From a virus, in IMG/VR virus record IMGVR_UViG_3300024980_000003, positions 1 through 64,000 of that record: a stretch of DNA of 64,000 bases. One strand, 5' to 3'. The notes below the pieces were generated by a model. The model had not been told where the DNA came from, searched no databases, and saw only the letters and a program-made list of their open reading frames with translations. Shown here in pieces: positions 1 through 64,000 of the stretch. Position 1 is the first letter of the stretch. Each line of letters begins with the position of its first letter. A program made the translations under genes and the position numbers.

Positions 1-31
1 TTATTTTTATTATCACAACGCATTGATTTAA

Positions 32-80
32 TGGAGCCAATGGCGGGAGTCGAACCCGCGACCTACTGATTACGAATCAG
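32..80 (-). pseudogene. 3' fragment of tRNA-Thr (anticodon CGU)
   Basis: Read on the minus strand, this contains an anticodon loop TTCGTAA, a T-arm with stem GCGGG/CCCGC and loop TTCGACT, the 3' acceptor strand CATTGGC, discriminator T and encoded CCA. The expected 5' half (acceptor GCCAATG and a D-arm) is absent; the sequence beyond position 80 is phage-type and identical to that at the right end. It is therefore a tRNA 3' part left or carried by integration, not a working tRNA gene. Confidence 0.8.
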
Positions 81-172
81 GACGGTTATTATTCTGGCCT
101 GTTCTTGCTAGGATTTTAATGTGTCATCAAGTGCCTGTTTTACAGGGCTTGCAGCTTTTCGTCATTCCTTTC
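32..172. repeat. Left attachment repeat (attL-like)
   Basis: The same sequence recurs at 63860-64000 and runs to the end of the window, so it is at least 141 bp long. Only two positions differ, 43 (G versus A) and 59 (C versus T). It begins with the CCA end of a tRNA-Thr read on the minus strand, crosses the anticodon stem-loop (about 67-80), and then enters non-tRNA sequence leading into the integrase. Tyrosine integrases commonly recombine within the anticodon loop of tRNA genes, so this is the probable left junction of the element. Confidence 0.85.
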
Positions 173-212
173 TGTTCCTTTTTGTGACGGTAATAATCTA
201 TTATATGTCACT

Positions 213-237
213 CCCAAAGGCACTACGAAAGGCACTA
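213..237. repeat. Arm-type repeat, left copy
   Basis: A 25-bp sequence shared exactly with 63777-63801 at the other end of the element. Inside it the 10-mer AAGGCACTAC is directly repeated after an 11-bp step. Such paired short direct repeats near both attachment sites, one beside the integrase and one beside the excisionase, are what arm-type integrase or Xis binding sites look like. The function is inferred. Confidence 0.55.
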
Positions 238-243
238 CGAAAA

Positions 244-1440
244 ATGGCATTCACCGACAAGCAGATTAAAGGACTTAAACCCAAGGCAGCGCCCTATCGC
301 CTTTTTGAAAAAGGCCCCGACAAGGGGTTCGGCATCCAGGTAACAGCAAATGGCTCGGTATCGTTTTTCATCCAGTATGCCACAAACGGGAAGAAGCGAT
401 TTTATAACTTAGGACGCTATCCCTCGGTGACGCTTTATGATGCAAGGATAAAATGCCGGGAAATCAGGGCGATGATTGATAACGGCAGCGATCCGCAAGA
501 ACAACACCCCACGCACCGTTTTGGCGTGGTGCGCGACTTGTTTGACTACTATGTAAAAAAGATGCGCGACGATGGCAAGACTACGTGGGTTGATGTGCAA
601 AATGGCCTGAATGCCAACTGCCAAGATATTATGGCTATGCAAGCTAACAAGGTTGATCCTATCCATATTAGGAAAATCCTGCATACGATCATCAACAGAG
701 GATCAGAGGTTCAGGCAAACCGTATCAGGGCTTATTTGAACCGGGCGTTTAAGCTGGGCGTTTACCATGACAATGACCCGGCAAACCTATCGAGTTCAGT
801 GATATTCCAACTCGCTATGAATCCGGTGGAAGCGATACCCAAGAACACGAAAGCCGAAGCCGCCGGTGAGCGCAACCTGTCATTTGGCGAGATCAAGACG
901 CTGTGGCATAGCAACGACATTGGCGAGCAGATGAGCATAGCCGCAAAGCTATTGTTGATTTACGGGTGCCGGATGATGGAGCTGTGCGGGGCCAAGAAAA
1001 ACGAGTTTGATTTTGACGCGATGATCTGGACGATACCTTGGGAGCGCGTTAAAACCAGCAAGAAAAATAAGCGCCCTCACCTGTTGCCGATCACGCCGCT
1101 GGCAAAAACGCTACTGGATCGGCAATTGCTCTATGCCTGGGACTCTGAGTATCTATTCCCCGGTCGGCATGACAATAGCAAACATATTCATCAAACCTCA
1201 TTGAATCATGCCATGAGGCGTGTATCCGGGCTTGATTCTTTCGATGTGAGAGCGTTACGTCGAACATGGAAAACCAGAACGGGCGAAGCTGGCATAGGTA
1301 TTGAAGTCAGGAATCTAATTCAGAACCATAGCCGAACGGATGTTAGCTCGGTGCATTATGACAAATGGAGTTATATCGCAGAAAAAAGGGCGGCTCTTGA
1401 GCGATGGGAGGCGCATCTTATTGGAATGCTGAAGGATTAA
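244..1440 (+). CDS. int: Tyrosine-family phage integrase (DUF4102 type)
   Basis: 398 residues. It catalyses site-specific recombination between phage and tRNA-Thr attachment sites. The N-terminus is the DUF4102 arm-binding fold common in tRNA-targeting prophage and island integrases (about residues 1-85, with the typical LGRYPSVTL stretch). The C-terminal catalytic domain shows Arg in YGCRMMEL, a Lys in the beta-hairpin VKTSKKNK, Arg in RALRRTWKT, His in QNHS and the nucleophile Tyr in VHYDKW. The usual His of the HxxR box is Arg here, a variant I associate with this subfamily. The ATG at 244 is preferred because upstream in-frame starts (205, GTG 121) would put the arm repeats and part of the attachment repeat into the protein. 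The stop overlaps a possible R'' box of the cassette region. It is not an IntI-type integron integrase. Confidence 0.93.
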   Translation: MAFTDKQIKGLKPKAAPYRLFEKGPDKGFGIQVTANGSVSFFIQYATNGKKRFYNLGRYPSVTLYDARIKCREIRAMIDNGSDPQEQHPTHRFGVVRDLFDYYVKKMRDDGKTTWVDVQNGLNANCQDIMAMQANKVDPIHIRKILHTIINRGSEVQANRIRAYLNRAFKLGVYHDNDPANLSSSVIFQLAMNPVEAIPKNTKAEAAGERNLSFGEIKTLWHSNDIGEQMSIAAKLLLIYGCRMMELCGAKKNEFDFDAMIWTIPWERVKTSKKNKRPHLLPITPLAKTLLDRQLLYAWDSEYLFPGRHDNSKHIHQTSLNHAMRRVSGLDSFDVRALRRTWKTRTGEAGIGIEVRNLIQNHSRTDVSSVHYDKWSYIAEKRAALERWEAHLIGMLKD

Positions 1441-1507
1441 CAACCACCATCCAGCCGGATGATTTTAAACAGACTCGCGGCTTGTCCGATTGAGCGCATA
1501 GTTATAC
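1436..1507 (+). other. Weak attC-like or attI-like site after int
   Basis: The integrase stop lies in GGATTAAC, and 60 bases further on is GTTATAC, the same box that ends the clear site at 1786-1882. The interior shows only partial pairing (CAGCCGGATGA against TTGTCCGATTG). It may be a decayed recombination site or simply the entry point of the cassette row. Confidence 0.35.
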
Positions 1508-1517
1508 AGGGGTAAGA

Positions 1518-1784
1518 ATGATAACTGGGGTAGCTATTAGAAATGAAAATATGGTGATAAGCCTACCAAGACCGAATAGGCATTCAGATTGCTTTGCATA
1601 CGCGCAAAGGATGGGAATTAATCTAAGCGAAAGCGAACTTGGAAAGAAAGCGGATCATCAGGGTTTTGTCACGCATACGGGCAAATTCCTAAACCGAGTT
1701 GAAGCGGCAAAATATCTAAAACGAACAAAGCAAAAAACATTATTCCCAATTGGTGGAATAGCAATTAGCGAGGATTTGTGGTGA
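1518..1784 (+). CDS. Small hypothetical protein, first cassette gene
   Basis: 88 residues, soluble, no membrane segment. Residues 48-60 (HQGFVTHTGKFLN) followed by RVEAAKYLKR resemble short phage and cassette proteins with a conserved GF-x-T-x-x-G-x-F-x-x-R-x-E-A pattern; I know no function for that group. An AGGGG stretch 5-9 bases upstream serves as a ribosome site. The stop is 1 base before the R'' box of the following attC-like site, the arrangement of an integron gene cassette. Confidence 0.7.
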   Translation: MITGVAIRNENMVISLPRPNRHSDCFAYAQRMGINLSESELGKKADHQGFVTHTGKFLNRVEAAKYLKRTKQKTLFPIGGIAISEDLW

Positions 1785-1785
1785 T

Positions 1786-1882
1786 GCATAACGCCGTGTT
1801 AAGCGGAAAGCCGCCACACGGTTAATTTTAACGGCGCAAATGCGCTACATGGCGGCTTTTCCGCTTGAACTAAGAGTTATAC
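1786..1882 (+). other. attC-like recombination site
   Basis: 97 bp from R'' GCATAAC (1786-1792) to R' GTTATAC (1876-1882). Between them is a long imperfect palindrome: GTTAAGCGG with AAAGCCGCC on the left pairs with GGCGGCTTTTCCGCTTGAAC on the right, one side carrying extra unpaired bases. Box order, spacers, extrahelical bases and position directly after a stop codon are the hallmarks of integron attC sites. Confidence 0.72.
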
Positions 1883-1893
1883 ATGGTGAAAAA

Positions 1894-2106
1894 ATGAACG
1901 AATGGCCTGGTGGTAAAAGACATGCAATGGATCAGGGAGAACACGAACGCTGGAATGATACGCATTATCCGGGAACGAGGCAGCTTTGTTGCAAGTGCGA
2001 CGAACCGACCGGACGTTGCGAAGAAGATTCTATCTATTCAGAAGACGGTGAGGATGGGCCGTTTTGTGAAGAGTGTTGGCGAGAGCATCCAGAATATGGT
2101 GTATAA
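1894..2106 (+). CDS. Small zinc-ribbon-like hypothetical protein
   Basis: 70 residues. Two Cys pairs (CCKC at about 37-40 and CEEC at about 62-65) and many acidic residues point to a small zinc-binding fold; the segments PGTRQLCCKCDEPTGRCEED and GPFCEECW recur in short phage and mobile-element proteins I recognise but cannot assign. Start at ATG 1894, after GGTGAAAAA. The stop TAA lies inside GTATAAC, the R''-like box of the next site, and overlaps the start of the following gene. Confidence 0.7.
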   Translation: MNEWPGGKRHAMDQGEHERWNDTHYPGTRQLCCKCDEPTGRCEEDSIYSEDGEDGPFCEECWREHPEYGV

Positions 2107-2314
2107 CGCCGAATTAACGTTCGTCGGTACGAACTTTGCGGTGCGGGTTGACAGTAAAAAACGGAGTAGGCCAAAAACAGAACGAGGCAAAGTGTGGGTA
2201 AAATCAGCATCACATCCGTTTTACGTTGGCATAAACGAGCGTGGCATATTTGAGACAAAAGAGGAGGCTGAACGCGCTAAAACAGAAACGTGGGAAATGA
2301 TCGTAAATGTATGA
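2096..2314 (+). CDS. Hypothetical cassette protein
   Basis: 72 residues, basic centre (KKRSRPKTERGK) and a hydrophilic C-terminal helix. The ATG at 2096 overlaps the previous stop, which suggests coupling, but the first 19 codons lie across the attC-like site at 2101-2152. A later GTG at about 2141 is therefore also possible. No family recognised. The stop TGA adjoins another box, ACATAAC (2314-2320), that lacks a clear partner. Confidence 0.5.
   Translation: MVYNAELTFVGTNFAVRVDSKKRSRPKTERGKVWVKSASHPFYVGINERGIFETKEEAERAKTETWEMIVNV
2101..2152 (+). other. Imperfect attC-like site
   Basis: Starts with GTATAAC (2101-2107), contains a 5-bp hairpin GTTCG/CGAAC, and may end with GTTGAC (2147-2152). 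Pairing outside the central hairpin is poor, so it may be degenerate. Confidence 0.4.
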
Positions 2315-2372
2315 CATAACAAACACATCTACTCGCGGCGACGTGGCTGACGGGGTATAATGGAGGGGCAAG

Positions 2373-2558
2373 ATGAGCACCGAAGAAGTTTTTGAAGAAC
2401 TAGGGATAAGCGAGAAGGAGGCTCTGGAATATCTGAATCAATACACATTCGGCAGCAATGAGCTGACTGGGGCGGTCAGTATTGTGCGGTTCGCCGCGTG
2501 GTTTGCGTTTGAATTGTGCAAAAATAACGAAACCAAAAAGGGTGTGCATAACGCCTAG
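2373..2558 (+). CDS. Small hypothetical protein
   Basis: 61 residues, acidic N-terminus, mostly helical, with one hydrophobic helix (IVRFAAWFAFEL) too short and mixed for a confident membrane segment. A strong GGAGG site lies 8 bases before the ATG. The reading frame runs into the attC-like site at 2546 (GCATAAC is translated as part of HNA), as is common for cassette genes. No known family. Confidence 0.65.
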   Translation: MSTEEVFEELGISEKEALEYLNQYTFGSNELTGAVSIVRFAAWFAFELCKNNETKKGVHNA

Positions 2559-2626
2559 TTAAGGCGTAGCGGCACGAACTTTAAACAACACCGCGATGCT
2601 GAACGGTGTCGCCTTGAATGACAGGC
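2546..2626 (+). other. attC-like recombination site
   Basis: 81 bp. R'' box GCATAAC at 2546-2552, left stem GTTAAGGCG, right stem CGCCTTGAAT with one extra base, and a terminal GACAGGC that resembles GTTAGGC with two changes. The upstream ORF ends inside the site. Confidence 0.62.
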
Positions 2627-2629
2627 TAT

Positions 2630-2872
2630 ATGACACTAAAAATACTTGATATAAATGAACATGATTTGCATCTGGTCGGGCTAGAGTTAAACGCATGTCC
2701 ATTTTGCGGAAGCAAAGCGTTTGCGACAGGCAGGTTTATCGAAACATCAGAGATATACCAGTATCGAGTCGCATGTATGAATCACCATTGCGGGGCAAGT
2801 GTCGCATATAATTCTCGTGATCGAAAAGATGCAGCAGATAACGCCATTAGAAATTGGCAAAAACGAATATAA
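2630..2872 (+). CDS. Lar-like restriction alleviation family protein
   Basis: 80 residues. The pattern CPFCGS (about 23-28), a second pair with HHCGAS (about 51-56) and the ending AADNAIRNWQKR is that of the Lar family of small zinc-ribbon proteins; the founding Rac prophage member relieves type I restriction. Function here is by family likeness only. The stop TAA lies inside the R''-like box ATATAAC. Confidence 0.72.
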   Translation: MTLKILDINEHDLHLVGLELNACPFCGSKAFATGRFIETSEIYQYRVACMNHHCGASVAYNSRDRKDAADNAIRNWQKRI

Positions 2873-2923
2873 CGCCTGAATTCACCGGTCGCGCGGCGGT
2901 ACGGTGGAATGAAAATTTAAAAC
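2867..2923 (+). other. attC-like site, degenerate right end
   Basis: R'' ATATAAC (2867-2873), stem GAATTCACCG paired with CGGTGGAATG including one extra base, then a weak right box ending TTTAAAAC in place of a GTT box. Probably a decayed cassette site. Confidence 0.5.
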
Positions 2924-2937
2924 TTTTGGAGAAAATA

Positions 2938-3273
2938 ATGGACTTTCAACGCTTGAGAAACCTGTCCAATGGACGATTGCACACCGAGATTGGCCACATC
3001 TACGAAGACCTGGAGACTATTACTGGCGAGCGCGGATTGATGACTCACATGCTTCCGAGAGCGGTAAGAGCGGTTAAGCCGTGGCTTCGCGAGCATGTAG
3101 CAGACCCACGTTTTTGGGATGGGGAATACGACACCGCGCACACCGGGGAGTACACATTGCCAGAGCCTACAGCAGAAGACAGGTTGGCGATGTTTGAGCG
3201 ATATAAGGCGCAACCGAACCCGCTGGAAGGTAAGGACGTGATTGCGGTGCAGGTGATGCACCTAACGCAATAA
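2938..3273 (+). CDS. DUF7736-like hypothetical phage protein
   Basis: 111 residues. The N-terminal half (LRNLSNGRLHTEIGHIYEDL, then GLMTHMLPRAVRAVKPWL) resembles a short domain seen in many prophage accessory proteins; its role is not known to me. GGAG precedes the ATG by 8 bases. The coding sequence continues into the next attC-like site and stops there (TAA 3271-3273). Confidence 0.68.
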   Translation: MDFQRLRNLSNGRLHTEIGHIYEDLETITGERGLMTHMLPRAVRAVKPWLREHVADPRFWDGEYDTAHTGEYTLPEPTAEDRLAMFERYKAQPNPLEGKDVIAVQVMHLTQ

Positions 3274-3347
3274 TAACGGGACGCGGCGACGCGAATGAAA
3301 TTTAACGAAAGATTAGGGCCGCGTTCCCGTTGATTTACGGGTTAGGC
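3260..3347 (+). other. attC site, best match in the window
   Basis: 88 bp. R'' ACCTAAC (3260-3266) and R' GTTAGGC (3341-3347) fit the RYYYAAC / GTTRRRY consensus exactly. L'' TAACGGGACGCGGC pairs with L' GCCGCGTTCCCGTTGA, the right arm carrying two extra bases that would bulge out of the bottom-strand hairpin. The preceding ORF stops inside it. Its left half is repeated almost exactly at 4026-4057. Confidence 0.82.
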
Positions 3348-3368
3348 TTAATACGGGAGAATAACATA

Positions 3369-3782
3369 ATGAGTTTTACAGATAACACAACAGGCAAATT
3401 TGAGTGGGGGACGCCACAAAGATTTTTTGATGAATTACACCGAGAATTTGGGTTTACGGTTGACGTTTGCGCTAATAAGGAGCTTGCAAAATGCCAAAAA
3501 TACTACGACAAAGAAATGGACGGGCTGAAACAAGATTGGACGGGGGAGATTTGCTGGATGAACCCGCCCTATGGAGCCGCCATAGGTATGTGGCTCAAGA
3601 AAGCGGCCGAGAGCCGTGCGACTGTGGTTTGCCTTGTGCCATCGAGGACAGACAACAAGTGGTGGCACCAATGGGTAATGACGGCATCAGAGATCCGTTT
3701 CGTGAAAGGACGGCTACGGTTTCAGGGTGCAGGGGATGGAGCAAAATTTCCTTCAGCGATAGTAATTTTTAGAGGGGCATAA
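3369..3782 (+). CDS. Phage-type DNA N6-adenine methyltransferase (Dam family)
   Basis: 137 residues. It probably methylates adenine in phage or host DNA. The order fits the compact phage Dam family (PF05869): EWGTPQRFFDELHREFGFTVDVCA at the start, catalytic NPPY motif at about 58-61 (WMNPPYG), and the late RLRFQGAGDGAKFPSAIVIF block. ATG at 3369 is preceded by GGGAGAA. The TAA stop is within the R'' box of the next attC, so the gene forms a complete gene-plus-attC unit between 3341 and 3834. Confidence 0.88.
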   Translation: MSFTDNTTGKFEWGTPQRFFDELHREFGFTVDVCANKELAKCQKYYDKEMDGLKQDWTGEICWMNPPYGAAIGMWLKKAAESRATVVCLVPSRTDNKWWHQWVMTASEIRFVKGRLRFQGAGDGAKFPSAIVIFRGA

Positions 3783-3840
3783 CGCTGGCGTAACCGGCGC
3801 GTAGCGAAGCGGAGCGTCCGCGTTGACGCAAATGTTAGGC
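3777..3840 (+). other. attC site
   Basis: 64 bp. R'' GCATAAC (3777-3783), R' GTTAGGC (3834-3840), inner stem GCGTAACCGGCGCG with CGTCCGCGTTGACGC, an offset base between the arms and a central loop containing a short GCG-rich hairpin. The methyltransferase stop codon is inside R''. Size and layout match the short class of integron attC sites. Confidence 0.8.
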
Positions 3841-3858
3841 CACGATTTTGGATGGAAA

Positions 3859-4065
3859 ATGAACGACTTTAATGACAACTACCCGAAGCAAAGAACAGGC
3901 AAAGAGTGCAAGAAAACGGATTGCGACAGGCATAAGGATTACGTTGCATGGCAATGCGGAACCGCTAGCCTTAATTTTTGCGTGGAATGCAAACATGCTC
4001 ACGTTTCGCAGTACAAGCGCAAGGGGCCTAACGCAATAATAACGGGACGCGGCGAAGCGTTATAA
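3859..4065 (+). CDS. Cys-rich hypothetical cassette protein
   Basis: 68 residues. Cys at CKKTDC, QCG and CVEC with His (RH, HAHV) suggests a small zinc-binding fold. The last third (GPNAIITGRGEAL) is translated from attC-like DNA (4026 onward), showing that the ORF has run into the recombination site; the natural protein may be this fused form. No function recognised. Confidence 0.62.
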   Translation: MNDFNDNYPKQRTGKECKKTDCDRHKDYVAWQCGTASLNFCVECKHAHVSQYKRKGPNAIITGRGEAL

Positions 4066-4066
4066 C
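4026..4066 (+). other. Truncated attC site
   Basis: GCCTAAC (4026-4032) followed by a spacer and L'' that match the left half of the site at 3260 for about 30 bases, then the sequence departs and meets GTTATAAC (4059-4066) with no right stem. It looks like an attC half joined to another site by deletion or recombination. Confidence 0.6.
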
Positions 4067-4122
4067 CACCACTTACGCGCAGTTCTCAGCAAATGCGCGT
4101 GTTTTCACGACATGATTAATAC
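4060..4122 (+). other. Possible attC-like hairpin
   Basis: Begins TTATAAC, has inner arms ACGCGCA and TGCGCGT, and ends near ATTAATAC (4115-4122), which resembles the GTTATAC boxes seen elsewhere in this row. Spacing is right but the end boxes are degenerate. Confidence 0.38.
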
Positions 4123-4135
4123 AGGATGAAGTAGA

Positions 4136-4285
4136 ATGAACGAAGCAGAAAAGCTACGTGCGGCAATAAATACTATTGAATCGAGAGTAGTTGAGTTTTT
4201 GCTTGCCAGAATATTTGGGAGAAAATTCTATTGCAACGATAGAACTTATGCTGAGTACAAAGGTAAAACATACCTGCTTAATTAA
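4136..4285 (+). CDS. Short hypothetical protein
   Basis: 49 residues, basic, helix-forming (MNEAEKLRAAINTIESRVVEF) with an aromatic C-terminus ending KTYLLN. An AGGATGAAG stretch precedes the ATG. It sits between two hairpin elements like its neighbours, and its stop is inside the palindromic repeat at 4280. No family recognised. Confidence 0.5.
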   Translation: MNEAEKLRAAINTIESRVVEFLLARIFGRKFYCNDRTYAEYKGKTYLLN

Positions 4286-4327
4286 GCCAGTAATTCAGCC
4301 TCAATAGTCCGGCGCTTAGTCAAGCCA
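4280..4327 (+). repeat. 48-bp palindromic repeat, copy 1
   Basis: About 42 of 48 positions match the element at 5140-5187, and both copies start at the AATTAA containing the stop codon of a small gene. The arms TTCAGC and GCTTAG are a weaker palindrome than in copy 2. It lies where cassette attC sites would be, but has no standard R boxes. Confidence 0.6.
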
Positions 4328-4345
4328 CAACACACAAGGAACATA

Positions 4346-4612
4346 ATGAGTTTTTCAGAAGAAATAGTCTCAGCAGCAAGGCCAGCAAAAGGTTTTGATG
4401 TTGCGCCATACCGAGTAAAGAGTTTTCCCAAAGGCAACGGGTTAAGTTGTGTATGCAACGCTTACGGCTTTAATTGCACTACTTTTATTACGAAACCGGG
4501 GGCCGTCATGACGACGCTTGATGATGCAACAGAGATTGCAAGACGATGGAACATGGGGAGCGGATTCCAAACCAGTATGCCGATTTTCACGACAATAGGA
4601 AAAACAGAATGA
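4346..4612 (+). CDS. Hypothetical protein
   Basis: 88 residues, soluble, with NAYGFNCTTF and a hydrophilic C-terminal helix (DDATEIARRWN). An AAGGA site lies 6 bases before the ATG. Its stop overlaps the next start (ATGA at 4609), so this and the next two genes are likely one translational unit within a single cassette. No function assigned. Confidence 0.6.
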   Translation: MSFSEEIVSAARPAKGFDVAPYRVKSFPKGNGLSCVCNAYGFNCTTFITKPGAVMTTLDDATEIARRWNMGSGFQTSMPIFTTIGKTE

Positions 4613-4851
4613 CCTTACGCGATGAAATAATGAATTTGCCTTGTGATGATGATTGCTCGTTAATTTATATGATGGGTCATCATGAAGCCAGACATGCTGC
4701 CGCCGAGTTAGCAATAAAGTACGACGCGGCGATGGCAGAAATTGAGCGCATTGCTGACAGGCTGGGGTCAGACAGAAACTATGAGCGCTGCATTGCCGTG
4801 GAAGATTTGCTTCAGGTGTTAGCTAATTTCGATCTTGGCGATGCAGGATAA
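4609..4851 (+). CDS. Hypothetical protein, coupled to the preceding gene
   Basis: 80 residues, acidic, largely helical (RHAAAELAIKYDAAMAEIERIADRL), with a potential short coiled coil. ATGA overlap with the previous stop indicates coupled translation. The next gene follows after 3 bases. No recognised family. Confidence 0.6.
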   Translation: MTLRDEIMNLPCDDDCSLIYMMGHHEARHAAAELAIKYDAAMAEIERIADRLGSDRNYERCIAVEDLLQVLANFDLGDAG

Positions 4852-4854
4852 GAA

Positions 4855-5145
4855 ATGAAACCAGAAGATATTAAATACCCTAGAGATATATTTGCCGATT
4901 TAATTATAGGCAATAGCCCGTATGCTTTTTATTTCTTTCAGTGGGTTCCATATCAAACCGATGCTAAACGATGGCGCTTAAAGCTATTTCATGACGTAAA
5001 GACATTTGATGGTAGAGAGGCATTTGGTATTTGGCCTAATGGAGGAAGTTGCGGCCCGTTTAAAGATGAGGAAGTGGAGTTTATACGGTTGAGCAAAGAG
5101 CAGTTTGGAAGCACCTATCAAGACCCAAGAGATAAGGCTAATTAA
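4855..5145 (+). CDS. Hypothetical protein
   Basis: 96 residues, rich in Phe, Tyr and Trp (YAFYFFQWVPYQ), no signal peptide. It follows the previous stop by 3 bases. It ends in the second copy of the 48-bp palindromic repeat. It is the last plus-strand gene before the lysis block, which faces it across a terminator. Confidence 0.6.
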   Translation: MKPEDIKYPRDIFADLIIGNSPYAFYFFQWVPYQTDAKRWRLKLFHDVKTFDGREAFGIWPNGGSCGPFKDEEVEFIRLSKEQFGSTYQDPRDKAN

Positions 5146-5187
5146 GCCAGTAACTCAGCCTCAACATTCCTGCGCTGAGTCAAGCCA
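5140..5187 (+). repeat. 48-bp palindromic repeat, copy 2
   Basis: Begins at the same point relative to a stop codon as the copy at 4280. Central arms ACTCAGC and GCTGAGT are perfectly complementary around a 12-base loop region, and AAGCCAG is directly repeated at the two flanks. Probably a diverged cassette end or a mobile palindromic unit. Confidence 0.6.
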
Positions 5188-5210
5188 GCCAGCACAATAT
5201 ATAAAAGCAA

Positions 5211-5240
5211 AAGCCCATATCAAGTAAAGACTATGGGCTT
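5211..5240 (-). terminator. Terminator of the lysis transcript
   Basis: AAGCCCATA (5211-5219) pairs with TATGGGCTT (5232-5240). Read leftward the hairpin is followed by TTTTGCTTTT. It lies between the end of the minus-strand lysis genes and the convergent cassette row. Confidence 0.72.
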
Positions 5241-5333
5241 AAAATTGACACTATGACTGATTGCAATCTCAGTATCATAGCGGCCTCATAAGAGGACTTA
5301 AAGCCTGATGCTTATGCAGAGCAGGAAGGACAA

Positions 5334-5795
5334 TTAATCATACTGATCTAATCCGTATTGCCGTATTAAGTTTTTCAGTAAAGCAGCATAAGCCGGGTCG
5401 GTTGCATAGCCAGCCTTGGCGATTGCCTCAGCAAATTCACACCCATTTTCACACAGGAATGCTGGCTTATAGCGTTTGTTATTACGCAAGAACAATGCGT
5501 GATCGGCAATGCTATCGGCCAGTGTTGCGTATTTACGAAAAGGAGCATTAACTTTGGTCTTAACGCCCTTGAAGTATTCCGTTGTCGGCATGAGTACCGA
5601 GTCGCCTTTCCATCTGGAATCAGCCTTAACGCCAAACAGGTTGCAAGCGTTCTTGGTAAGGGCCGATCTACCCCATCCAGATTCAAGTATTGCCTGAGCT
5701 ATGGTTACGCTGGCCGGAACCGAATGCGCTTTGTGAGAGGCTTGAGCACCTGGTATCAGTGAGTTTAAAAATGCTGTGTTGCTTGGATTAACCAT
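5334..5795 (-). CDS. Endolysin, glucosaminidase family
   Basis: 153 residues. It probably cleaves peptidoglycan glycan strands at the end of the lytic cycle. The fold is that of PF01832 (FlgJ-like): VPASVTIAQAILESGWGRS holds the catalytic Glu, then NLFGVKAD, MPTTEYF and the C-terminal ADSIADHALFLRNNKRY helix region. There is no signal peptide, so export would need the neighbouring holin. The ATG at 5795 is used; an upstream in-frame TTG (5810) would overlap the previous gene more deeply. Last gene of the lysis operon. Confidence 0.88.
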   Translation of the reverse strand: MVNPSNTAFLNSLIPGAQASHKAHSVPASVTIAQAILESGWGRSALTKNACNLFGVKADSRWKGDSVLMPTTEYFKGVKTKVNAPFRKYATLADSIADHALFLRNNKRYKPAFLCENGCEFAEAIAKAGYATDPAYAALLKNLIRQYGLDQYD

Positions 5796-6003
5796 AATCG
5801 ACCATATCAATAATGCTTATCTTCTCAGCTCTTGTCATACCTTCCGTTTTTCTAGCATTGCAGCAGACAGCGCATGAGCATGTTTTTGGCGTATTAATAG
5901 CCATGCCGTGATACTTAGGCTCACTGGTTAAATCCCTGCCATAATGAAAACGCCTGTTCTTTTTAAGGCGCTCACGGTGATGAAATTTTAATGCGCGACC
6001 CAC
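5788..6003 (-). CDS. Small basic Cys-rich protein in lysis operon
   Basis: 71 residues. A basic N-terminus (HHRERLKKNRRFHYGRDL) precedes the motif CSCAVCCNARK, resembling a widespread family of short phage and bacterial proteins with CSCxxCxNPRR; its function is unknown to me. The GTG start overlaps the last base of the holin stop (TAGTG) and its stop overlaps the endolysin start, so it is tightly coupled to both. Confidence 0.72.
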   Translation of the reverse strand: MGRALKFHHRERLKKNRRFHYGRDLTSEPKYHGMAINTPKTCSCAVCCNARKTEGMTRAEKISIIDMVDYG

Positions 6004-6245
6004 TATTTCCCCAATGATCTAATAGCCGCTTTCAATATTGCTTTTCTGTTAATCAACTGAAAGACAAAGTTCGTTATATAAGTCAGTATGCCCAAGCAAA
6101 CGCCGAACGCCCCTGCGTGGTGATCGAGTACCGCCAGCCAGTCTGATACCACAAGTCCTCCGCTGATTGAATACGCTAAGTATTGACACAAGCGCACGAT
6201 GTACGCGGTTATCGGTTCTAAATGATCGTGAATACTTAGCGCCAT
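6003..6245 (-). CDS. Probable holin with two membrane segments
   Basis: 80 residues. Two hydrophobic stretches (about residues 20-40 and 47-66) flank the polar DHHAG turn, with a basic tail (NRKAILKAAIRSLGK). This size, topology and GGLVVSDWLAVL block are like small phage holins of the Phage_holin_2_3 type, which would permeabilise the inner membrane for the downstream endolysin. The ATG at 6245 is used; a TTG lies two codons upstream. Overlaps both neighbours. Confidence 0.68.
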   Translation of the reverse strand: MALSIHDHLEPITAYIVRLCQYLAYSISGGLVVSDWLAVLDHHAGAFGVCLGILTYITNFVFQLINRKAILKAAIRSLGK

Positions 6246-6247
6246 GT

Positions 6248-6520
6248 TCAATCCCTTGCGACTTGGTTTTTAAGCCACACTACCCCAAGCTCTAATAGCA
6301 TTCGGATAACCGATTCCGCTATAGGCTCAATCAAGTCCTCGAAGATGATTTCCAGATCAGCTAAAACCTTGTGCCGCTTGTCGGCTCCGGTGGCATCCGG
6401 CATGTCGGCATTGGCTAATTCAATGCGGTTCTTGATGCGTTCAAATAAATCGGCCTTGCCAATCAGCATGACGAACGTAGTTATGGCGGTCTGGATAATG
6501 GATTGAGTTAGGTTATTCAT
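6248..6520 (-). CDS. Hypothetical lysis-operon protein
   Basis: 90 residues, amphipathic helices at both ends (SIIQTAITTFVMLIG and SVIRMLLELGVVWL) around a hydrophilic middle with NADMPDATGADKRHK. No clear membrane segment of full length. The ATG lies inside the end of the upstream lipoprotein gene, implying coupled expression. No function recognised. Confidence 0.62.
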   Translation of the reverse strand: MNNLTQSIIQTAITTFVMLIGKADLFERIKNRIELANADMPDATGADKRHKVLADLEIIFEDLIEPIAESVIRMLLELGVVWLKNQVARD

Positions 6521-6641
6521 CGCATGAGATTCCGAGCATCACGCCGTCAGCTCGTGTTTGAGCGGTTGAGACAACGGGTGATAGGGTTGGGTGACAGGAC
6601 GCGCACCCCGACAGCAAGGCCAGGATGAGCATGGATTTCAT
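6513..6641 (-). CDS. Tiny lipoprotein, possible spanin-like (Rz1-type) protein
   Basis: 42 residues. A short charged start and hydrophobic core MLILALLSG lead to a lipobox Cys (LLSGCAS) at residue 13, followed by a Ser, Thr and Pro-rich tail. Small outer-membrane lipoproteins in phage lysis operons are often o-spanins, but no partner i-spanin with a coiled coil is evident, so the role is inferred only from place and lipobox. The start overlaps the preceding stop (TAATG). Confidence 0.6.
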   Translation of the reverse strand: MKSMLILALLSGCASCHPTLSPVVSTAQTRADGVMLGISCDE

Positions 6642-6841
6642 TACTTGTTAAAGCCGTCGATTTTTTGCGCGGGCGTCGCTTCCGGGATAAACACCGCAAT
6701 GCCGCCAGCAACCAAGGTCAATACGCCCATCCAGTTGTCGAGTTGCACTTGAGGCACTTGGAAGATTCCGGCCAGGAACATGATAACGCGATAGTTAGCG
6801 GGTTCTTTGAGCCGCTCGAAGAGATAGATTAACTTACCCAT
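6641..6841 (-). CDS. Small membrane protein, first lysis-operon gene
   Basis: 66 residues. One hydrophobic segment at about 18-29 (VIMFLAGIFQV) and a second at 39-52 (VLTLVAGGIAVFI) with a basic N-terminus (KLIYLFERLK). It may be a second holin, an antiholin or a spanin-associated protein. Its stop overlaps the next start. Confidence 0.6.
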   Translation of the reverse strand: MGKLIYLFERLKEPANYRVIMFLAGIFQVPQVQLDNWMGVLTLVAGGIAVFIPEATPAQKIDGFNK

Positions 6842-6989
6842 GTAGTGTGTCTCCCGACAGTCTTGAGTTTGAATTATTCTAACACAAACAGACAGCAGAT
6901 TTAAGCGAAACTTGCAATAGGTTTATGGATGAATGCGACCGCCCAGTGAAGTGCGTACGCTTTTCTTAGCACGAAACGCGAGGGCCGAT

Positions 6990-7148
6990 TTAATCAGCGT
7001 CCGCTTTCTGCTCTTGATCTTCTTTAACCTTCACTTTCATGGAGTCTTTAATGTATTCGGATAATGTAATTTTTTTAGAGTCGGCAATTTCTTTCATGGA
7101 TTCCTTTAGCCATGCCGGGACAACTAAATATAATCTTTCTGATTTCAT
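6990..7148 (-). CDS. Ribbon-helix-helix-like small regulator next to tnpB
   Basis: 52 residues. A beta-like start (ERLYLVVP) followed by two helices (LKESMKEIADSK, TLSEYIKDSMKVKV) fits Arc/MetJ-type DNA-binding proteins, which bind operators as dimers. It is divergent from tnpB, and a perfect 10-bp inverted repeat covers both start codons, so it probably represses itself and the transposon nuclease gene. No toxin partner is visible. Confidence 0.62.
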   Translation of the reverse strand: MKSERLYLVVPAWLKESMKEIADSKKITLSEYIKDSMKVKVKEDQEQKADAD

Positions 7149-7195
7149 GCGTATAACCTTGCGTATGATTAATATTGATGTATAATTATACGCAT
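7147..7195. promoter_or_regulatory. Divergent promoter and operator of RHH gene and tnpB
   Basis: ATGCGTATAA (7147-7156) and TTATACGCAT (7186-7195) form a perfect inverted repeat, with a third copy of the core, GCGTAT, at 7161-7166. On the plus strand TTGCGT (7159-7164) and TATAAT (7181-7186) lie 16 bases apart and form a good sigma-70 promoter for tnpB. Operator sites overlap it and both ATGs. Confidence 0.65.
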
Positions 7196-8327
7196 GATGA
7201 TACAAAAATCCTATAAATTCAAGTTCTACCCAAATGCTGCGCAAGCCGAACAGCTGCAAAAAGAATTCGGCTGTGCGCGGTGGACATGGAATCGTGGATT
7301 GATTGAACGGGATTATGCGTATTCTCAATGGGGCGTTAGCCTGGGTTCTTTGCATGACATTGGAAAGAATATAAATCAGTACAAGAAGAATGATTATCCT
7401 TGGCTAAGTGATGCAACATCGAGCGTTATTCAGCAAAAGCTAATCGACCAAGATAAAGCGTTTAATAATTTCTTTAAAGGTCGGGCAGGTTTTCCAAAGT
7501 TCAAAAAGAAAAGCCATGCTCAAAGCATCCGCTATACGCTTGACCAGCGACAGGTTTTAAACAATTACCGGTCTGGTGAATTGTTAAAGCTGCCAAAATT
7601 GGGCGAATTAAAGATTAAATGGTCACAAGTCCCAGGCGGCATACCCAAGATGGTCACGGTATCGAAGTCGGCAAGCGGATGTTATTTCGTCAGCTTCATG
7701 TGTGAGGTCGAGCAAGACTTAAAACCGATGACCGGCAAGGTGATCGGTATTGATGTTGGTATCAAGGATGTGGTCGTAACCAGTGACGGCTTTTATTCAG
7801 GCGCGCCCAGGTTTACCTATAAGTACGCACGGCAATTGAAGAAAGCGCAACGGGTTTTAAGCCGTAAGAAAAAAGGCAGTAATGGATTTAAGAAGCAACG
7901 GATTGTGGTAGCAAAGATTCACGAAAAGATTGCAAACAGTAGAAAAGATTTTTTGCACAAAGTGACAACCAAGCTTGTGTCTGAAAATGATATTTTGTTT
8001 TTGGAAGATTTAAACGTTTCCGGGATGCTCAAGAATCGTAAGCTATCAAAAGCGGTTGCGGATGTGGGCATTTTTGAACTCAATAGGCAAATCGAGTACA
8101 AATCTCAGTGGTACGGCAAGCAGGTTGTTAAAATCAGCCGTTGGGAGCCTACGACGAAGAAGTGTAGTTCATGCGGGAATATTCGCATTATGAAATTATC
8201 GCAACGTACTTATGAGTGCGAATGTGGTTTAGTAATGTGCCGCGATCTTAACGCAGCGCATAATATTAAGGCGGCGGGGAACGTCGTTATGAGTGGAGCC
8301 GTACACCAAATTGATAAAGCCGCATGA
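7194..8327 (+). CDS. tnpB: TnpB RNA-guided nuclease (IS605 family)
   Basis: 377 residues. TnpB uses an RNA made from the element's right end to cut matching DNA. The RuvC-like site appears complete: Asp in GIDVG (about 186), Glu in FLEDLNV (about 278) and Asp in CRDLNAAHN (about 355). The zinc finger is CSSC and CEC, the second pair being one residue shorter than the usual CxxC. An N-terminal OrfB_IS605 domain (SYKFKFYPNAAQ) is intact. No tnpA nearby. A divergent RHH gene may control it. Confidence 0.92.
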   Translation: MMIQKSYKFKFYPNAAQAEQLQKEFGCARWTWNRGLIERDYAYSQWGVSLGSLHDIGKNINQYKKNDYPWLSDATSSVIQQKLIDQDKAFNNFFKGRAGFPKFKKKSHAQSIRYTLDQRQVLNNYRSGELLKLPKLGELKIKWSQVPGGIPKMVTVSKSASGCYFVSFMCEVEQDLKPMTGKVIGIDVGIKDVVVTSDGFYSGAPRFTYKYARQLKKAQRVLSRKKKGSNGFKKQRIVVAKIHEKIANSRKDFLHKVTTKLVSENDILFLEDLNVSGMLKNRKLSKAVADVGIFELNRQIEYKSQWYGKQVVKISRWEPTTKKCSSCGNIRIMKLSQRTYECECGLVMCRDLNAAHNIKAAGNVVMSGAVHQIDKAA

Positions 8328-8445
8328 GAATGATGCTTGTATCAAACGGCCGTGAAACTCGACCTGCTCTAACTGATAGCTTTCGCCTGGAGCGAGGCGG
8401 TCAGCTTGTAAGCGGATTCCAAAGGTTTTGAAGCCTATTTATTTA
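8328..8445 (+). ncRNA. Candidate omega-RNA or right-end region of first tnpB element
   Basis: Noncoding stretch after tnpB with several hairpins, such as GCTTTCGCCTGGAGCGAGGC. In this superfamily the guide RNA comes from the tnpB 3' end plus this region. I cannot fix the exact end or guide start. Confidence 0.38.
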
Positions 8446-8500
8446 ACGGGTGGTTTTGTGTAATCTATTATGCTCCCAAAAAATACCCAGAAGAACAATC

Positions 8501-9406
8501 ATGGATAAAAATACGCTTGCCACAATCACTGGCGACATACAACCTACAGCCTGGTCTGCGTCTGCATTAAAGAAAATGCCGCTTGATGAACTGATTAAAA
8601 AATATGTGTTGGTTGAGCATACGCAATGGTACATGAAATGTATGTTGCTTTACGCTATGAGATTTATATTAAAGTCGAATCAAGAATACGGTAAGGTCTG
8701 CCAGCAATTACGCGAGGACGGCATTTGCCATGAGGATCAAGGGACGATGAACCGTTACGTAAACTCAGGGATTTATCTTGAGAAGATGAAAATATCCGAC
8801 CTTACTAAAGTCGGGTTCAAAAAACAGTTTGTCTATGACTTAGCGGCTCCAATCAATGCAGATATTTCAGAGTCCGTCACTCATGAACTTCGGCAGATAC
8901 CAATCGAAGATAGGCGCAAGCTAACAATCGAAGCAGTTCGAGAAATGATAAGAAAGGCTAAACAGAAACTCAATCCAGCACTTGAGTACGACAGCGTGGT
9001 GGCAACTATTGAAAAAATGCGTGATGACGATCCGGCGCATTATCATGAAGGTGCTATTGATCTTATTAAGCAGTATGCCGAAGAAAGCAAGCAAAATATT
9101 TCTCAGATTGAATCTGAATTGATTGATCGCGGCATAGTCGTGCCAGAACCAGCCCAAGCCCAGCAAGCGGTCTCACGCCTGATGCAGTCCATACTTGATG
9201 AAGAACCGGACACCGTCAAGCCCATGACGCGGCGCAGAGAGCTTATATTAGAATTGTCTAATATGGATAATGGCGCCGTATCGGATGATGATATTCTGGA
9301 AGATTACGCACTACTGGACAAGAGCTATCGGCGCACGTTGTTGAAGCTGGCAGAGCTGCATAATAATAGAAAAAACATCATTCAAGATGCTATCTATAAG
9401 AAATGA
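8501..9406 (+). CDS. Hypothetical protein, DNA-binding or regulatory style
   Basis: 301 residues, soluble, helix-rich and charged. The N-terminal part (DELIKKYVLVEHTQWYMKC, then REDGICHEDQGTMNRYVNSG) could be helical recognition modules, and the C-terminus (ILEDYALLDKSYRRTLLKLAELH) is a likely coiled region. ATG 8501 is used; it lacks a strong ribosome site. It lies between a tnpB element and the structured RNA region and could be cargo. I recognise no family. Confidence 0.6.
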   Translation: MDKNTLATITGDIQPTAWSASALKKMPLDELIKKYVLVEHTQWYMKCMLLYAMRFILKSNQEYGKVCQQLREDGICHEDQGTMNRYVNSGIYLEKMKISDLTKVGFKKQFVYDLAAPINADISESVTHELRQIPIEDRRKLTIEAVREMIRKAKQKLNPALEYDSVVATIEKMRDDDPAHYHEGAIDLIKQYAEESKQNISQIESELIDRGIVVPEPAQAQQAVSRLMQSILDEEPDTVKPMTRRRELILELSNMDNGAVSDDDILEDYALLDKSYRRTLLKLAELHNNRKNIIQDAIYKK

Positions 9407-9423
9407 TGTGTTATAATTACCAC

Positions 9424-9587
9424 CTGTGCAGCGGCGTGGAAGTTACTGGGAATGCTCGGTGACAACGTAGACACGCAGGTTGGGCTGGGGAAACCGTAAG
9501 TGAAAGGCTTACGCGATTGCCGATGGTAAGACGATACACGCCAGCCGACAAATCGGATAGTCGAGAGTAACGTATCGACCTGCACAG
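9424..9587 (+). ncRNA. Structured RNA region, 5' domain
   Basis: CTGTGCAG (9424-9431) pairs with CTGCACAG (9580-9587), closing a domain with inner hairpins such as GTAAG/CTTAC and CCGA/TCGG. No convincing ORF covers 9407-10100. Together with two tRNA-like elements downstream and a terminator at 10041-10072 it suggests a single transcript of about 640 nt. Confidence 0.55.
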
Positions 9588-9604
9588 TTTCATTCTTATG
9601 AGTG

Positions 9605-9722
9605 CCAACAAAAGATACTTTCAATACTCAAACTTCGCTATCAACATTGAGTGGTAGGGAATCACAAAGCTCCTAACTTAGTGGGAGTCTTGGGTAATAG
9701 ACTAAGTGGTATCTTTTGTTGG
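9605..9722 (+). ncRNA. Helical domain competing with tRNA-like acceptor 1
   Basis: CCAACAAAAGATAC (9605-9618) is perfectly complementary over 14 bp to 9709-9722. The last five bases of the right strand (GTTGG) are also the start of the tRNA-like acceptor at 9718, so the two foldings exclude each other. Confidence 0.58.
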
Positions 9723-9844
9723 TGAAATGCGTAGTTGCGATACGCTAGATTTTAAGTTGACTTTGAGACAACGCTAAGAGACTCACTGTCGTAAAGATTC
9801 TTGATATTGAACAAAAAAAGCAGGGATCGCATCCTGTCACCAAC
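9718..9844 (+). ncRNA. tRNA-like element 1
   Basis: Seven-bp acceptor GTTGGTG (9718-9724) with CACCAAC (9838-9844), a D-arm-like hairpin GCGTA/TACGC, and a T-arm-like hairpin GCAGG/TCCTG with loop GATCGCA. The middle is much longer than in a tRNA and no clear anticodon arm is seen. No CCA follows. Not expected to be an ordinary tRNA. Confidence 0.55.
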
Positions 9845-9849
9845 AACCC

Positions 9850-9927
9850 ACACGCATGGCGATTGAGTACCGATAACAAGCCCTATCATGGAAATGTTAT
9901 GAAACGTCATACAGTCGCCAGCCGTGT
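9850..9927 (+). ncRNA. Helical domain preceding tRNA-like element 2
   Basis: ACACGCATGGCGA (9850-9862) pairs with TCGCCAGCCGTGT (9915-9927) at 11 of 13 positions. As in the module before it, the right strand runs into the GTTGGTG of the next tRNA-like element, overlapping it by two bases. Confidence 0.5.
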
Positions 9928-10027
9928 TGGTGTAATGCGTAGGCGAGACGCAATGAGTGTAGTCGTGATGCATGTAAATGCTCCAGCTTTAATAGCGACA
10001 ATGCCGGGATCGCATCCGGCCACCAAC
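9926..10027 (+). ncRNA. tRNA-like element 2
   Basis: Acceptor GTTGGTG (9926-9932) with CACCAAC (10021-10027), D-arm-like TGCG/CGCA hairpin, T-arm-like GCCGG/CCGGC hairpin and a middle with nested GTCG/CGAC and GCAT/ATGC pairs. Its T-arm loop shares GGGATCGCATCC with element 1, so the two are related copies. Confidence 0.58.
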
Positions 10028-10040
10028 TTCAAATCAATCT

Positions 10041-10072
10041 AAGCCTAAGCGCCTATCTCGGTGCTTGGGCTT
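10041..10072 (+). terminator. Terminator after the structured RNA
   Basis: AAGCCTAAGC pairs with GCTTGGGCTT around a 12-base loop and is followed by TTGTTG. It would end the transcript that contains both tRNA-like elements. Confidence 0.6.
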
Positions 10073-10109
10073 TGTTGTCCGCGAATCATTGATAGCAGTG
10101 GGTAAGGAA

Positions 10110-10304
10110 ATGGAAGAAATGAAAGACAAGTTAATTGCATCTGGAGTTAAAAGCATAAATAGATATGGTTATCCCGGATGCAACAAAGACAACATACTTA
10201 CCGATCAGATTTACAAAGCTTTCTTTGCTTCGATGCTAAAGGATAATAAAGGCTTTGGCGCTGATAAGGCGATAGATGAATTGCTGTCCGCATTAGAATC
10301 GTAA
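10110..10304 (+). CDS. Hypothetical protein
   Basis: 64 residues, soluble, with NRYGYPGCNKDNIL followed by helices. AAGGA lies just before ATG 10110. Its place after the structured RNA and before another small gene suggests accessory cargo. No recognised domain. Confidence 0.58.
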   Translation: MEEMKDKLIASGVKSINRYGYPGCNKDNILTDQIYKAFFASMLKDNKGFGADKAIDELLSALES

Positions 10305-10352
10305 GCTCAATTGGGCTTTGTTGCGTCTAAATAACAACCTCATAGGAATCTC

Positions 10353-10589
10353 ATGGCATCGAACCTTATAAATACAGAAGCACTCGAAAAACATTTGATG
10401 GCATCTTTAAACCAAGCCATGACCGAAGCGGCAGAGCCAATCATTCAGCAAGCGGTAAAAGATGCTGAGGCCGCGATAAGGAAACGTCTTGGCGTTATGT
10501 TTGTCGGTATGCTTAATCATTCGTTTGATATACAGCGTGATGGACAGGACTTACGCATTTTAATTCGCCATGATGACAGGCGACAATAA
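10353..10589 (+). CDS. Hypothetical protein
   Basis: 78 residues, mostly helical and Ala-rich (QAMTEAAEPIIQQAVKDAEA), C-terminus basic. AGGAATCTC precedes the ATG. No membrane segment or known motif. Confidence 0.58.
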   Translation: MASNLINTEALEKHLMASLNQAMTEAAEPIIQQAVKDAEAAIRKRLGVMFVGMLNHSFDIQRDGQDLRILIRHDDRRQ

Positions 10590-10658
10590 CCTATTGACTT
10601 ATACCGCCCGTTAGTTCACCCTAGATACTCATTTAAAATAACAACAAGAAGGTGAATC

Positions 10659-10895
10659 ATGAAATTACTAATCGCAGCGGTATTATTTTGCACATCATCC
10701 CTAGCACTGGCTTGGACAGATGCGGAATTCGCCCAGGAGCTACAACAAATGCAGCAACGCGCACAGCAGAACGAGGCGAGAATCCAGCAATGGAACGCAG
10801 AAGATCGGCTGAATCAGCAGCAGCAACAGATTCAGCAGTTACAACAACAGCAAGTGCAGCCGCAACGGTATCGGAAAGAAAATCCGTTGCGGTAA
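10659..10895 (+). CDS. Small secreted Gln-rich protein
   Basis: 78 residues. A signal peptide is clear: KLLIAAVLFCTSSLALA with likely cleavage before WTDAEF. The mature part is very rich in Gln (QQMQQRAQQNE and further poly-Gln), with the look of a coiled or disordered periplasmic protein. AAGGTG lies 6-11 bases before the ATG. It may be a lysogenic conversion gene; function unknown. Confidence 0.65.
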   Translation: MKLLIAAVLFCTSSLALAWTDAEFAQELQQMQQRAQQNEARIQQWNAEDRLNQQQQQIQQLQQQQVQPQRYRKENPLR

Positions 10896-10934
10896 TCAGA
10901 ATAAGGTGCTATTTAAATAATTCACCATAGAGCC

Positions 10935-12194
10935 ATGACAAAAACGATACGAAAAGCCTTTAAATTTAGGTTAAAAATTACACCTGAAACCGATGAAAAA
11001 TTAAATAATTTCGTTGGTGGATGTCGCTTTGTCTGGAACAAGTCGTTGGCTCTGAATCTGGATAGATTAAACAACAAAGAGCCTATTTTGTGGTATCAGG
11101 AGCTTAATTTTTGGGCAACAATTTGGAAGCAGTCTAATGAATACGGTTTTCTAAGCACTGTTCCTTCTCAGGCACTACAGCAAAAACTAAAAGACCTGGA
11201 TAAAGCGTTCAGTGATTGCTTTGATAAGAATCAGCCATTAAAGCGTTGCCCTGTATTCAAGAAAAAAGGACTATCCGATAGCATACGATTCCCTCAAGGC
11301 TTTAAGATCGATCAAGAAAATAGTCAGATTTTCCTGCCCAAAATAGGCTTTGTGAAATATCGCAATAGCCGCAAGGTAATTGTAGAGCCTAAGAATATCA
11401 CTGTAAGCCGCAAAGGTAAGCACTGGTACGCTTCTATTCAGGTTGAGTACGACAAAATAGATATGCCTCATAAATCAACGTCAATCGTTGGTATTGATAT
11501 GGGCGTTAAGCAGTTCTCTACTCTATCTGACGGCACTATATACCAGCCATTAAATAGTTTTAAAGGTAAAGCTGAAAAGTTAGCCAAGCTTCAACGAAAG
11601 CTAAAAAACAAAAAGAAATTCTCAAGTAATTGGAAAAAAGTAAAAACAAAAATAACAAAGTGCCATGAAGAAATAGCCAACGCTCGAAAAGATTACCTTC
11701 ACAAAGTATCAACTGAAATCTGCGAAAACCAAGCCGTGATAGTCGTTGAAGATTTGAAGGTAAAGAATATGAGCAAGTCGGCAAAAGGCAACCATGAAAA
11801 GCATGGAAAAAACGTTGCTCAAAAATCAGGATTGAACAAGTCAATTCTCGATCAAGGGTGGGGCATGTTTTTTCAAATGCTGGACTATAAGCAAGCCTGG
11901 AATGGTGGCATGGTTCTCAAAGTGCCTGCGCACCATACAAGTCAAACTTGCCCATGTTGCCAGCATGTAGCCAAAGAAAACAGACTCACACAAGCTGACT
12001 TTGTTTGTGTCGATTGCGGCTACAGCAATAACGCCGATATAGTTGGAGCATTGAATGTATTAAGCCGGGGACACCGGCAGTTAGCCTGCCTAGCGAGTGG
12101 TGAAGTAATACCACCGGCAACAGGAACCAGTGGTAAGCGGCGACGCAAGATCACTTCTGAGAAATCAGGAATCACCATTCCTTTAGGGCGGTGA
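10935..12194 (+). CDS. tnpB: TnpB RNA-guided nuclease, second and unrelated copy
   Basis: 419 residues. Domain order is N-terminal OrfB_IS605 (KAFKFRLKITPE), RuvC-like core and C-terminal zinc finger. Catalytic residues are Asp in GIDMGVKQF, Glu in VVEDLKV and Asp in NNADIVGALNVL; zinc Cys are CPCC and CVDC. It differs strongly from the tnpB at 7194, so the two came from separate insertions. The basic tail after the finger (GKRRRKITSEKSG) is encoded by DNA that also forms the 3' guide-RNA scaffold. No tnpA is present. Confidence 0.9.
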   Translation: MTKTIRKAFKFRLKITPETDEKLNNFVGGCRFVWNKSLALNLDRLNNKEPILWYQELNFWATIWKQSNEYGFLSTVPSQALQQKLKDLDKAFSDCFDKNQPLKRCPVFKKKGLSDSIRFPQGFKIDQENSQIFLPKIGFVKYRNSRKVIVEPKNITVSRKGKHWYASIQVEYDKIDMPHKSTSIVGIDMGVKQFSTLSDGTIYQPLNSFKGKAEKLAKLQRKLKNKKKFSSNWKKVKTKITKCHEEIANARKDYLHKVSTEICENQAVIVVEDLKVKNMSKSAKGNHEKHGKNVAQKSGLNKSILDQGWGMFFQMLDYKQAWNGGMVLKVPAHHTSQTCPCCQHVAKENRLTQADFVCVDCGYSNNADIVGALNVLSRGHRQLACLASGEVIPPATGTSGKRRRKITSEKSGITIPLGR

Positions 12195-12203
12195 GGATGT
12201 CAA
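12166..12203 (+). ncRNA. 3' end of omega-RNA scaffold of second tnpB
   Basis: Terminal hairpin CACC(ATT)CCTTTAGG(GC)GGTG followed by AGGATGTCAA. In this superfamily the guide begins directly after such an end, here at 12204 (TATCAATCACC...). The 5' extent of the RNA inside the gene is not defined. Confidence 0.55.
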
Positions 12204-12244
12204 TATCAATCACCCTGCAAAACCCATAGAGACAAGGAACACGA

Positions 12245-12415
12245 ATGACCAATAAAACAGATGGCAACTATTTCCTTACCATGCTAATGGTTTGCGTAGC
12301 TCCACCTGTTCTGTTCCTGCAATGGCTATTCCTTGGTGATAAGTTCGGTCATGGAAAAGCCATTGTCTTTGTGGTGACTATGTTCCTGTTCGGGTCGGCC
12401 TTCTTCTTTAATTAA
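12245..12415 (+). CDS. Small membrane protein
   Basis: 56 residues with two hydrophobic segments (TMLMVCVAPPVLFLQWLFL and AIVFVVTMFLFGSAFFF) joined by GDKFGHGK, typical of small phage-borne inner-membrane proteins. AAGGA lies 9 bases before the ATG. Its last codons overlap the end of the convergent giant gene. Confidence 0.62.
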   Translation: MTNKTDGNYFLTMLMVCVAPPVLFLQWLFLGDKFGHGKAIVFVVTMFLFGSAFFFN

Positions 12416-15400
12416 TTGAAGTAAGGGTGCGACCTTTCCACCGCCATGCGTGACACTTCGTTAGATCGTTGCATCAGTGCGTTAATCCTATCGCGCTTAT
12501 CAGTAGCACTTAGATTGCTGCGGTAAATTACATCCACCTGCGCCCTGAGTCTGCTCAACTGCTTGCCGGAAGCTTCCAGTTGACGGCGCTTGCTCAACTT
12601 GTCGGCATTATCGGTCATTAGCTCGTTGGCCTTGTCGATATTGCCTTCTTTCTTGTACGCGTTAATCGTCTTATGGATTTGATTGACTTCGTTCAGCATA
12701 TCGTAAAACTCAGTACCGTATTTGGTGTGCAGCGTGGGACGCTCCTGATAGAACGCTTTCACGACCGGCAAACTGTCAATCCTCATCGCTGGCTGATCCG
12801 GCATCCCCGATAACTGCCTAACCATCATATCCGATGCGCCCAAGGCGTACATGCCTAATGCGCCAAGATAGCCATGCAGTAAATGCTCCAGACGTTTGGG
12901 CGATGCACCTAATGCTTCCGGCAAGGACGCGCTTAACGCTCGCATGGTTTCGCTAGTGTATTCGTTATAACGTGCGCTCGGCAATTTGCCTTCGTCGGCC
13001 ATGCCTTCAATCGCCCTGCCGGTAAACATATCCTTGTTGGAGTACAGTTCGATGAACGGTTTGAATAGCTGCGGTACTGGATTGAAAGCCAAGGTATCGC
13101 TTGCGCCATGCCCCATGCGTTCGGCGTAAGTTTTCAAACTGTCTTTGCCGATCAACGCTCTCGCTGAACGCTCAGGAACAGTGCCAAAGATCAAGCCTAA
13201 CTCGAACGGTTTAGGTATCCTAAAGTGTTGATTTCCAAAGAAGAAATGCCAGTAGGTGTCTTGATCCCACGGTTCCAAAGCTTCGTAATCATCGTTATCC
13301 GAATTGAGTGCCAGCAATGCCAAAGAGAACATGGCAATCGATAAGCCTTTCGCCAGAATCATTTTCCGCGCTTCCTTGGTCTGACCTGCTTTCGCCAATC
13401 GATACAGGCCAACCAATCGGGCATTGAAGAACGGCAGCATGTCACTCATGGCCCGGATCAGCGTAAACGATCCCTGCATCGAAAAGTCCATCAGGTCTTT
13501 GGCTTCAAACAGGTATTTGGCTTTTTCTGCCCCCGCGCGTTTAGCGTTTTCAAGAATCGCTTCACGGCTGGCGTTTTCAATCGCATCGCCCACGGACCGG
13601 TACATTTCCCAATACTTCTTCGGGGTGTCGAGAATGGAATCTTTAAAGCCTTGAACGTCCTTAATGCCGCGCCTTCTCAGTGCCGCATCCATCGACTCCC
13701 TGGCCGCATCCGGGTTGCTGTAGTTGCCATAGCCGCCCTGGAATGACGCCCCGGCAAACATCATATCGACATAGCCACCTTCTTCGTTGAAAGACTTAAT
13801 CGCCCCATGAATCGAGTCAACACCGAGCTTAAAGCCTTTTTCTTCGGCAATCGTCCAGGAGTGCATGGCGTCACGGATAAAGTTTCTGGCCATGAACGTC
13901 GGGTCGGCGGTCACAGCACCGGTCAGCAAATGCTTCATGTAGCGCATTGGCTTGAAGATGCCGCCGAACGGGATTTGATTTACGGCCGTCAATGAAGTCA
14001 GCAGCATGGCATCGTTGACTTTGTAGTATTCCGACTTACCATCACGCATAACCCTAACCACATCGGGATCAGTCGGCGCTTGCATGGCCCACATCTTGGC
14101 AATACCACTCGTCAAATCAGACGGCATGGCCTCGACGATTTCTTTCGGCAAGCCCGATTCCAGCATCAGTTTTTTAACCTGCTCCTTGGGGATCAGTGCC
14201 GCCTTTAATTCAACTCTCTGGATAGCCTCGACAAAGCGCGAGCCTTCCAGATTATTCAGCGTTTTGTTCAAGGCGTCGTTCTTCATCGACGCATCGATCA
14301 AATGCGCCCAATTCTGCATCATGTTGCCGAGTGGGTCGCTCATCGGGTTATCGCCGCCTTTCAGCATTTTGATACCGGAGGTTTGGTGGGTCAGTCCACC
14401 CTTACCGCTTGGGCCTGATTTCTTGCCTTCGATCAGCCGGTAAAACGGGATATAGTCGGCGCTCTCGAACAGCTTACGCGCTTCCGCATCCACCAGTCCG
14501 GCCTCTTGCGCCAAGTCCAGCACCGAGCTATTCATGGCGGCGATGTCATCAGCCACACCTTGATAGTCGTCTTGTTCCAATTTCAGCAAGGCATCGATTT
14601 CGTCACGACTGAAATTGTTCTCTTTGCCTTCCTTAAACAATCGGTCTGCTCTGCGCCCGACCATCCAGGCAGTGAAGTTTTCCAAGTCATCCTTGACCGG
14701 CTGCAATAGCTCGGCAAACGACTTGCTGCCGTCTTTTTTCTGGATAATGCCGCCCTCCCATTTCGGCGCACCATGCAACAGCAACGCTTGCATCGTTGAG
14801 CTTGAGCCGGTTGATAGTCTTGCACTGATATAGCCTGATACCGAATGCGCCACATCGCCGAGGATTTCTTTCTCTGCGCGCTTAATGCCGATGAACTTAT
14901 CGAATATGCCCTGCTCCAGTTGCGGCTTCATTTCATCCCATTTCTGCCGGATGGCTTGAACATTAGCTTTCAGCCCGAGACTGATAATGTCGGTGATGGC
15001 TTGAGATAGCGTTTTCTTCGGGCCGAGTCCGGCCTTGCGTTTAGCTTCTTTGATAACATCGCTATCGACAGCCCTACTATACTTCACTCCGGTTTTATCG
15101 CCGCCCTTGGCTTCATAGTCATAGGCATCACCATACCAGCGTTCGGTTTTGGGACGGTTTTTATTCTTGGCGTCTTTGCTCAGTCCTACTTTGTCGCCGC
15201 CGTAGTTCTCGTAATCGTAAGCGTTGCCTTGCCATTTGTCGGCGTTTCTCGGTGCAGGAATATGATTCATTTCCTTGCCATTGAATAGCACAATCACATC
15301 ACTGTCTTGAATGTCTGCGGTGGCGCTTGGTGGCGTGGATTTGCGTTGCTCGGCGGTTAGTTCTTGTCGGGCTTGTGTGTTTCTTGACTCAACCTCTCCA

Positions 15401-18400
15401 GCTAGTCTTTTGTATTGCTCATGTGCCGTTAATGTGTTTTCTCTGGATAAGATGTTGCGCCGATCTTGCTCAAGATCAATATATTCTTGGTTCTCTGGGA
15501 ATTCACTTAACTTATCTAGCAATTCAAAATAACTTTCGGTCTGATCATTTGGCACATCATCCCAATTTAACGCTCTGCCTCTAGGCGTGTCTTTGCCATA
15601 GGTATCCTTTATTTTGATAAAGTCACGATTCTTCTTCCTGACCAGATTACCAAACTCAGGATTAGCGTCCATTAAGCCGAGTATCTTTTTATCGAGCGGC
15701 CTTCTTAGCTCATCGGTAATGTCTTTGTCTCTGAACTGGCTAGGACTTCCGCCAGTTGCAAAGCCTTCAATGCGCTGAATGCCATGCTGTATTTCATGGA
15801 GCAATACGGACATCATATTTTCTTTGCCGAAACTGCCCTCGTTCAAATGAATCAGCTTATCAGTGGCGCTGTAATTTCCTTCGGCCCCCAAGTCTTTAGT
15901 AATCAATACCCCGATTTTGCCGAGTTCTGGATACGCTTCAAACAGTTTCGGATGGTCGATAAAATCACTCAGCCTGTGCAAGCGTTTGCCATTCAGCGCC
16001 CAATCATGAAAGCTGTCGCCCCATGACGCATCGCTATCATCGATTTCAAAGCGCCACTTGCCGTCTACGCCTTTAAACCAGCCTGTTTCCTGCCGTACCG
16101 TTTCAGGATTATCTCCTGCTTCGATGCGTTGCTGTGCGCTGGATAGCTGGTAGGTGTCGGCAGTCTTGGCGTTTTGTCCGGCAAAGCTTTTGAGTATGCC
16201 GTTGCCCGTACCAGTGCCATTAACCTTTGCTCCGTATTTCGATAGCGCCGTTAAATCAGCTGGCGTGAGTGACTTGATAAATCCAAGGTCAAGGCCATTC
16301 CTCACCAAAAACGCCCGAATCGTTGCCACTAAATCGGCAAAGGTCTTTTTCAACAGGCCGGTGAAGGAGTCGGGATTCTGCGACCAGAGGGATACCATGT
16401 AAGCGCGGAATTCCGAAGCTTGATCTTTGACCGGCGTTTCTGCGGCCATTACGCGCTTGTAGGCTGCGAGTTCTATCGCGCTGCCAATACCTTTAGCGGC
16501 TCGGTCAAAACTGCGCTGTAGCTGTGCTTCAAAGCGGTCTATGGCGGCTTTGACTAGCGGGTCTTTGGATTCTGAGCGGTGAAGAAGCTCGTGACTAAGA
16601 ACGGACGACAGGTTGTTCTTGTTGAGCATATCCGAAACCAAATAAAGCTGATCTCGTTTCTCATCGTATAGGGCCTCTACGCCAGACATGTTGCTAGACT
16701 TCTTGATTTCTCCTGAATTAAAGTCTATATTTATTGCTGACGCTAATGGTGTGGCTTTAGACTTCGTGTCGAGCAAGGCATTATGACCTGCGGCTATGCC
16801 ATTAGTCGTCTTTCTATTTGAATAAAAAGTGATAATAGACTCTTTATTTCCTTTTGCCGATACAACAACTTTAAATCTAACCCCACCTGAATTAAGCGTA
16901 TAAATATGCTTTTGTCCTGCAATATCAAGTTTGCCATCACGAACTACTTTGCCTAGATCAAGAATCTCATTTGCTGTTATATAGCCTTTTTTACCGCTAA
17001 AATGATCGAGTAAGATATGCGTCTTACCAAATCTCTCATGCCCTTGTGATAAATTAACAAATTCCTTTACATGCTCAAGGTCGCTTTTTCTGATCTCTGA
17101 GCGAATTTTTGTATCAGTGATAACATCATAAATACCTTTCTGTTCTTTAGATAGACTTGATGTTGAGCCTATTTCTTTTATAAACCCATCAATTAAAGAA
17201 GCTATTTTGGCTTGCGTATATTTTGTTGGCTTAATCCTTGACTCTAACGCAATTCCACGCTCTTGCAGATGCTTGGGCAAATCCTCAACCGTTTGCACGA
17301 TATTCAAAATCCCCGCATCCACCAGCTTATTCACGCGCTTAGGCAATAGCTTCTTGATGTCGGCTACGGTGCTGCCGGTGGTGGGTTGGGATTTGCTGGC
17401 TTTAATGTCCTGTTTCCAATCAATGCCCTTTCTTTCAAGAAGTCGCCTTGCTGCCTGAGTTGCATCATTATCAGGATGTCCATTGGCCGTGGCAATCGTA
17501 GCTTCTCTGGTGGTTGGCGGCCTTATCTTTCCGTTTGCCACCTTATCTGCATATTCTTTTCGCAGTTCACCCCTACGTATTATTAGTTCGTGATCTTTCT
17601 TGGCTTGAGCTTGAACCTGTCTTCTGTGCGTATTAGGACTTTTACGGTTAGAACTCATGTGTAACGCGGCGTCGCCAATATCCTGTCTGGATGCACCATT
17701 TGACGCTAGATATTCTTCCTCTGTCATTACAGGAATATCACCCTGCTTCTCACCAGTCACCTTGGCTAGGCTTGGTTGGGATGGTTCGGAAGTAACCGCC
17801 GATGGTGCGCTTCGTTCGAGTGGCGTCAGCGGTGTTGTTTGTTCGCTTATCCTTTCTTCCCCTTCGCCCGATACATCGGATTCAGCATCGCCGCCTGTTG
17901 CTGGCGTTTCATCTCGGCCTGTATTTGCTCGTCGGTTTGGTAGTACTGTGCTGGCTTTTGGGGATTGGGTTTGGTCATTTGCTTGTTGCCTTGGTCTTGC
18001 ATATATTACTGATTGATCGTCTTTCGATGTGGCAATAACATCATTTCCACTTACCTTTAACGCTCTCGTTAAAGAAGCGAATCCAGCCGATGACAAGCCG
18101 CTAGGGAATGTTAGCTTTACAGTGCCTTCTTTATCCGGCGTGGAAATAGCGTGGATTCCGTATTCATCAAGAATCGCCTTGCCAACTTCGTGCGCTTCGA
18201 CCGATTTATCTCTAACAATTAGCCTGTTTGAGCTATAATTATCAGCAACACGGCCCTCATCGGTATTGCTTATTTTTGCAATATTGCTTGAGGGTTCTTT
18301 TTTTGTGAGCACATCAGAATCTTGTACAGAATCCGCTTGATTAAAGTCAACGCCCCTTACCCTGTCAGCGCCAAATCTGCCTCTTGCCCATCCAGTTATA

Positions 18401-21171
18401 TCTTTAATGGTATCGCGCTTTGAATTGATTTCGTTTATTTCGGATGGAGTAAAGCCTTTGCTGGCTAAATTATCGCCAGCTGCCACTTTCGGCGCATGAC
18501 CAAACCCACCCTCTACCGGCACCACATGATGCGTGGCTTCGCTGATGTTGGGATAGCCTTTGCTCTTTAAGGCAACCTCGGCTGATTTTGCCGTCTTGAA
18601 GGGTTTGTTTTGGTTGCTTAGGGTTGGTTTTAATTCCCCTTCAATGCTTTCACCCAGTCCTCCGAGTAGTCTGGATGAAGTATTTGTACGCTGCATCGCG
18701 TTTTGCGATTGTGTAGCCTCGCCATTTGCAGTCTTTGTTTTTTGTTGGGTCTTGTTTTCTTGGACATTTGCTTTAGCCGATGTTTCCGTCTTGAAGGGTT
18801 GGTTTTGGTTGCTGAGTGTGGCTACATTTGCGTTATCCGCACCTGGTGTAAGTTGTCCTTTATTTTGCTGAACTGTATTTTTCTGAACTTGTGCCGCTGG
18901 TTCTGCTCCGCTCGCCAATGCAGGATTTGATTGACGATCATTGGGAATCTGTATTTGTTCACTCGTAGGTTTAACCGTCGCTTTGTCAGATTCTGCGCTC
19001 GGCGTTTGTGTCGATATAGCTTCATTTTTTATATCCTGTTTAATCGGCGCTGCATCTTCATCGGATGGGGTGCTTAGGGTTGGTTTAGCATTACCTCTGA
19101 CTGAATCAATTACTTTCTGAGCAACGCTATTTTTGCCATGTGTGCCGTATTCATCACCAAGCACTGACTGAGAAAACACATAGGCAATATAATCATCCTT
19201 GGTCATGCCTTGCGGTATTCTTGCATCTTCACTATTAGCAAAAGATTCAATGCGTTTAATTTCGTCGCCCAGCTTTTCAACTGTTAAGTCGCCGTTAGTT
19301 AAGCGTTGAACTAACTCGGCTGTTTTTCGTGCATTTTCTCTGTGCTGCTTAACGCGATTATTGCGCTTGCTTTCATTGATTGCGCCAATAGACATGGATT
19401 CGCTATTGGAATAAGGATGGTATCTATCGTCAAAATCGACAACATTCTTATTGTCTTTGTATTTCTTATTGGCGAATTCATCAGATTTAACCGTTTCTGA
19501 TTCAGCGTGTTTTGTTAAGGCCGAGACAATGGCATCCGTTGACGCTTTTCTTTGCGCTGTTTCTTTCTCTGCGCCAGCAAACCAATCCTCATTGAATAAG
19601 TCTGTAGCGTCACCTAATTGACCAGCATTGCCGTTTCCTGCCTCGCCTGTAGCTGACACTCCATCAGCATTATCGTATTCTGTTGCGCCTCGATGATCTG
19701 CTGGGCGAATAGCATCGCTTGCTGCCAGTCCTGTTGCGTTGGGTTTTCCTGTGTTGGGTATATCGGTTGTAACATTGTTATTCGTGTTCGGTTGAGTGGT
19801 CTTGGTTGATGGCGGTTGTTGTGCTTTGCGCTGTTCGGCTAGGCGTTGGTTGAGCAGGTCTTGCGGAGTTAATTCATTGCTTGCTGCTGTAGCTTCCAGA
19901 TTATCCGCTTCGCCATTAATGCCGACGCGTCCAGCATTGCCTCGTAATTTTTCTGTTGCATCATAAATAGGGTTATTTTCCTCGGGCTCGATAGCGATAT
20001 TATATCCATCTAAACCACCTTCGCCAGTAGCCAGAGTATCAGACGGTCTAAATGGCTGTTTCTGTTCATCTGATATAGATTCACTTGCGGATATTTCTTG
20101 TTGTAGCCCTGATCGTTCCCCATTGTTTCCCCTTATGTCATCGGTTGTTGGTGTTTGAATAACAGGCGCTTTCGCGGCGGCTTTGGATAATGGGCTAGAG
20201 ACCGCATTGACACCACCACCCATTAAGCTTCCCGCTAATGAGCCTTCGACAAAGTTTCTACCCATGCCTTGCGTTACGGGCTTATCTTCGGCCAAGTTTT
20301 GCAGACCTGTTTCAGCTATCGACTGCAAGCCTTCCTCAATCGGGCCTTCTTGTATCGCGCCGCCGATAACACGTCTAGCCAGCGATTGATTCACATCGCC
20401 CATACCAGCGCTGACTCCGCCTGCCGCTATCGCATCAATATCAGCCAACGCAATATCATCTAAGCCAAATCGGTTAGCAATGCGATTGGTAATGCGATTG
20501 CTTTGATTGCCGATTAATGCGCCCGAAAAGCCTGTGCCTGCCGCTGCTAATGCCGCTATCTGTGGGTCAACGCTCTCGTCAATGTTCGCCATTGACTGGC
20601 CGGCCATGATCGCACCTTCACCGACATTACCGGCTAAGGCGGCACGTTTGGCTACTTCCGCCGCCGTTCCGGTTTTCGCTAAGGCATTAAGGCCCGTTGC
20701 AGTCCGTCCTAATGCGCCACCCGCATACATAGAGGGCAATGACTCGACAACGGTTCCCATGATAGCGCGTGGATTCGTAGCGTACGCCTTTGCAACATCC
20801 AGGGCATTCGTGTTGGGATCATCCCACACCTGATTGACATTCTGCCGCGCTTGCTGCATTGCCGGTGAATAAGCGTTATCTGCATCTTTAGCCCATTGGC
20901 TAGGCTTGAATCCAGTGGCGTTACCAATCGCATCGGTCGCCCTATCGAATGGCCGGTTAATCCCCAATAAGCTAGGCTGAATATCGGCCAGTCCTGTGAT
21001 TGCGCCGGGGATCTGCATCACGCCCTTGCCAAGGCCGACTAAGGTATCGTTGATAATCCCCTTGTTGCCTTGGCCGGATTGCCCTGAAATAGGCTTAATG
21101 TCAGACAAATCAATAGCGGCACTTTTATTGATCGGCTGAATATCCGATAAATCCATAAAATCATCTGACAT
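12412..21171 (-). CDS. Giant polyvalent virion protein (2919 residues)
   Basis: Probably packaged in the capsid and ejected into the host. It fits the large polyvalent proteins described for phages and conjugative elements, which string together effector and protective domains. Visible parts: a Gly/Ala-rich N-terminal half up to about 330; long low-complexity Gln/Ser/Thr stretches to about 1250; a nuclease-like segment ending VKFKVVV-style (FKVVVSAKGNKESIITFYSNR, residues about 1434-1455, reminiscent of Barnase-EndoU-type domains); a zincin-like SHELLH at about 1526; a second zincin-like LLHEIQH at about 1788; and a C-terminal 900 residues like domain LPD38, with a hydrophobic segment near 2610. 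Last gene of the leftward late operon. Confidence 0.8.
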   Translation of the reverse strand: MSDDFMDLSDIQPINKSAAIDLSDIKPISGQSGQGNKGIINDTLVGLGKGVMQIPGAITGLADIQPSLLGINRPFDRATDAIGNATGFKPSQWAKDADNAYSPAMQQARQNVNQVWDDPNTNALDVAKAYATNPRAIMGTVVESLPSMYAGGALGRTATGLNALAKTGTAAEVAKRAALAGNVGEGAIMAGQSMANIDESVDPQIAALAAAGTGFSGALIGNQSNRITNRIANRFGLDDIALADIDAIAAGGVSAGMGDVNQSLARRVIGGAIQEGPIEEGLQSIAETGLQNLAEDKPVTQGMGRNFVEGSLAGSLMGGGVNAVSSPLSKAAAKAPVIQTPTTDDIRGNNGERSGLQQEISASESISDEQKQPFRPSDTLATGEGGLDGYNIAIEPEENNPIYDATEKLRGNAGRVGINGEADNLEATAASNELTPQDLLNQRLAEQRKAQQPPSTKTTQPNTNNNVTTDIPNTGKPNATGLAASDAIRPADHRGATEYDNADGVSATGEAGNGNAGQLGDATDLFNEDWFAGAEKETAQRKASTDAIVSALTKHAESETVKSDEFANKKYKDNKNVVDFDDRYHPYSNSESMSIGAINESKRNNRVKQHRENARKTAELVQRLTNGDLTVEKLGDEIKRIESFANSEDARIPQGMTKDDYIAYVFSQSVLGDEYGTHGKNSVAQKVIDSVRGNAKPTLSTPSDEDAAPIKQDIKNEAISTQTPSAESDKATVKPTSEQIQIPNDRQSNPALASGAEPAAQVQKNTVQQNKGQLTPGADNANVATLSNQNQPFKTETSAKANVQENKTQQKTKTANGEATQSQNAMQRTNTSSRLLGGLGESIEGELKPTLSNQNKPFKTAKSAEVALKSKGYPNISEATHHVVPVEGGFGHAPKVAAGDNLASKGFTPSEINEINSKRDTIKDITGWARGRFGADRVRGVDFNQADSVQDSDVLTKKEPSSNIAKISNTDEGRVADNYSSNRLIVRDKSVEAHEVGKAILDEYGIHAISTPDKEGTVKLTFPSGLSSAGFASLTRALKVSGNDVIATSKDDQSVIYARPRQQANDQTQSPKASTVLPNRRANTGRDETPATGGDAESDVSGEGEERISEQTTPLTPLERSAPSAVTSEPSQPSLAKVTGEKQGDIPVMTEEEYLASNGASRQDIGDAALHMSSNRKSPNTHRRQVQAQAKKDHELIIRRGELRKEYADKVANGKIRPPTTREATIATANGHPDNDATQAARRLLERKGIDWKQDIKASKSQPTTGSTVADIKKLLPKRVNKLVDAGILNIVQTVEDLPKHLQERGIALESRIKPTKYTQAKIASLIDGFIKEIGSTSSLSKEQKGIYDVITDTKIRSEIRKSDLEHVKEFVNLSQGHERFGKTHILLDHFSGKKGYITANEILDLGKVVRDGKLDIAGQKHIYTLNSGGVRFKVVVSAKGNKESIITFYSNRKTTNGIAAGHNALLDTKSKATPLASAINIDFNSGEIKKSSNMSGVEALYDEKRDQLYLVSDMLNKNNLSSVLSHELLHRSESKDPLVKAAIDRFEAQLQRSFDRAAKGIGSAIELAAYKRVMAAETPVKDQASEFRAYMVSLWSQNPDSFTGLLKKTFADLVATIRAFLVRNGLDLGFIKSLTPADLTALSKYGAKVNGTGTGNGILKSFAGQNAKTADTYQLSSAQQRIEAGDNPETVRQETGWFKGVDGKWRFEIDDSDASWGDSFHDWALNGKRLHRLSDFIDHPKLFEAYPELGKIGVLITKDLGAEGNYSATDKLIHLNEGSFGKENMMSVLLHEIQHGIQRIEGFATGGSPSQFRDKDITDELRRPLDKKILGLMDANPEFGNLVRKKNRDFIKIKDTYGKDTPRGRALNWDDVPNDQTESYFELLDKLSEFPENQEYIDLEQDRRNILSRENTLTAHEQYKRLAGEVESRNTQARQELTAEQRKSTPPSATADIQDSDVIVLFNGKEMNHIPAPRNADKWQGNAYDYENYGGDKVGLSKDAKNKNRPKTERWYGDAYDYEAKGGDKTGVKYSRAVDSDVIKEAKRKAGLGPKKTLSQAITDIISLGLKANVQAIRQKWDEMKPQLEQGIFDKFIGIKRAEKEILGDVAHSVSGYISARLSTGSSSTMQALLLHGAPKWEGGIIQKKDGSKSFAELLQPVKDDLENFTAWMVGRRADRLFKEGKENNFSRDEIDALLKLEQDDYQGVADDIAAMNSSVLDLAQEAGLVDAEARKLFESADYIPFYRLIEGKKSGPSGKGGLTHQTSGIKMLKGGDNPMSDPLGNMMQNWAHLIDASMKNDALNKTLNNLEGSRFVEAIQRVELKAALIPKEQVKKLMLESGLPKEIVEAMPSDLTSGIAKMWAMQAPTDPDVVRVMRDGKSEYYKVNDAMLLTSLTAVNQIPFGGIFKPMRYMKHLLTGAVTADPTFMARNFIRDAMHSWTIAEEKGFKLGVDSIHGAIKSFNEEGGYVDMMFAGASFQGGYGNYSNPDAARESMDAALRRRGIKDVQGFKDSILDTPKKYWEMYRSVGDAIENASREAILENAKRAGAEKAKYLFEAKDLMDFSMQGSFTLIRAMSDMLPFFNARLVGLYRLAKAGQTKEARKMILAKGLSIAMFSLALLALNSDNDDYEALEPWDQDTYWHFFFGNQHFRIPKPFELGLIFGTVPERSARALIGKDSLKTYAERMGHGASDTLAFNPVPQLFKPFIELYSNKDMFTGRAIEGMADEGKLPSARYNEYTSETMRALSASLPEALGASPKRLEHLLHGYLGALGMYALGASDMMVRQLSGMPDQPAMRIDSLPVVKAFYQERPTLHTKYGTEFYDMLNEVNQIHKTINAYKKEGNIDKANELMTDNADKLSKRRQLEASGKQLSRLRAQVDVIYRSNLSATDKRDRINALMQRSNEVSRMAVERSHPYFN

Positions 21172-21179
21172 GGTAATCC

Positions 21180-23300
21180 TTATTGCTTGTTTTGTTTGGC
21201 TGAGGCGAGTGCGTTCTTGCCTTCCGGTGTTGCCAGCCAGGCTTTTATTCTGGCTCTGGCTGATTCATCAAATTGGTCTGGGTTGCTATCAAATTGAAGC
21301 GCTAAGTCGGTATTGGTAGAGACACGTTTTGCCTGTTGAACGGCTTCTTCATCAGTGAACCGGCCGGTTTTCTTATTCAAGACTCGCGCTGTCTCTCCGG
21401 TCACAGTTCCCATTGGGTCATATTGTTTCTCATTGATAGCTGCAAAGTTGTCTTGATTGAGTTTGTCATACGCCAGTTTATTTGCTGCCGCTGCCGTACC
21501 GGTTGCTGCGTCACGATCCAGCGCATCTTTACGGATGTTTTCGTTCAGCGTATCTCTGGCTAACTGATTCTCAGCGGCATAATTGTTTTGCGCCGGTAAT
21601 TGAGCATTACCACGCTGATCGCCATAATCACGAGCTTGCTGCAATAATGGTGCGTTTCTAGCTGCCTCATTGACTCCGCTATTTACTGAATCCCAATATG
21701 CTTTTGATTCATACGGACTTGCCGCCAGAAACGCCCCGCCATTATCATTGCTTTGCGCGTATGCGCCTAAGCTTGGTGCTTTAGTCGCACTATTGCCATT
21801 CAATGCCTCAGCACTTGGATTAGCGCCTAAATTGATACCACCCGGCCCGTAGATATTGGTGTCTCGGGTATGTTCTATCGGCTGATCGTTATAGTAAGGC
21901 GCACCGTTTTTATAGCCCTGCAAAGTACGCACACCTGCACCCGCAGGATTGGCTTTATTAATCGCGTTAATGTCGTCGGCTGGTGGCGTTATTGTACCAG
22001 ATTTCGTTAAGGCTTGCGGCTGATTTACTGTAGCGTTATGCGTCATATCGTATACTTTGCCGCCGATGTAGCTACCTAAGCCAGCCAAACTGTTATCTTG
22101 ACTACCCTGATTGTCAACAGGCTTCGGCTCAATTCGCATGGCGTTAGGGTTGACCTTGCTTGCATTACTAACGGCGGCTAACGGGGATAGTGCGGCATTG
22201 CCAACGCCTTTAATCTTATTGGCAAGGTCTTTGATTACGGGAATGCCATTATCAACATATTGAGGTTCAACTAATCCACCCCCTGCATAGCCTTTCACCG
22301 CAGGAAACATAGCTTGCATTTTGGATTTCAGTTCGGGATGCTGGTATTCGTAATTGTTCACCAAGTCATGCGCGGCATTGCCAACTGTACCGGCATCAAC
22401 GGCATTCGCGGCTAATGGTCTTGGCATTGCGCCTAAGCCTTTCATCATAGGCTGAGCGTTGGGCATTGATACCGATGAATCCGGCAGGTTTCGGCCAAAG
22501 CCTGGGCGCATTGCGTTAGCTGGATTAGGTTCTGCGAATACCCGATCACGTAAACTCTGGCCAGTTGGTGCTGATTCCGCTACCGGATTCGGCGGCATGC
22601 CTAAGCGTCCACGCAAATCAGGGGCTTGCGGATTACCCGCTACGTTGCCGGTTAATGCACGATCCCGCAAACTCGGCATGGGCGCTGCTTCGGGTCTTGG
22701 TGGTAATCCCACTCTGCCACGTAAATCCGTCGCTCCGGGATTGCCGGGGACATTGCCGCTTAATGCCCGTTCACGCAAGCTAGGTTCTTCGTCGGTGACA
22801 AAACCGCCGTCCCGATAGCCTTTCACGCCTAACCCCGCCTCACCTTCGGCTTGTTCGTTATCCGGCCTAGCCTCGGCGCTTTCATTGTCAATCAGCTTGT
22901 TTACAAAGTCCTTTCCCCAATACGCGACCGCTTCTTTCGACAAGTGAAATTCGCCGTTCGAGACGTTGGCATCGACTTGTGGCTGTGCGTCTTGTGCTTT
23001 CGGTGCGGCGGCTTCCAGTTTATTCAGGAAGTCAATGCCTAACGCATCTACCTTGTCTTTTGGGATGATTGCGCTATCAACCGGCAACTTGGCTGGAATG
23101 CTGTCGCTGGTGCCGGTGCCGGGGCCTTTGATAATGCCGCCTTCCGCATAGTGTTGTCGTCCGGGCTTCTTTGGCTGGCTCGGCAATCCCAATTGCGGCA
23201 CAAAGGTTTCAAAGCTATTAATGCCTTTCGCCAGCCCTAGTGTTTGCTCGTTGAGCTGTTGCGCCAGATTGTGTTGTTGTAGTTTTTGACCTAATGACAT
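21180..23300 (-). CDS. Virion-associated repeat protein
   Basis: 706 residues. After a short helical start there is an EGGIIKGPGTGTSDSIPAKL block, common in phage structural and ejection-type proteins, then three tandem copies of a unit like SLRDRALTGNVAGNPQAPDL (about residues 180-290). The remainder is rich in Asn, Ala and Gly. It lies directly before the giant protein and behind the coiled-coil protein, so these three probably form the internal or ejected protein set. The ATG at 23300 gives MSLGQKL with AGGA-type spacing; an upstream reading would overlap the previous gene by over 100 bases. Confidence 0.65.
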   Translation of the reverse strand: MSLGQKLQQHNLAQQLNEQTLGLAKGINSFETFVPQLGLPSQPKKPGRQHYAEGGIIKGPGTGTSDSIPAKLPVDSAIIPKDKVDALGIDFLNKLEAAAPKAQDAQPQVDANVSNGEFHLSKEAVAYWGKDFVNKLIDNESAEARPDNEQAEGEAGLGVKGYRDGGFVTDEEPSLRERALSGNVPGNPGATDLRGRVGLPPRPEAAPMPSLRDRALTGNVAGNPQAPDLRGRLGMPPNPVAESAPTGQSLRDRVFAEPNPANAMRPGFGRNLPDSSVSMPNAQPMMKGLGAMPRPLAANAVDAGTVGNAAHDLVNNYEYQHPELKSKMQAMFPAVKGYAGGGLVEPQYVDNGIPVIKDLANKIKGVGNAALSPLAAVSNASKVNPNAMRIEPKPVDNQGSQDNSLAGLGSYIGGKVYDMTHNATVNQPQALTKSGTITPPADDINAINKANPAGAGVRTLQGYKNGAPYYNDQPIEHTRDTNIYGPGGINLGANPSAEALNGNSATKAPSLGAYAQSNDNGGAFLAASPYESKAYWDSVNSGVNEAARNAPLLQQARDYGDQRGNAQLPAQNNYAAENQLARDTLNENIRKDALDRDAATGTAAAANKLAYDKLNQDNFAAINEKQYDPMGTVTGETARVLNKKTGRFTDEEAVQQAKRVSTNTDLALQFDSNPDQFDESARARIKAWLATPEGKNALASAKQNKQ

Positions 23301-23310
23301 AGGAAAATCC

Positions 23311-24495
23311 TTATACGGAAATAATGGTAGGCGTTGCGTTGAGGTACGACGAAGAACCGGAAATGTGCGCCCCGACACTGACGCCGGAAGTGATACCAGC
23401 GGCCACTTGTGCGAGTAGTTGCGCTTCGGCTTTCTGGCCTTCAATCAGCAATTCTTTTTGGGCAATCAAGGTCGCAATGTTGGCTTTCGCCACTTCAATG
23501 GTTAAGTCGGCTTGCTTGGCTGAATAGTCGATCTCGGCTTTCTGGACGGCAATCTGCGCCTCAATGCGCTTGCCTTCGGCTTCGATCAGGGTTTGATAGA
23601 CATTGGCATCGGCTTGGTAAAGCTTGATCTTGCCTTCGGCATAGGCAACTCCGGCATCGACTAAGCTTTTGAATACATCGACATTGAGCCTGTTGACTTC
23701 GGCCAGCAGTTCAACGCGTTTGGCTTCGGCTTCGACGGCCAGTTGCAAGAAGGCATTGTGGGCATTGTTTAGCGCAATCTCTAAAGTCGCCGCTTGCTGA
23801 ATGGCAAACTGCAAATTCTTCTGTTCCAAATCGGCCTGAGCCACCGCGATATTGCGCGATTCGGTAATATCCGCTTCGGCTAATTGCTCGTTAGCTTGAT
23901 AAATCGCTTCGACCTGATCGCCTTGCGGCAAGCTCCAGCCGGAACGGGCAAAGCTGCGGTTAATCGCGTCAATCGTGCCTTGTGCCGTGGCTCGGGTGCG
24001 TTCTCTGCCTCTATCCCATATTTGCTGCTCAATAACAGGATTCAGGCCCGTCTGCCGGAAATTGTTAATCAGCCCATCCAGAATCCTAACCAAGTCATCG
24101 AGCAACGTGGACGAGTATTCCGATTGCGTCGGGAAGTTGGCGTTAATCTCGGTGATGACCGGCAACGCGGGACGGTTGAAATCAATATCGGTCGGCTTAA
24201 CCGGCGCATCCCCGCTGATGATGAAATCCTCGACCTGCGAGAAGTCCGATAGCGGCGGCAATTCGGCATCGGTAATCTGCGGGATATTTGCCAGTTTCGC
24301 CAGTTCGTTGTTCAACGCCTCCAACTTGATCGGCAGTTCATCGAGCAACTGGTTGCGGTGCGCTATCGCCTCATCGACGGTGTTTTCGGTAAAGGTCTTG
24401 ATCCCGCTAGAGTCGGGATACCAATAGGAATCTTCTAAGCCGAGTCCCGGTTCGGGGAAGTCAGACTTAATAGGGGGGACTTGTATGATACTCAT
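23311..24495 (-). CDS. Coiled-coil structural protein
   Basis: 394 residues. Residues 1-110 are Pro-rich and acidic; from about 190 to 370 the chain is almost continuous helix (QANEQLAEADITESRNIAVA and similar) with many Ala and Glu, a long coiled coil. It ends in a short Gly/Ser tail. It sits among the internal or tail-associated genes, so an ejection or tail component is likely. A GGACACCCC stretch precedes the ATG, with a dispersed hairpin at 24517-24531 just upstream. Confidence 0.62.
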   Translation of the reverse strand: MSIIQVPPIKSDFPEPGLGLEDSYWYPDSSGIKTFTENTVDEAIAHRNQLLDELPIKLEALNNELAKLANIPQITDAELPPLSDFSQVEDFIISGDAPVKPTDIDFNRPALPVITEINANFPTQSEYSSTLLDDLVRILDGLINNFRQTGLNPVIEQQIWDRGRERTRATAQGTIDAINRSFARSGWSLPQGDQVEAIYQANEQLAEADITESRNIAVAQADLEQKNLQFAIQQAATLEIALNNAHNAFLQLAVEAEAKRVELLAEVNRLNVDVFKSLVDAGVAYAEGKIKLYQADANVYQTLIEAEGKRIEAQIAVQKAEIDYSAKQADLTIEVAKANIATLIAQKELLIEGQKAEAQLLAQVAAGITSGVSVGAHISGSSSYLNATPTIISV

Positions 24496-24516
24496 GGGGT
24501 GTCCTTTAGGATCATA

Positions 24517-24531
24517 GCGTCATCACGACGC
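24517..24531 (-). repeat. Dispersed leader hairpin, copy 1
   Basis: GCGTCATCACGACGC. As RNA from the late strand it forms a 5-bp stem with a 5-base loop, 21 bases upstream of a structural gene start. Identical copies occur at 28642 and 33995, a shorter one at 42398. Confidence 0.65.
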
Positions 24532-24544
24532 GAATTTATTTAGC

Positions 24545-24754
24545 TCACCACTTATCGAGTGGGCATTTTGATTTTATCAGCACATTGGCGGCTATCTTGA
24601 ACTTCACGAGACAGCCGCACTGTTGGCATTGCTTAATGCCTGCGACTTCGCCCAACTGCTCGCAGTCCAGGCAGATAGCCAGTGCGTTCGCCATAAACGC
24701 CTTACCTTCTGCAATCAGCGCGTGAGGCTTGTCATCGCAAGTTTTACAGGTCAA
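24545..24754 (-). CDS. Small zinc-ribbon protein
   Basis: 69 residues. Cys pairs CKTC (3-6), CLDC, CQQC and a late Cys indicate a zinc ribbon; the layout resembles the DUF6171-type small phage proteins. It begins with TTG (MTCKTC) overlapping the end of the previous gene by 11 bases. No function known. Confidence 0.6.
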   Translation of the reverse strand: MTCKTCDDKPHALIAEGKAFMANALAICLDCEQLGEVAGIKQCQQCGCLVKFKIAANVLIKSKCPLDKW

Positions 24755-26378
24755 CGGCTTTCACCAACTCTGACAACAGCGTAAACTCGCCCACTTTGAT
24801 ACTCAGATCAACACCGGCGGTTGTTTTAACCGGAATCTCCGTAGTCTGGTAATACTGGCCGCTACTGTCCTTGATCAACAGCCATACTTTGACATGGCCG
24901 GTGTTGTTCCAAACCCTGACGTTATGCACCCCATCTTCAACTTCGCAGGGAATGCCGAAGCGCTTTTGCATGGCGTAGGTGTTCTTGTCTGTGCTAATAA
25001 CATTCGCTCGGCTATTCGCCGTCATGTTATACGAATGGTAAATCCGGCAATCGTCAACAACCACGCCGCTCAAGCCGACATCGGTGTATTGCGTGTCAGA
25101 AGAATTGGCTCGGGCGGCATATTTAGACAGAACCGAATCTTCGTAGCCGTACTGATCGCCGGTGGAGGACGGAATCATGAACAGGCCGAACTCGCCGTTG
25201 CCTTGCCGGGTATCGGTAAACACGATATTGCTGCCGTCGATATAAAACCCCGAATAACTGATAAAGCCGTTATTATCCACCCGCTTGTTGATCGCCTGAA
25301 TACGGGTATTGTAAAAATCAAACTCAAAGTAGGTTTTGGTCGATTCCTGGAAAGGCGCATAATTTGCAAAGGACAGGTTGTAGCCTTCCTCAGATGCAGC
25401 ATTGGCGGTTGCTACAAAATTGTCCCGATTAGCATTCCAGTTGTCAAAGTTCATTTGCCCTGTGGTGACGCCGCCCGGATAGTTATACTCGGAACCGGCA
25501 TCCCTTGCACACTGGTCAGGGAAAAATGGAGCTACCACTTGACTATGACCACCGCCATAATGGGAGGCTAAGCCTTCATACGTATAGCCAAAGTCTTTGG
25601 TGTAGGGGACGGCACCGATCGCCAAATAATTGACAGCCCCAAGCAGCGTACAACTACAAGGAATCGTTTCTTCCTCCCACGTCACATCGGTGCCGTAATC
25701 CGCATCCACGCCGCACGTGCCTGAACTATAGGTATAGCTGGTCACATACGTCCAGCCCGGATTCAGCGTTGGCCTAAATTCAGTCACCGCCTCGGTTGAC
25801 CAGGTAATCGGCCCTAATCCAGTCACCGTGTGCGTATACACTCGGGTTTGTACGCATACCTGCTGAAATTTCACATTAGGGTCGTAATCGCCGTTGACGT
25901 AGCTATATAAATCCACGTAGAACGCATTATTGTGGATGAAGCCTGGAAAGTCGTTGCCATTGTTCTCGGCAATCACTTCGCCGTTGTACTTGGTTAGAGT
26001 CTTGCCGGATGGCGTTGTCAGTGAAACTTCGTAATAGTCCTGTGCAATACTATCATCAATGAAGTCTTGCACGATATAGCCGATGCACTTAGGAATGCTG
26101 TCCGTAGACGCAACCGCCAGCGCTGTCACATCCACGCCGATCTCGTCAATATCAGCCAGCCCATACTGATTAGACCGCGCATACAGCTTAACCTGATCTT
26201 CCAGCGTCTTGCGGGTAATGCCGTCCTTAATGCCGCCTAGCTGCATCTTGCGCTTCAATTCTCCGAGCAGTAATCGCGCTTTGGCTTCATACGTCGCGCA
26301 CAGGTTAGGATCTCCCAGAAAGTTCCGCAGTACCGGGCCGAGTTCCAAACCGCCGATGTGCTTGCCGTTGAAAAACAC
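24744..26378 (-). CDS. Virion structural protein, possible tail or fibre part
   Basis: 544 residues, beta-rich with many Tyr, Asn, Thr and Gly, no signal. Early helical region (EAKARLLLGELKRKMQL) followed by jelly-roll-like strands. It lies in a block of fibre-like genes. No family recognised. The start overlaps the last base of the upstream stop. Confidence 0.55.
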   Translation of the reverse strand: MFFNGKHIGGLELGPVLRNFLGDPNLCATYEAKARLLLGELKRKMQLGGIKDGITRKTLEDQVKLYARSNQYGLADIDEIGVDVTALAVASTDSIPKCIGYIVQDFIDDSIAQDYYEVSLTTPSGKTLTKYNGEVIAENNGNDFPGFIHNNAFYVDLYSYVNGDYDPNVKFQQVCVQTRVYTHTVTGLGPITWSTEAVTEFRPTLNPGWTYVTSYTYSSGTCGVDADYGTDVTWEEETIPCSCTLLGAVNYLAIGAVPYTKDFGYTYEGLASHYGGGHSQVVAPFFPDQCARDAGSEYNYPGGVTTGQMNFDNWNANRDNFVATANAASEEGYNLSFANYAPFQESTKTYFEFDFYNTRIQAINKRVDNNGFISYSGFYIDGSNIVFTDTRQGNGEFGLFMIPSSTGDQYGYEDSVLSKYAARANSSDTQYTDVGLSGVVVDDCRIYHSYNMTANSRANVISTDKNTYAMQKRFGIPCEVEDGVHNVRVWNNTGHVKVWLLIKDSSGQYYQTTEIPVKTTAGVDLSIKVGEFTLLSELVKAVDL

Positions 26379-27352
26379 TAGATTTTCCTGGTCAGCTTTT
26401 CCACATTAAGAACAAGGTCATCGACCACCGCCGAGCTGCCCGCGACATTCTCCAGCTTGAATTTCCAATATTTCCCCTTGCAGCCTCGGCCTAAATTCGC
26501 CTTGCTGGTTTTCATTTGCGTGGTCGCCGCTATCGTGTACGGATTAGCGCCGGTTGTTTCGTCAGTCACCGTAAGTTTAAGTTTGCCGCCTTTTACCCCA
26601 AGCCACGCATCCGGTATGCGCTTTAAGTAATGGTCGCCAAAGTCCAGCCGTCCGGTTTCGATGAAGGCGTTTATAGCCGTGCCATTATCAGTTGCACCAG
26701 AAAGCGTGTGTATGCCGGTGCTATCAGCCCCAAGGCTATTTGACAGGCTATTAAAGCCATAATTCTCAAACTTACTGACAGCAAAAGTGTTGAGATTAAT
26801 CGCATAGCCATAGAACACCTCATTGGCAAGGAAATCATACGTGGCATCCAGATAGCCCGTAGCCGCCGTGTACGCATTGAAATCGTAAGACGCATCCAGA
26901 TAGCCGATGGACGGCGTATAAGCCAGCAGATCATAACTGACATCGATATAGCCGGTCTTTTGCTGATAGGCTTGCAGGTCGTAAGTGGCATCGAGATAGC
27001 CGACTTTCCGGCTGTACGCCAGCAGGTCATAGCTGGCATCCAGATAGCCTGTTTGCTCCGCGTAGCAGTTCAGGTCATAGCTGCCGTTGACATAGCCGAC
27101 TGCTTCCGTATAGGCCAATAGGTCATAACTGGCATCGACATAGCCGGTTTGTTCGGAGTAGGCTAACAGGTCGTAACTGGCATTCAGATAGCCGACCAGC
27201 GCCGTACGTACCGGCAGAGCAAACGCTACAGACGGCGATACCGGATAGCTCAGGGTCTTGACGAACTGCCCGTTGCCAATCGGTCGCATCACGACGACCG
27301 GGGCTTTAAGTTCCCTGCGCCGCCTGATCCAGTTGCCGCCGTTACGGAACAT
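26378..27352 (-). CDS. Structural protein with eight 16-residue repeats
   Basis: 324 residues. Residues 53-180 are eight tandem copies of a 16-residue unit of the form xGYLDASYDLLAYxxx, with Gly-Tyr at the start and Tyr-Asp in the middle kept in every copy. The C-terminal 140 residues are a beta-rich domain (VTDETTGANPYTIAATTQ). Probably a fibre or spike-associated protein. DNA repeat copies differ mainly at third codon positions and at the linker. Confidence 0.62.
   Translation of the reverse strand: MFRNGGNWIRRRRELKAPVVVMRPIGNGQFVKTLSYPVSPSVAFALPVRTALVGYLNASYDLLAYSEQTGYVDASYDLLAYTEAVGYVNGSYDLNCYAEQTGYLDASYDLLAYSRKVGYLDATYDLQAYQQKTGYIDVSYDLLAYTPSIGYLDASYDFNAYTAATGYLDATYDFLANEVFYGYAINLNTFAVSKFENYGFNSLSNSLGADSTGIHTLSGATDNGTAINAFIETGRLDFGDHYLKRIPDAWLGVKGGKLKLTVTDETTGANPYTIAATTQMKTSKANLGRGCKGKYWKFKLENVAGSSAVVDDLVLNVEKLTRKI
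26813..27196 (-). repeat. 48-bp tandem repeat inside a structural gene
   Basis: Eight units of 48 bp encoding the 16-residue repeat above. Copies are diverged enough to be stable but can still change in number by recombination. Confidence 0.75.
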
Positions 27353-27792
27353 TACAGTTCTTCGAGTGTCGCGCTAATGATGCTGATAGCTGAGTTCGTG
27401 CCAGCGCCGGTATTCCACAGCACCAGCTCGCTACTGACCGGGATATACAGACCTTCCGGCCATGACCAGTAGATCATCGAACCGATAGTGGCCGGAAAGG
27501 TGACACCCTCCACAAATGCGGTTGGCACGGTAGGGGCTGCCGACCATGCCGTGGCAATGCGTGACGTTCCTGCCGCGCCGCCGAGCACGGTATTGAGTGG
27601 CGCTACACCACTGGTTTGCGTTCCCGCCGCTGCGGCTATCCCTAATGAAAACTCGGAATCCGTGGCGCTGCCGATGACAATCTTGAGTTCAGTCAGTTTG
27701 ACCGCATTGGTCGCATTGGTTAATAGCCCCCAGCAAGGCGTATTGGTTGCCGCCCCGGCCGCTGTTCTTGCCCGATATTGAAATTTAGCCAT
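27352..27792 (-). CDS. Virion structural protein
   Basis: 146 residues, Ala, Thr and Gly-rich beta protein (KLTELKIVIGSATDSEFSLG, then MIYWSWPEGLYIP). Composition is like small capsid-decoration or fibre-accessory proteins. It is adjacent to the repeat protein with overlapping stop and start. No family assigned. Confidence 0.55.
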   Translation of the reverse strand: MAKFQYRARTAAGAATNTPCWGLLTNATNAVKLTELKIVIGSATDSEFSLGIAAAAGTQTSGVAPLNTVLGGAAGTSRIATAWSAAPTVPTAFVEGVTFPATIGSMIYWSWPEGLYIPVSSELVLWNTGAGTNSAISIISATLEEL

Positions 27793-27801
27793 GATGATCC
27801 C

Positions 27802-28617
27802 TTAAATCTTTACGTTGAAGCCAAGACTAAAGCCATTTGCCAGCGTCTCGGTGAATGAATTGGCCGGAACTTCGCGTTTGATCCAGATCGCTTTACAGTA
27901 GGTCGTGCCAGCGGTTGAACTGAGATTGAACGCCGTCAATGGTGCTGCCGAAGTCGGTGATGAGAAGGTCACGCCAGCCGGTGCGCCGGTTTCTGAGCCG
28001 GTATCAGCCGGGTAATCGGTGCCTGATACGCCTGCGCCGGTGCTGGGAACTTGCGTGGCAAGGCCGATGCTGATGGTGTCCAGTCCCGGTGTGTTCGAGG
28101 CAATGAACAGTTCAATATCCACCTTGTCGTCCGTGGTCGCTACGGTGCCGGTGTTCTTGATAAAGATGCAGCGGTATTCAGTCAGCCCTGCCAGTGATTG
28201 CGCCTTGCTGACGTTATCGAAGATTTTCAGCGATTGCGCGGTAATCGCTACCGTATCGGTAGCGCTGGCAGACGGCAACGAGGATGCAACCACGGTCACA
28301 TGCAACACACCGCCATTATTTAGGCCTTGCAGCGCATAGGTGCCGCTGGTCGAGACATTAACGGCGGTGCCGGTCTGTCCTCCGTAGGGAGTCCAACTGA
28401 GGGTTTTTGTTGTAGACGAATAGGTATAGCTTAAGGTGCCATTACCGAGCGAGTTGCCAGAAGCATCCCCTAACGTCACGCCGAGAATGGGCGTGGTAGC
28501 GGTAGCGAGTTGCGACAGGATTTTGGTTGATGAGATTGCGCCTCCTGTAGAGGCACTGGCTGTACTATTGCCAGCGCCCCCAGAGAGGTAAAATGCGAGT
28601 TCACTTAAGTTACTCAT
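27802..28617 (-). CDS. Virion structural protein, Ig-like
   Basis: 271 residues, Ser/Thr/Gly-rich. Repeated beta patterns (LSYTYSSTTKTLSWTPYGG, VNVSTSGTYALQG) look like immunoglobulin-type or fibre domains. A leader hairpin lies at 28642-28656, 25 bases before the ATG. Fibre or decoration role inferred from position. Confidence 0.55.
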   Translation of the reverse strand: MSNLSELAFYLSGGAGNSTASASTGGAISSTKILSQLATATTPILGVTLGDASGNSLGNGTLSYTYSSTTKTLSWTPYGGQTGTAVNVSTSGTYALQGLNNGGVLHVTVVASSLPSASATDTVAITAQSLKIFDNVSKAQSLAGLTEYRCIFIKNTGTVATTDDKVDIELFIASNTPGLDTISIGLATQVPSTGAGVSGTDYPADTGSETGAPAGVTFSSPTSAAPLTAFNLSSTAGTTYCKAIWIKREVPANSFTETLANGFSLGFNVKI

Positions 28618-28641
28618 TGGTTGCCTTCTATGAGGATCGTG

Positions 28642-28656
28642 GCGTCATCACGACGC
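28642..28656 (-). repeat. Dispersed leader hairpin, copy 2
   Basis: Exact copy of the 15-mer at 24517, located in the leader of the 28617 gene. Confidence 0.65.
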
Positions 28657-28685
28657 GGTTGCGCTAGTGCGCGGTTGTTACTGCT

Positions 28686-29015
28686 TTAATCGTTGTTGTT
28701 AATCAATACGCCTTTATAGCCAACTGATTCGACGGAATAGTAATCGGTTCCCCATCCACCCGTTTCATATTCTCCATAATTACCGGCTTTAATATCGGCA
28801 TCGATGATTTGGAACGCTTCCTCTTCGCTATGCGCCATAGTAAAGAAACTGAATTGACCGTGACCTTGCGGAATGAATCCGTAAAGTTTCAGCTCTTTTT
28901 CTTCATGCTGCTCTGATGGTTCATAGCCATGCTCGATAAACTTATCCCTTAATTCATCCGTAGACATTGAATCAATGCGCTCTATCGCTTGTTTGGCTAA
29001 GTCTTGGATGTTCAT
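28686..29015 (-). CDS. Hypothetical acidic protein in the late block
   Basis: 109 residues, acidic, no repeats, with YGFIPQGHGQFSFFTMAHSE and a Tyr/Gly-rich end. Its composition is unlike the surrounding structural proteins, suggesting an accessory insertion (moron). No family recognised. Confidence 0.58.
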   Translation of the reverse strand: MNIQDLAKQAIERIDSMSTDELRDKFIEHGYEPSEQHEEKELKLYGFIPQGHGQFSFFTMAHSEEEAFQIIDADIKAGNYGEYETGGWGTDYYSVESVGYKGVLINNND

Positions 29016-29021
29016 TATGCT

Positions 29022-29231
29022 TTATGCCCGTAGCAATCGCCATTTCCAAGACCGAAAGCGAACCCCAAGCCGCAAGAAATAGTTAGCTGTCAATCGTAAA
29101 ACCCATGCTGCGTATCTGCGTTCTACCCTAAGCTGATGACCGCAATCACAGCAACCGGCAGGATAAGCGGGTTCATTATGGAGGGAGCAATCGCTTAGAT
29201 GCTCGTCACTGGTTGAATTGGCTGTTGCCAT
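29022..29231 (-). CDS. Small Cys-rich protein in the late block
   Basis: 69 residues. A CCDC pair with nearby Cys and His in the first half, and a very basic C-terminus (RLGVRFRSWKWRLLRA). GGAG precedes ATG 29231. Together with the previous gene it forms a non-structural-looking pair. Confidence 0.55.
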   Translation of the reverse strand: MATANSTSDEHLSDCSLHNEPAYPAGCCDCGHQLRVERRYAAWVLRLTANYFLRLGVRFRSWKWRLLRA

Positions 29232-29256
29232 AAAACACTCCTTGGAATTTAAGCAA

Positions 29257-30474
29257 TTATAACACACCACGCAAAGTTTCTGCGGCAATATACTCGGCAT
29301 TAGCCAGCGTGTTAGCGGTTGCCTCTTTCCCGACGAAGATTAGGTAATCTGTTCCGTCCTGCTGTAGTATAGTTTGCGAACCTTCTTTAAAAAACTCAAT
29401 TGCCACATCTTTGTAGCTGATTTCGACTACGCCTTCCGGCGAGCATTGCAGCCAGCCCCGATCCGACATCACGTAAGCCACCTTGCCGTCAGGATGGTAG
29501 ACTTCCGAGCCTTTAACGGTCGCGCAGTCTTGCAGCTCTTCGTAAATCGCCGGACCGTCGCCGTCAATGTTGGTGATCCGTCCAAATTTGTTTTGTGTAC
29601 CGATATAGAGCACGTTCGGGCAGGATATGATTGTTTGCACGGTGCTGTCCAGCCGGAAGTATTGGCCTTTGTGTTGCAAGCCGTAATTGTGCAAGTCTGT
29701 CCAGTACACTTTATCGCCGACTGCGTAGTAAAGCCTGCCGTAATGGGCTTTGATTATTGATACAGGTTTAGGCGTGAACGCAAATTGCGTGGACAGCGGC
29801 ACGGTGCAAATGCGATTGGTCAGGGTGATCTGGTCAATGTCAGCCGAGAACTCGCCGTAAAGGTACAACTCTTTACCGTTGACTGAGCTGATATAGATAG
29901 CCACACCAGTACAATATGAAGGCGGAATGGGGAAGTTGTTCAGGTAAATGCCGCCGCCCTCAGGAACCGTGACGCGCTTACTGTTGCCGGTGCCGCCTTC
30001 CTGCCCGTCCGAACCAAGATAAGTGATGGCTATCCGATAATCACCTGCGAACAGTCCACCCACCGATACCGCTGTTGCATCCGGTTGCCTTGGTGGTCGT
30101 GCCGTACCCCACTCATAACTTACACCCCCAACAATCTTGCCAGAAGATAGCTCATTAGCCCAATAGACAGTATCAGCAATTTGAGTATAGAAGCACCGAG
30201 AACTTCCGATAGCACTTTGTAGAACTGTCGCGGTATCGTCATCATTCAGCCTCTTTAAATCGCCGTCCTCAACAAATAGCGTTATATCATCGGTGGCATG
30301 AATCCACTTGCAATCGCCCGAGTAGCGCAAGGTTTTGCCGGGTCGCGGAAACAATACCGTGCCGTCGTCTTGAAATAACACGTTCACGGCATTGAATAGC
30401 TTACCTTCCGGCAACGCGGTATCTTTGGCCCGGTTATTGAAGCCCTGAAACTTGGGAAGATTTACATCAGTCAT
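29257..30474 (-). CDS. Beta-propeller-like tail or head-completion protein
   Basis: 405 residues. Repeating short beta patterns with Gly, Trp and Tyr (GDLKRLND, HYGRLYYAVGDKVYWTDLHNYG, GKVAYVMSDRGWLQCSPEG) indicate a propeller. Comparable proteins close the head-tail junction of short-tailed phages (P22 gp10 role), but identity is not certain. The stop of the preceding gene overlaps its start. Confidence 0.58.
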   Translation of the reverse strand: MTDVNLPKFQGFNNRAKDTALPEGKLFNAVNVLFQDDGTVLFPRPGKTLRYSGDCKWIHATDDITLFVEDGDLKRLNDDDTATVLQSAIGSSRCFYTQIADTVYWANELSSGKIVGGVSYEWGTARPPRQPDATAVSVGGLFAGDYRIAITYLGSDGQEGGTGNSKRVTVPEGGGIYLNNFPIPPSYCTGVAIYISSVNGKELYLYGEFSADIDQITLTNRICTVPLSTQFAFTPKPVSIIKAHYGRLYYAVGDKVYWTDLHNYGLQHKGQYFRLDSTVQTIISCPNVLYIGTQNKFGRITNIDGDGPAIYEELQDCATVKGSEVYHPDGKVAYVMSDRGWLQCSPEGVVEISYKDVAIEFFKEGSQTILQQDGTDYLIFVGKEATANTLANAEYIAAETLRGVL

Positions 30475-30722
30475 CGTGGGTACACTATGCCGATAACGGC
30501 ATTATTTTTAGGCCAAGATACAGTCTTGCCTGGGTTTTTATCCATCAGCAGTTTAAGCTCAACGCGAGCTTGAGAATCCAACACCTCTACTGCTACCTTG
30601 TTGTTTACCCAAGGCTCGTAAAAATTGGTATTGGCCTTATCCACAATAGAATCAGGGAAGCCGTCAATGTACGGGTAAGGCTGGCCGATGCTGTCCCAGT
30701 TTTGATAAGATGACTGACTCAT
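30471..30722 (-). CDS. Small late protein
   Basis: 83 residues, soluble, aromatic N-terminus (SYQNWDSIGQPYPYIDGFP). Lies between two structural genes with 4-base overlap to the next. Probably a minor virion part. No recognised family. Confidence 0.52.
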   Translation of the reverse strand: MSQSSYQNWDSIGQPYPYIDGFPDSIVDKANTNFYEPWVNNKVAVEVLDSQARVELKLLMDKNPGKTVSWPKNNAVIGIVYPR

Positions 30723-30725
30723 TAT

Positions 30726-31241
30726 CTAATCTCCAATTTTAACTTTGAGCAATAGTTCTACTTTCTCTGTGTTCGATTTTGTTGCCAGTACATTAATTTC
30801 AAATTCACCCGCGGCAATAGCCGCATCCGGCAATGCGTCGATCATAAACTGACACGAGGTGCCGGTGTTGCTGGTTGATGACACGGTTACGCCATGAGTG
30901 CAGGTATAAGCGACTGATGAAATAGATTCAGTCGCCGGCATCAGAGTATCCAGCATTCCCTCCCACGTTAAACCTAATGCGCCGTCTGTAGACTCCTCCC
31001 CCGGCACATAGCTTAATGTCGGCGCTGTTGCTCCGCTTTTGCCCGGATTCTTAACCCGATAAATAAGGCCGGTATAGACAGGCGGCACCATAATGTCGTA
31101 ATTATCATCATCGTATTTGCGATAGACCTTATTAGCTTCCCACGGATCGGCACGGAAGATAATGCCCATCAACCTTTTTGAGTTGGGTTTGTGATTGCCA
31201 GCTATTCGATAGCCGCCCGTTTGTAGCGCGTCATAAAGCAT
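30726..31241 (-). CDS. Late structural protein
   Basis: 171 residues. N-terminal half has mixed charge (ADPWEANKVYRKYDDDNYD), the C-terminal half an Ig-like beta pattern (HGVTVSSTSNTGTSCQFMIDAL). Likely fibre-associated. Function unknown. Confidence 0.52.
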   Translation of the reverse strand: MLYDALQTGGYRIAGNHKPNSKRLMGIIFRADPWEANKVYRKYDDDNYDIMVPPVYTGLIYRVKNPGKSGATAPTLSYVPGEESTDGALGLTWEGMLDTLMPATESISSVAYTCTHGVTVSSTSNTGTSCQFMIDALPDAAIAAGEFEINVLATKSNTEKVELLLKVKIGD

Positions 31242-31277
31242 TAGCGTTTCCTAATGGATGATGGTGTTAGGTTGGTG

Positions 31278-33008
31278 TTATACGATGATTTTACCATATT
31301 GCGCTTCAACAATCAGGCTATTGGGCTGCGAACAGGCGATAATGGTATTGCTTTGCTTCTCGACAATAACCCATTCCACGGAAGTCCGATCAGCGGTTAG
31401 TGCAACATTGCCTATTGACAAGGTGACTGCTCTACCAGCCAAGGTTAAATCGATATTGACGCCGACTGCGCCCTGACTAAAATCAAGGTTCTGCCCGGAT
31501 AATAGCCGCTGGATTTCAGGGATCAATGTGCCGGTATTAAGCGTAATGCTCTGACCGGTCAACGACTTGTCCAATGACGGCACTAGAGAACCGGCAACAA
31601 TTGATAAACTCTGCCCATTCAAGGTTAGCGTCACATCGTTGTTGATAACGGTCAGCGTTCCGGTTTCAGCGGTAATGGTTTGCCCGGACAGGATCGCGCT
31701 AATGATTGGCGATAACGAGCCTTGCTGAATGCTGATTTCAGCACCCGGCACATTAACCGCTGTTGTCGGTGCTAAATTGCCGCCACTTGCATTTTGAGAT
31801 AGGCCGGATAATGCAATACTTAATCCACTGGATAAGCTGCCCAATGCCGATGAAGATACCAATCCCGACAAAGCAAGCTGCAAGACGGGCAGTAAATCAC
31901 CTAAAGCTATTACGGCTTGCTGGCCCGTTAGCGTAATTGAGCTTGATGGGCTAAGCGAACCGATTGCACTACCTACCTGTAATCCGGTTAGTGTCAGCGA
32001 TATATCGTTAATCCCTGCCGTGACTTCGCCTGCTGATAGCGTCAGAGATAGCCCAGACAGGGCAAGTTCGTTGCTCGGCGCTAACGACCCTCCAGCCGCT
32101 GACAATGCAGCACCGATGAGCGCAATGACTTGTTCAGGCGATACCGAACCCGATGAAGCAGTCACCGATTGACCTGTCAACGCATTGCTTAGGGATGGCG
32201 ATACCGACCCTTTAGAGCAGGATGCGCTTAATCCAGACAGCGACAAACTAACATCACTACTTATGCTGATCCATTTCCTAGATCGAAGCGGATACCAGAG
32301 TTCAAACCGAGTTCCTGGGTCATTGATCGCGGCAATTTGCTCAGGCGTTAAAGCTACATTCCAAATGGCCGCCTCGCCCAGTTTTGAGTCGGTAAATAGA
32401 GAATTAGATGATCTGCTGAAACAACCCAGCGCCGTGTTTGTTAATGCCGATGGATAGGCATTGCTCCCTGTATTAGATACTGCGTTGCTACCGTTCAAAT
32501 AGACGGTTCTCAGCACATCAGATGTATAGACATTGATCGCATTCGACCATTGTCCGACGCTACAGGTTGCTGTTGTCTCGGCAATATTGGCAAAGTCAGT
32601 GTCGGTAATTTGCGCCCTGATTGTGCCACCGGACATTAACACGATATACCAATACTTACCATTATTACTTGAATTTCCACACCCCATTAAGCCGCTTGTG
32701 GTTAATGTCGTCGGGTTAAACCAGATGGACGCTGAAAACGGGTAGGATGTAACAGGGGGAGCCGTTGTAGTTAGATACTGACTTGAAGCCGCTGCTAAAT
32801 CAATAACCGGCTCACCGTACTTTCCAGCACTCATTTTCCCGGAAGTTCCCGGTTGCATGTGCGCGTTACCGCATAAATCTGGAACAAAATTAGCGGTGGA
32901 TGCTCCGCCCATCGGCCACCAGTTGACTAATCCTTGCGCCTGAATGCAGTCTTTATTGAGCGCAAATGGGCCGACAGGCGGCTTTGATTTATCCCAACGA
33001 CGATGCAT
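31278..33008 (-). CDS. LamG-like adhesin with tandem repeats, probable tail fibre
   Basis: 576 residues. Residues about 25-235 form a concanavalin/LamG-type fold (GLVNWWPMGGAST, PFSASIWFNPTTL, GEAAIWNVALTPEQIAAI), a sugar-binding domain common in phage fibres. From about 250 to 540 there are about a dozen tandem units of roughly 22 residues with the core LSGLSxxxxxGSLSP or LTGQSxxxxxGTL, probably a beta-solenoid or stalk. The order fits a receptor-binding protein with a repeat stalk. Confidence 0.7.
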   Translation of the reverse strand: MHRRWDKSKPPVGPFALNKDCIQAQGLVNWWPMGGASTANFVPDLCGNAHMQPGTSGKMSAGKYGEPVIDLAAASSQYLTTTAPPVTSYPFSASIWFNPTTLTTSGLMGCGNSSNNGKYWYIVLMSGGTIRAQITDTDFANIAETTATCSVGQWSNAINVYTSDVLRTVYLNGSNAVSNTGSNAYPSALTNTALGCFSRSSNSLFTDSKLGEAAIWNVALTPEQIAAINDPGTRFELWYPLRSRKWISISSDVSLSLSGLSASCSKGSVSPSLSNALTGQSVTASSGSVSPEQVIALIGAALSAAGGSLAPSNELALSGLSLTLSAGEVTAGINDISLTLTGLQVGSAIGSLSPSSSITLTGQQAVIALGDLLPVLQLALSGLVSSSALGSLSSGLSIALSGLSQNASGGNLAPTTAVNVPGAEISIQQGSLSPIISAILSGQTITAETGTLTVINNDVTLTLNGQSLSIVAGSLVPSLDKSLTGQSITLNTGTLIPEIQRLLSGQNLDFSQGAVGVNIDLTLAGRAVTLSIGNVALTADRTSVEWVIVEKQSNTIIACSQPNSLIVEAQYGKIIV

Positions 33009-33009
33009 A

Positions 33010-33513
33010 TTAGGTACCTAAGTCGTTGACAGTAGATTCCTTCAGTATGGTATCGGTATCGTTCGTGTTCGCGGTAGTTTGTCCTGACACATTGCGAAAC
33101 AGAACCTTATGCTTCCAAGGCGGACGCGGCACTTCCTTAGGAATGCTCTGCATTACATCCGGCGCACCCGCATGAGCCGTCCCCGCGTCCCAGGTAAAAA
33201 TGAAGTCAGGCGCCCAGGCCGGGTAAACGGTCGTGCTGCCATCCGAAGATGCGCCGATGGTCGGGTAAGTGCCACTATTGCCTTCATCGACAATAAACCA
33301 GCATTGAGCTATGGTCGCATTGGCCGTTGGATTGCCGCCAAACTTGGCACTCAACTTATACCCTGACATCAATTCCGGCCCTGCGGCGGTCGGGGTTATT
33401 TCAGGCCCCAGCCTGCATGTAGAGGTTGCCAGATTGCGTAGACCTGTAGTCGCAACGCCATCGATAACGGTCGCTAAAGAGCCGATGGCCGCTCTGGTGA
33501 ATGTCGTTGTCAT
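33010..33513 (-). CDS. Late structural protein
   Basis: 167 residues, Thr and Ala-rich beta protein with PPWKHKVLFRNVSGQTT near the end. It starts 2 bases from the previous stop. No family recognised; position places it with the fibre and decoration group. Confidence 0.52.
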   Translation of the reverse strand: MTTTFTRAAIGSLATVIDGVATTGLRNLATSTCRLGPEITPTAAGPELMSGYKLSAKFGGNPTANATIAQCWFIVDEGNSGTYPTIGASSDGSTTVYPAWAPDFIFTWDAGTAHAGAPDVMQSIPKEVPRPPWKHKVLFRNVSGQTTANTNDTDTILKESTVNDLGT

Positions 33514-33514
33514 G

Positions 33515-33970
33515 TTACGCTAATCTCAAAAGACCCGTCGTTGCATCATTGGTGGGCATGGTTAAGGTAAAGTTCCCCGCCGTCACCGTAGTTGATCCGT
33601 ACGTGTAAACCGCAACCGCCTTATCGCTTTGGGTTGAGTTATACAGCAGTACCGCATCCACTGCGCCGCCAGTGGTCAGTGTCGTCCAGGCAAAAGACGC
33701 GCTCGGTGTCCAGTAAGCGGTGGTGCCTGTTGCGGCGGGAGCATTGGCATTCGTGACTGTCACTCCTCCTGCGGTATAACTCGCATCCGATACTTCGCCG
33801 GTGACAGAATAGGCGGTAGTGGCTGCGCCCAATGATGCAGTCGTGTAGAACAACGCCGCCTTGAAGGTGTCTTTGGTGGTTGCGCCTCTGACAACGGTAG
33901 TTCCGAACGCATGAATGCCGTTTAGCAGTTCGGTCTTGAATGATGTAGCAATCGCTGCACTATTTGACAT
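33515..33970 (-). CDS. Late structural protein
   Basis: 151 residues, very Thr/Ala-rich (YTAGGVTVTNANAPAATGTTA), no charged surface clusters, typical of capsid decoration or fibre parts. The leader contains a dispersed hairpin at 33995. Function unknown. Confidence 0.55.
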   Translation of the reverse strand: MSNSAAIATSFKTELLNGIHAFGTTVVRGATTKDTFKAALFYTTASLGAATTAYSVTGEVSDASYTAGGVTVTNANAPAATGTTAYWTPSASFAWTTLTTGGAVDAVLLYNSTQSDKAVAVYTYGSTTVTAGNFTLTMPTNDATTGLLRLA

Positions 33971-33994
33971 GTTATTGATCCTTATAAGAAAGTG

Positions 33995-34009
33995 GCGTCA
34001 TCACGACGC
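33995..34009 (-). repeat. Dispersed leader hairpin, copy 3
   Basis: Exact copy of the 15-mer at 24517 and 28642, 25 bases upstream of the 33970 start. Confidence 0.65.
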
Positions 34010-34023
34010 GAAAATGAATTGGG

Positions 34024-34290
34024 TTAGCCTATGACGCCTTGCTCTGCGCCAAGTTCCGGCCCTTTGAATAGACACACATGGCAGCTTTCTTTCGCCAGCT
34101 CGCCAGTGTCTTTAAAGTGGTAGCGCTCGATAAAGGTCATCGTGCCGGTTTTGTTAATATCCAGCGTCAAACTGCCGTCTGATGTTTTCAGTACGCCTTC
34201 GCAAACGATCTGATCCTGCCATTCCTGCGAGTAGGTCAGTTCTGATTCCGGCACATTGCCGCGAGTTGTCCAGATTAAGGGTGCTGTCAT
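34024..34290 (-). CDS. Small late protein
   Basis: 88 residues, mixed beta (GSLTLDINKTGTMTFIERYHF) with two Cys near the end (SCHVCLF). CAGGA precedes the ATG. No recognised family. Confidence 0.55.
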   Translation of the reverse strand: MTAPLIWTTRGNVPESELTYSQEWQDQIVCEGVLKTSDGSLTLDINKTGTMTFIERYHFKDTGELAKESCHVCLFKGPELGAEQGVIG

Positions 34291-34377
34291 GAGTTTTCCT
34301 GTTGTTGAATAAGGGCCATTTATTGACTCGGGAAAATGAAGGAAACCCAAGCTGGGAAATGGCGAAAATTGTAGGGG

Positions 34378-35034
34378 TTAAAAATAAGCTTTATTGCGGT
34401 GCGGCCTGTTGGAATACTCCTTGCGGCGGCTGGTCGCTTTCGGCCTGTTGCCAAAGTAATCCGTAAACTGTTTTTCGTAATAGGTCGCCTTGATCGGGTT
34501 GAACATATCCGCATCCTGAATGCTATAGGCCCGATACAGCACCCAATCGACCAAGTGCCGATGGTGTGTGCGATTCATTTCCGGCGCTTGTCCTGTACTA
34601 ACCAGTTCATCGGGAATGCGGTAGGTTTCCAGCTTGAGCGTAAAGGCCGCATCAGGCTGTGGGTACAGCTCCAGCGTGGTATCGTAGTGCAGGTAATGCG
34701 TCGGCGTGCCGGTTTGCTCACGCCAATCATTGCTAACCCTGTCCAGTTCAATGCGGTCTGTAGCGGTCAGTCGCGTGGTAGCTCCGGCGCTATCGACCAG
34801 TGACACATAAGGCAGCGCATAAATGCTGTCATCCAATATATAAACCGACTTTCCCGAAGTGACGCTGACAGTGCAAAACGCACTGGTTTTGTCGAATATC
34901 AGGTTCGCCCTAATACACGCCTCCTCAATCGCTTCATTCAGGTACATAAGGAACTTCGGTACCGACAGGAAATTGGCTTGCGCATCGTCATCGAACTGAC
35001 TGCGATACAGTGTTTCCAGTTCGCTAACGCGCAT
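34378..35034 (-). CDS. Head-tail adaptor-like protein
   Basis: 218 residues. N-terminal helices (LMYLNEAIEEACIRANLI), a central beta part with GKSVYILDDSIYALPYV, and a C-terminal helical segment with MNRTHHRHLVDWVLYRAYS, a pattern seen in phage adaptor proteins that join the portal to the tail. Located just downstream of the capsid genes, as such adaptors are. Start overlaps the previous stop. Confidence 0.62.
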   Translation of the reverse strand: MRVSELETLYRSQFDDDAQANFLSVPKFLMYLNEAIEEACIRANLIFDKTSAFCTVSVTSGKSVYILDDSIYALPYVSLVDSAGATTRLTATDRIELDRVSNDWREQTGTPTHYLHYDTTLELYPQPDAAFTLKLETYRIPDELVSTGQAPEMNRTHHRHLVDWVLYRAYSIQDADMFNPIKATYYEKQFTDYFGNRPKATSRRKEYSNRPHRNKAYF

Positions 35035-35399
35035 TACAGCAATCCGAACTGTTCAATCAAGCGTGTCACTTCGGCCCGTTGGCTTTCGGTGCTTTTACGC
35101 TTATCCAATTTGAAACCATTAAAATGCGTGGCAGCAAATTCAATCAATGCGTCGCTATCCATATTTGCTACCGCATCAACGGTGTCCTGAATATCTTCTT
35201 CGGGCTGATCTTTAACTTCAATCTCAACCGGCTTGGCTTTCTTGTCGTCGCTTTTAACGAACTGGTCGGGATGGCGCAGGAACTTGACTGCCCATTCTTC
35301 AGGAACCGCTTTGGTTTCGCCTTGCTGAAAGACGATCTTCGAGCCGTAGCAACCGTCCACATACGTGTCACGCTTGCCGATATAGGTAATTGCAATCAT
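35034..35399 (-). CDS. Late protein after the capsid genes
   Basis: 121 residues. The N-terminus (ITYIGKRDTYVDGCYGSKIV) resembles small head-completion proteins; the C-terminus is helical and acidic (EEDIQDTVDAVANMDSDALIEF). AAGGATAG lies before ATG 35399. Function by position only. Confidence 0.55.
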   Translation of the reverse strand: MIAITYIGKRDTYVDGCYGSKIVFQQGETKAVPEEWAVKFLRHPDQFVKSDDKKAKPVEIEVKDQPEEDIQDTVDAVANMDSDALIEFAATHFNGFKLDKRKSTESQRAEVTRLIEQFGLL

Positions 35400-35469
35400 A
35401 ACTATCCTTTGCTTGAACAATTCCCCGCCAGGCTTGCGCGATAACGGGGAGTTGCCAGGAGGTTAAAGG

Positions 35470-35955
35470 TTAAGCGGGTACGCCTTTCCAGATGCCGTCC
35501 ACGACCACATCCAAACGACCTACGGCGGCATGGTTAGCCCCGGCAATGGTCAAGGTCAGGTAGGCGTCTTTCGGCAAGGTCACCGGAGCCACGGCCAGGT
35601 TAGCGGCTGCGGTTCGGCCTTGCGCGGCGGTGTCTAGGGCTGCATCGAAGTAATCCGCGTCTTGCGGTACTGCGGTACTGTCCACACCGTCCACATAAGC
35701 AAAACCAATATCCGCCGTCGTTGCCGCCGTGAACGCGTCAGAGACAATGGACAAGCAGCCATGCAGTTGCAAGCCCGCCGGTAAAATGCCGATTCTCACT
35801 ACATCAGCCACCGCTACCGCAGTCGTCTGGTCGGAATCCACGAACACGCCCGAGGCATTGGTTGCGAACGTATACACGCCTTTCCAGGCATTGCCGTACG
35901 GCGCGGTGCTGAACGTGTCCAGCTTGTTGATTTTTTTCTTTGTTACATTAGCCAT
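35470..35955 (-). CDS. Capsid-associated protein, possible decoration
   Basis: 161 residues, Ala/Thr-rich with regular strands (FAYVDGVDSTAVPQDADYF, PKDAYLTLTIAGA). It follows the capsid gene within 3 bases, where decoration proteins are often encoded. No name assigned. Confidence 0.58.
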   Translation of the reverse strand: MANVTKKKINKLDTFSTAPYGNAWKGVYTFATNASGVFVDSDQTTAVAVADVVRIGILPAGLQLHGCLSIVSDAFTAATTADIGFAYVDGVDSTAVPQDADYFDAALDTAAQGRTAAANLAVAPVTLPKDAYLTLTIAGANHAAVGRLDVVVDGIWKGVPA

Positions 35956-35957
35956 GA

Positions 35958-37235
35958 TTAAACTCCAGCAATTTTGACCGCCGAATCGATGGCGATCACG
36001 CCATTATCGGTGTATTGGCTTTGGGTTCCGTGATCGATCAGGAAGCGGATTTTACTCATACCGTTCATCATGCCGATCAACACTTCCAGCTTGTCGCCGT
36101 GATCCAGTTCTTTTTCAGACCAGAAGAACGGGTTGCCGGTTTTGTTGTTCATGCCGAACGCAGAGGCCAGGGCTTGACCGCCTAACAGGATTGAACGATC
36201 CACCGCATAGCTAGTACCGAACGCCGCTGGCACTAAGTCAGTCGATGTTTCTGTTTCAGTGGTGTAGCTTGCGCAGTAACGCAACGAGTCACCGGCATAG
36301 AAGCGGATTGGTTTCGGCATTTTGACGATCAAGATGCCCATCCACAATCCCGCTTCGCCCATGAATAACGGGTTCTGTCCGGCCATTTGCGCTCTGGACA
36401 TGGCGTTGGCTTGCAAGGTGCGGAAGTTGGTAGACTGCACGAATGAGGTATAGTTCTCGCTTGATACCAGCAATACTCGCAATGGAGAATCATTACCCAT
36501 CTTGTCGCCGTCAAAGATGACCGGCGCAGGAGGCAATGGCATCGAGTCGAGCACTGTGCGGATACCATCCACGACATCCGAGTTCAATACGTCGGTAGTG
36601 GCGATGCTGATTTCGTTAGCGGCGGCGGCAATATGTTCAATACCGGAGCCGGTAGACATGTAGTGACGGTTCTTGGTGGGCGCTTTCACCGAGTTTACGC
36701 AGATTTTCGCAAAATCGGCATCTGATGCCAGCGGTACTGCCCACTCGATGTTGTCGTGGAAACCACGCGCACCAGCCATGTGAACCAGGGCTAACTGATC
36801 CTGCAAGCGGTTCATGTACGCTTCGCCCAAGTTACGGGCCAATGAGCGCAACTGCCACTTGGTGCGTTGTTGGGTCATCGCGTCACCGGCTGAGATCGGC
36901 TTACGAGTCTGGTTGATGCGGAGCTTGTCTTGCGAGAACGATAACGCTTCGCCCAAGCCTTCCGCATTTTCGCCGCCCATGATCGGCTTGCCGCCTAAAT
37001 GGTTGACCAAATCAAAGCGCACTTCATCGCCAGCGGTCTTTTGCAAATCTTTACAAACGACAATCGGGTAATTGCTGCTGGACTGGACTCTGAGATTATT
37101 TTCAGCATCCGCCTGAGTAGGCAGCTTGCCGGTTAAACGGTTTAGCGTGGTATTGCGCTGCATCGATGCAGCAAACAAACCAGCCGATTGAATATGAATG
37201 GCCTGATCGCCACCATAAGGGATATTCGTTGCCAT
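35958..37235 (-). CDS. Major capsid protein, N4-gp56 (DUF4043) type
   Basis: 425 residues. Key blocks match the DUF4043 family: PIVVCKDLQKTAGDEVRFDL, LRINQTRKPISAGDAMTQQR, LARNLGEAYMNRLQDQLALV followed by HMAGARG, VKAPTKNRHY, and MWMGILIVKMPKP-like MGILIVKMPKPIRF. ATG 37235 (MATNIPYGGDQ) is preceded by AAGGAAACC. Its leader has three 71-bp tandem repeats carrying the dispersed hairpin. It forms the icosahedral shell. Confidence 0.88.
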   Translation of the reverse strand: MATNIPYGGDQAIHIQSAGLFAASMQRNTTLNRLTGKLPTQADAENNLRVQSSSNYPIVVCKDLQKTAGDEVRFDLVNHLGGKPIMGGENAEGLGEALSFSQDKLRINQTRKPISAGDAMTQQRTKWQLRSLARNLGEAYMNRLQDQLALVHMAGARGFHDNIEWAVPLASDADFAKICVNSVKAPTKNRHYMSTGSGIEHIAAAANEISIATTDVLNSDVVDGIRTVLDSMPLPPAPVIFDGDKMGNDSPLRVLLVSSENYTSFVQSTNFRTLQANAMSRAQMAGQNPLFMGEAGLWMGILIVKMPKPIRFYAGDSLRYCASYTTETETSTDLVPAAFGTSYAVDRSILLGGQALASAFGMNNKTGNPFFWSEKELDHGDKLEVLIGMMNGMSKIRFLIDHGTQSQYTDNGVIAIDSAVKIAGV

Positions 37236-37238
37236 ATA

Positions 37239-37451
37239 AGGTTTCCTTCGGCGGCTCAATGCCGCTCATCTACGGGATTTAGCGCGTCATCTCGACGAGC
37301 GTTTTCTTTGGGGTTCCTTCGGCGGCACAAGACCGCCCATTTACAGGATTTAGCGCGTCATCTCGACGAGCGTTTTCTTTGGGGTTCCTTCGGCGGCACA
37401 AGACCGCCCATTTACAGGATTTAGCGCGTCATCTCGACGAGCGTTTTCGGT
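37239..37451 (-). repeat. Three 71-bp tandem repeats in the capsid leader
   Basis: Units start near 37239, 37310 and 37381. Each contains CCTTCGGCGG, a GGCGG/CCGCC-type hairpin and CGTCATCTCGACG (at 37285, 37356 and 37427), a variant of the dispersed hairpin. They fill the gap between the scaffold-like gene end and the capsid ribosome site and contain no real ORF. Confidence 0.85.
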
Positions 37452-38411
37452 TTAAACTACACGCGACATCAGTTTTTGAATTTCTTCCGGCGATTTGTTG
37501 GCAAACAACGACTCCAATTGTCTCGGGGTCATGGTCAACATCGCTTCGCTTACGTCCGTTGTCCCTGCCGTGCCTGCCGGAATGTCCGAGAGGCTGTTAG
37601 GCGTGGGCTTTTTGACATTCGCTAAAACTTCTTTCGCTTTATCTTTGGCATTGGCTTCGGGTTCTGCCTCGACCTTTGCCGGGTTCGCATCTTTATAGGC
37701 AGAAATTAACTCTACAACCTGAGCCGCGTTGCCTCGATCAAGCACCGTGTTGTACTGATCTCTGACAAATGACGGATGGCTATTAATCCACGCTTCCAGT
37801 TTCGGGTCGCTCACGACCTGCTGCCAGTCGGCATGGGCATTAGCAATAGCATTAAAGTGCTTGTCTTGGGCGCTTTCCTGAACAATTTTCTGAACCGGTT
37901 GAATCTGTTCATTGATTTGCTGCTGGAATGCTGCCAAACCTTGCTTAATGCCGTCATCAATCATGCGTTGGATAAAGGGCTTCATATCTTCGGCGACTTC
38001 GGGGAAATCCCCTTGGTACGCTTCCAGTACCGCTTCTTGAGCTTTGGTATCGCCAGTGCCCGCATCATCGACTTTGGCCGCTTGCAGTGCCGCTATCAAT
38101 TCCGCTTGCTGTGCCGCGAACTGCTCCCATTGAGAAGCTTTCTGCTCCAGTTGCGCCGCTTTATCTCGGGCATCCACTAACTCCTGATAGGGAATGGTGT
38201 GTTTGCCGTCTTTCGCTAGTAACTCAGGTTCGGGGTCTTTTATTGCTTCCTGTCCAGGCTCAGGCGTTGCGCTGGTTTCCTCGTCGGCTGCTGCCGGGTC
38301 GGTATCGCCTTGATCGTCAATCGTGCCGCCATTTACAACGGAGTCTTTCTGATCGTCAGTGAGTTGATAAAATTCGTCCGGGTTTGCTGCAAAATAATCT
38401 GCGTCTTTCAT
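37452..38411 (-). CDS. Probable scaffolding protein
   Basis: 319 residues, very acidic and helical (EEETSATPEPGQEAIKDPEP, AAQLEQKASQWEQFAAQQAE), with the C-terminal SEAMLTMTPRQLESLFANKS typical of a small binding motif. Its position between portal-side genes and the capsid, its charge and its coiled-coil content fit a scaffold that guides shell assembly. ATG 38411 used; no strong ribosome site precedes it. Confidence 0.72.
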   Translation of the reverse strand: MKDADYFAANPDEFYQLTDDQKDSVVNGGTIDDQGDTDPAAADEETSATPEPGQEAIKDPEPELLAKDGKHTIPYQELVDARDKAAQLEQKASQWEQFAAQQAELIAALQAAKVDDAGTGDTKAQEAVLEAYQGDFPEVAEDMKPFIQRMIDDGIKQGLAAFQQQINEQIQPVQKIVQESAQDKHFNAIANAHADWQQVVSDPKLEAWINSHPSFVRDQYNTVLDRGNAAQVVELISAYKDANPAKVEAEPEANAKDKAKEVLANVKKPTPNSLSDIPAGTAGTTDVSEAMLTMTPRQLESLFANKSPEEIQKLMSRVV

Positions 38412-38541
38412 TCGTTGTTGCTCCAATGCTATCCCGTAGACGGGCTAACCTGCCGTATCGTCGCAGTCACGTTATTGGATAGGGGTATTATACATCAAAT
38501 GTTGATAATGAATAAAATATTTACTCATTGTCAACTGTCAA

Positions 38542-39234
38542 TTAATAGTCGCCGAGTAAAATCCAAGTGACAGTAATCGTGCCGCTCAGAGTTTGTGTTG
38601 CATCAGCATCGACATCAGTGGTGGTCGCATAAGCCGTATTGATATACAAGTCTTTGGCGGTGCTGGTGCCGTCGAATTGAGCTGAGGCCGCCAGCGCTGC
38701 CCCGACTGCCGTTCCTGCGACATTGACGGTTGCCGATGACGTGAACGCGGTAGACGGCAGCAAATCCGCCATGGTGCTGTTTAGCGTGGTGCTGGATGCG
38801 GTCGCCGTACCTAACGCTAATGCGCCGGTTGAGCTTGCGTTTAACGTGCTGGCCAGTGCGCTGGTGGTTTTTTGCGCGATGGACGCGGTAACACCCAACA
38901 CCAGGATTCTACCAGCAGGGAAGTCATACAGCTTCGTGCCTTGGTATTCGGTGCCATTGACCACGGTTTGCGCCAAGTCAGTCAATGTGAATACAGTCTG
39001 ATGCACAACACCATCAAACGTGTCGACTGCACTGAGCGTCGCTAACGCGGCCACGCCGGAAGTCAATGCTCCGCTTCGGCCTAATACCGTGAATACGTCA
39101 GTATGGTCGTTGTAATACTGGATCAATGACTCATCAACATCATCAACCATTCCGGCTGTCCAGTTGTCTTTGGCCGGTACTTCGCCAACCCGTTTCGGGT
39201 GCGTCGCTGTTTGTAAAGCTTTAACTATGTACAT
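38542..39234 (-). CDS. Virion protein between scaffold and portal
   Basis: 230 residues. After a mixed-charge start (HPKRVGEVPAKDNWTAGM) the protein is Ala, Thr and Ser-rich with beta patterns, ending TQTLSGTITVTWILLGDY. Likely decoration or head protein. Function unknown. Confidence 0.58.
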   Translation of the reverse strand: MYIVKALQTATHPKRVGEVPAKDNWTAGMVDDVDESLIQYYNDHTDVFTVLGRSGALTSGVAALATLSAVDTFDGVVHQTVFTLTDLAQTVVNGTEYQGTKLYDFPAGRILVLGVTASIAQKTTSALASTLNASSTGALALGTATASSTTLNSTMADLLPSTAFTSSATVNVAGTAVGAALAASAQFDGTSTAKDLYINTAYATTTDVDADATQTLSGTITVTWILLGDY

Positions 39235-39242
39235 AGCTATCC

Positions 39243-39818
39243 TTATTGAGTTACGTAGAGATTGAATGTGCCGTTAGTGTGACTATTGACATCCACCCGA
39301 ACGGCACGAACGGGAGTGGTGTAGAGATGTTCAGTATTGGCGGTCTTTCCTGCTTCGGCAGTGAACGCGACCGCTCCGGCATTGGCTTCGTCATAAGTAT
39401 GCTGAATGTCAAAGTTGATGGTGCCGCCAATGGAGACTGCGGCAGTAGCGGGAGCCGTGTGCATATCCACCCAAGGCGTTTGCGCGGTAGCGGCCCAACC
39501 AATGTCGAAGGTATCAGCGCCAATCGTCGCTGATGGAGTGGCCGAAGTCAGTGAATAGAACGCGAAGGTACTGGTGACGGTGGCTGATACGCCTGGAGCG
39601 GCCAGCGTTTCGGTCAGTGCTTCGCCATTAGGTCCAACACCAAGCAAGGTAATGGTCTTGGCGCTATGGTCGGTGGCGGCATCATTGCGAATGGTCACAT
39701 GATGCGCCAGTCCGTCCCCGGCTTTAGCGGTGGCAATCGTCCAGCTTGCGCCGGTAACATTACTGGCGTGTCCGGTCAGACTGGCTGCGGCGACGGTGTA
39801 AGATTGTTTATAGTTCAC
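39243..39818 (-). CDS. Virion protein
   Basis: 191 residues, Ala/Thr-rich beta protein (HVTIRNDAATDHSAKTITLL, GGTINFDIQHTYDEAN), ending NGTFNLYVTQ. Similar in style to the previous gene. Probably head decoration. Confidence 0.57.
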   Translation of the reverse strand: MNYKQSYTVAAASLTGHASNVTGASWTIATAKAGDGLAHHVTIRNDAATDHSAKTITLLGVGPNGEALTETLAAPGVSATVTSTFAFYSLTSATPSATIGADTFDIGWAATAQTPWVDMHTAPATAAVSIGGTINFDIQHTYDEANAGAVAFTAEAGKTANTEHLYTTPVRAVRVDVNSHTNGTFNLYVTQ

Positions 39819-40204
39819 TGTAGTGTTCCTTTAGTTAGATGGTTTGGCGATGCCAAAGATTCGTTGTTTCTACCGGCCTGATAAATTAAATTGCATAAAT
39901 CAATCAATTCGTCCTCATCAAATTGATAAAACCTTGCTGGTTTTTTATTGTTTAAGAAGTAAAATGGCTTGTCATTCTTAGCAATCTTTACTTTGTCAAG
40001 CAACTCATTGATCAGGAGTATCGTTATTTCCGTCTTTCCATCTAATGGGAAAAGAAAGAAAGGCAATATGTTTGCTAACTCGTTCCAGTGAAAAAACGAT
40101 GGTGTTTTCTCGTTTTTGTTAATTTGTATCATCTTAACTATATGCTTTGCGGCATATAACATCTCGCTTTCACTAATAGTTATATCTTTTTCGTTATCGA
40201 TCAC
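39815..40204 (-). CDS. Hypothetical protein after the portal gene
   Basis: 129 residues, Lys, Asn and Phe-rich, unlike the Ala/Thr-rich virion proteins around it, so it may be an inserted accessory gene. Its start overlaps the portal stop by 4 bases and its stop overlaps the next start. No family recognised. Confidence 0.57.
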   Translation of the reverse strand: MIDNEKDITISESEMLYAAKHIVKMIQINKNEKTPSFFHWNELANILPFFLFPLDGKTEITILLINELLDKVKIAKNDKPFYFLNNKKPARFYQFDEDELIDLCNLIYQAGRNNESLASPNHLTKGTLQ

Positions 40205-42384
40205 TGCGTCGCTCCTAAATTGTCGGTGATTCTTTGTGTCTCAATGCCGCCATTAGCGCCCAGGCTCGGGGATTCGGGCAGAGCTGGCGTCATAGGGTTA
40301 GTGTTTGTCGGCTGTGTGGGTACTGCAATTTGTTCAGGTTGCGGAAAGTTCGGGTCAACGCCACCGGGATTCGGGGGCTGATAACCGGCATTCATCATAA
40401 TGGCATCGGCAATCGGCGCAATGGTCGGCATTGATGCTACTTGAGCGCCGCCTTGCATCGCCGCATACTGCGCTTCGGTCATAGTCTTGACGGCATTGGC
40501 CTCGATCTGCTTAATCTGTGCATCACTCATCATCTGCTTGATTTCCAGTTCCTTCATCTTGCGCTGCATTTCTTGCGCTTCCGGCGAAGGCTGCGCGTCA
40601 GCGTCCTTAATCGCCTTGATAATCGCGTCTTTGTCCGGCACATCCATTAGACTCAGCATGTGCGGCATCATGATGCGCTGGTATTCCTGTGGCGAAGCTT
40701 TATAAGCCTCGCTCAATGAGGCTAATTGCTGGTTGCGGTAACTGGACGTACTCGGCACATCATCCAGAACCACTTTCAGCATAGTGCGCTCAACGTCATT
40801 AGTCAGGTATTGAATGCCGCTGTCGTCAGTAATCGGGCGGTTCAGTGTGACAACCCGGTCCTCTTTCAGTGCGCCGCCGTCAATCAGAACATCCTCTTGC
40901 TTGCCAATCGAATCCTGAACGATCATTGATAACAGCAAATCACCGACTTGAGCGCGGGACTCCCTGAAATTGTCATCAATGTTTGCCAATGACTGCTGCG
41001 ACTGCTCAACCTGCGAGTTGAACTGTACGCCCGAGGTAGCACTGTTATTGTTGCCCTGGAACTCATCACTAATGCCGCCGACTTTGGTGATCGCGTTTCG
41101 GGCATCGTTGAGCATCTTGTACTGCTGCTCGTTCAGCTCGAAGTTTCGATCCACTTTAAACGTCGCACCCGGTTGCGCCATATGTGCGGCATCCAACACA
41201 ATGTCTGCATCGGGCCTAGCTATCTCCTGCCTAAAATGCTCATCGTCTCCCAATACTGCGCCTTCGGTGCGAGTCGTAACCGTGGCCGCCAAACCCCAAC
41301 GAATCTTGCTGATCGAGGCATTGATATTGTCCTGCATGTACATCATGCCGCGAATCCGGCCAAACGGTACGCCGGTCCTGTCCTCGCGATGCCCCCAAAA
41401 CGGCACATAAGGAAAATGCTTGTGCCGGTACGGTGACAGTTCATCACGGAGCTTATGAGGCCCAGCGAACCAGGCTTGATGCACTCGACTGATGGTTGCG
41501 TACTGCGGCTGAATGCCTTGGCTGATCGCCAGCATATGCATCGGGTCGTCCTGATCCAGTTCGACCACGCGGCCATCCTGCATTTTCAGCACTAAAGCCT
41601 GTTCCCAGGTGCGATACCAGACTTCAAACAGCCGGATTTTTCGGTGTTCCACATCACGCCATTGCTGTTCTTCAATCGACCAGCCGCGCTCGTCGTTCTG
41701 CGCTTTGTACAGTCCGGTTGATTGACCACCATCGAGCATGAACGCATCCATGCCATTCCAGCCCGATACCGATTGCTCGATAATATCGGCCTGGTCAGCA
41801 AACATCAATTTGGCAATGTCTTTATCAACCCACTTCATGCGAATCAAATACCGCGCATCGGACAGCATCGGGCATTTTGCCAACCAATCCCACCAGACTT
41901 CGTTACGATGCACAAACTGGCAGCGATACGGGTACTTGAACGGGTCGGATTCCCGCGATACTTCCACCCATCCTAAGCCAACCGATACCTGAGACTCGTA
42001 AGCATCTGAACAGGAACGGTCTGCCCGACTCTTGCGCTCAGCCTGGTTCAATTTGTAATTGTATGCGTCCGCGACTTCCTGTCCGTCTTTGTCGCCATCC
42101 GGCACGACTCGCCAATCCGTGCGCTTTTTCGCTTCTGCGCCCAAGATAGACTCAATCGCCAAGCCTATTAGCGGCTCAACCGCAGGCGGCAAGCCAATCA
42201 GCGCCATTTTCTGCAAAATGTCCGAGTCGAGCTGGTTGCCGTCCTTGTAATCCATCTCCTTGTCGGCTTGCGCTCTCCAGGCTGGCTGATTCAATAGCTC
42301 ATGGAAGAAGCCGGTAAACTGCTCCAGCGTCAATCCGTCCGACTCAATCGCGTCACTGGTATCGCGTTCCGCATCAATAAACAT
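40201..42384 (-). CDS. Portal protein, P22-like
   Basis: 727 residues. It forms the dodecameric ring through which DNA is packed. Features: early acidic helical start, WVEVSRESDPFKYPYRCQFV then NEVWWDWLAKCPMLSDARYLI (portal core), HKHFPYVPFWGHREDRTGVP followed by GRIRGMMYMQDNINASISK (stem/crown region), LNEQQYKMLNDARNAITKVG and a long C-terminal helical barrel from about 580. This set of blocks is that of the P22-like portal family. It directly follows large terminase. Confidence 0.8.
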   Translation of the reverse strand: MFIDAERDTSDAIESDGLTLEQFTGFFHELLNQPAWRAQADKEMDYKDGNQLDSDILQKMALIGLPPAVEPLIGLAIESILGAEAKKRTDWRVVPDGDKDGQEVADAYNYKLNQAERKSRADRSCSDAYESQVSVGLGWVEVSRESDPFKYPYRCQFVHRNEVWWDWLAKCPMLSDARYLIRMKWVDKDIAKLMFADQADIIEQSVSGWNGMDAFMLDGGQSTGLYKAQNDERGWSIEEQQWRDVEHRKIRLFEVWYRTWEQALVLKMQDGRVVELDQDDPMHMLAISQGIQPQYATISRVHQAWFAGPHKLRDELSPYRHKHFPYVPFWGHREDRTGVPFGRIRGMMYMQDNINASISKIRWGLAATVTTRTEGAVLGDDEHFRQEIARPDADIVLDAAHMAQPGATFKVDRNFELNEQQYKMLNDARNAITKVGGISDEFQGNNNSATSGVQFNSQVEQSQQSLANIDDNFRESRAQVGDLLLSMIVQDSIGKQEDVLIDGGALKEDRVVTLNRPITDDSGIQYLTNDVERTMLKVVLDDVPSTSSYRNQQLASLSEAYKASPQEYQRIMMPHMLSLMDVPDKDAIIKAIKDADAQPSPEAQEMQRKMKELEIKQMMSDAQIKQIEANAVKTMTEAQYAAMQGGAQVASMPTIAPIADAIMMNAGYQPPNPGGVDPNFPQPEQIAVPTQPTNTNPMTPALPESPSLGANGGIETQRITDNLGATQ

Positions 42385-42397
42385 GTAGTGTGTCCTA

Positions 42398-42410
42398 CGT
42401 CATCACGACG
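42398..42410 (-). repeat. Dispersed leader hairpin, copy 4 (short form)
   Basis: CGTCATCACGACG, the 13-base core of the repeat, 14 bases upstream of the portal start and just after the terminase stop. Confidence 0.6.
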
Positions 42411-42420
42411 ATGGTTAAAA

Positions 42421-43629
42421 TTATAGCCGCCAGTTTGCCGCTGAGCGTGGCTTGTGTTCTCGCTTGGTTGACTTAAACCGCCTTGCGCTTTCACAGGCAT
42501 AGCGCAACGAGTCGATTACATGGTTGTTTTTATCTTCAAGAATGTTCGTCACCTTATCGGTCGTCTTGTCGATCTTGTAGCTGTAAGTTGACAATTCATC
42601 AATGGTATGAGCGCAACGAGGATGAACGACAATATCGAAGGACTGCAAAAAAGTAATGCCTTCTTCCACTGATCCAGGGCCTTTAATCGCCGCCGCCATT
42701 TTCGGGAAACCATGCTGCTGCATGTACGAGATTGTTTCCGGTCTGGCGCTATCCGCTATTATAAACCATTTATTAGCTTCCGGTATCGTACTAAACAACT
42801 CCGGCAGGTTGACGATTTCACAGCCCACCAGATACGCTTCATAATCGATATACAGCCGGTTGCCGTCGATATGAGAACGTACCAACGCGCTCGGGTCATT
42901 GGAAAAGCCCCAATCCGCACCGAAGTTGAAACAGGTTCCGGGCTTGGACTCGAATTCTTCAATCGTCCAATTCCTGAATACACGCGCTTCCGAGTTTTGC
43001 TGATACTTGCCCAGCCAGATATGGGCGTACTTGTCAGGGTCGCGGCGTTTGTCGTACTCCATTTCTTCGCGGAGTACATCGGGAAACCACGGGTTATCAA
43101 CATAGTTCGCTTCAACTACTATCGCATCAGGCGGCGTTGATTCTCCACGCAACAGCATATCAATAGGGTCGGTGTCTTTGCAGGGGTTCCAGCTAAACCA
43201 TAGCTCACTGCCGGGCTTTCGGATGGTCGGCCTGAGCAAGTCCAAACTGCGCTGACTCACGCTTTGCGCTTCTTCCACCCAGGCAATATCATAACCTTCC
43301 AGTGACTTGATACTGTCGGCGGTATGGTTCTGCATCCCGGCAAAGATGATCTGGCCGCCGTTCTTGCATTTGATGATGGATTCTTGCACCTCAAACAAAT
43401 GTCCAACGCTCATTTGCTCGATCTTGGTTTCAAGTAGCTTCTTGACTGACTGGTTTAATGACTTCTGGATTTCCCGAACGCAGACCGCATCGGTCTTAGC
43501 CATGACCATGCGTTCAATCAGCATTTCCGCCATGAACCAGCTCTTGCCGCTACCACGACCACCATAAACACCTTTATAGCGGCTCGGGTACAGTAATGGC
43601 TCGTAAACAGCAGGGGTTTGTATTTCCAT
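42421..43629 (-). CDS. terL: Terminase large subunit
   Basis: 402 residues. ATP-driven DNA packaging motor and nuclease. Walker A GGRGSGKSW (about 24-32), Walker B IAWVEEAQ (about 116-123), nuclease Asp in GADWGFSND (about 240) and further acidic residues in IIADSA and NNHVIDSLRYA. Length and order fit the Terminase_3 (PBSX-type) family. The start overlaps the small subunit stop (TGATG). Confidence 0.92.
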   Translation of the reverse strand: MEIQTPAVYEPLLYPSRYKGVYGGRGSGKSWFMAEMLIERMVMAKTDAVCVREIQKSLNQSVKKLLETKIEQMSVGHLFEVQESIIKCKNGGQIIFAGMQNHTADSIKSLEGYDIAWVEEAQSVSQRSLDLLRPTIRKPGSELWFSWNPCKDTDPIDMLLRGESTPPDAIVVEANYVDNPWFPDVLREEMEYDKRRDPDKYAHIWLGKYQQNSEARVFRNWTIEEFESKPGTCFNFGADWGFSNDPSALVRSHIDGNRLYIDYEAYLVGCEIVNLPELFSTIPEANKWFIIADSARPETISYMQQHGFPKMAAAIKGPGSVEEGITFLQSFDIVVHPRCAHTIDELSTYSYKIDKTTDKVTNILEDKNNHVIDSLRYACESARRFKSTKREHKPRSAANWRL

Positions 43630-44090
43630 CAAGGCTTGACGATAACCCGGCGTATTTCGTTGATTTGGGTATTAACCTGAACAGCGGTATCAGGCGTCTT
43701 ACCCAGTACCGCCTCACGACCTTTATTAATCGTTTCCGCTCTGGCTCGAAAGTCGTTCTGGTTTTCGCAGGGTTCTGCCATTGCTTGCTTGACGTTGGTT
43801 ATTGCTGCATTGTTGAAAAACAGAATATGTTTTGTGCGCTCGTCAACCAGTTCATTGTGGATTGTCAACGCCTGTTGATTTAGCGTTGATTTTGCCTCTT
43901 CAAGCCGCACCGCGTCTAGCAATAGCTGTTGTTTTTCACCACCTTTAATCCAGCCTTCTGCTTTAGCTTTTCGGCTAATCGCAGCCTTGTCGATAGTGGT
44001 TCTTTCATTGATCTGAGATAGCGATAAACCGGCCTCGAAATACTCCTTAGCATCAGTCCACTGTTTATCAGTAATCTTGATGTTTGCCAA
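43629..44090 (-). CDS. terS: Terminase small subunit
   Basis: 153 residues. An N-terminal helix-turn-helix (FEAGLSLSQINERTTIDKAA followed by ISRKAKAEGW) recognises phage DNA, followed by an oligomerisation helix (LNQQALTIHNELVDERTKHI). Coupled to terL by overlapping stop and start. TTG at 44090 is chosen because GGGAG lies 9 bases upstream; an in-frame TTG at 44108 is the other choice. Confidence 0.8.
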   Translation of the reverse strand: MANIKITDKQWTDAKEYFEAGLSLSQINERTTIDKAAISRKAKAEGWIKGGEKQQLLLDAVRLEEAKSTLNQQALTIHNELVDERTKHILFFNNAAITNVKQAMAEPCENQNDFRARAETINKGREAVLGKTPDTAVQVNTQINEIRRVIVKP

Positions 44091-44188
44091 ACTAATGTCT
44101 CCCGACAATATTCGTATATTCTTATGTACTTATATTGTAACACAACCCCAATTCGGATATAAAACTTTAGCGCCAATACTAAAAATAA

Positions 44189-44219
44189 TTGTGTACAACA
44201 CAATATATTTGTGTATAAT
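44189..44219 (+). promoter_or_regulatory. Operator and promoter for the 44271 gene cluster
   Basis: TTGTGTACAACACAA (44189-44203) is a near-perfect palindrome; TATAAT lies at 44214-44219. The palindrome covers the -35 region. It is divergent from the terminase genes, whose own promoter is probably in 44110-44160 (TTGTGT ... TATAAG read leftward). Confidence 0.55.
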
Positions 44220-44270
44220 AAGACCCAGTTCAGCGATAACGCGAACATAATTAAACTGGGGAATGATGTC

Positions 44271-44546
44271 ATGAGCACTTATAAAATTGATTCACACTGT
44301 TTAGGCGATTTGAATGAAACACAAATGGAACAATACGCACAATATTGTTCTGACGTTGCCAATGCTGCCGGGCTAGATATAGAATTTGAAATTGATTATA
44401 GGAACGGCGGGGACAGAGGGGACGGAGTGGAATCGCAACTATATCAATATGTGTGGGAAAATTGCGATTATTGGACAGACAATAATGAATTGAAGGAGCG
44501 TGAAATTAAAAAAGCAGCGGACTATTTTAGAAATGACTCCATCTGA
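44271..44546 (+). CDS. Hypothetical acidic protein
   Basis: 91 residues, acidic, no membrane segment, with LNETQMEQYAQYCSDVANAA and NCDYWTDNNELKEREIKKAA helices. It starts 52 bases after the promoter. Its 3' end overlaps a short remnant of a gene like 44927-45097. No family recognised. Confidence 0.6.
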   Translation: MSTYKIDSHCLGDLNETQMEQYAQYCSDVANAAGLDIEFEIDYRNGGDRGDGVESQLYQYVWENCDYWTDNNELKEREIKKAADYFRNDSI

Positions 44547-44572
44547 GCAATGCAAAGGAGCAAGAAAATGAA
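44534..44572 (+). pseudogene. Truncated start of an MTPSEQC-type gene
   Basis: ATG at 44534 opens MTPSEQCKGARK and stops at once. The first seven residues equal those of the intact gene at 44927, after which the sequence runs into the ribosome site and ATG of 44568. It looks like a gene start left behind when the 44568 gene was inserted or duplicated in. Confidence 0.5.
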
Positions 44573-44930
44573 AATAGAAATTTTAAACAAAATTGGCAAC
44601 AAAAAATTAATTGCTGCTTTTGAAGCGAGTGACATGCAAGTTTTCGGAAAAATCGCAAGCAAACTCTACGCCAAAGCAAGAATCGTACAAGATAAGAAAG
44701 AGTTTTTACTTGCAGAATGCATTAAGTATTCAAGAAATGAAGACACTTCTATCGAAACAGCAATGGAAAAGTTCAATAACATGAATGCTCAAGAAATCGG
44801 CTTAAAAGCAAGAAACTACATCCAGGCGTCTGAAAAATATTTAACTGAAACTGATCCGTTGCGTAAATACGATATGAAAGAAACAGCATATGAAAACGCC
44901 TATGAAAACGCATTTAGAGCTAATTCATGA
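44568..44930 (+). CDS. Hypothetical helical protein
   Basis: 120 residues, Lys, Ala and Asn-rich, nearly all helical (KKLIAAFEASDMQVFGKIAS), C-terminus with a duplicated YENAYENAF. AAAGGAG precedes the ATG. The stop overlaps the start of the following regulator-like gene. Unknown function. Confidence 0.6.
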   Translation: MKIEILNKIGNKKLIAAFEASDMQVFGKIASKLYAKARIVQDKKEFLLAECIKYSRNEDTSIETAMEKFNNMNAQEIGLKARNYIQASEKYLTETDPLRKYDMKETAYENAYENAFRANS

Positions 44931-45097
44931 CACCTTCAGAACAATGTAAAAAGGCGGGGTTAGACAGCCTCGCCGAGTTCGTCAGGATCAGCGGTGAATC
45001 CGAGCAAAATATTTTAAACTGGCACAAAAAAAGGCCGCTCAGATTCAAACTCTTATTAGCTGGATGCGTGAACGAAAAGAGAAATAACTCTAAATAA
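44927..45097 (+). CDS. Small phage regulator-like protein (MTPSEQ family)
   Basis: 56 residues. MTPSEQCKKAGLDSLAEFVR then SGESEQNILNWHKKRPLRF is a pattern known in short phage proteins with a helix-turn-helix-like fold, often near regulatory genes; they may bind DNA. The ATG overlaps the previous stop (ATGA). A terminator follows. Confidence 0.62.
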   Translation: MTPSEQCKKAGLDSLAEFVRISGESEQNILNWHKKRPLRFKLLLAGCVNEKRNNSK

Positions 45098-45101
45098 TCA
45101 T

Positions 45102-45139
45102 CGTCCACGCAATCCGCGTTAAAGCAAATTGCGTGGACG
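45102..45139 (+). terminator. Strong terminator between convergent genes
   Basis: CGTCCACGCAAT (45102-45113) pairs perfectly with ATTGCGTGGACG, followed by a TATTTTT run on the plus strand. It also lies within the last codons of the minus gene at 45119. Confidence 0.75.
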
Positions 45140-45253
45140 CCTATTTTTCAATAGCCAGTCCAAATAGGCAATAATAGCCAACTCACCATGACCGGTTATA
45201 TCATTGCCTTTGCAGTACCAAAGTCCGTATTGTTTTTTAAGCTTGGGTTTCAC
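45119..45253 (-). CDS. Small hypothetical phage protein
   Basis: 44 residues. KPKLKKQYGLWYCKGNDITG followed by a helix ending in DWLLKN; short phage proteins of the form KPKxxxxxGxWxC are common but undescribed. It begins with GTG overlapping the deaminase stop (GGTGA). Confidence 0.55.
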   Translation of the reverse strand: MKPKLKKQYGLWYCKGNDITGHGELAIIAYLDWLLKNRRPRNLL

Positions 45254-45828
45254 CGAATGCCTTTACTCGCTGTCACTTCGGTTTGATGGTTGTACTGCCC
45301 TACTACAGCGTAGCTCTTATCTTCCGGCACTTCTGTTACCATCACGAACTTCATCTGCCCGCACTTCTGCCCCGGCGTTAATGCTAGATAACCATGCTCT
45401 GAGTCGTTCTTGAATTCCATCGTCAACTTGCTGTTATGCCAACCACAATCACAAAATCCGGCCAGTTGATGCGCCCAAAAGTTTCTGGCCTGGCTGCTCT
45501 TGAGTACGTATTCTGCGGTGATATTGTTCGGCAGGTTGAAAGTCTCAACGGTTTCAGCTAACGCCACTTGGCCCGGCTTTAATACCAGCATTTCACCGTC
45601 TTTCAACTCAACCAACTCAAGGCTGATGTTTTGCTTATTGGCTAAATCAGTGAATAGCTCAATCGCCTTGGTGTCCTTTGTCACAATCCAAGGCTGAGGC
45701 TTTTCGATGTAAAACCGATTGCCTAGCGTGACTTCGATACTAGCTGGATTAATGTTTTCCAATGGCGCATCAATAACGCCGTTCGCTACCAATTCAGCTA
45801 ATTCGGTATGGCTTAATAAACCTCTCAT
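45250..45828 (-). CDS. dcd: dCTP deaminase / dUTPase superfamily protein
   Basis: 192 residues. Nucleotide-pool enzyme converting dCTP toward dUTP. Family blocks: INPASIEVTLGNRFYIE (near the start), LKPGQVALAETVETFNLP, EYVLKSSQARNF (Ser-Ser-x-Ala-Arg nucleotide site) and AGFCDCGWHNSKLTMEFKN, where trimeric deaminases hold the catalytic Glu in the family motif. Probably supplies precursors or alters dUTP for phage DNA replication. Coupled to the small gene at 45119. Confidence 0.85.
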   Translation of the reverse strand: MRGLLSHTELAELVANGVIDAPLENINPASIEVTLGNRFYIEKPQPWIVTKDTKAIELFTDLANKQNISLELVELKDGEMLVLKPGQVALAETVETFNLPNNITAEYVLKSSQARNFWAHQLAGFCDCGWHNSKLTMEFKNDSEHGYLALTPGQKCGQMKFVMVTEVPEDKSYAVVGQYNHQTEVTASKGIR

Positions 45829-45841
45829 TCTTCATTTTTCC

Positions 45842-47050
45842 TTACATTGTTGTGCTTTTATCAAGCATTTTTGGATTAACTACGTGCCTGGCTACTTCGC
45901 CATACTCTTTATGCAGGATGATTGCCTTCATATCACGACCTGTCCGATAGCCCAGATTAGCCGCATACGCATCAGCCGGAGCCAATACCCTGAATGACTC
46001 GCAGCGTACCCCGTTAAAGTCTTTTACGCTGTCATGGTGAATATGGCCTGTCCACCAATATCTAAATTCAGTCTCGCCCCAATCACTCGCGCGATCTGAT
46101 GCCATTATCATTGGCAATTTGTCATGCTTTACCTTATCACCGTGATGAGTTCCCACCAGGCACTTGCCGAACCGCCAATAATGGTAATGGCTGGGGCTTC
46201 GGTCTATGGTTATCCTTGACTCATTTTCATAGATATTATGCAGGCACTCGGTTAAAAATATCGATGAAGATGGATCGTGATTGCCAATCTCAATAATCAC
46301 ATGCACATATTCATGCTTTTCAAGCGCTTTAGCTATCATGTAACGCACTGTCTTTATTGCCGCCCTGACCATCTTAGGGAATCTGCCGTCCGCATCCAGC
46401 AAATGCTTGTGAGCTGGAGTGACCGCTTCCCAAGAATCGTAGTGCATAAAATCGCCTAGCAGCGCAATCAGTGCTGTTTGACAGTTGGGCGACGACTCCA
46501 CCAGATGATCGATTGAACCCATCAGCAAGCGAGTACCGATAGCAATGTCGTAATCTTCGCCGGTTTCAGGCATCCAACTTAGCATCCCAAAATGGTGATC
46601 CCCGACTGGATAACAGGCCGCCAAATTAGCGTCCACAACCTCTGGCTTGGGTATCGGCTTAATCCTTGGTAACTCAGCCGCCATAGCTTCCAAAGCTTCC
46701 TTGAATATCTCCGCCTGCCTTTCACTATCCGCCGTCGATTTAATCCACTGAATCTTAGCCTCGCCGGTGGTCATGTCGTACAGCGTTGATGCGCCTTTCA
46801 ACTTAAAACCATCCGGCACCGGATGCACCAGGTTATGCTTTGGCGAATAACCCATAGTGGCCGCCTTAAACTGCACCGCCTGCACCGCGCTGGAGATAGT
46901 CGATTTGTTGATGCCCAGCTTTTTCGCTGCGGCTCTCTGACTGCCCTCAGAGGCTATCGCCGCTAATATCTCTTTCTGTCGTTCGGTTGCGTAATCGCTG
47001 AGGTTAATGTCAACGGGCTTTATCTCTCTTACTGCGTTGTTGTTAGCCAT
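45842..47050 (-). CDS. Metallophosphoesterase with N-terminal DNA-binding domain
   Basis: 402 residues. Residues about 20-60 contain a helix-turn-helix (RAAAKKLGINKSTISSAVQA). From about 145 the calcineurin-like motifs follow: GDHHFGM, LGDFMHYD, GNHDPSSS, GTHHGDK and TGHIHHD. The substrate is not known; phages with this arrangement are frequent, and such enzymes are proposed to act on nucleic acids or nucleotides. Confidence 0.8.
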   Translation of the reverse strand: MANNNAVREIKPVDINLSDYATERQKEILAAIASEGSQRAAAKKLGINKSTISSAVQAVQFKAATMGYSPKHNLVHPVPDGFKLKGASTLYDMTTGEAKIQWIKSTADSERQAEIFKEALEAMAAELPRIKPIPKPEVVDANLAACYPVGDHHFGMLSWMPETGEDYDIAIGTRLLMGSIDHLVESSPNCQTALIALLGDFMHYDSWEAVTPAHKHLLDADGRFPKMVRAAIKTVRYMIAKALEKHEYVHVIIEIGNHDPSSSIFLTECLHNIYENESRITIDRSPSHYHYWRFGKCLVGTHHGDKVKHDKLPMIMASDRASDWGETEFRYWWTGHIHHDSVKDFNGVRCESFRVLAPADAYAANLGYRTGRDMKAIILHKEYGEVARHVVNPKMLDKSTTM

Positions 47051-47085
47051 GCCTAGCCTGATTTTTTAGATTGGTGCAGATTGAG

Positions 47086-47328
47086 TTAGGTTTTAACTGT
47101 ATCAACCGGATAGCGTAATTCCAGAATTAACTGTAACTCGTGAATCGCTTTTTCAATATCAACCCTACCCTTCCCAGTGGGCTTATCATGCCTTGTCGCT
47201 CTTTTTACAATACAACCCTCAAGGAATGCCAGCTTGTTGGCTTCAATAAATTCTATCGGCTGAATCTTACAATCTTTGTAGTGTGAGCCGCCGATTTGAA
47301 CATTTAACGCTGATTCTTGCTTTTGCAT
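47086..47328 (-). CDS. DUF3310 family protein
   Basis: 80 residues. VQIGGSHYKDCKIQPIEFIE, GCIVKRATRHDKPTGKGRVD and IEKAIHELQLILEL are the diagnostic blocks of DUF3310, small phage proteins that regulate or accompany nucleotide metabolism; mechanism is not established. It overlaps the upstream membrane peptide gene by 25 bases. Confidence 0.8.
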   Translation of the reverse strand: MQKQESALNVQIGGSHYKDCKIQPIEFIEANKLAFLEGCIVKRATRHDKPTGKGRVDIEKAIHELQLILELRYPVDTVKT

Positions 47329-47399
47329 AATTCATCTATCCAGATTGTTACCAGTGCGCCGATACAGATACCGACCATTATTAGCAGCATGTTTTCCAT
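47304..47399 (-). CDS. Tiny single-span membrane peptide
   Basis: 31 residues: one hydrophobic helix (MLLIMVGICIGALVTIWI) and a charged tail (DELCKSKNQR). It sits in a chain of overlapping short genes, which supports translation. Confidence 0.45.
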   Translation of the reverse strand: MENMLLIMVGICIGALVTIWIDELCKSKNQR

Positions 47400-47579
47400 C
47401 TAGTCCCCATTAAATGCCTGACTTCTGGCATCATCTTCATCAATCCCGTTGGCGCATTTAATCGCTACCCGCTCAAGAAAGTCTTGCTCTTTCTCATAAT
47501 AAATAGGCAAGCAGTTCTCGTTGCATCTGGCTCGATACCAGCCTGAATCGTTGTCGTAGGGTTCTTGGTTATTGCTCAT
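47400..47579 (-). CDS. Short acidic hypothetical protein
   Basis: 59 residues, acidic, with ARCNENCLPIYYEKEQDFLE and KCANGIDEDDARSQAF. Start overlaps the VRR-NUC stop (ATGA). No family recognised. Confidence 0.52.
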   Translation of the reverse strand: MSNNQEPYDNDSGWYRARCNENCLPIYYEKEQDFLERVAIKCANGIDEDDARSQAFNGD

Positions 47580-47935
47580 TTCAAATACTCTAAAATTGTT
47601 TCTCTTGCACTATCCCAACCATGACACACATCAACACGATAATTCTGCTCTTGCAGGTCAGCATGCCATTGCTTTTGCTCAGGGCTAACAGTGCCGCCTT
47701 TTTGCCGCTTCATTTCAATAAACAGTCCGTTGTAACCACCCTTGGCTACCGGCATGAATAAATCGGGAACACCTTTTTTAACGCCTTCGGCCTTGAGCTT
47801 TGTTGCTACCGCGATATGACGATGACCGCCATTAGGTATGGCAAATAACAGTTTCAGTTCCGGTATTGTCTTGGCTTGGGCTTTAGACCATCGAATTAAT
47901 GCTGATTGCTCTTGATGCTCTAGGTCTTTAATCAT
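47576..47935 (-). CDS. VRR-NUC nuclease domain protein
   Basis: 119 residues, a stand-alone VRR-NUC domain (PD-(D/E)xK fold), a structure-specific DNA nuclease of replication or recombination. Key residues: Glu in HQEQSAL, GVPDLFMPV (Asp), LFIEMKRQKGG (Glu-x-Lys) and the later QKQWHADL helix. ATG 47935 overlaps the previous gene's end and has AAGAG before it. Confidence 0.85.
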   Translation of the reverse strand: MIKDLEHQEQSALIRWSKAQAKTIPELKLLFAIPNGGHRHIAVATKLKAEGVKKGVPDLFMPVAKGGYNGLFIEMKRQKGGTVSPEQKQWHADLQEQNYRVDVCHGWDSARETILEYLK

Positions 47936-48119
47936 ACTCTTTTGACCAGTCATCACGACACTCAGGTCCACAAAACCGGCGCTCAATCCCTGTAGGTTCT
48001 TCGCACCATAAGCAATGGCCGCTTGGGTTTGATGTATTTATCGGCTTACTTGATACAGCCTGAATACGCATCTGCAATAGCCGCGATTCGACCTCATCCG
48101 ATCTATCTGCTTCATCCAT
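47928..48119 (-). CDS. Small zinc-finger protein
   Basis: 63 residues. CLWCEEPTGIERRFCGPECR holds four Cys in a CxxC...CxxxC pattern, a treble-clef or ribbon-type zinc finger in short phage proteins. The acidic N-terminus (MDEADRSDEVESRLLQ) is helical. Overlaps neighbours on both sides. Confidence 0.65.
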   Translation of the reverse strand: MDEADRSDEVESRLLQMRIQAVSSKPINTSNPSGHCLWCEEPTGIERRFCGPECRDDWSKEYD

Positions 48120-48231
48120 TATTAATTCCTTTCCATAGCAGCTTTGCTCCGAGATAGAGCGCTGAGGCTGCTATGCCGATAACCCCGATAACGAGTATCA
48201 GGGCGTTGGTGATTTTAGATAATAACCACAT
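48112..48231 (-). CDS. Small membrane protein
   Basis: 39 residues with one long hydrophobic helix (ALILVIGVIGIAASALYLGA) and a basic end. It overlaps the next start by 8 bases. Role unknown. Confidence 0.48.
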   Translation of the reverse strand: MWLLSKITNALILVIGVIGIAASALYLGAKLLWKGINNG

Positions 48232-48234
48232 AAA

Positions 48235-48651
48235 TTAAAAGGGAATGTCGTCATCGAAGTTGTCTTGCGCTGGCGCTTGCGGTCTTGCTGCCTGTTGCTG
48301 CGGTTTTTGTGCTGGCTCGGCCTGTGAGCCTGAGTCATTGCGCTTACCGACGAGATCAATAATATTGGCATTCAGCTCTAAACTGGTTTTAGTAGAACCG
48401 TCTTGCGCTCGGTATTCGCTTTGAGTTAATTCGCCTGAAATGAACACCTGCTGGCCTTTCTTCAAGAAATCCTGCAACTGACCTTCCGCTCTCTTACCCC
48501 ATACCGCCACTCTAATCCATAAAGTCTGTTGCTTCTCCCCAAAGCCGATATTGTTGGCTACGGTCACGTTTAAAACCGCTTGACCTGATGGTAAATAACG
48601 GACTTCCGCATCACGGCCGACAGTGCCGGTAAAACTAAATACGTTCGACAT
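48235..48651 (-). CDS. ssb: Single-stranded DNA-binding protein
   Basis: 138 residues. It coats single-stranded DNA during phage replication and recombination. OB-fold blocks GTVGRDAEVRYLPSGQAV, WIRVAVWGKRAEGQLQDFL and KGQQVFISGELTQSEYR are typical; the tail is Gln, Pro-rich and ends DDDIPF, the usual acidic tip that binds partner proteins. Confidence 0.93.
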   Translation of the reverse strand: MSNVFSFTGTVGRDAEVRYLPSGQAVLNVTVANNIGFGEKQQTLWIRVAVWGKRAEGQLQDFLKKGQQVFISGELTQSEYRAQDGSTKTSLELNANIIDLVGKRNDSGSQAEPAQKPQQQAARPQAPAQDNFDDDIPF

Positions 48652-48673
48652 ACTTAACTCCTGTTTAAATTAA

Positions 48674-49009
48674 TTACAATTCCTGCTCGAGCCACTCTAT
48701 TTCCGCAATAGCTTGGCGATGCGTCTTGTTGCACAGCTCGACAATACGATTTGCCGCATACTGCTCTGCTGTTTCTGAATTGATGTATTTATCGTAGAAC
48801 TGCCATGCTTTTTCTACGTCCAGTTCAAATCCCACTTCATCATGCTCATGCACCTTGCCGCCCAGCTTCACAATATCAGCCAGCATATAGCAGAATGTTT
48901 CTTGCGATTCGCACAGGTACATCAAAAAAATAATATCTTCTCGGCCTTTGATGGTGATTTCTGGAACTTCGCCCTTGAGAATGGCTAACTGCCTTGAAAT
49001 TCTGCTCAT
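48674..49009 (-). CDS. Hypothetical protein
   Basis: 111 residues, acidic and helical, with IIFLMYLCESQETFCYMLAD and a C-terminal EIEWLEQEL. It sits between ssb and replication-linked genes. No family recognised. Confidence 0.6.
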   Translation of the reverse strand: MSRISRQLAILKGEVPEITIKGREDIIFLMYLCESQETFCYMLADIVKLGGKVHEHDEVGFELDVEKAWQFYDKYINSETAEQYAANRIVELCNKTHRQAIAEIEWLEQEL

Positions 49010-49086
49010 AGTTTTTCCTTTTTTTTGTAGGTGTTAATTATACTACTTTCTTTATAAAAATTAGTGATTTATTTACGTATTTTTAC

Positions 49087-49329
49087 CTATTTTCCGTTAG
49101 GGAATAGCCGTATAAATTCAGCCGTCATCCGGTCGATTTCAGCTCTAGTGGCCTTTGTCAGTGCTGAGTAAACCTTTTTGGCTTTACCACTGTTCTCAGC
49201 CCTACGTTTGGCGAATATCGCCTTGTATTTGCCTCCCGTCTCATGCGCGATACCGGCATCCAGTAAATCGCTATGCAGCATCTTTAGTTGCTCGGCCGTC
49301 ATGCAAGTTAGATAATTTTGTAAGCTCAT
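49087..49329 (-). CDS. Hypothetical basic protein
   Basis: 80 residues, basic, with KYKAIFAKRRAENSGKAKKV and a helical C-terminus. The start overlaps the previous stop. DNA or RNA binding is possible from charge only. Confidence 0.57.
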   Translation of the reverse strand: MSLQNYLTCMTAEQLKMLHSDLLDAGIAHETGGKYKAIFAKRRAENSGKAKKVYSALTKATRAEIDRMTAEFIRLFPNGK

Positions 49330-49574
49330 TTTCCTAGTAACTCGATTGTTCTTGCTAAAAGATGCAATTCAGAACCGTAAATGTTCTCGAACTGCTGCTT
49401 TGACATGTGAATTGAAAAATCCCCTTGGTGATGCTCTCTGCATAAAGGGATTGTCAAGAAGTCGTCTTTTATGCGCTCTGCTCTAATGTGATGCACATTG
49501 GCTGGTTGCTGGCATATCAGACACCCAAGCGAAGCAACCTTTCCCATGTGACGCTTTGCTGCCGCTTTACTCAT
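49326..49574 (-). CDS. HNH-related small nuclease (Ref/YbcO-like)
   Basis: 82 residues. CLICQQPANVHHIRAE, PLCREHHQGDFSIHMSKQQF and the ending LLARTIELL match the compact phage family that includes Ref and YbcO-like nucleases, with zinc Cys and the HH pair as metal ligands. Probably aids recombination or branched-DNA processing. It overlaps genes on both sides. Confidence 0.72.
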   Translation of the reverse strand: MSKAAAKRHMGKVASLGCLICQQPANVHHIRAERIKDDFLTIPLCREHHQGDFSIHMSKQQFENIYGSELHLLARTIELLGK

Positions 49575-50029
49575 ACAAACCTCAACATTTCATTAACAAC
49601 CCGATCAAGGTCATTCTTTGTGTAATTGGTTAAAACCTTTTGCAATACCACATCGGCAACCTTGCTATACACCGATTCAAATTCATCCTGCTCCATGCTG
49701 GCGAAGCTCATTGATTTAGCTTCATATCGCACGTCGCCTTTGATGTTGACTACCGGATAGCCGAACCCTGACATAATCAATAAATCCTTTCTGAATCTTT
49801 CCTTGTTTTTCTCTATCTGTATGCCCTTGTATTCATTAACCGGCATTTCCCATGCATCAAAAGCCACATCAAGCATTTTGAAAAACTTGCGGTGAAATGC
49901 CAGATTTCTTGGCTTGGTTATCTCGGCCTTGAATTCATCGTTAGGCTTCATTGCATCCATTGCCTCGACGCTGTTCTGATCTACCGGCACAAAGGAGTTA
50001 TAGAGTTTTCGCAAATATAATGTAGCCAT
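49571..50029 (-). CDS. DUF1367 family phage protein
   Basis: 152 residues. KPNDEFKAEITKPRNLAFHR followed by KFFKMLDVAFDAWEMP is the signature of DUF1367, frequent in the nin-like regions of temperate phages next to Ref/HNH genes. Biochemical role not established. Confidence 0.82.
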   Translation of the reverse strand: MATLYLRKLYNSFVPVDQNSVEAMDAMKPNDEFKAEITKPRNLAFHRKFFKMLDVAFDAWEMPVNEYKGIQIEKNKERFRKDLLIMSGFGYPVVNIKGDVRYEAKSMSFASMEQDEFESVYSKVADVVLQKVLTNYTKNDLDRVVNEMLRFV

Positions 50030-50069
50030 TAAACCCTCTGCCCATTACGTCTTGCGATAGCATTGTATT

Positions 50070-50807
50070 TCAAAATAGAAATCCTCTTGATTGCATAAAA
50101 TCAACAGGATGCTTGGCGGATTTTTGAAGATTGCATTTTTTTCTTAGAAGCTGAATATTGTCATCAGTATTAGTGCCACCTAGCTTTAGCGGCATAATAT
50201 GATCCATGTGATAGTCCTCGCCTAACGGCAAATTGCAGCATGGGCATTTTCCACGTTGTAATTTAAATAGTTTTTCAGCTAGTCCTAGTGATAATCTACC
50301 TCCAGAAGATTTAACAAGCGCCCTTCGATTATGTCTATATATTGTGCATTTTTCTGGATTATTTTTTGCCCACTCCTTAGCTAGTAAGGCTTTCTTTTCT
50401 TTATTTTTAGATGACCACAGCTTGCAATTTTCATATGTTTTTTCTTTATTTTTTGCATACCAAATATTTTGTGTTAATTTTATTGCATCTTTGTTGTTTT
50501 TATAATAAGCCTTGCGATACTCAATTATTTTTTCCTTATTGTTTTTTACCCATGACTTGCTAGATTCAAGCGACTTTTCTTTATTATTTGCATAATATAA
50601 TTTTTTCTTTTCTTTTATTTCTTTTATATTAGCTTCCCTATATGCTTTGTCATTTGATGCTTTTTTTTCCCTATTAGCTTCTCTATAGGCTTTGTCAACT
50701 TCTGCCTTTCTAACTTTATTTGCGGCTCTATATTCAGCCGCCTTGTCTTTATTTTTTGCGCGATATGCCGCATCTACAAGTTTTTTTTCTTCTTTAGTCT
50801 GTGCCAT
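50070..50807 (-). CDS. HNH endonuclease with lysine-rich repeat arm
   Basis: 245 residues. Residues about 10-160 consist of roughly a dozen repeats of 12-13 residues with a core like AYREANKEK or YYxNNKEK, strongly basic and probably a helical DNA-binding arm. The C-terminal 60 residues are an HNH domain: CPCCNLPLGEDYHMDHIMPL, LGGTNTDDNIQLLRKKCN. It lies as a free-standing insertion among replication genes, as homing-type nucleases do. AT-rich relative to its neighbours. Confidence 0.78.
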   Translation of the reverse strand: MAQTKEEKKLVDAAYRAKNKDKAAEYRAANKVRKAEVDKAYREANREKKASNDKAYREANIKEIKEKKKLYYANNKEKSLESSKSWVKNNKEKIIEYRKAYYKNNKDAIKLTQNIWYAKNKEKTYENCKLWSSKNKEKKALLAKEWAKNNPEKCTIYRHNRRALVKSSGGRLSLGLAEKLFKLQRGKCPCCNLPLGEDYHMDHIMPLKLGGTNTDDNIQLLRKKCNLQKSAKHPVDFMQSRGFLF

Positions 50808-50847
50808 TTCGATACCCATTGAATAGTTGGGTTAAGAATACATTAGG

Positions 50848-50905
50848 GTGTGAGGAAACAAGGTATTCAAGCTTGCTTGTCGGGTTCGATGCCCTATCCT
50901 CACAC
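50848..50905 (+). ncRNA. Mini tRNA-like hairpin
   Basis: GTGTGAGGA (50848-50856) pairs with TCCTCACAC (50897-50905), and just inside the right strand lies a T-arm-like GGGTTCGATGCCC. The space where D and anticodon arms would be is only 24 bases. Not a functional tRNA; it may be a decayed tRNA or a tRNA mimic. Confidence 0.45.
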
Positions 50906-50959
50906 GCTTATTATACTATTTATTTATAAATACTTTTGTTTTAACTGCCACTTATTAAT

Positions 50960-51202
50960 TCACCCATTATGTCTACGCGCTCCATTACGCAACGCTATGC
51001 AATTTAGAATCTGTTCTGTCTGTACGCTATGCCCCACCCCTCTCGCTGGCTCAACGATGATCCGGCTATTCGGGTTCGTGTTGCGCGGCCTTGGCTTGAG
51101 TTGCAGGTTTCTCGCTCTAATGTCGGCTGCTGTTGTGTGTTTCATAAATGGATAGTTCCAGAGATTCAAGGGATCGATAAAATTCCAATGACCATTATTC
51201 AC
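50960..51202 (-). CDS. Hypothetical basic protein
   Basis: 80 residues, basic, with ADIRARNLQLKPRPRNTNPN followed by SRIIVEPARGVGHS. It begins with GTG overlapping the stop of the 24-residue gene upstream (GTGA), consistent with coupled translation. No family. Confidence 0.5.
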   Translation of the reverse strand: MNNGHWNFIDPLNLWNYPFMKHTTAADIRARNLQLKPRPRNTNPNSRIIVEPARGVGHSVQTEQILNCIALRNGARRHNG

Positions 51203-51273
51203 TTCATAATCCTACTGATAACGAACAGCCACAACAAGCAGCCGATAACGTAGATGATCGAAGCATCACTCAT
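51199..51273 (-). CDS. Tiny membrane peptide
   Basis: 24 residues, one hydrophobic span (ASIIYVIGCLLWLFVISRI). It overlaps both neighbours by 4 to 8 bases, the main support for it. Confidence 0.4.
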   Translation of the reverse strand: MSDASIIYVIGCLLWLFVISRIMK

Positions 51274-51373
51274 GACCATCGCTCCATATCAACCAGCCCA
51301 GCCCCACAATAGCCACCGCACAACCGGCAATCGCCCTGGCGAGATAGGCGTGGTTTTGTATTAGCTCAATCAT
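51266..51373 (-). CDS. Tiny membrane peptide
   Basis: 35 residues with one hydrophobic span (AIAGCAVAIVGLGWLIW). The start overlaps the methyltransferase stop and the stop overlaps the next start. Confidence 0.42.
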   Translation of the reverse strand: MIELIQNHAYLARAIAGCAVAIVGLGWLIWSDGHE

Positions 51374-52965
51374 GCGGCCTCCAGCATAATCGAAGTATCC
51401 AGTTTAAGTTTTTCGCAGGCCGCCAAATGTGACTCCATCAGCTGCTCATCGGTGGGTTTGTCATAATATCGGGTTTTTGGCATCACCATAGCGCGAGTGA
51501 CCTTTTCGGCATCTTCAAACTGTTTCCAAAACGCCTTGGAAGCTTGAGCATCATCCGCCGGCAACCATTGACGCTCTTTGCCGACTAACCGATTCAACCG
51601 ATCGATGACAACTTTATTGGTTGGGAAAAAATGTATAGTCCCTACGCCAGGGTAATAGCGTACATCAAAGTAATCAGTTGACAGCCGCTCGCCCTTAGAT
51701 AGCTGTGTAAGCGCCGTTGAATCCTCGAACAGGTCATAAAGAGAAACCAAGCAATTTGCTTTCCCGTCTAACATCGCGAAGGTTTTATCAAAATCCGCTA
51801 GTTTTTGTTTTGCCTCCCAGCTTAAAAATCCATAAGAACGGACATTCGGCAAAATAAACCGCGTCATTTGCACCCTGAATGCCTGTTCCTTGTGCCGGCT
51901 GTTTGATTTCCATCCGCGGTAATACGCTCTATTCTCTGGGATGTATTTAGTTATTTCATCAAAACAGTCCAATAACATTTGCATATTCATGTCGGTTTGA
52001 CTATTGACCAGGCCCAGCAGAAAGCCGCGTATGTTTGACTCAGTAAAACTGAGCTGGGAAACCGCTTCAAAATCGGCATGCAGTTTTTGATACGCTTTTG
52101 ATGATAAATACTTACTGAACTCGGTCGAGTTTAAAACGTTCGACCAGGCTTTCTTTTTTAGTGAGTTATAACTACCGTTAAAACGCTCCTGTAGCTCGCC
52201 AGCCACAACCTCAACGTCTTTAGGTTGATTGATCGCCTGTCCTAGTAATCGGCTGTAATAATTGGCCTCCTCCTGCGCCAATTCAGCGGCTCTTAACGAC
52301 GCTACAGCGGCATTGAATACGGCAATGGCATTACTGATTGAACTGCCCTTGATGGCTAATTCCTGTTTGGCTTCGCGCTCTATGCCAACCGGACTCTCTA
52401 CGTGCAGTCCATGTGTGAAATTGTGCTTGAGGTCGGCTTTTTTCTCGATCCAAATTAGCGCAACCTCCACATTGGTTTTGCGTTGCGTGTCCGGGTCCAT
52501 GAACGCCTGATCGATAAACTCAACTGCGCCGCCGCTCGCCTCAATTATATTAATCAATCGCTTTCTTTGCGCTGAATATGGATTCTTGACAGTTTCGGCA
52601 TTAACGATGCTGACCAACTCGCCATCGACCAGCAAATCCCAGGCCTTTAACGTATGCTCCGCTCCGGCATTAAAGGGCGGATTCATGATGATATGGCTAT
52701 ACAGCGCGGCTCCATCAAATTGCATAAAGTCGCCATCGATCACCCGCAATTTTTTGTCGCGTAAAATTGCTTGATTGCTCAAGTCGATTTCAATGCAGTC
52801 AATCCGTTCCGGGGTGCGGCTATAGTGTCCTGTGATAAACGGTGCCACTAGATCGCCTCGACCGGCTGATGGGTCAAGGATTCGGACAATGTTTTTATTT
52901 TTGAATTTGCCCTTGGCCCTAATAGCAAGGCTAATGGGCGTTGGGTAAAATTGGTTATCTTTCAT
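51370..52965 (-). CDS. N6-type DNA methyltransferase with DUF4942
   Basis: 531 residues. The N-terminal 180 residues carry a class I SAM-dependent methyltransferase: ILDPSAGRGDLVAPF (SAM binding, about 28-42), CIEIDLSNQ, and catalytic NPPFNAG (about 95-101), the N6-adenine type. The rest (from about 230) is a DUF4942-like domain (YYRGWKSNSRHKEQAFRVQM, KERQWLPADDAQASKAFWKQ). Phages use such enzymes to protect their DNA from restriction. ATG 52965 overlaps the previous stop (TAATG). Confidence 0.85.
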   Translation of the reverse strand: MKDNQFYPTPISLAIRAKGKFKNKNIVRILDPSAGRGDLVAPFITGHYSRTPERIDCIEIDLSNQAILRDKKLRVIDGDFMQFDGAALYSHIIMNPPFNAGAEHTLKAWDLLVDGELVSIVNAETVKNPYSAQRKRLINIIEASGGAVEFIDQAFMDPDTQRKTNVEVALIWIEKKADLKHNFTHGLHVESPVGIEREAKQELAIKGSSISNAIAVFNAAVASLRAAELAQEEANYYSRLLGQAINQPKDVEVVAGELQERFNGSYNSLKKKAWSNVLNSTEFSKYLSSKAYQKLHADFEAVSQLSFTESNIRGFLLGLVNSQTDMNMQMLLDCFDEITKYIPENRAYYRGWKSNSRHKEQAFRVQMTRFILPNVRSYGFLSWEAKQKLADFDKTFAMLDGKANCLVSLYDLFEDSTALTQLSKGERLSTDYFDVRYYPGVGTIHFFPTNKVVIDRLNRLVGKERQWLPADDAQASKAFWKQFEDAEKVTRAMVMPKTRYYDKPTDEQLMESHLAACEKLKLDTSIMLEAA

Positions 52966-53120
52966 TATATCATCCCCCAATACTCAGGCTTCATCGTCCT
53001 GACGGTTGTTGTGCTGCGGTTATCGTTTATCGCCGCATCCTGCCGGGTACGGTGCGCTATGCGTTTTTCCAGTGGATCAAACCAGCCCATGATGAATCTT
53101 GTGATTAAAATTGTGTCCAT
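52965..53120 (-). CDS. Short hypothetical protein
   Basis: 51 residues, basic, with LITRFIMGWFDPLEKRIAHR. A strong GGAGG lies before ATG 53120; the end overlaps the methyltransferase start. Function unknown. Confidence 0.57.
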   Translation of the reverse strand: MDTILITRFIMGWFDPLEKRIAHRTRQDAAINDNRSTTTVRTMKPEYWGMI

Positions 53121-53122
53121 GA

Positions 53123-53923
53123 TTAACGCCTCCCCCGGTAGCTTTCCCAATCAAACTTAACCCAAGTTCCGTTTTCTTTGAGACGGTCAAAACTGCGCTC
53201 TGTGATGAATTCAGAAAAACCCTTAGTACCAAGATTGGTTAACAGTATCGTCGGCTTCATATCGCGGTAACGGCGGTTGATAATGTCAAACAGCAATACT
53301 TGTTCGTTTTCTGTACCGTTTTGTACGCCAACCTCATCAATCACTAGCAAATCGATTGATCCAAGCAAGTTCAGTACGTCTGTTTCCGATTGCTCCGATC
53401 CTTTGCGCCAAGTGTCTCGAACCATACGTACCGCATCCAGCGCATTAATGTACATAGCGGTATAGGACGGCATAATGGATTGAGCAATCGCCAAGGCCAA
53501 ATGGGTTTTGCCGGTTCCGGCCTTGCCCGAGAAAATCAGCGAGGTTCCTTCTTTGGCATGGTCGGTAAAGTTCTTAGCGAAAGATTCAGCAATAGCGAAA
53601 GCGTTTTCCTGTCCGGCGTTTGACGCAATAAAGTTATCAAAGCTGCGTTCACGAAAGCGCAGCGGAATACCGGCTTGATTCAATCGGTGTTCAATGCGCT
53701 TTTGTTTTTTCTGAGACTCGATTTCCAGCCTGATCTTTTCATCTTCTTCGGCCCTGATCTTTCCGCACGTCTGACAGCCTGACCAGATGATCTTGTTTTC
53801 AAAAAACAGATGGCCGTTTTCGATATAGGGGCCATGTTTTTCGCAAGTTGACGGCCGGGTTAATTGGTCGCCAATGCTCATGGCGCTGGTGTCGATTATT
53901 TTTTTCAAACTAGAAACTGCCAT
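53123..53923 (-). CDS. dnaC: DnaC-like replicative helicase loader
   Basis: 266 residues. AAA+ ATPase that loads host DnaB at the phage origin. An N-terminal Cys set (CEKHGPYIENG, CQTCGK) is a possible zinc motif, then Walker A FSGKAGTGKTHLALAIA (about 139-155), Walker B DLLVIDEVGVQ (about 204-214), and an Arg-finger-like FITERSFDRLK. It follows the initiator directly, overlapping its end; lambda P and DnaC hold this place. Confidence 0.85.
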   Translation of the reverse strand: MAVSSLKKIIDTSAMSIGDQLTRPSTCEKHGPYIENGHLFFENKIIWSGCQTCGKIRAEEDEKIRLEIESQKKQKRIEHRLNQAGIPLRFRERSFDNFIASNAGQENAFAIAESFAKNFTDHAKEGTSLIFSGKAGTGKTHLALAIAQSIMPSYTAMYINALDAVRMVRDTWRKGSEQSETDVLNLLGSIDLLVIDEVGVQNGTENEQVLLFDIINRRYRDMKPTILLTNLGTKGFSEFITERSFDRLKENGTWVKFDWESYRGRR

Positions 53924-54680
53924 CTTCATTCACCCCTTCGTTGTAGTCGATGCCAGCAAGTGACATTCTTGATTGCTTAGGTTTGTTTTGTTGAGCAGGT
54001 CGGTTGGCGTACCAATCAGCATTAAATCCCTGCCAGTTTCTTTCGATTGATATGCGAACAGCTTCCTCAATTAAAATTCCAGCCTTGTCAGCTTCGCGCT
54101 GAAAACCATTCATTGCAGTTTTAGTGATAGCGGCTTTTTTCCCCTTCCTGAACACTACAAAATCTTGAGCAAGTTCGCCATCAATTCCGTACTCAAGCAG
54201 TAACAAAAAGTCAGCGCCAAGTTTTCTATTATTATTTACTGGTGGTTGCTTTACTGGTGGTTCTAATGGTGTTTCATGTTCAGGGGTTGAACTTATCGGG
54301 TTCAAGGGTTGAACTTTTCGCAGTTCAAGGGTTGAACTTATCGTTGATGCATGAATCTTTCGTAACTCTTTGATTATTTCGATAAGTTCACGGTCTGAAT
54401 TTATCGGTAGTTCACTCCTTAGACTTATCGTATAAGTGTTTACCGTTTTTCCCTTGCCTATCTCACTGTGAGATTCAACTTTTAATATCCCAACGCCCTT
54501 TAAAATCTTTAGGCATTTGCTCAAAGTCGCCTTTGCCATTCCTGTTTTTTGCGCCAAAGTGTTGTAGCCAGGATAAGCAAAACCTTCGTTATTGGCGCAA
54601 TCGGAAATAGCCAGCAATACGATCTTCTCCGCTGAATTTAACGGCATATCCCAAGCTTCATTCATATATTTAATAGACAT
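53910..54680 (-). CDS. Lambda O-like replication initiator
   Basis: 256 residues. The N-terminal 90 residues form a winged helix-turn-helix (MPLNSAEKIVLLAISDCANN, PGYNTLAQKTGMAKATLSKC) that would bind origin DNA. The middle (about 110-150) is Pro/Thr-rich and encoded by the iterons at 54279-54343. The C-terminal part (from about 155, WQGFNADWYA) may bind the helicase loader. Order initiator then DnaC, with the origin inside the initiator gene, is as in lambda. Confidence 0.8.
   Translation of the reverse strand: MSIKYMNEAWDMPLNSAEKIVLLAISDCANNEGFAYPGYNTLAQKTGMAKATLSKCLKILKGVGILKVESHSEIGKGKTVNTYTISLRSELPINSDRELIEIIKELRKIHASTISSTLELRKVQPLNPISSTPEHETPLEPPVKQPPVNNNRKLGADFLLLLEYGIDGELAQDFVVFRKGKKAAITKTAMNGFQREADKAGILIEEAVRISIERNWQGFNADWYANRPAQQNKPKQSRMSLAGIDYNEGVNEDGSF
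54279..54430. repeat. Iterons, probable replication origin
   Basis: Three direct copies of a 22-23 bp unit with core GGGTTGAACTTATCG (54284, 54329) or GGGTTGAACTTTTCG (54306), each preceded by GTTCA so that GTTCAAGGGTTGAAC is also an inverted repeat. Further ACTTATCG-type half sites lie at 54380-54390 (inverted) and 54423-54430. They are within the initiator gene. Confidence 0.7.
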
Positions 54681-54721
54681 AGTTGTACATTTCTTTCATA
54701 ATTGACCCGCGTTGATAAAAA

Positions 54722-54764
54722 GCCCTGGTAATCTTTGGTCGGATTCAGGGCTTTTTTGTTTTAA
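54722..54764. terminator. Bidirectional terminator upstream of initiator
   Basis: AAGCCCTG and CAGGGCTT flank an 18-base loop; TTTTTT follows on the plus strand, and read leftward GGGCTTTTTATC follows. It separates the initiator from the genes at 54782 and beyond. Confidence 0.6.
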
Positions 54765-54781
54765 AAAATCCGCTTTACTGC

Positions 54782-55021
54782 TTATTTAATTACTCTCAAA
54801 AATACCGGCTTTTTAGCATCGGTTTCTTTTTCGTAATGACCCTGAAAAATATCTTCGCCATAGCTGTCAAACACAAAATGACGGATATTCCATAGAATGG
54901 TGTCTTGCGCTATTATTTGATCCTGCATGGAATTAATAAGGTCTAACTGGCTCTTGATAGTCTCAAGTAAATAAACTTGGTTCTCCCTTAGCTCAGTTAA
55001 TTCTTTTTCAATTTTATCCAT
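54782..55021 (-). CDS. Coiled-coil hypothetical protein
   Basis: 79 residues. Residues 1-45 form a heptad-type helix (IEKELTELRENQVYLLETIK then SQLDLINSMQDQI). The tail is mixed beta. GGAG precedes ATG 55021. Possible oligomerisation partner of replication proteins; no family. Confidence 0.6.
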   Translation of the reverse strand: MDKIEKELTELRENQVYLLETIKSQLDLINSMQDQIIAQDTILWNIRHFVFDSYGEDIFQGHYEKETDAKKPVFLRVIK

Positions 55022-55097
55022 TTCGTTACTCCGATAACCCGACAATAAATGAGCGTAGCAACATGGTCGGAGACATGCGTTCGGCTGGCCTGCCTAG

Positions 55098-55325
55098 CTA
55101 CGCAACAACTGGTTTAAATAACTTGCACTTTCTCTTGGCCGTTCCGCCGTAAAACAAGCCATACTCAGGCGCATTGCCTCTCACTATTCTGGCCCTGCGA
55201 ATATCAGAATCACTGGGCCGTTTAGCCAGTCCAGCCTCGTAGGATTCGCACCGGCCAATACCGTGACCAAAGCCGATTGTGTCTTTAGTGAAAGAAGCGC
55301 AATCACGGCAACAGACCTGATTAAT
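55098..55325 (-). CDS. Cys-rich small phage protein with apparent ATT start
   Basis: 75 residues. CCRDCASFTKDTIGFGHGIG followed by RCESYE fits short phage zinc proteins of the CxxCxxF...G.GxG.C type. No ATG, GTG or TTG is found in frame before this region; AAGGA lies 9 bases before ATT 55325. Either it uses ATT, or it is translated through coupling from the upstream gene. The open frame ends at TAG 55098. Confidence 0.5.
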   Translation of the reverse strand: MNQVCCRDCASFTKDTIGFGHGIGRCESYEAGLAKRPSDSDIRRARIVRGNAPEYGLFYGGTAKRKCKLFKPVVA

Positions 55326-55731
55326 GCGCCGATTCCTTGCCCATCAGCGCCAATAAAGCATCAACATCAGCTTGTGTATTCAATGGCACCGTAAACGCCT
55401 GAAACACGGCCATATCGCGGCTAATTTCCAGCATCTTGCGGGTATCTTGCAGAAAATCACGCGCGGCATACACCAACGCACACTCCCGGCACTCGTCTTT
55501 GAACCCTGCGCCCGTTGTGGACACCATGACTTCATGCGCGTTACCCATCGCCGTTATCTCGTACAACTCGCCCCAGGCGGTCTTGATGCAACTAGCAATC
55601 GCCAGTGTTAGCTTGCCGTTCATTTTCAGGACGCACTCAACGCGCTCCCCGTTTCTTATTCTTGTTAGCAGAAAATCATAGTCGCTGTCTTGGTCAGGGT
55701 GCTGGTCTATCCACTGTTGAGCTGAATTCAT
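55321..55731 (-). CDS. Hypothetical protein
   Basis: 136 residues, acidic, mixed alpha/beta with GKLTLAIASCIKTAWGELYE and Cys pair CRECALVYAARDFLQ. It lies in the leftward early operon. No recognised family. Confidence 0.6.
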   Translation of the reverse strand: MNSAQQWIDQHPDQDSDYDFLLTRIRNGERVECVLKMNGKLTLAIASCIKTAWGELYEITAMGNAHEVMVSTTGAGFKDECRECALVYAARDFLQDTRKMLEISRDMAVFQAFTVPLNTQADVDALLALMGKESAH

Positions 55732-55789
55732 TATTTTTATATCCGCCGGTAGGTATTTCTACCTAAGTAAATTTGCGTAAGACTATGAT

Positions 55790-55984
55790 CTATATATTAT
55801 TTATATTGATCTGTAACGCTTCGATCATTATTCTGGTCTCAGCTTCTTTTTCTTCAATGTCTTTAACCACGAGATTAAACATGTACTCAGACGGCGTGAC
55901 CCCGGCGACATTGGCAAGATTAAACACCTTGCGCTTGACTTCTTCGGGGCCGGTGAATGAGAAAACAGCATCTTTTTTAGCCAT
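55790..55984 (-). CDS. Ribbon-helix-helix-like regulator
   Basis: 64 residues. A strand (DAVFSFTG) followed by EEVKRKVFNLANVAGVTPSE and a second helix MFNLVVKDIEEKEAE, as in Arc/MetJ proteins. It is divergent from the small gene at 56001, with 16 bases between them, and is probably a DNA-binding control protein of the early region. Confidence 0.62.
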   Translation of the reverse strand: MAKKDAVFSFTGPEEVKRKVFNLANVAGVTPSEYMFNLVVKDIEEKEAETRIMIEALQININNI

Positions 55985-56000
55985 TTTTTGGAGTCCTACA

Positions 56001-56222
56001 ATGAAACATGTCAGTGAATACATACTGGAAATAACCCAGCTCCAAACCCTCTTGCAATCGCGCTTAAACGAGCAGGAGGCGTTAATCTCAACGATCACTG
56101 CCAATCCTGACAGCATCAGCACATTAGCGTCCATGCCGAAGCTGGAGGCCGATCTGTGCGTATCTCAAGCACTTAGCGGCAGGATTAATAAGGTCATCCA
56201 TGCAGCTAACTCCCATCGGTGA
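56001..56222 (+). CDS. Small helical protein, divergent from RHH gene
   Basis: 73 residues, almost all helix (VSEYILEITQLQTLLQSRLN then EQEALISTITANPD). GGAG lies 10 bases before ATG. It faces the cro terminator. No family recognised. Confidence 0.52.
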   Translation: MKHVSEYILEITQLQTLLQSRLNEQEALISTITANPDSISTLASMPKLEADLCVSQALSGRINKVIHAANSHR

Positions 56223-56225
56223 AAA

Positions 56226-56246
56226 AAGCCCTGTGTTACCAGGGCG
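56226..56246 (-). terminator. Terminator after cro
   Basis: GCCCTG/CAGGGC hairpin at 56227-56246; read leftward it is followed by TTTTTT. It closes the cro message in front of the small convergent gene at 56001. Confidence 0.68.
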
Positions 56247-56266
56247 AACAGGAGGAATGAAAATTG

Positions 56267-56464
56267 TTAATCGGTTGGATAGATTTCCTCAAACAAATCG
56301 CCGGGCCTTACGCCTTCTTTCATGGCGACTACGTTTATATGGTCAGGAGACATTGGTTTTTTACCATTAATCCAATCGGACACGGTTGCTTGAGATACAC
56401 CAATGCTCTCGGCCATTGCCTTTTGTGTGCTATATCGGCTGTAAATTTCGTGGAGTATTTTCAT
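56267..56464 (-). CDS. cro: Cro-like repressor
   Basis: 65 residues. YSTQKAMAESIGVSQATVSD then WINGKKPMSPDHINVVAMKE is a YdaS/Cro-type helix-turn-helix. It is divergent from the CI-like gene and would bind the same operators to favour lytic growth. ATG 56464 is used. Followed by a terminator. Confidence 0.82.
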   Translation of the reverse strand: MKILHEIYSRYSTQKAMAESIGVSQATVSDWINGKKPMSPDHINVVAMKEGVRPGDLFEEIYPTD

Positions 56465-56474
56465 GAGACACATT

Positions 56475-56517
56475 ATAGCCGATAGCGAAACATTAGCAAT
56501 AGTTAATAGCGAATTAA
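56475..56517. promoter_or_regulatory. Operator set between cro and cI
   Basis: ATAGCCGATAGCGAA (56475-56489) and TTAATAGCGAATTAA (56503-56517), with AGCAATAG between, are related sites. The first is the reverse complement of TTCGCTATCGGCTAT at 57821-57835, so the same repressor should bind both places. The divergent starts at 56464 and 56538 flank it. Confidence 0.72.
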
Positions 56518-56537
56518 ATTTAGCACATAATAAGCCT

Positions 56538-57263
56538 ATGAAATACCCAGATTATGCGAGAAGGTTCAGGCTGCTATGTGCCGAGTCGGAAGCACCTAAA
56601 GTACAAAAGGAACTCGCTAAATGGCTGGGATACTCTCAGGCGACCATTAGCGACTGGCTGAATGGCGAAAAACTACCGTCAATGGACACAGCTCTCAAGC
56701 TTGCTGAAAAATTTGATTGCTGCGTTGAGTATCTTTTAACGGGAAAAGGAGATAAATATAAGCCTGTTCACAAAACAAATAGCTTTCCGGTGCATAATAT
56801 CGCCTCCCATAAAACAAAAAGAGGCGATATAAACAATGTCGAGGAAATTGAATCAAAGAAAGGGAAGGTTCCGTTGATAGGCTGGACGCAAGCCGGGGCC
56901 TGGGCAGAGGCCGTTGACTTATACGAGGTAGGCGACGCAGAGGCTTGGTATGATTGTCCTGTCCCGCATGGAAAAAGAACCTTCATATTAAAAGTAATTA
57001 ATGACTCAATGACATCACCGTACCCTGGACAAAAGAGCTATCCAGAGGGGACGATGATTTTCATTGATCCCGATAAAGAGGTTGTCAATGGCAGCAAAGT
57101 GATTGCGAAAATTGTTGATAGCAACGAAGCCACCTTTAAAGTATACCGTGAAGATGCAGGGACTCGGTGGCTGTTTCCGCTGAATCCAGCCTATGATAAG
57201 ATACAAGTCGCTGACGGCATGGCTATTATCGGCGTATTGATCGGCTCATTCATGCCGGAATAA
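56538..57263 (+). CDS. cI: CI-like repressor with S24 peptidase domain
   Basis: 241 residues. It keeps the prophage silent and is inactivated by RecA-stimulated self-cleavage. N-terminal HTH (VQKELAKWLGYSQATISDWL, about 21-40). Cleavage site Ala-Gly in TQAGAW (about 122), catalytic Ser in INDSM (about 157) and the Lys in ATFKVY. ATG 56538 gives the usual length. It is transcribed away from cro; a terminator follows at 57283. Confidence 0.92.
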   Translation: MKYPDYARRFRLLCAESEAPKVQKELAKWLGYSQATISDWLNGEKLPSMDTALKLAEKFDCCVEYLLTGKGDKYKPVHKTNSFPVHNIASHKTKRGDINNVEEIESKKGKVPLIGWTQAGAWAEAVDLYEVGDAEAWYDCPVPHGKRTFILKVINDSMTSPYPGQKSYPEGTMIFIDPDKEVVNGSKVIAKIVDSNEATFKVYREDAGTRWLFPLNPAYDKIQVADGMAIIGVLIGSFMPE

Positions 57264-57282
57264 TAAAATAACTCCTCAGATA

Positions 57283-57306
57283 AGCCCGTGTAATGCGGGC
57301 TTTTTT
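57283..57306 (+). terminator. Terminator after cI
   Basis: AGCCCG/CGGGCT hairpin followed by TTTTTT (57301-57306). It overlaps the stop of the convergent HNH gene. Confidence 0.75.
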
Positions 57307-57775
57307 ATCCAATGAAAAAAAAGTCACCATAGTGTAGTTTTGCTGCATTTCTATATGCCAATGCAGCTTCTTCTTCTGTTTTAAAACTACCCAATCTTAT
57401 CTGCTTCTTATTTACATTAATTGTAGCCCTATATCGATTGCGCCTATTATCCTTGTGAACGCCTTTAAACTGTGACGTTTTTTGTTTGTGCTTAACGCAA
57501 TTGAATAAGTTTTCACTTCTTGTACACGCTCGCAAATTTTCCCTTCTATTGTCCAAGCCATTATGATTTATATGATCTACATCCAATACTGGATCGGCAT
57601 TCATTATCATTCTGTGCATTCTTATACGCTTCCATTTTCCATCTACTTTGCAGCTTGTTAGTGCGTATTTATTGTTCCCTCCAATACTTACACGCCACTT
57701 ATATTCCGATAAAAAATCAAAGTCAGCATCGTCTACTAATGCCACAAACCCACCATTAAGCTTAATCTCTCTCAC
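57305..57775 (-). CDS. HNH-AP2 homing endonuclease
   Basis: 156 residues. REIKLNGGFVALVDDADFDF starts the family, HNH_3 block MHRMIMNADPVLDVDHINHN then GLDNRRENLRACTRSENLFN, and a C-terminal AP2-like strand domain (SQFKGVHKDNRRNRYRATIN, RLGSFKTEEEAALAYRNAA). Free-standing homing nucleases of this kind insert between phage genes. GTG 57775 is used as GAGAAG lies before it; reading from upstream ATGs would enter the operators. It separates cI from the right operator. Confidence 0.85.
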   Translation of the reverse strand: MREIKLNGGFVALVDDADFDFLSEYKWRVSIGGNNKYALTSCKVDGKWKRIRMHRMIMNADPVLDVDHINHNGLDNRRENLRACTRSENLFNCVKHKQKTSQFKGVHKDNRRNRYRATINVNKKQIRLGSFKTEEEAALAYRNAAKLHYGDFFFIG

Positions 57776-57820
57776 AATTAACTTCTCTAATAACAATAAA
57801 AAAGTCATTGTAACAAATAA

Positions 57821-57863
57821 TTCGCTATCGGCTATTGACATTTGTTCGCTATCAGCGATAATA
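57821..57863. promoter_or_regulatory. Right operator set
   Basis: TTCGCTATCGGCTAT (57821-57835) and TTCGCTATCAGCGATAA (57845-57861) are 24 bp apart; the second is almost a perfect palindrome. The first recurs inverted at 56475. They likely carry the promoter of the rightward early operon. Confidence 0.72.
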
Positions 57864-57879
57864 ACCCAGACTTAAACGA

Positions 57880-58345
57880 AACACTATTTCCAAAGCCCTT
57901 CCAGCCGAAGGCCCGGTATCAATCCCGGCGAATGATTGGCAGCCCCCTGAAATACGGGACGTAGCGTGCAGAAAATAGCTCTTTTAAGACGCATTCACCG
58001 AGTGCTTCTCAAAAGATCAACCGATTTCAGCCTCCCCTGGAACTCAACCCGGTAGCAATGCCGGGTCTTTTTCGGATGGAAGCAATAAGAACACTTGCGG
58101 AACTATGTAGTGATAAACCCGCAAATGATGACCGCCTGAAAGAAGGCAACTGATACCTAGCCAGTCGTCCAAAGGAGACTGAATAAACGGCCTTTGCAGT
58201 TTGCTTAACTTAACCGTGACAGCATGAAATAAAAGCTAGGCATGACTAAGCCATTCCGGGTAAGTGAGTGGCAACAAGGATTGATACTAAAAGTGACAAC
58301 GGTTCATGCGTCCGGAGCACAGACGTTGTTTAAATTAGCGTCAAT
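57880..58345 (+). ncRNA. Long structured leader of the early right operon
   Basis: No ORF with good support lies from 57864 to 58589. Hairpins include CCGG/CCGG at 57912, a terminator-like stem at 58047, GCCT/AGGC at 58133 and CAGTC/GACTG near 58162-58181. The 3' part has CAACAAGGATTGA (58272-58284) perfectly complementary to 58341-58353, the latter running into a tRNA-like element. Arrangement is like the region at 9424-10027. Confidence 0.5.
58047..58072 (+). terminator. Terminator-like hairpin inside the leader
   Basis: ACCCGG (58047-58052) pairs with CCGGGT (58061-58066), followed by CTTTTTC. It would stop most transcripts before the recombination genes unless antitermination occurs. Confidence 0.62.
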
Positions 58346-58349
58346 CCTT

Positions 58350-58455
58350 GTTGGTGTAGCTCAGTGGTTAGAGCTGGGGGCGGCATGCCTAGTAGTCAAT
58401 TAACTAGCGAACCCTGTAAGTAGACTCAGCGCCGGTTCAAGTCCGGCCACCAACA
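58350..58455 (+). ncRNA. tRNA-like element 3
   Basis: Acceptor GTTGGTG (58350-58356) with CACCAAC (58448-58454), a canonical D-arm (GCTCAGTGGTTAGAGC) and a canonical T-arm (GCCGGTTCAAGTCCGGC). Between them, instead of a 17-base anticodon arm, are 55 bases with a GGCATGCC palindrome and a CTAGT/ACTAG hairpin with loop AGTCAATTA. No CCA is encoded. It is closer to a true tRNA than the elements at 9.7-10.0 kb. Confidence 0.62.
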
Positions 58456-58589
58456 CTAATATGCCCAATCTTATCTGTTGCCGCACGGCTTGAAACATGC
58501 ACGAAACAGAAAGCCCATGAGAATTGGGCAATCAATAACGCATAAATTAACAAACCAGTAGTTTTGCTGGTCTTGAGAGCGAGAAAATT

Positions 58590-58853
58590 ATGAATACATA
58601 TACAGCACCAACGTACCAGATGTACGGAGTTATGAATGCTCTAAAGGACGAGCTACGCAAGCACCTAAGGCCGGGCGAAATGCTGATATGGAGAGATGCA
58701 TTCAGATGGATTAATGATAGCGGCGTACTATCGAATCACTATGAATGCATGGAGCTGCCGCAGCTATGTGATGACTTTAACTATGATGTTGTGCATGACT
58801 TTCGGCATGTGGCGATAGTGCGCCCAAAACAATCAAGAGAGGTGATGCTATGA
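58590..58853 (+). CDS. Hypothetical early protein
   Basis: 87 residues, with LKDELRKHLRPGEMLIWRDA and a helical-beta C-terminus. First protein gene of the right operon; GAGCGAGAAA lies before ATG. The next gene overlaps by 4 bases. No family. Confidence 0.62.
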   Translation: MNTYTAPTYQMYGVMNALKDELRKHLRPGEMLIWRDAFRWINDSGVLSNHYECMELPQLCDDFNYDVVHDFRHVAIVRPKQSREVML

Positions 58854-59134
58854 CAAAAAGACTAATCGGAATCGACCAGGCCGACAGAAGTTGGCTTTTA
58901 AACAACACAAGAAAAGTGGACCCGGCAGGAGTTGCGTATAACGTGGTGACGCTGATTGCGTTAATGGCAACGGTAGTAATCCTGTTCGCGGCATCCAGCG
59001 CAGTCAGCGCGAAAGAGCCGATGTGCTATGTAGTGGATCATGAGCAAGCGGAATTGGTAGTAAGTTCAGACATGGATGAATACCTTGGCAAGTATGGCAA
59101 GGGTCAACTGGTTGAATTAGGTGATTTGCAATGA
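58850..59134 (+). CDS. Small membrane-anchored protein
   Basis: 94 residues with one membrane segment at about 34-52 (LIALMATVVILFAASSAVSA), a basic cytoplasmic start and an acidic outer part. Overlaps both neighbours (ATGA). Role unknown. Confidence 0.62.
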   Translation: MTKRLIGIDQADRSWLLNNTRKVDPAGVAYNVVTLIALMATVVILFAASSAVSAKEPMCYVVDHEQAELVVSSDMDEYLGKYGKGQLVELGDLQ

Positions 59135-59268
59135 GCGAGCAGCCCAACCAAGACGCATTGGACGGGGAACATCAATGTAATGACCCCGTTAATTGGGAAG
59201 CGTTACATGCCAACAGCGAAACACTAAAATTGAACCGGAGCAAAGACCATGAGCAAGAAACAGTTTAA
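59131..59268 (+). CDS. Short acidic protein
   Basis: 45 residues, hydrophilic, with Asn, Glu and Asp. The start overlaps the previous stop and the end overlaps the next start by 20 bases. Support is mainly this packing. Confidence 0.42.
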   Translation: MSEQPNQDALDGEHQCNDPVNWEALHANSETLKLNRSKDHEQETV

Positions 59269-59386
59269 AGAGCAATGCGAAGAACTTGAAGCAATGGGGT
59301 ATTCGTTGCTTGAGCTTGAGCCAGAATCAAAATATGCCCGTTACATGCTTAACGGGAATGTTAGAGTTATCGGGAGAAAGAAATGA
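59249..59386 (+). CDS. Short hypothetical protein
   Basis: 45 residues, with QCEELEAMGYSLLELEPESK and a beta end RYMLNGNVRVIG. Overlaps the next gene (ATGA at 59383). No family. Confidence 0.5.
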   Translation: MSKKQFKEQCEELEAMGYSLLELEPESKYARYMLNGNVRVIGRKK

Positions 59387-60219
59387 CCAACATAGCGACA
59401 ATCAAAAAAGAATCGCAAGTACCGGCGCTGGCTATCAGCGAGACTGAATTAATGGATGTATTGCGTAATTCTCTTTATCCAGGCGCACAAGATAACAGCA
59501 TCAAGATGGTTATTGGTTACTGCAAAGCGTCTGGCCTTGATCCTATGCGTAAGCCGGTTCATATCGTGCCGATGTGGGATAGCAAATCAGGCTCCATGCG
59601 TGATGTGATTATGCCGGGGATCGGTAGTTATCGATCCGATGCCGCTAAATCAGGGCAATACGCTGGCGTTTCCGTTGCTGAGTTCGGGCCTGATATTACT
59701 GAAAACATTGGAGGCGTTGAAATCACTTACCCGCAATGGTGCCGAGTCATTGTCAAGCGTCAGATAGCTCATGGGCAAATAGCTGAGTTTGCGGCTACGG
59801 AACGCTGGAAAGAAAACTATGCGGTGCGCGGAGGAAAGGATAAATCAATTGCGCCTAATGCCATGTGGTCTAAGCGTCCTTATGCCCAGCTTGAAAAATG
59901 CGCCGAAGCGCAAGCACTCAGAAAAGCGTTTCCAGAAGTCGGTTCGCAACCCACTGCCGATGAAATGGAAGGAAAAGCATTTGACGATGGCGCAACCGTG
60001 ATTGACGGCGCAACCGGAGAAATTATCAACAAGCAGACAGTAAGACCGGCACTGGAATATTGCACCGCTGAAAAGTTTCAAGAGAACCAGGCCAAGTGGC
60101 GCAACCTGATCGAATCCGGTAAAGAGACTGCGGATAACTTAATCATTAAACTCAAATCTAAAACCCTGTTCACCGATGAGCAGATGACGGAAATCAAATC
60201 TTGGGAAGCAGGAGAATAA
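59383..60219 (+). CDS. bet: Single-strand annealing recombinase (Red beta/RecT superfamily)
   Basis: 278 residues. It anneals complementary single strands during phage recombination. Typical blocks: LRNSLYPGAQDNSIKMVIGY, ASGLDPMRKPVHIVPMWD, MPGIGSYRSDAAKSGQYAGV, RWKENYAVRGGKDKSIAPNA and MWSKRPYAQLEKCAEAQALR. The C-terminus is helical and may bind SSB. It is followed at once by the partner exonuclease. Confidence 0.93.
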   Translation: MTNIATIKKESQVPALAISETELMDVLRNSLYPGAQDNSIKMVIGYCKASGLDPMRKPVHIVPMWDSKSGSMRDVIMPGIGSYRSDAAKSGQYAGVSVAEFGPDITENIGGVEITYPQWCRVIVKRQIAHGQIAEFAATERWKENYAVRGGKDKSIAPNAMWSKRPYAQLEKCAEAQALRKAFPEVGSQPTADEMEGKAFDDGATVIDGATGEIINKQTVRPALEYCTAEKFQENQAKWRNLIESGKETADNLIIKLKSKTLFTDEQMTEIKSWEAGE

Positions 60220-60221
60220 CC

Positions 60222-61913
60222 ATGCAAATACATGACTTAGAGCAAGGTTCGCACGAGTGGATTCAGTTCAGACGAAACCATGACGGCGCAAGCGAAATAG
60301 CCGCAGTAATTGGCATTTCCAAAAACACCACTCGCAATGAACTGTTGCGACTCAAAAGCACTGGAATGGAAAAGGAATTTTCTGATTACGTGCAAAAATA
60401 CGTGTTAGATAAAGGCCACGAAGTCGAAGCATTAGCAAGACCTATTGTCGAGTCAATGATTGGCGAAGAACTTTACCCTATAGTTGCATCTAAAGGTGGT
60501 CGTTTATCAGCTTCATGCGACGGACTAACGCTGATGGGAGAGTTTGGCTGGGAAAACAAGCAGTATAACCAAGAATATTTTGATCTGGTTTCATCGGGTA
60601 TTGTGCCAGAAGAACACATACCACAAGTACAGCAATGCTTAATGGTAACAGGCGCAGAAAAGTGGTTTTTTACCGTATCTGACGGCACCCAAGAAAGAAC
60701 CGCTGGCGTATGGGTTTATCCTGACCAAGATTGGTTTAATCGCATCGAATCAGCATGGAATCAGTTTCATAAAGACCTTGCTGATTATGTTCCGGTAGCC
60801 GTCATCGAGCCACCCAAAGCCGAAGCCATTAAAGACTTGCCAGCGGTAACAGTGCAAGTGCGCGGCGAACTAACACTGTGCAACATCCAAGATGTAACAC
60901 CATTGTTTGATAAGTTTCTGGCCGAAGCTAAAACCAATTTGGTGACTGATGAAGATTTTGCCCAAGCCGAAGCCGAAGCAAAACTTGGCCGGGAAACCGC
61001 GAAACGCTGCAAGCTGACCGCCAAAGCCGTAGTCGATCAGATGCTATCCATCAGCGAAGTAACACGCACATTGGAAGAATATGCGGCCAAGTTTGACGCG
61101 CTGGCATTGAGGCAAGAAAAGGCGGTTAAGGAACAAAAAGAAACGCGCAAAGCGACGGCAAAGCTTGAGCGTGACAAAGCGTATGCCGAGCATATAGCGG
61201 TATTGAATGAAGAAATTAAGCCTATCTATTTGGCATTAAGCACGACCGACAAGCCTGACTTTGTTGGCGTTATGAAAGGACAGCGTACTTTAGCCAGTAT
61301 TTATAACAAGCTTGATACCGAACTAGCTCGTGCCAAGATTGCGGCTGATGCCGTGGCTAAGTCAGTCAGATTGAATCTAAACCTAATTAATGGGCAGCCA
61401 ATCTACAAGTTCTTATTCAACGATATTCAGAATATTATTTATAAGGATTTTGATGATCTGAAATTGTTAGTTGATTCGCGCATTGAAGCGCATCAAAAAG
61501 CCGAAGCCGAAAAGCTGGAACAAGAGCGAGAACGCATTCGCCAAGAAGAACAAGCCAAGGCGAAACGCGAAGCTGAAGCCAAGTTACGCGCGGAACAGGC
61601 CGAAAAAGAGCGTATTGAGCGCGAGGCTAAGCAAGCTTCGGCACTGGCTGAGCGTGAAAGGCTTGAGCGTGAAAATCAGGAAATGCTTGAGCTGGCGAAA
61701 AATAAAGCCGGCACCGAAGAACCTACTGCTATTGCGCCAGCGAAACAAGCAGAAGTCGAGCATGTTGTTGAGCAGCTTATTGATAACGCAAAGCAAGTGC
61801 GCCCAACGGCAGATGAATTACTTAAACTCATATCGTCTCATTATTCAGTGTCTATTGGTACCGCTATTGATTGGATTGTTGAGGCGGCTGAGTCAATTCA
61901 GGAGTCGGCTTAA
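60222..61913 (+). CDS. YqaJ-type recombination exonuclease with long C-terminal extension
   Basis: 563 residues, over twice lambda Exo. Residues 1-200 are the YqaJ nuclease: QGSHEWIQFRRNHDGASEIA, catalytic Asp in SASCDGL and Glu-x-Lys in WENKQY. It makes single strands for Bet. From about 210 the chain is a helical extension with a long charged coiled coil (about 425-500, Glu, Lys, Arg and Ala-rich). The extension might hold DNA or partner proteins. ATG 60222 has GGAGAA upstream. Confidence 0.82.
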   Translation: MQIHDLEQGSHEWIQFRRNHDGASEIAAVIGISKNTTRNELLRLKSTGMEKEFSDYVQKYVLDKGHEVEALARPIVESMIGEELYPIVASKGGRLSASCDGLTLMGEFGWENKQYNQEYFDLVSSGIVPEEHIPQVQQCLMVTGAEKWFFTVSDGTQERTAGVWVYPDQDWFNRIESAWNQFHKDLADYVPVAVIEPPKAEAIKDLPAVTVQVRGELTLCNIQDVTPLFDKFLAEAKTNLVTDEDFAQAEAEAKLGRETAKRCKLTAKAVVDQMLSISEVTRTLEEYAAKFDALALRQEKAVKEQKETRKATAKLERDKAYAEHIAVLNEEIKPIYLALSTTDKPDFVGVMKGQRTLASIYNKLDTELARAKIAADAVAKSVRLNLNLINGQPIYKFLFNDIQNIIYKDFDDLKLLVDSRIEAHQKAEAEKLEQERERIRQEEQAKAKREAEAKLRAEQAEKERIEREAKQASALAERERLERENQEMLELAKNKAGTEEPTAIAPAKQAEVEHVVEQLIDNAKQVRPTADELLKLISSHYSVSIGTAIDWIVEAAESIQESA

Positions 61914-62099
61914 ATGAACCATAAGCCCCCTATCCTGAACTGGCAGCAAATCCGAGCCATTGTAGACGATCTCAAGCAAAACGCCGACCGCTACGAGAAG
62001 ATCAGTAAGTTAACGCCGTTGCAATTTTCGGCACTGTATCAGCGGAATCTGGAGTTTGGGATTCCGTTTGATGAACTGGTTGATGAGATTAAAAAATGA
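61914..62099 (+). CDS. Short hypothetical protein
   Basis: 61 residues, helical, ends EIKK. Follows the exonuclease stop directly and overlaps the next start (ATGA). No family. Confidence 0.58.
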   Translation: MNHKPPILNWQQIRAIVDDLKQNADRYEKISKLTPLQFSALYQRNLEFGIPFDELVDEIKK

Positions 62100-62305
62100 T
62101 TAGGTGTGCTTGCGGAGGGGGAACCAAGATAAGCAACACCCGAGACTATGGCATTAACTCAACACGCCGTCATCATCGGTGCGTTCAATGTGGAGTTGCG
62201 TTTTATACGATTGAATCTATCGAGGACAACAACCTCTATCTGGAACTGGACAGACTGAGAGAAAAATTAAAACAGATAGGCGCTATAGCGCAAGGTGATT
62301 TATGA
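62096..62305 (+). CDS. Zinc-ribbon transcription-factor-like protein
   Basis: 69 residues. CACGG and CVQC with an RRHHRC link form a zinc ribbon resembling the first part of NrdR or Ogr-like proteins (NSTRRHHRCVQCGVAFYTIE). DNA binding is possible. Overlaps neighbours. Confidence 0.62.
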   Translation: MIRCACGGGTKISNTRDYGINSTRRHHRCVQCGVAFYTIESIEDNNLYLELDRLREKLKQIGAIAQGDL

Positions 62306-62670
62306 GCAGAGAATTATTGAAACAGGCTCTTGATGTAATAGAGGGAGTATTTTATAGAAATGATACCTCTGATAGAAAGAGAGCCATTGCATTTGTTGAG
62401 AAAATAGAATTGCATCTTGAAAAGCCTGAGCCTGAGCCAATATGTGCATCATGCAAGGCGATTGGAGCTGCTTACAGCATTGGCAATGAGCGGCAACCGC
62501 CCAAGCGAGAGCCGTTGAGAGGTGATGTTAATCGGTTAATTGAATTAGTTATCGAAGCGGGCGAAAACAGAAAGCATGGCGATTTTAAGTTAATGCACAT
62601 CGATATTGGTGAGGCGATTGAAATTGCAACAGCACTAAAAGCCAATGGAATAGGAATTGATAATGAGTAA
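62302..62670 (+). CDS. Hypothetical protein
   Basis: 122 residues, with a single CASC pair near the centre and helical ends. Overlaps neighbours by 4 to 8 bases in an early operon. Function unknown. Confidence 0.58.
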   Translation: MSRELLKQALDVIEGVFYRNDTSDRKRAIAFVEKIELHLEKPEPEPICASCKAIGAAYSIGNERQPPKREPLRGDVNRLIELVIEAGENRKHGDFKLMHIDIGEAIEIATALKANGIGIDNE

Positions 62671-63031
62671 GCATACTAAAGAACATTGGATTTGTGACAA
62701 ATACAATAACGTCAATGATTCTCAAGGCAGAACCATAAAAGTTCAAGGTTTTGCGTTAAGTAGCGGAGAAGAAGTAAAGGAAAACACTAGGAGAATCGTC
62801 GCTTGCGTTAATGCGTGTCGCGGCCTTGACACTAAAGACCTTGAAAAAAATGGACTGGTTTCAGCGGTTGGCAGTGAACTAATAAGGCTGGAAGCGATTA
62901 ATGCGGAACTGGTTGAGGCGTTGAGCGATGTTATGCATCTTCTTGAGTATGGCGCATCAGTTCATGGTCTTGTTAGGCCGACAAAAGAAAAAGCACTGTC
63001 AGCCCTAGCCAAAGCCAAGGAGCAGAAATGA
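62663..63031 (+). CDS. Hypothetical protein
   Basis: 122 residues. KEHWICDKYNNVNDSQGRTI, then RRIVACVNACRGLDTKDLEK is a pattern common in phage early proteins with a NARRIVACVNAC motif; they are undescribed. Start at 62663 inside the previous gene end. Confidence 0.65.
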   Translation: MSKHTKEHWICDKYNNVNDSQGRTIKVQGFALSSGEEVKENTRRIVACVNACRGLDTKDLEKNGLVSAVGSELIRLEAINAELVEALSDVMHLLEYGASVHGLVRPTKEKALSALAKAKEQK

Positions 63032-63246
63032 TTGATAGAGAAACAATCGAAAACGAAATAGACAATCTTCTAAACTCGTCATTTAACCGTAACGACATTT
63101 TAAAATTTGCCGAGCAAATGGCGGCACTATCTATGGCAGACGCGCTGGAAGAAGCCGCATTTATGGTATCTAAACTAGCGCCAAATTGGTCGCCCGAAAC
63201 GATAGCAAAAGAAATACGCGCAATGAAATATAAGGAATCGAAATGA
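63028..63246 (+). CDS. Hypothetical protein
   Basis: 72 residues, helical, acidic, with IENEIDNLLNSSFNRNDILK. Overlaps the genes on both sides. No family. Confidence 0.58.
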   Translation: MIDRETIENEIDNLLNSSFNRNDILKFAEQMAALSMADALEEAAFMVSKLAPNWSPETIAKEIRAMKYKESK

Positions 63247-63572
63247 GTAACACAACACCAAGCTCTACCTGGAGTAAGAACGGCGAACCCGATCCACATG
63301 GCACCCGCTACGACTGCGAACGCGCGATGCTGTGCAAAGGCGAATTGACTGATGACGAACTGGCAAACGCGCTTTATCGGTGCGACCACCGGACGAGCTT
63401 TGAAAGCATCGGACTAATTACGGCGGCTAAGGATCGCATCAGGTGGCTGTCAAGAAAACTGGAAGGTCCAGATTTGACGAGCTACCGGAAAGGCGTAGAG
63501 GACCGGCAAGGGGGAATCAAAAGACCTTATCGAACAACTCCAATTCTGCAATATAATATCAGTCGAGGATAA
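63243..63572 (+). CDS. Hypothetical protein
   Basis: 109 residues, hydrophilic. TRYDCERAMLCKGELTDDEL and NALYRCDHRTSFESIGLITA then KDRIRWLSRKLE resemble short phage proteins found before excisionases. No known role. Confidence 0.6.
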   Translation: MSNTTPSSTWSKNGEPDPHGTRYDCERAMLCKGELTDDELANALYRCDHRTSFESIGLITAAKDRIRWLSRKLEGPDLTSYRKGVEDRQGGIKRPYRTTPILQYNISRG

Positions 63573-63575
63573 TTT

Positions 63576-63773
63576 GTGATTGAAGAACAAAAAACAAAGC
63601 AAAAAGAATTTCTACGCATATCTGATATGCTGGTTAAGATGGGCGGGATAACCCGCAAACAGTTTTGGATGCTACGCAAAAAAGGCCATGTGCCTGAACC
63701 AATCATTCCCGATCCGCCGATCTGGAGACTGAAAGATGTGGATGCGTTTTATGACAAGCGAGCCGGGTTATAA
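63576..63773 (+). CDS. xis: Probable excisionase, AlpA-like
   Basis: 65 residues. FLRISDMLVKMGGITRKQFW then LRKKGHVPEPIIPD and WRLKDVDAFYD form a winged helix of the AlpA/MerR-like group that directs excision. It starts with GTG, with GAGG 8 bases upstream, and is the last gene before the right attachment repeat, next to an arm-type repeat. Confidence 0.75.
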   Translation: MIEEQKTKQKEFLRISDMLVKMGGITRKQFWMLRKKGHVPEPIIPDPPIWRLKDVDAFYDKRAGL

Positions 63774-63776
63774 TTT

Positions 63777-63801
63777 CCCAAAGGCACTACGAAAGGCACT
63801 A
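63777..63801. repeat. Arm-type repeat, right copy
   Basis: Identical over 25 bp to 213-237, again with AAGGCACTA twice in direct repeat. Lies directly after the probable xis. Confidence 0.55.
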
Positions 63802-63818
63802 TCATTTTTGATGGGCAT

Positions 63819-63849
63819 AAAAAAAATCCTTGAGATTGAGTTCAAGGCT
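63819..63849 (-). terminator. Terminator downstream of the tRNA-Thr fragment
   Basis: Read leftward, CCTTGA and TCAAGG pair and are followed by eight T. This is how a host tRNA gene would end, so the fragment at 63860 may be derived from a former host copy. The left fragment at 32-80 has no such hairpin in the 31 bases available. Confidence 0.65.
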
Positions 63850-63859
63850 TTGATTTAAT

Positions 63860-63908
63860 TGGAGCCAATGACGGGAGTCGAACCCGTGACCTACTGATTA
63901 CGAATCAG
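63860..63908 (-). pseudogene. 3' fragment of tRNA-Thr, second copy
   Basis: Same extent as 32-80, with T-stem ACGGG/CCCGT in place of GCGGG/CCCGC: a base pair changed on both sides. The 5' half is again missing and replaced by phage-type sequence. Confidence 0.78.
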
Positions 63909-64000
63909 GACGGTTATTATTCTGGCCTGTTCTTGCTAGGATTTTAATGTGTCATCAAGTGCCTGTTTTACAGGGCTTGCAGCTTTTCGTCATTCCTTTC
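63860..64000. repeat. Right attachment repeat
   Basis: Matches 32-172 at all but two positions and is cut by the window end. It continues into the integrase leader rather than into a tRNA 5' half. Confidence 0.85.

Follow-up and report, generated by a model that had tools for sequence, protein, structure and literature searches.

Comparative sequence analysis indicated that the leader of the early right operon in this phage ends in a member of a widespread and mostly unannotated family of phage RNAs, predicted to combine a long hairpin (B) with a tRNA-like element (A) downstream of it. We consider it probable, at roughly 0.6, that this B-A unit represents an accessory phage gene for a stable, trans-acting tRNA-like RNA, rather than a device for cis control of read-through. 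The window, that is, the whole stretch of 64,000 nucleotides analysed, comes from a virus record of 64,014 bases and, besides genes for integrase, repressor and HNH endonuclease, carries an early operon encoding a RecT/Bet-like annealing protein and a RecE-like exonuclease.

The B hairpin and the tRNA-like element A in the early leader

The non-coding leader extends over ~720 bases, from a promoter-like site at 57835-57862 to the first operon ORF at 58590, in accordance with the ~700-nt leader that a sequence-only reading of this DNA had placed before the recombination genes; each further point of that description was likewise located where it had been placed. The promoter-like site (+ strand), TTGACA-16-GATAAT, is PR-like and matches the sigma-70 consensus at 11 of 12 positions, and on this consensus match it is the putative leader start. 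Direct repeats, TTCGCTATCGGCTAT and TTCGCTATCAGCGAT, were found by repeat search to flank the -35 box (57821-57859, + strand) and are probable operators of the repressor, whose gene (PHROG transcriptional repressor) lies at 56463-57263. The HNH endonuclease gene (57305-57841, - strand), likely a homing insertion, is situated between the repressor gene and the rightward promoter. Downstream of the promoter and upstream of B and A, an intrinsic-terminator-like hairpin, ACCCGGTAGCAATGCCGGGT (58047-58066), is followed by CTTTTT, the whole occupying 58047-58071 on the + strand, as had been described. The complete leader transcript (57869-58460) folded with a z of -3.09, and a search by folding for a put-like antiterminator upstream of the terminator gave a z of -1.57 and nothing definite. 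Ten bases in the same upstream part, GTATCAATCC (57916-57925), can pair without mismatch with 58278-58287 in the 5′ strand of the B helix, a match that could be chance or a competing pairing.

The B hairpin (58272-58353, + strand) is built on a 13-bp basal helix, formed by CAACAAGGATTGA (58272-58284) and TCAATCCTTGTTG (58341-58353), which closes a longer hairpin whose two arms, 58272-58301 and 58324-58353, show 77% complementarity. Folded alone, B gave -35.5 kcal/mol and a z of -5.62, and none of 200 shuffles was equally stable. The right strand of the helix enters the GTTGGTG of A, as the sequence-only reading had proposed, so that GTTG (58350-58353) serves both as the last four bases of B and as the first four of A; its two possible partners, the CAAC starting B and the CAAC ending A, are mutually exclusive. 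This overlap, in which the right strand of a long hairpin also supplies the first four acceptor bases, is the mark of the whole family, and the window unit shares this architecture with its relatives.

Motif analysis, Rfam and a descriptor scan all placed the tRNA-like element A at 58350-58454 on the + strand. It comprises a 7-bp acceptor GTTGGTG/CACCAAC, a D arm GCTC-AGTGGTTA-GAGC and a T arm GCCGG-TTCAAGT-CCGGC, with 56 bases between the D and T arms (58375-58430), confirming the canonical arms and oversized middle reported earlier; A58455 occupies the discriminator position, and no CCA is encoded. The Rfam tRNA model RF00005 scored A at 46.7 bits (gathering score 29; E 8e-07 over the whole window), and this was the sole Rfam match in the 64 kb. 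A descriptor requiring an acceptor of 7, a D stem of 4, a T stem of 5 and either a kissing or a canonical T loop, run on both strands of the window, matched at exactly three places (9718-9844, 9926-10027 and 58350-58454), all with GTTGGTG/CACCAAC, compared with 0-2 matches in each of six shuffled windows; the earlier count of A as the third tRNA-like element is thereby upheld. A folded alone was not unusually stable (z -1.32 against shuffles); its support therefore comes from the tRNA model and from comparison.

In place of the anticodon arm, A carries a stem-loop, CTAGT-AGTCAATTA-ACTAG (58389-58407, + strand). The only clear relative found of this A subtype, on contig L523, has TCATC-AGTCAATTTA-GATGA at the corresponding place; between these two sequences, the only ones available for the stem-loop, four of the five pairs are changed on both sides and the loop is kept. 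L523 retains the loop AGTCAATT(T)A at the end of a 5-bp stem, as well as CCTGTRAGTAGACTYAGCGC downstream. Within the window element, AGTC (58394-58397) could pair with GACT (58423-58426).

These features bear on the explanation of A as an ordinary tRNA with an intron, or as a decayed tRNA gene, which we regard as highly improbable. It agrees with the Rfam tRNA score and with ARAGORN, which called 'Ala AGC' with a 22-base intron when introns were allowed; moreover, an ordinary tRNA in homologous phages, which the sequence-only reading had taken as telling against it, has a weak counterpart in one array (L153), where an element of near-tRNA length with the same acceptor stands behind the same B helix. 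Nevertheless, ARAGORN in its default mode reported no tRNA, A has U3-A70 and no G3-U70 for AlaRS, and instead of a 5-bp anticodon stem with a 7-nt loop and a readable anticodon there is a 9-nt loop, conserved in L523 with the four compensatory pairs. Decay of a tRNA gene is opposed by the intact acceptor, D and T stems, which covary in the family. The window RNA is no ordinary tRNA, and no recognised Rfam RNA beyond the tRNA model.

The left array of the window repeats this organisation on the + strand, and the helix running into GTTGGTG that had been noted there was recovered at 9605-9724 (z -5.57). Its B hairpin (9605-9721), with the basal helix CCAACAAAAGATAC/GTATCTTTTGTTGG, is followed by a first A element of the kissing-loop type (9718-9844; TGCGAT with ATCGCA), a second B element, CACGCATGGCGATTG...CAGTCGCCAGCCGTG (9855-9917), in a form common in other GTTGGTG-type arrays, and a second kissing-loop A element (9926-10027; GCGA with TCGC), both A elements being assigned by alignment and descriptor scan. 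A further stretch at 9421-9590 (+ strand), TGTGCAG...CTGCACA with GTCGA/TCGAC beside the 3′ strand, is probably a degenerate tRNA-like element starting the array. Two IS605-type TnpB genes (OrfB_IS605, Cas12f1-like TNB domain; 7194-8327 and 10935-12194, + strand) flank the array, and directly upstream of it lies a 318-aa ORF (8450-9406, + strand) with no match in PHROGs or Pfam. The - strand of 12412-21171 encodes a 2919-aa large polyvalent protein, in which LPD38 and LPD23 domains were recognised and DUF6782 matched weakly.

Covariation and distribution of the B-A family

Covariation was assessed on 27 distinct kissing-type A elements, aligned over the D half and the T half with the middle removed. 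The acceptor, D stem, T stem and D-loop/T-loop helix were paired in 99.3% of cells, versus 91% in shuffles, and double-sided changes occurred in 42 cells, versus 8.9 in shuffles; slid controls of the alignment fell to 27-56% paired. Compensatory change was present in 10 of the 22 pairs, spread over the acceptor, the D stem, the T stem and the kissing helix, the last of which appears as GCTGAT/ATCAGC, ACTGAT/ATCAGT, GATGAT/ATCATC and GGTGAT/ATCACC, and as TGCGAT/ATCGCA in the window's 9718 element. By this comparative evidence, a predicted 6-bp D-loop/T-loop kissing helix replaces the tRNA elbow in most relatives, while the 58350 copy, of the other subtype, keeps the canonical elbow with a canonical D loop and T loop. 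It is the aligned set of 27 that settles the kissing: a permutation test on the GATGCG subset alone was uninformative, as its loops hardly vary, and the descriptor set beyond the main loop type was too noisy for the purpose.

Relatives were sought in viral contigs with DNA patterns for the T-arm/acceptor end or the D-arm end; most matches of the first pattern search were protein-coding coincidences and were dropped, and contig L525 was set aside, in which a 22-base motif is shared and the element is absent. The recurrent arrangement is [B] GTTGGTG-D arm-variable middle-T arm-CACCAAC, often in tandem arrays, and it was found at about 170 unique places, mostly unannotated, in viral contigs, P1-like phages, PY54, EPP-1 and E. 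coli lambdoid prophages. Pattern matches at permissive cut-offs extended to 217 phage records and 302 plasmid records, mostly through a ~30-nt core. Among complete E. coli genomes, 198 of 5426 (~4%) carry the unit, none of them annotated among the matches listed, and the annotated records of P1-like phages, EPP-1, PY54, Bas79, STGO-35-1 and ep3 have no RNA feature over it. A literature search, with most subscription papers outside it, brought up neither a description of the B-A family nor one of a P1-like phage with a tmRNA-type tag. The B edges are conserved as CACGCATG...AGCCGT in other GTTGGTG-type phages, as in the window's 9855-9917, and in enterobacterial phages the acceptor is GTTGTGRTG/CAYCACAAC. 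Of 174 unique elements, 44 have a helix of 13 bp or more that stops precisely at GTTG. These helices are often unrelated in sequence, and left strands such as CAACAAAAATAGCGG, CAACAAGATAGTCCG and CAACACAGAGCCGG are otherwise entirely different. For comparison, the best of 20 shuffles attained 13 bp for 51 of the 174 elements, and a swap control gave 92 versus 37 of 174, a weakly informative difference contaminated by shared B sequences. The shared GTTG is a general property of the B-A family, consistent with a folding switch or with ordered co-transcriptional folding.

The genomic surroundings of the unit vary widely and include both early and late leaders. Several inspected arrays adjoin terminase genes, just upstream of apparent small-subunit genes as read from translated flanks; in an E. 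coli lambdoid prophage the unit lies between antiterminator Q and holin, in P1-like phages between dam and an SPFH gene and also beside tRNA genes, and in Edwardsiella phage EPP-1 upstream of rdgC. The units of Bas79 and STGO-35-1 oppose the direction of the flanking structural genes, and that of STGO-35-1 stands apart behind a tRNA-Met gene, with a promoter-like site of its own (TTGACA-17-TAGATT) and its own terminator-like hairpin. A P1-like plasmid (NC_017653.1) has a ~2-kb non-coding region (1592-3566) with a tmRNA-type tag, two tRNA genes and several B-A units, in which ARAGORN calls the tRNAs only and the PLSDB gene table lists nothing. Direct DNA homology of the window's leader was absent from phage records and confined to a near-identical contig (L002, L526); apart from that contig, the loci of SSAP relatives (80 viral and 30 genome loci) have no such RNA before the gene, and therefore offer no close synteny for testing selection on the window copy. 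No match was obtained by pattern or BLAST in the chromosomes of 399 Burkholderiaceae genomes, an empty result of little weight without a positive control.

A tmRNA-type tag and pseudoknot upstream of the array

Upstream of the array, ~28 enterobacterial loci have ...TAAATGCAAACGATGA..., a frame of ten codons that encodes ANDDLMMVAA, ANDDVVLMAA, ANDEQFLAVA, ANDDQFLAVA, ANDDLMLMAA or ANDDLMLAAA, each followed by a stop. Judged by sequence, this frame has the context and the tag type of tmRNA. Directly after the tag, a predicted H-type pseudoknot has helices with 98.6% and 94.6% of cells paired and double-sided changes in seven of nine pairs; a possible first pseudoknot upstream of the tag is less well supported, its helix being 80.3% paired with no double-sided changes. 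The tag region also gave sub-threshold matches of 24-29 bits to RF04321. ARAGORN reported no tmRNA at these loci, whereas in the same scan it called tmRNAs of the canonical permuted form in numerous further viral contigs; many of the contigs with the tag pattern (L379-L491) carry such canonical permuted (two-piece) tmRNA genes.

A look-alike of this tag occurs in the window at 58121-58153 (+ strand), reading GCA AAT GAT GAC CGC CTG AAA GAA GGC AAC TGA (ANDDRLKEGN*). This sequence, GCAAATGATGAC..., is placed like the enterobacterial tag, after the terminator and before B-A; the pattern GCAAAYGAYGA, expected 0.29 times per 64 kb, was found once, in the leader. A candidate pseudoknot follows at 58162-58196 (+ strand), tentatively composed of CAGTC (58162-58166)/GACTG (58177-58181) and CAAAGG (58170-58175)/CCTTTG (58191-58196), and one as good arose in 17 of 2000 segment shuffles and in 4 of 1066 60-nt window tiles. 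A covariance model of the enterobacterial cassette (R1) had no window match with default filters and gave 2.2 bits at the look-alike with filters off; because of this score and of the non-hydrophobic tag end, the window tag is listed as tentative. A PK1-like pseudoknot upstream of it was rejected, as it overlaps the resume codon and failed the scan, and ARAGORN -m detected no tmRNA in the window. The tag lies upstream of A rather than enclosed in a tRNA-like domain with G3-U70. The resemblance of the window RNA to tmRNA is a tentative one. That the leader embodies a new tmRNA-like layout, with a tag cassette 5′ of a separate tRNA-like element, through which P1-like phages, lambdoid prophages and this phage would tag or release ribosomes or block host trans-translation, is a proposal that we regard as rather doubtful.

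A probable stable trans-acting RNA and its relation to known RNAs

The sequence-only reading had offered two roles for the leader, control of read-through into bet/exo and production of a stable RNA. The comparative contexts favour the second: the variable gene context and strand of the unit, together with its own promoter and terminator in STGO-35-1, point to a trans-acting stable RNA, and bet/exo control is unlikely to be the reason for an element so mobile among transcription units. In the proposed course of events, transcription would start early from the repressor-controlled promoter at 57835-57862 and pass the terminator at 58047, and the RNA would fold co-transcriptionally. Maturation by tRNA enzymes is suggested by the acceptor-plus-T-arm stack: RNase P would cut at 58350, the 3′ end would be trimmed behind 58454/58455, and RNase III might cleave within B. 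As the anticodon arm is replaced, decoding is unlikely, which leaves interaction with tRNA- or ribosome-handling factors; the persisting RNA may act in trans on this machinery; it could be a decoy, for instance, or a rescue RNA similar to tmRNA.

Against a purely trans-acting view, the window unit lies in an operon leader and in the same direction as the genes. The unit might instead work in cis as a leader switch, in which GTTG exchanges the upstream CAAC for the downstream one and, acting together with the 58047 terminator, determines read-through into bet/exo. The terminator-like hairpin upstream in the same leader, the terminator directly upstream of the RNA at the P1-like locus and the exclusive pairing of GTTG, visible in the sequence and conserved across the family, are all compatible with such a switch. 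However, the sole strong terminator precedes B and A, so that transcription would already have passed it before they fold. Unrelated operons carry the unit, in both orientations and also with a terminator belonging to it, and Rfam revealed no ligand domain. Cis control as the explanation of the unit is therefore unlikely, and a cis role in this phage, through the terminator at 58047 and the 4-bp strand exchange, is possible.

The same maturation could also be the whole purpose of the unit. tRNAs punctuate mitochondrial transcripts as processing signals, and A, with or without B, may likewise be an RNase P/RNase III signal that frees the early mRNA, the excised RNA having no further role. The acceptor-T-arm stack recognised by RNase P, the frequent position of the units between genes and the long hairpin formed by B would suit this explanation, but the units of STGO-35-1 and Bas79 lie outside the flanking operon, and neither the kissing elbow nor the replaced anticodon arm, with its loop conserved in L523, is necessary for cleavage, which makes it decidedly improbable. 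The stable trans-acting RNA is thus our preferred reading.

Among named RNAs, GOLLD and ROOL resemble the B-A family as large structured phage RNAs (PMC12286853); neither had an Rfam match in the window or the scanned relatives at gathering cut-offs. A is like tRNA (RF00005) in its acceptor, D arm, T arm and canonical T loop TTCAAGT and in scoring above the Rfam cut-off, and differs from it in the missing anticodon arm, the 56-base middle, the lack of an encoded CCA and the B helix sharing its 5′ end, to which most relatives add the 6-bp kissing elbow. The sole member near any other named RNA is a P1-like A element, which matches positions 31-147 of the model for the prophage sRNA STnc100 (RF02076), including acceptor, D arm and T arm, with 37.8 bits; this lies below the gathering score of 47, and the window elements gave no match at all. 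STnc100 and PasD have been reported to be prophage sRNAs of Salmonella and E. coli (PMC13192938, PMC12370729), and PasD shares structure with STnc100 (PMC13192938). A place in prophages near lysis genes is common to them and the B-A family, and the consulted descriptions mention no tRNA-like fold, D/T kissing or tmRNA tag.

The enterobacterial members resemble tmRNA, permuted tmRNA (RF04321) and beta_tmRNA (RF01850) in their UAAAUGCAAACGAUGA and 10-codon tag with a hydrophobic end, the stop and the covarying pseudoknot. Phage tmRNAs are known, for example that of Melnitz (PMC9004378); unlike in tmRNA, the tag here stands upstream of a complete tRNA-like element and not inside it, and the window copy is tentative, with its non-hydrophobic end. 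A covarying structured RNA spread over many phages, with inspected matches almost all unannotated, has thus largely escaped notice. Comparison suggests that this family ties a tRNA-like fold to the prophage sRNA STnc100 and also, among enterobacterial phages, to a tmRNA-type tag in a new layout.
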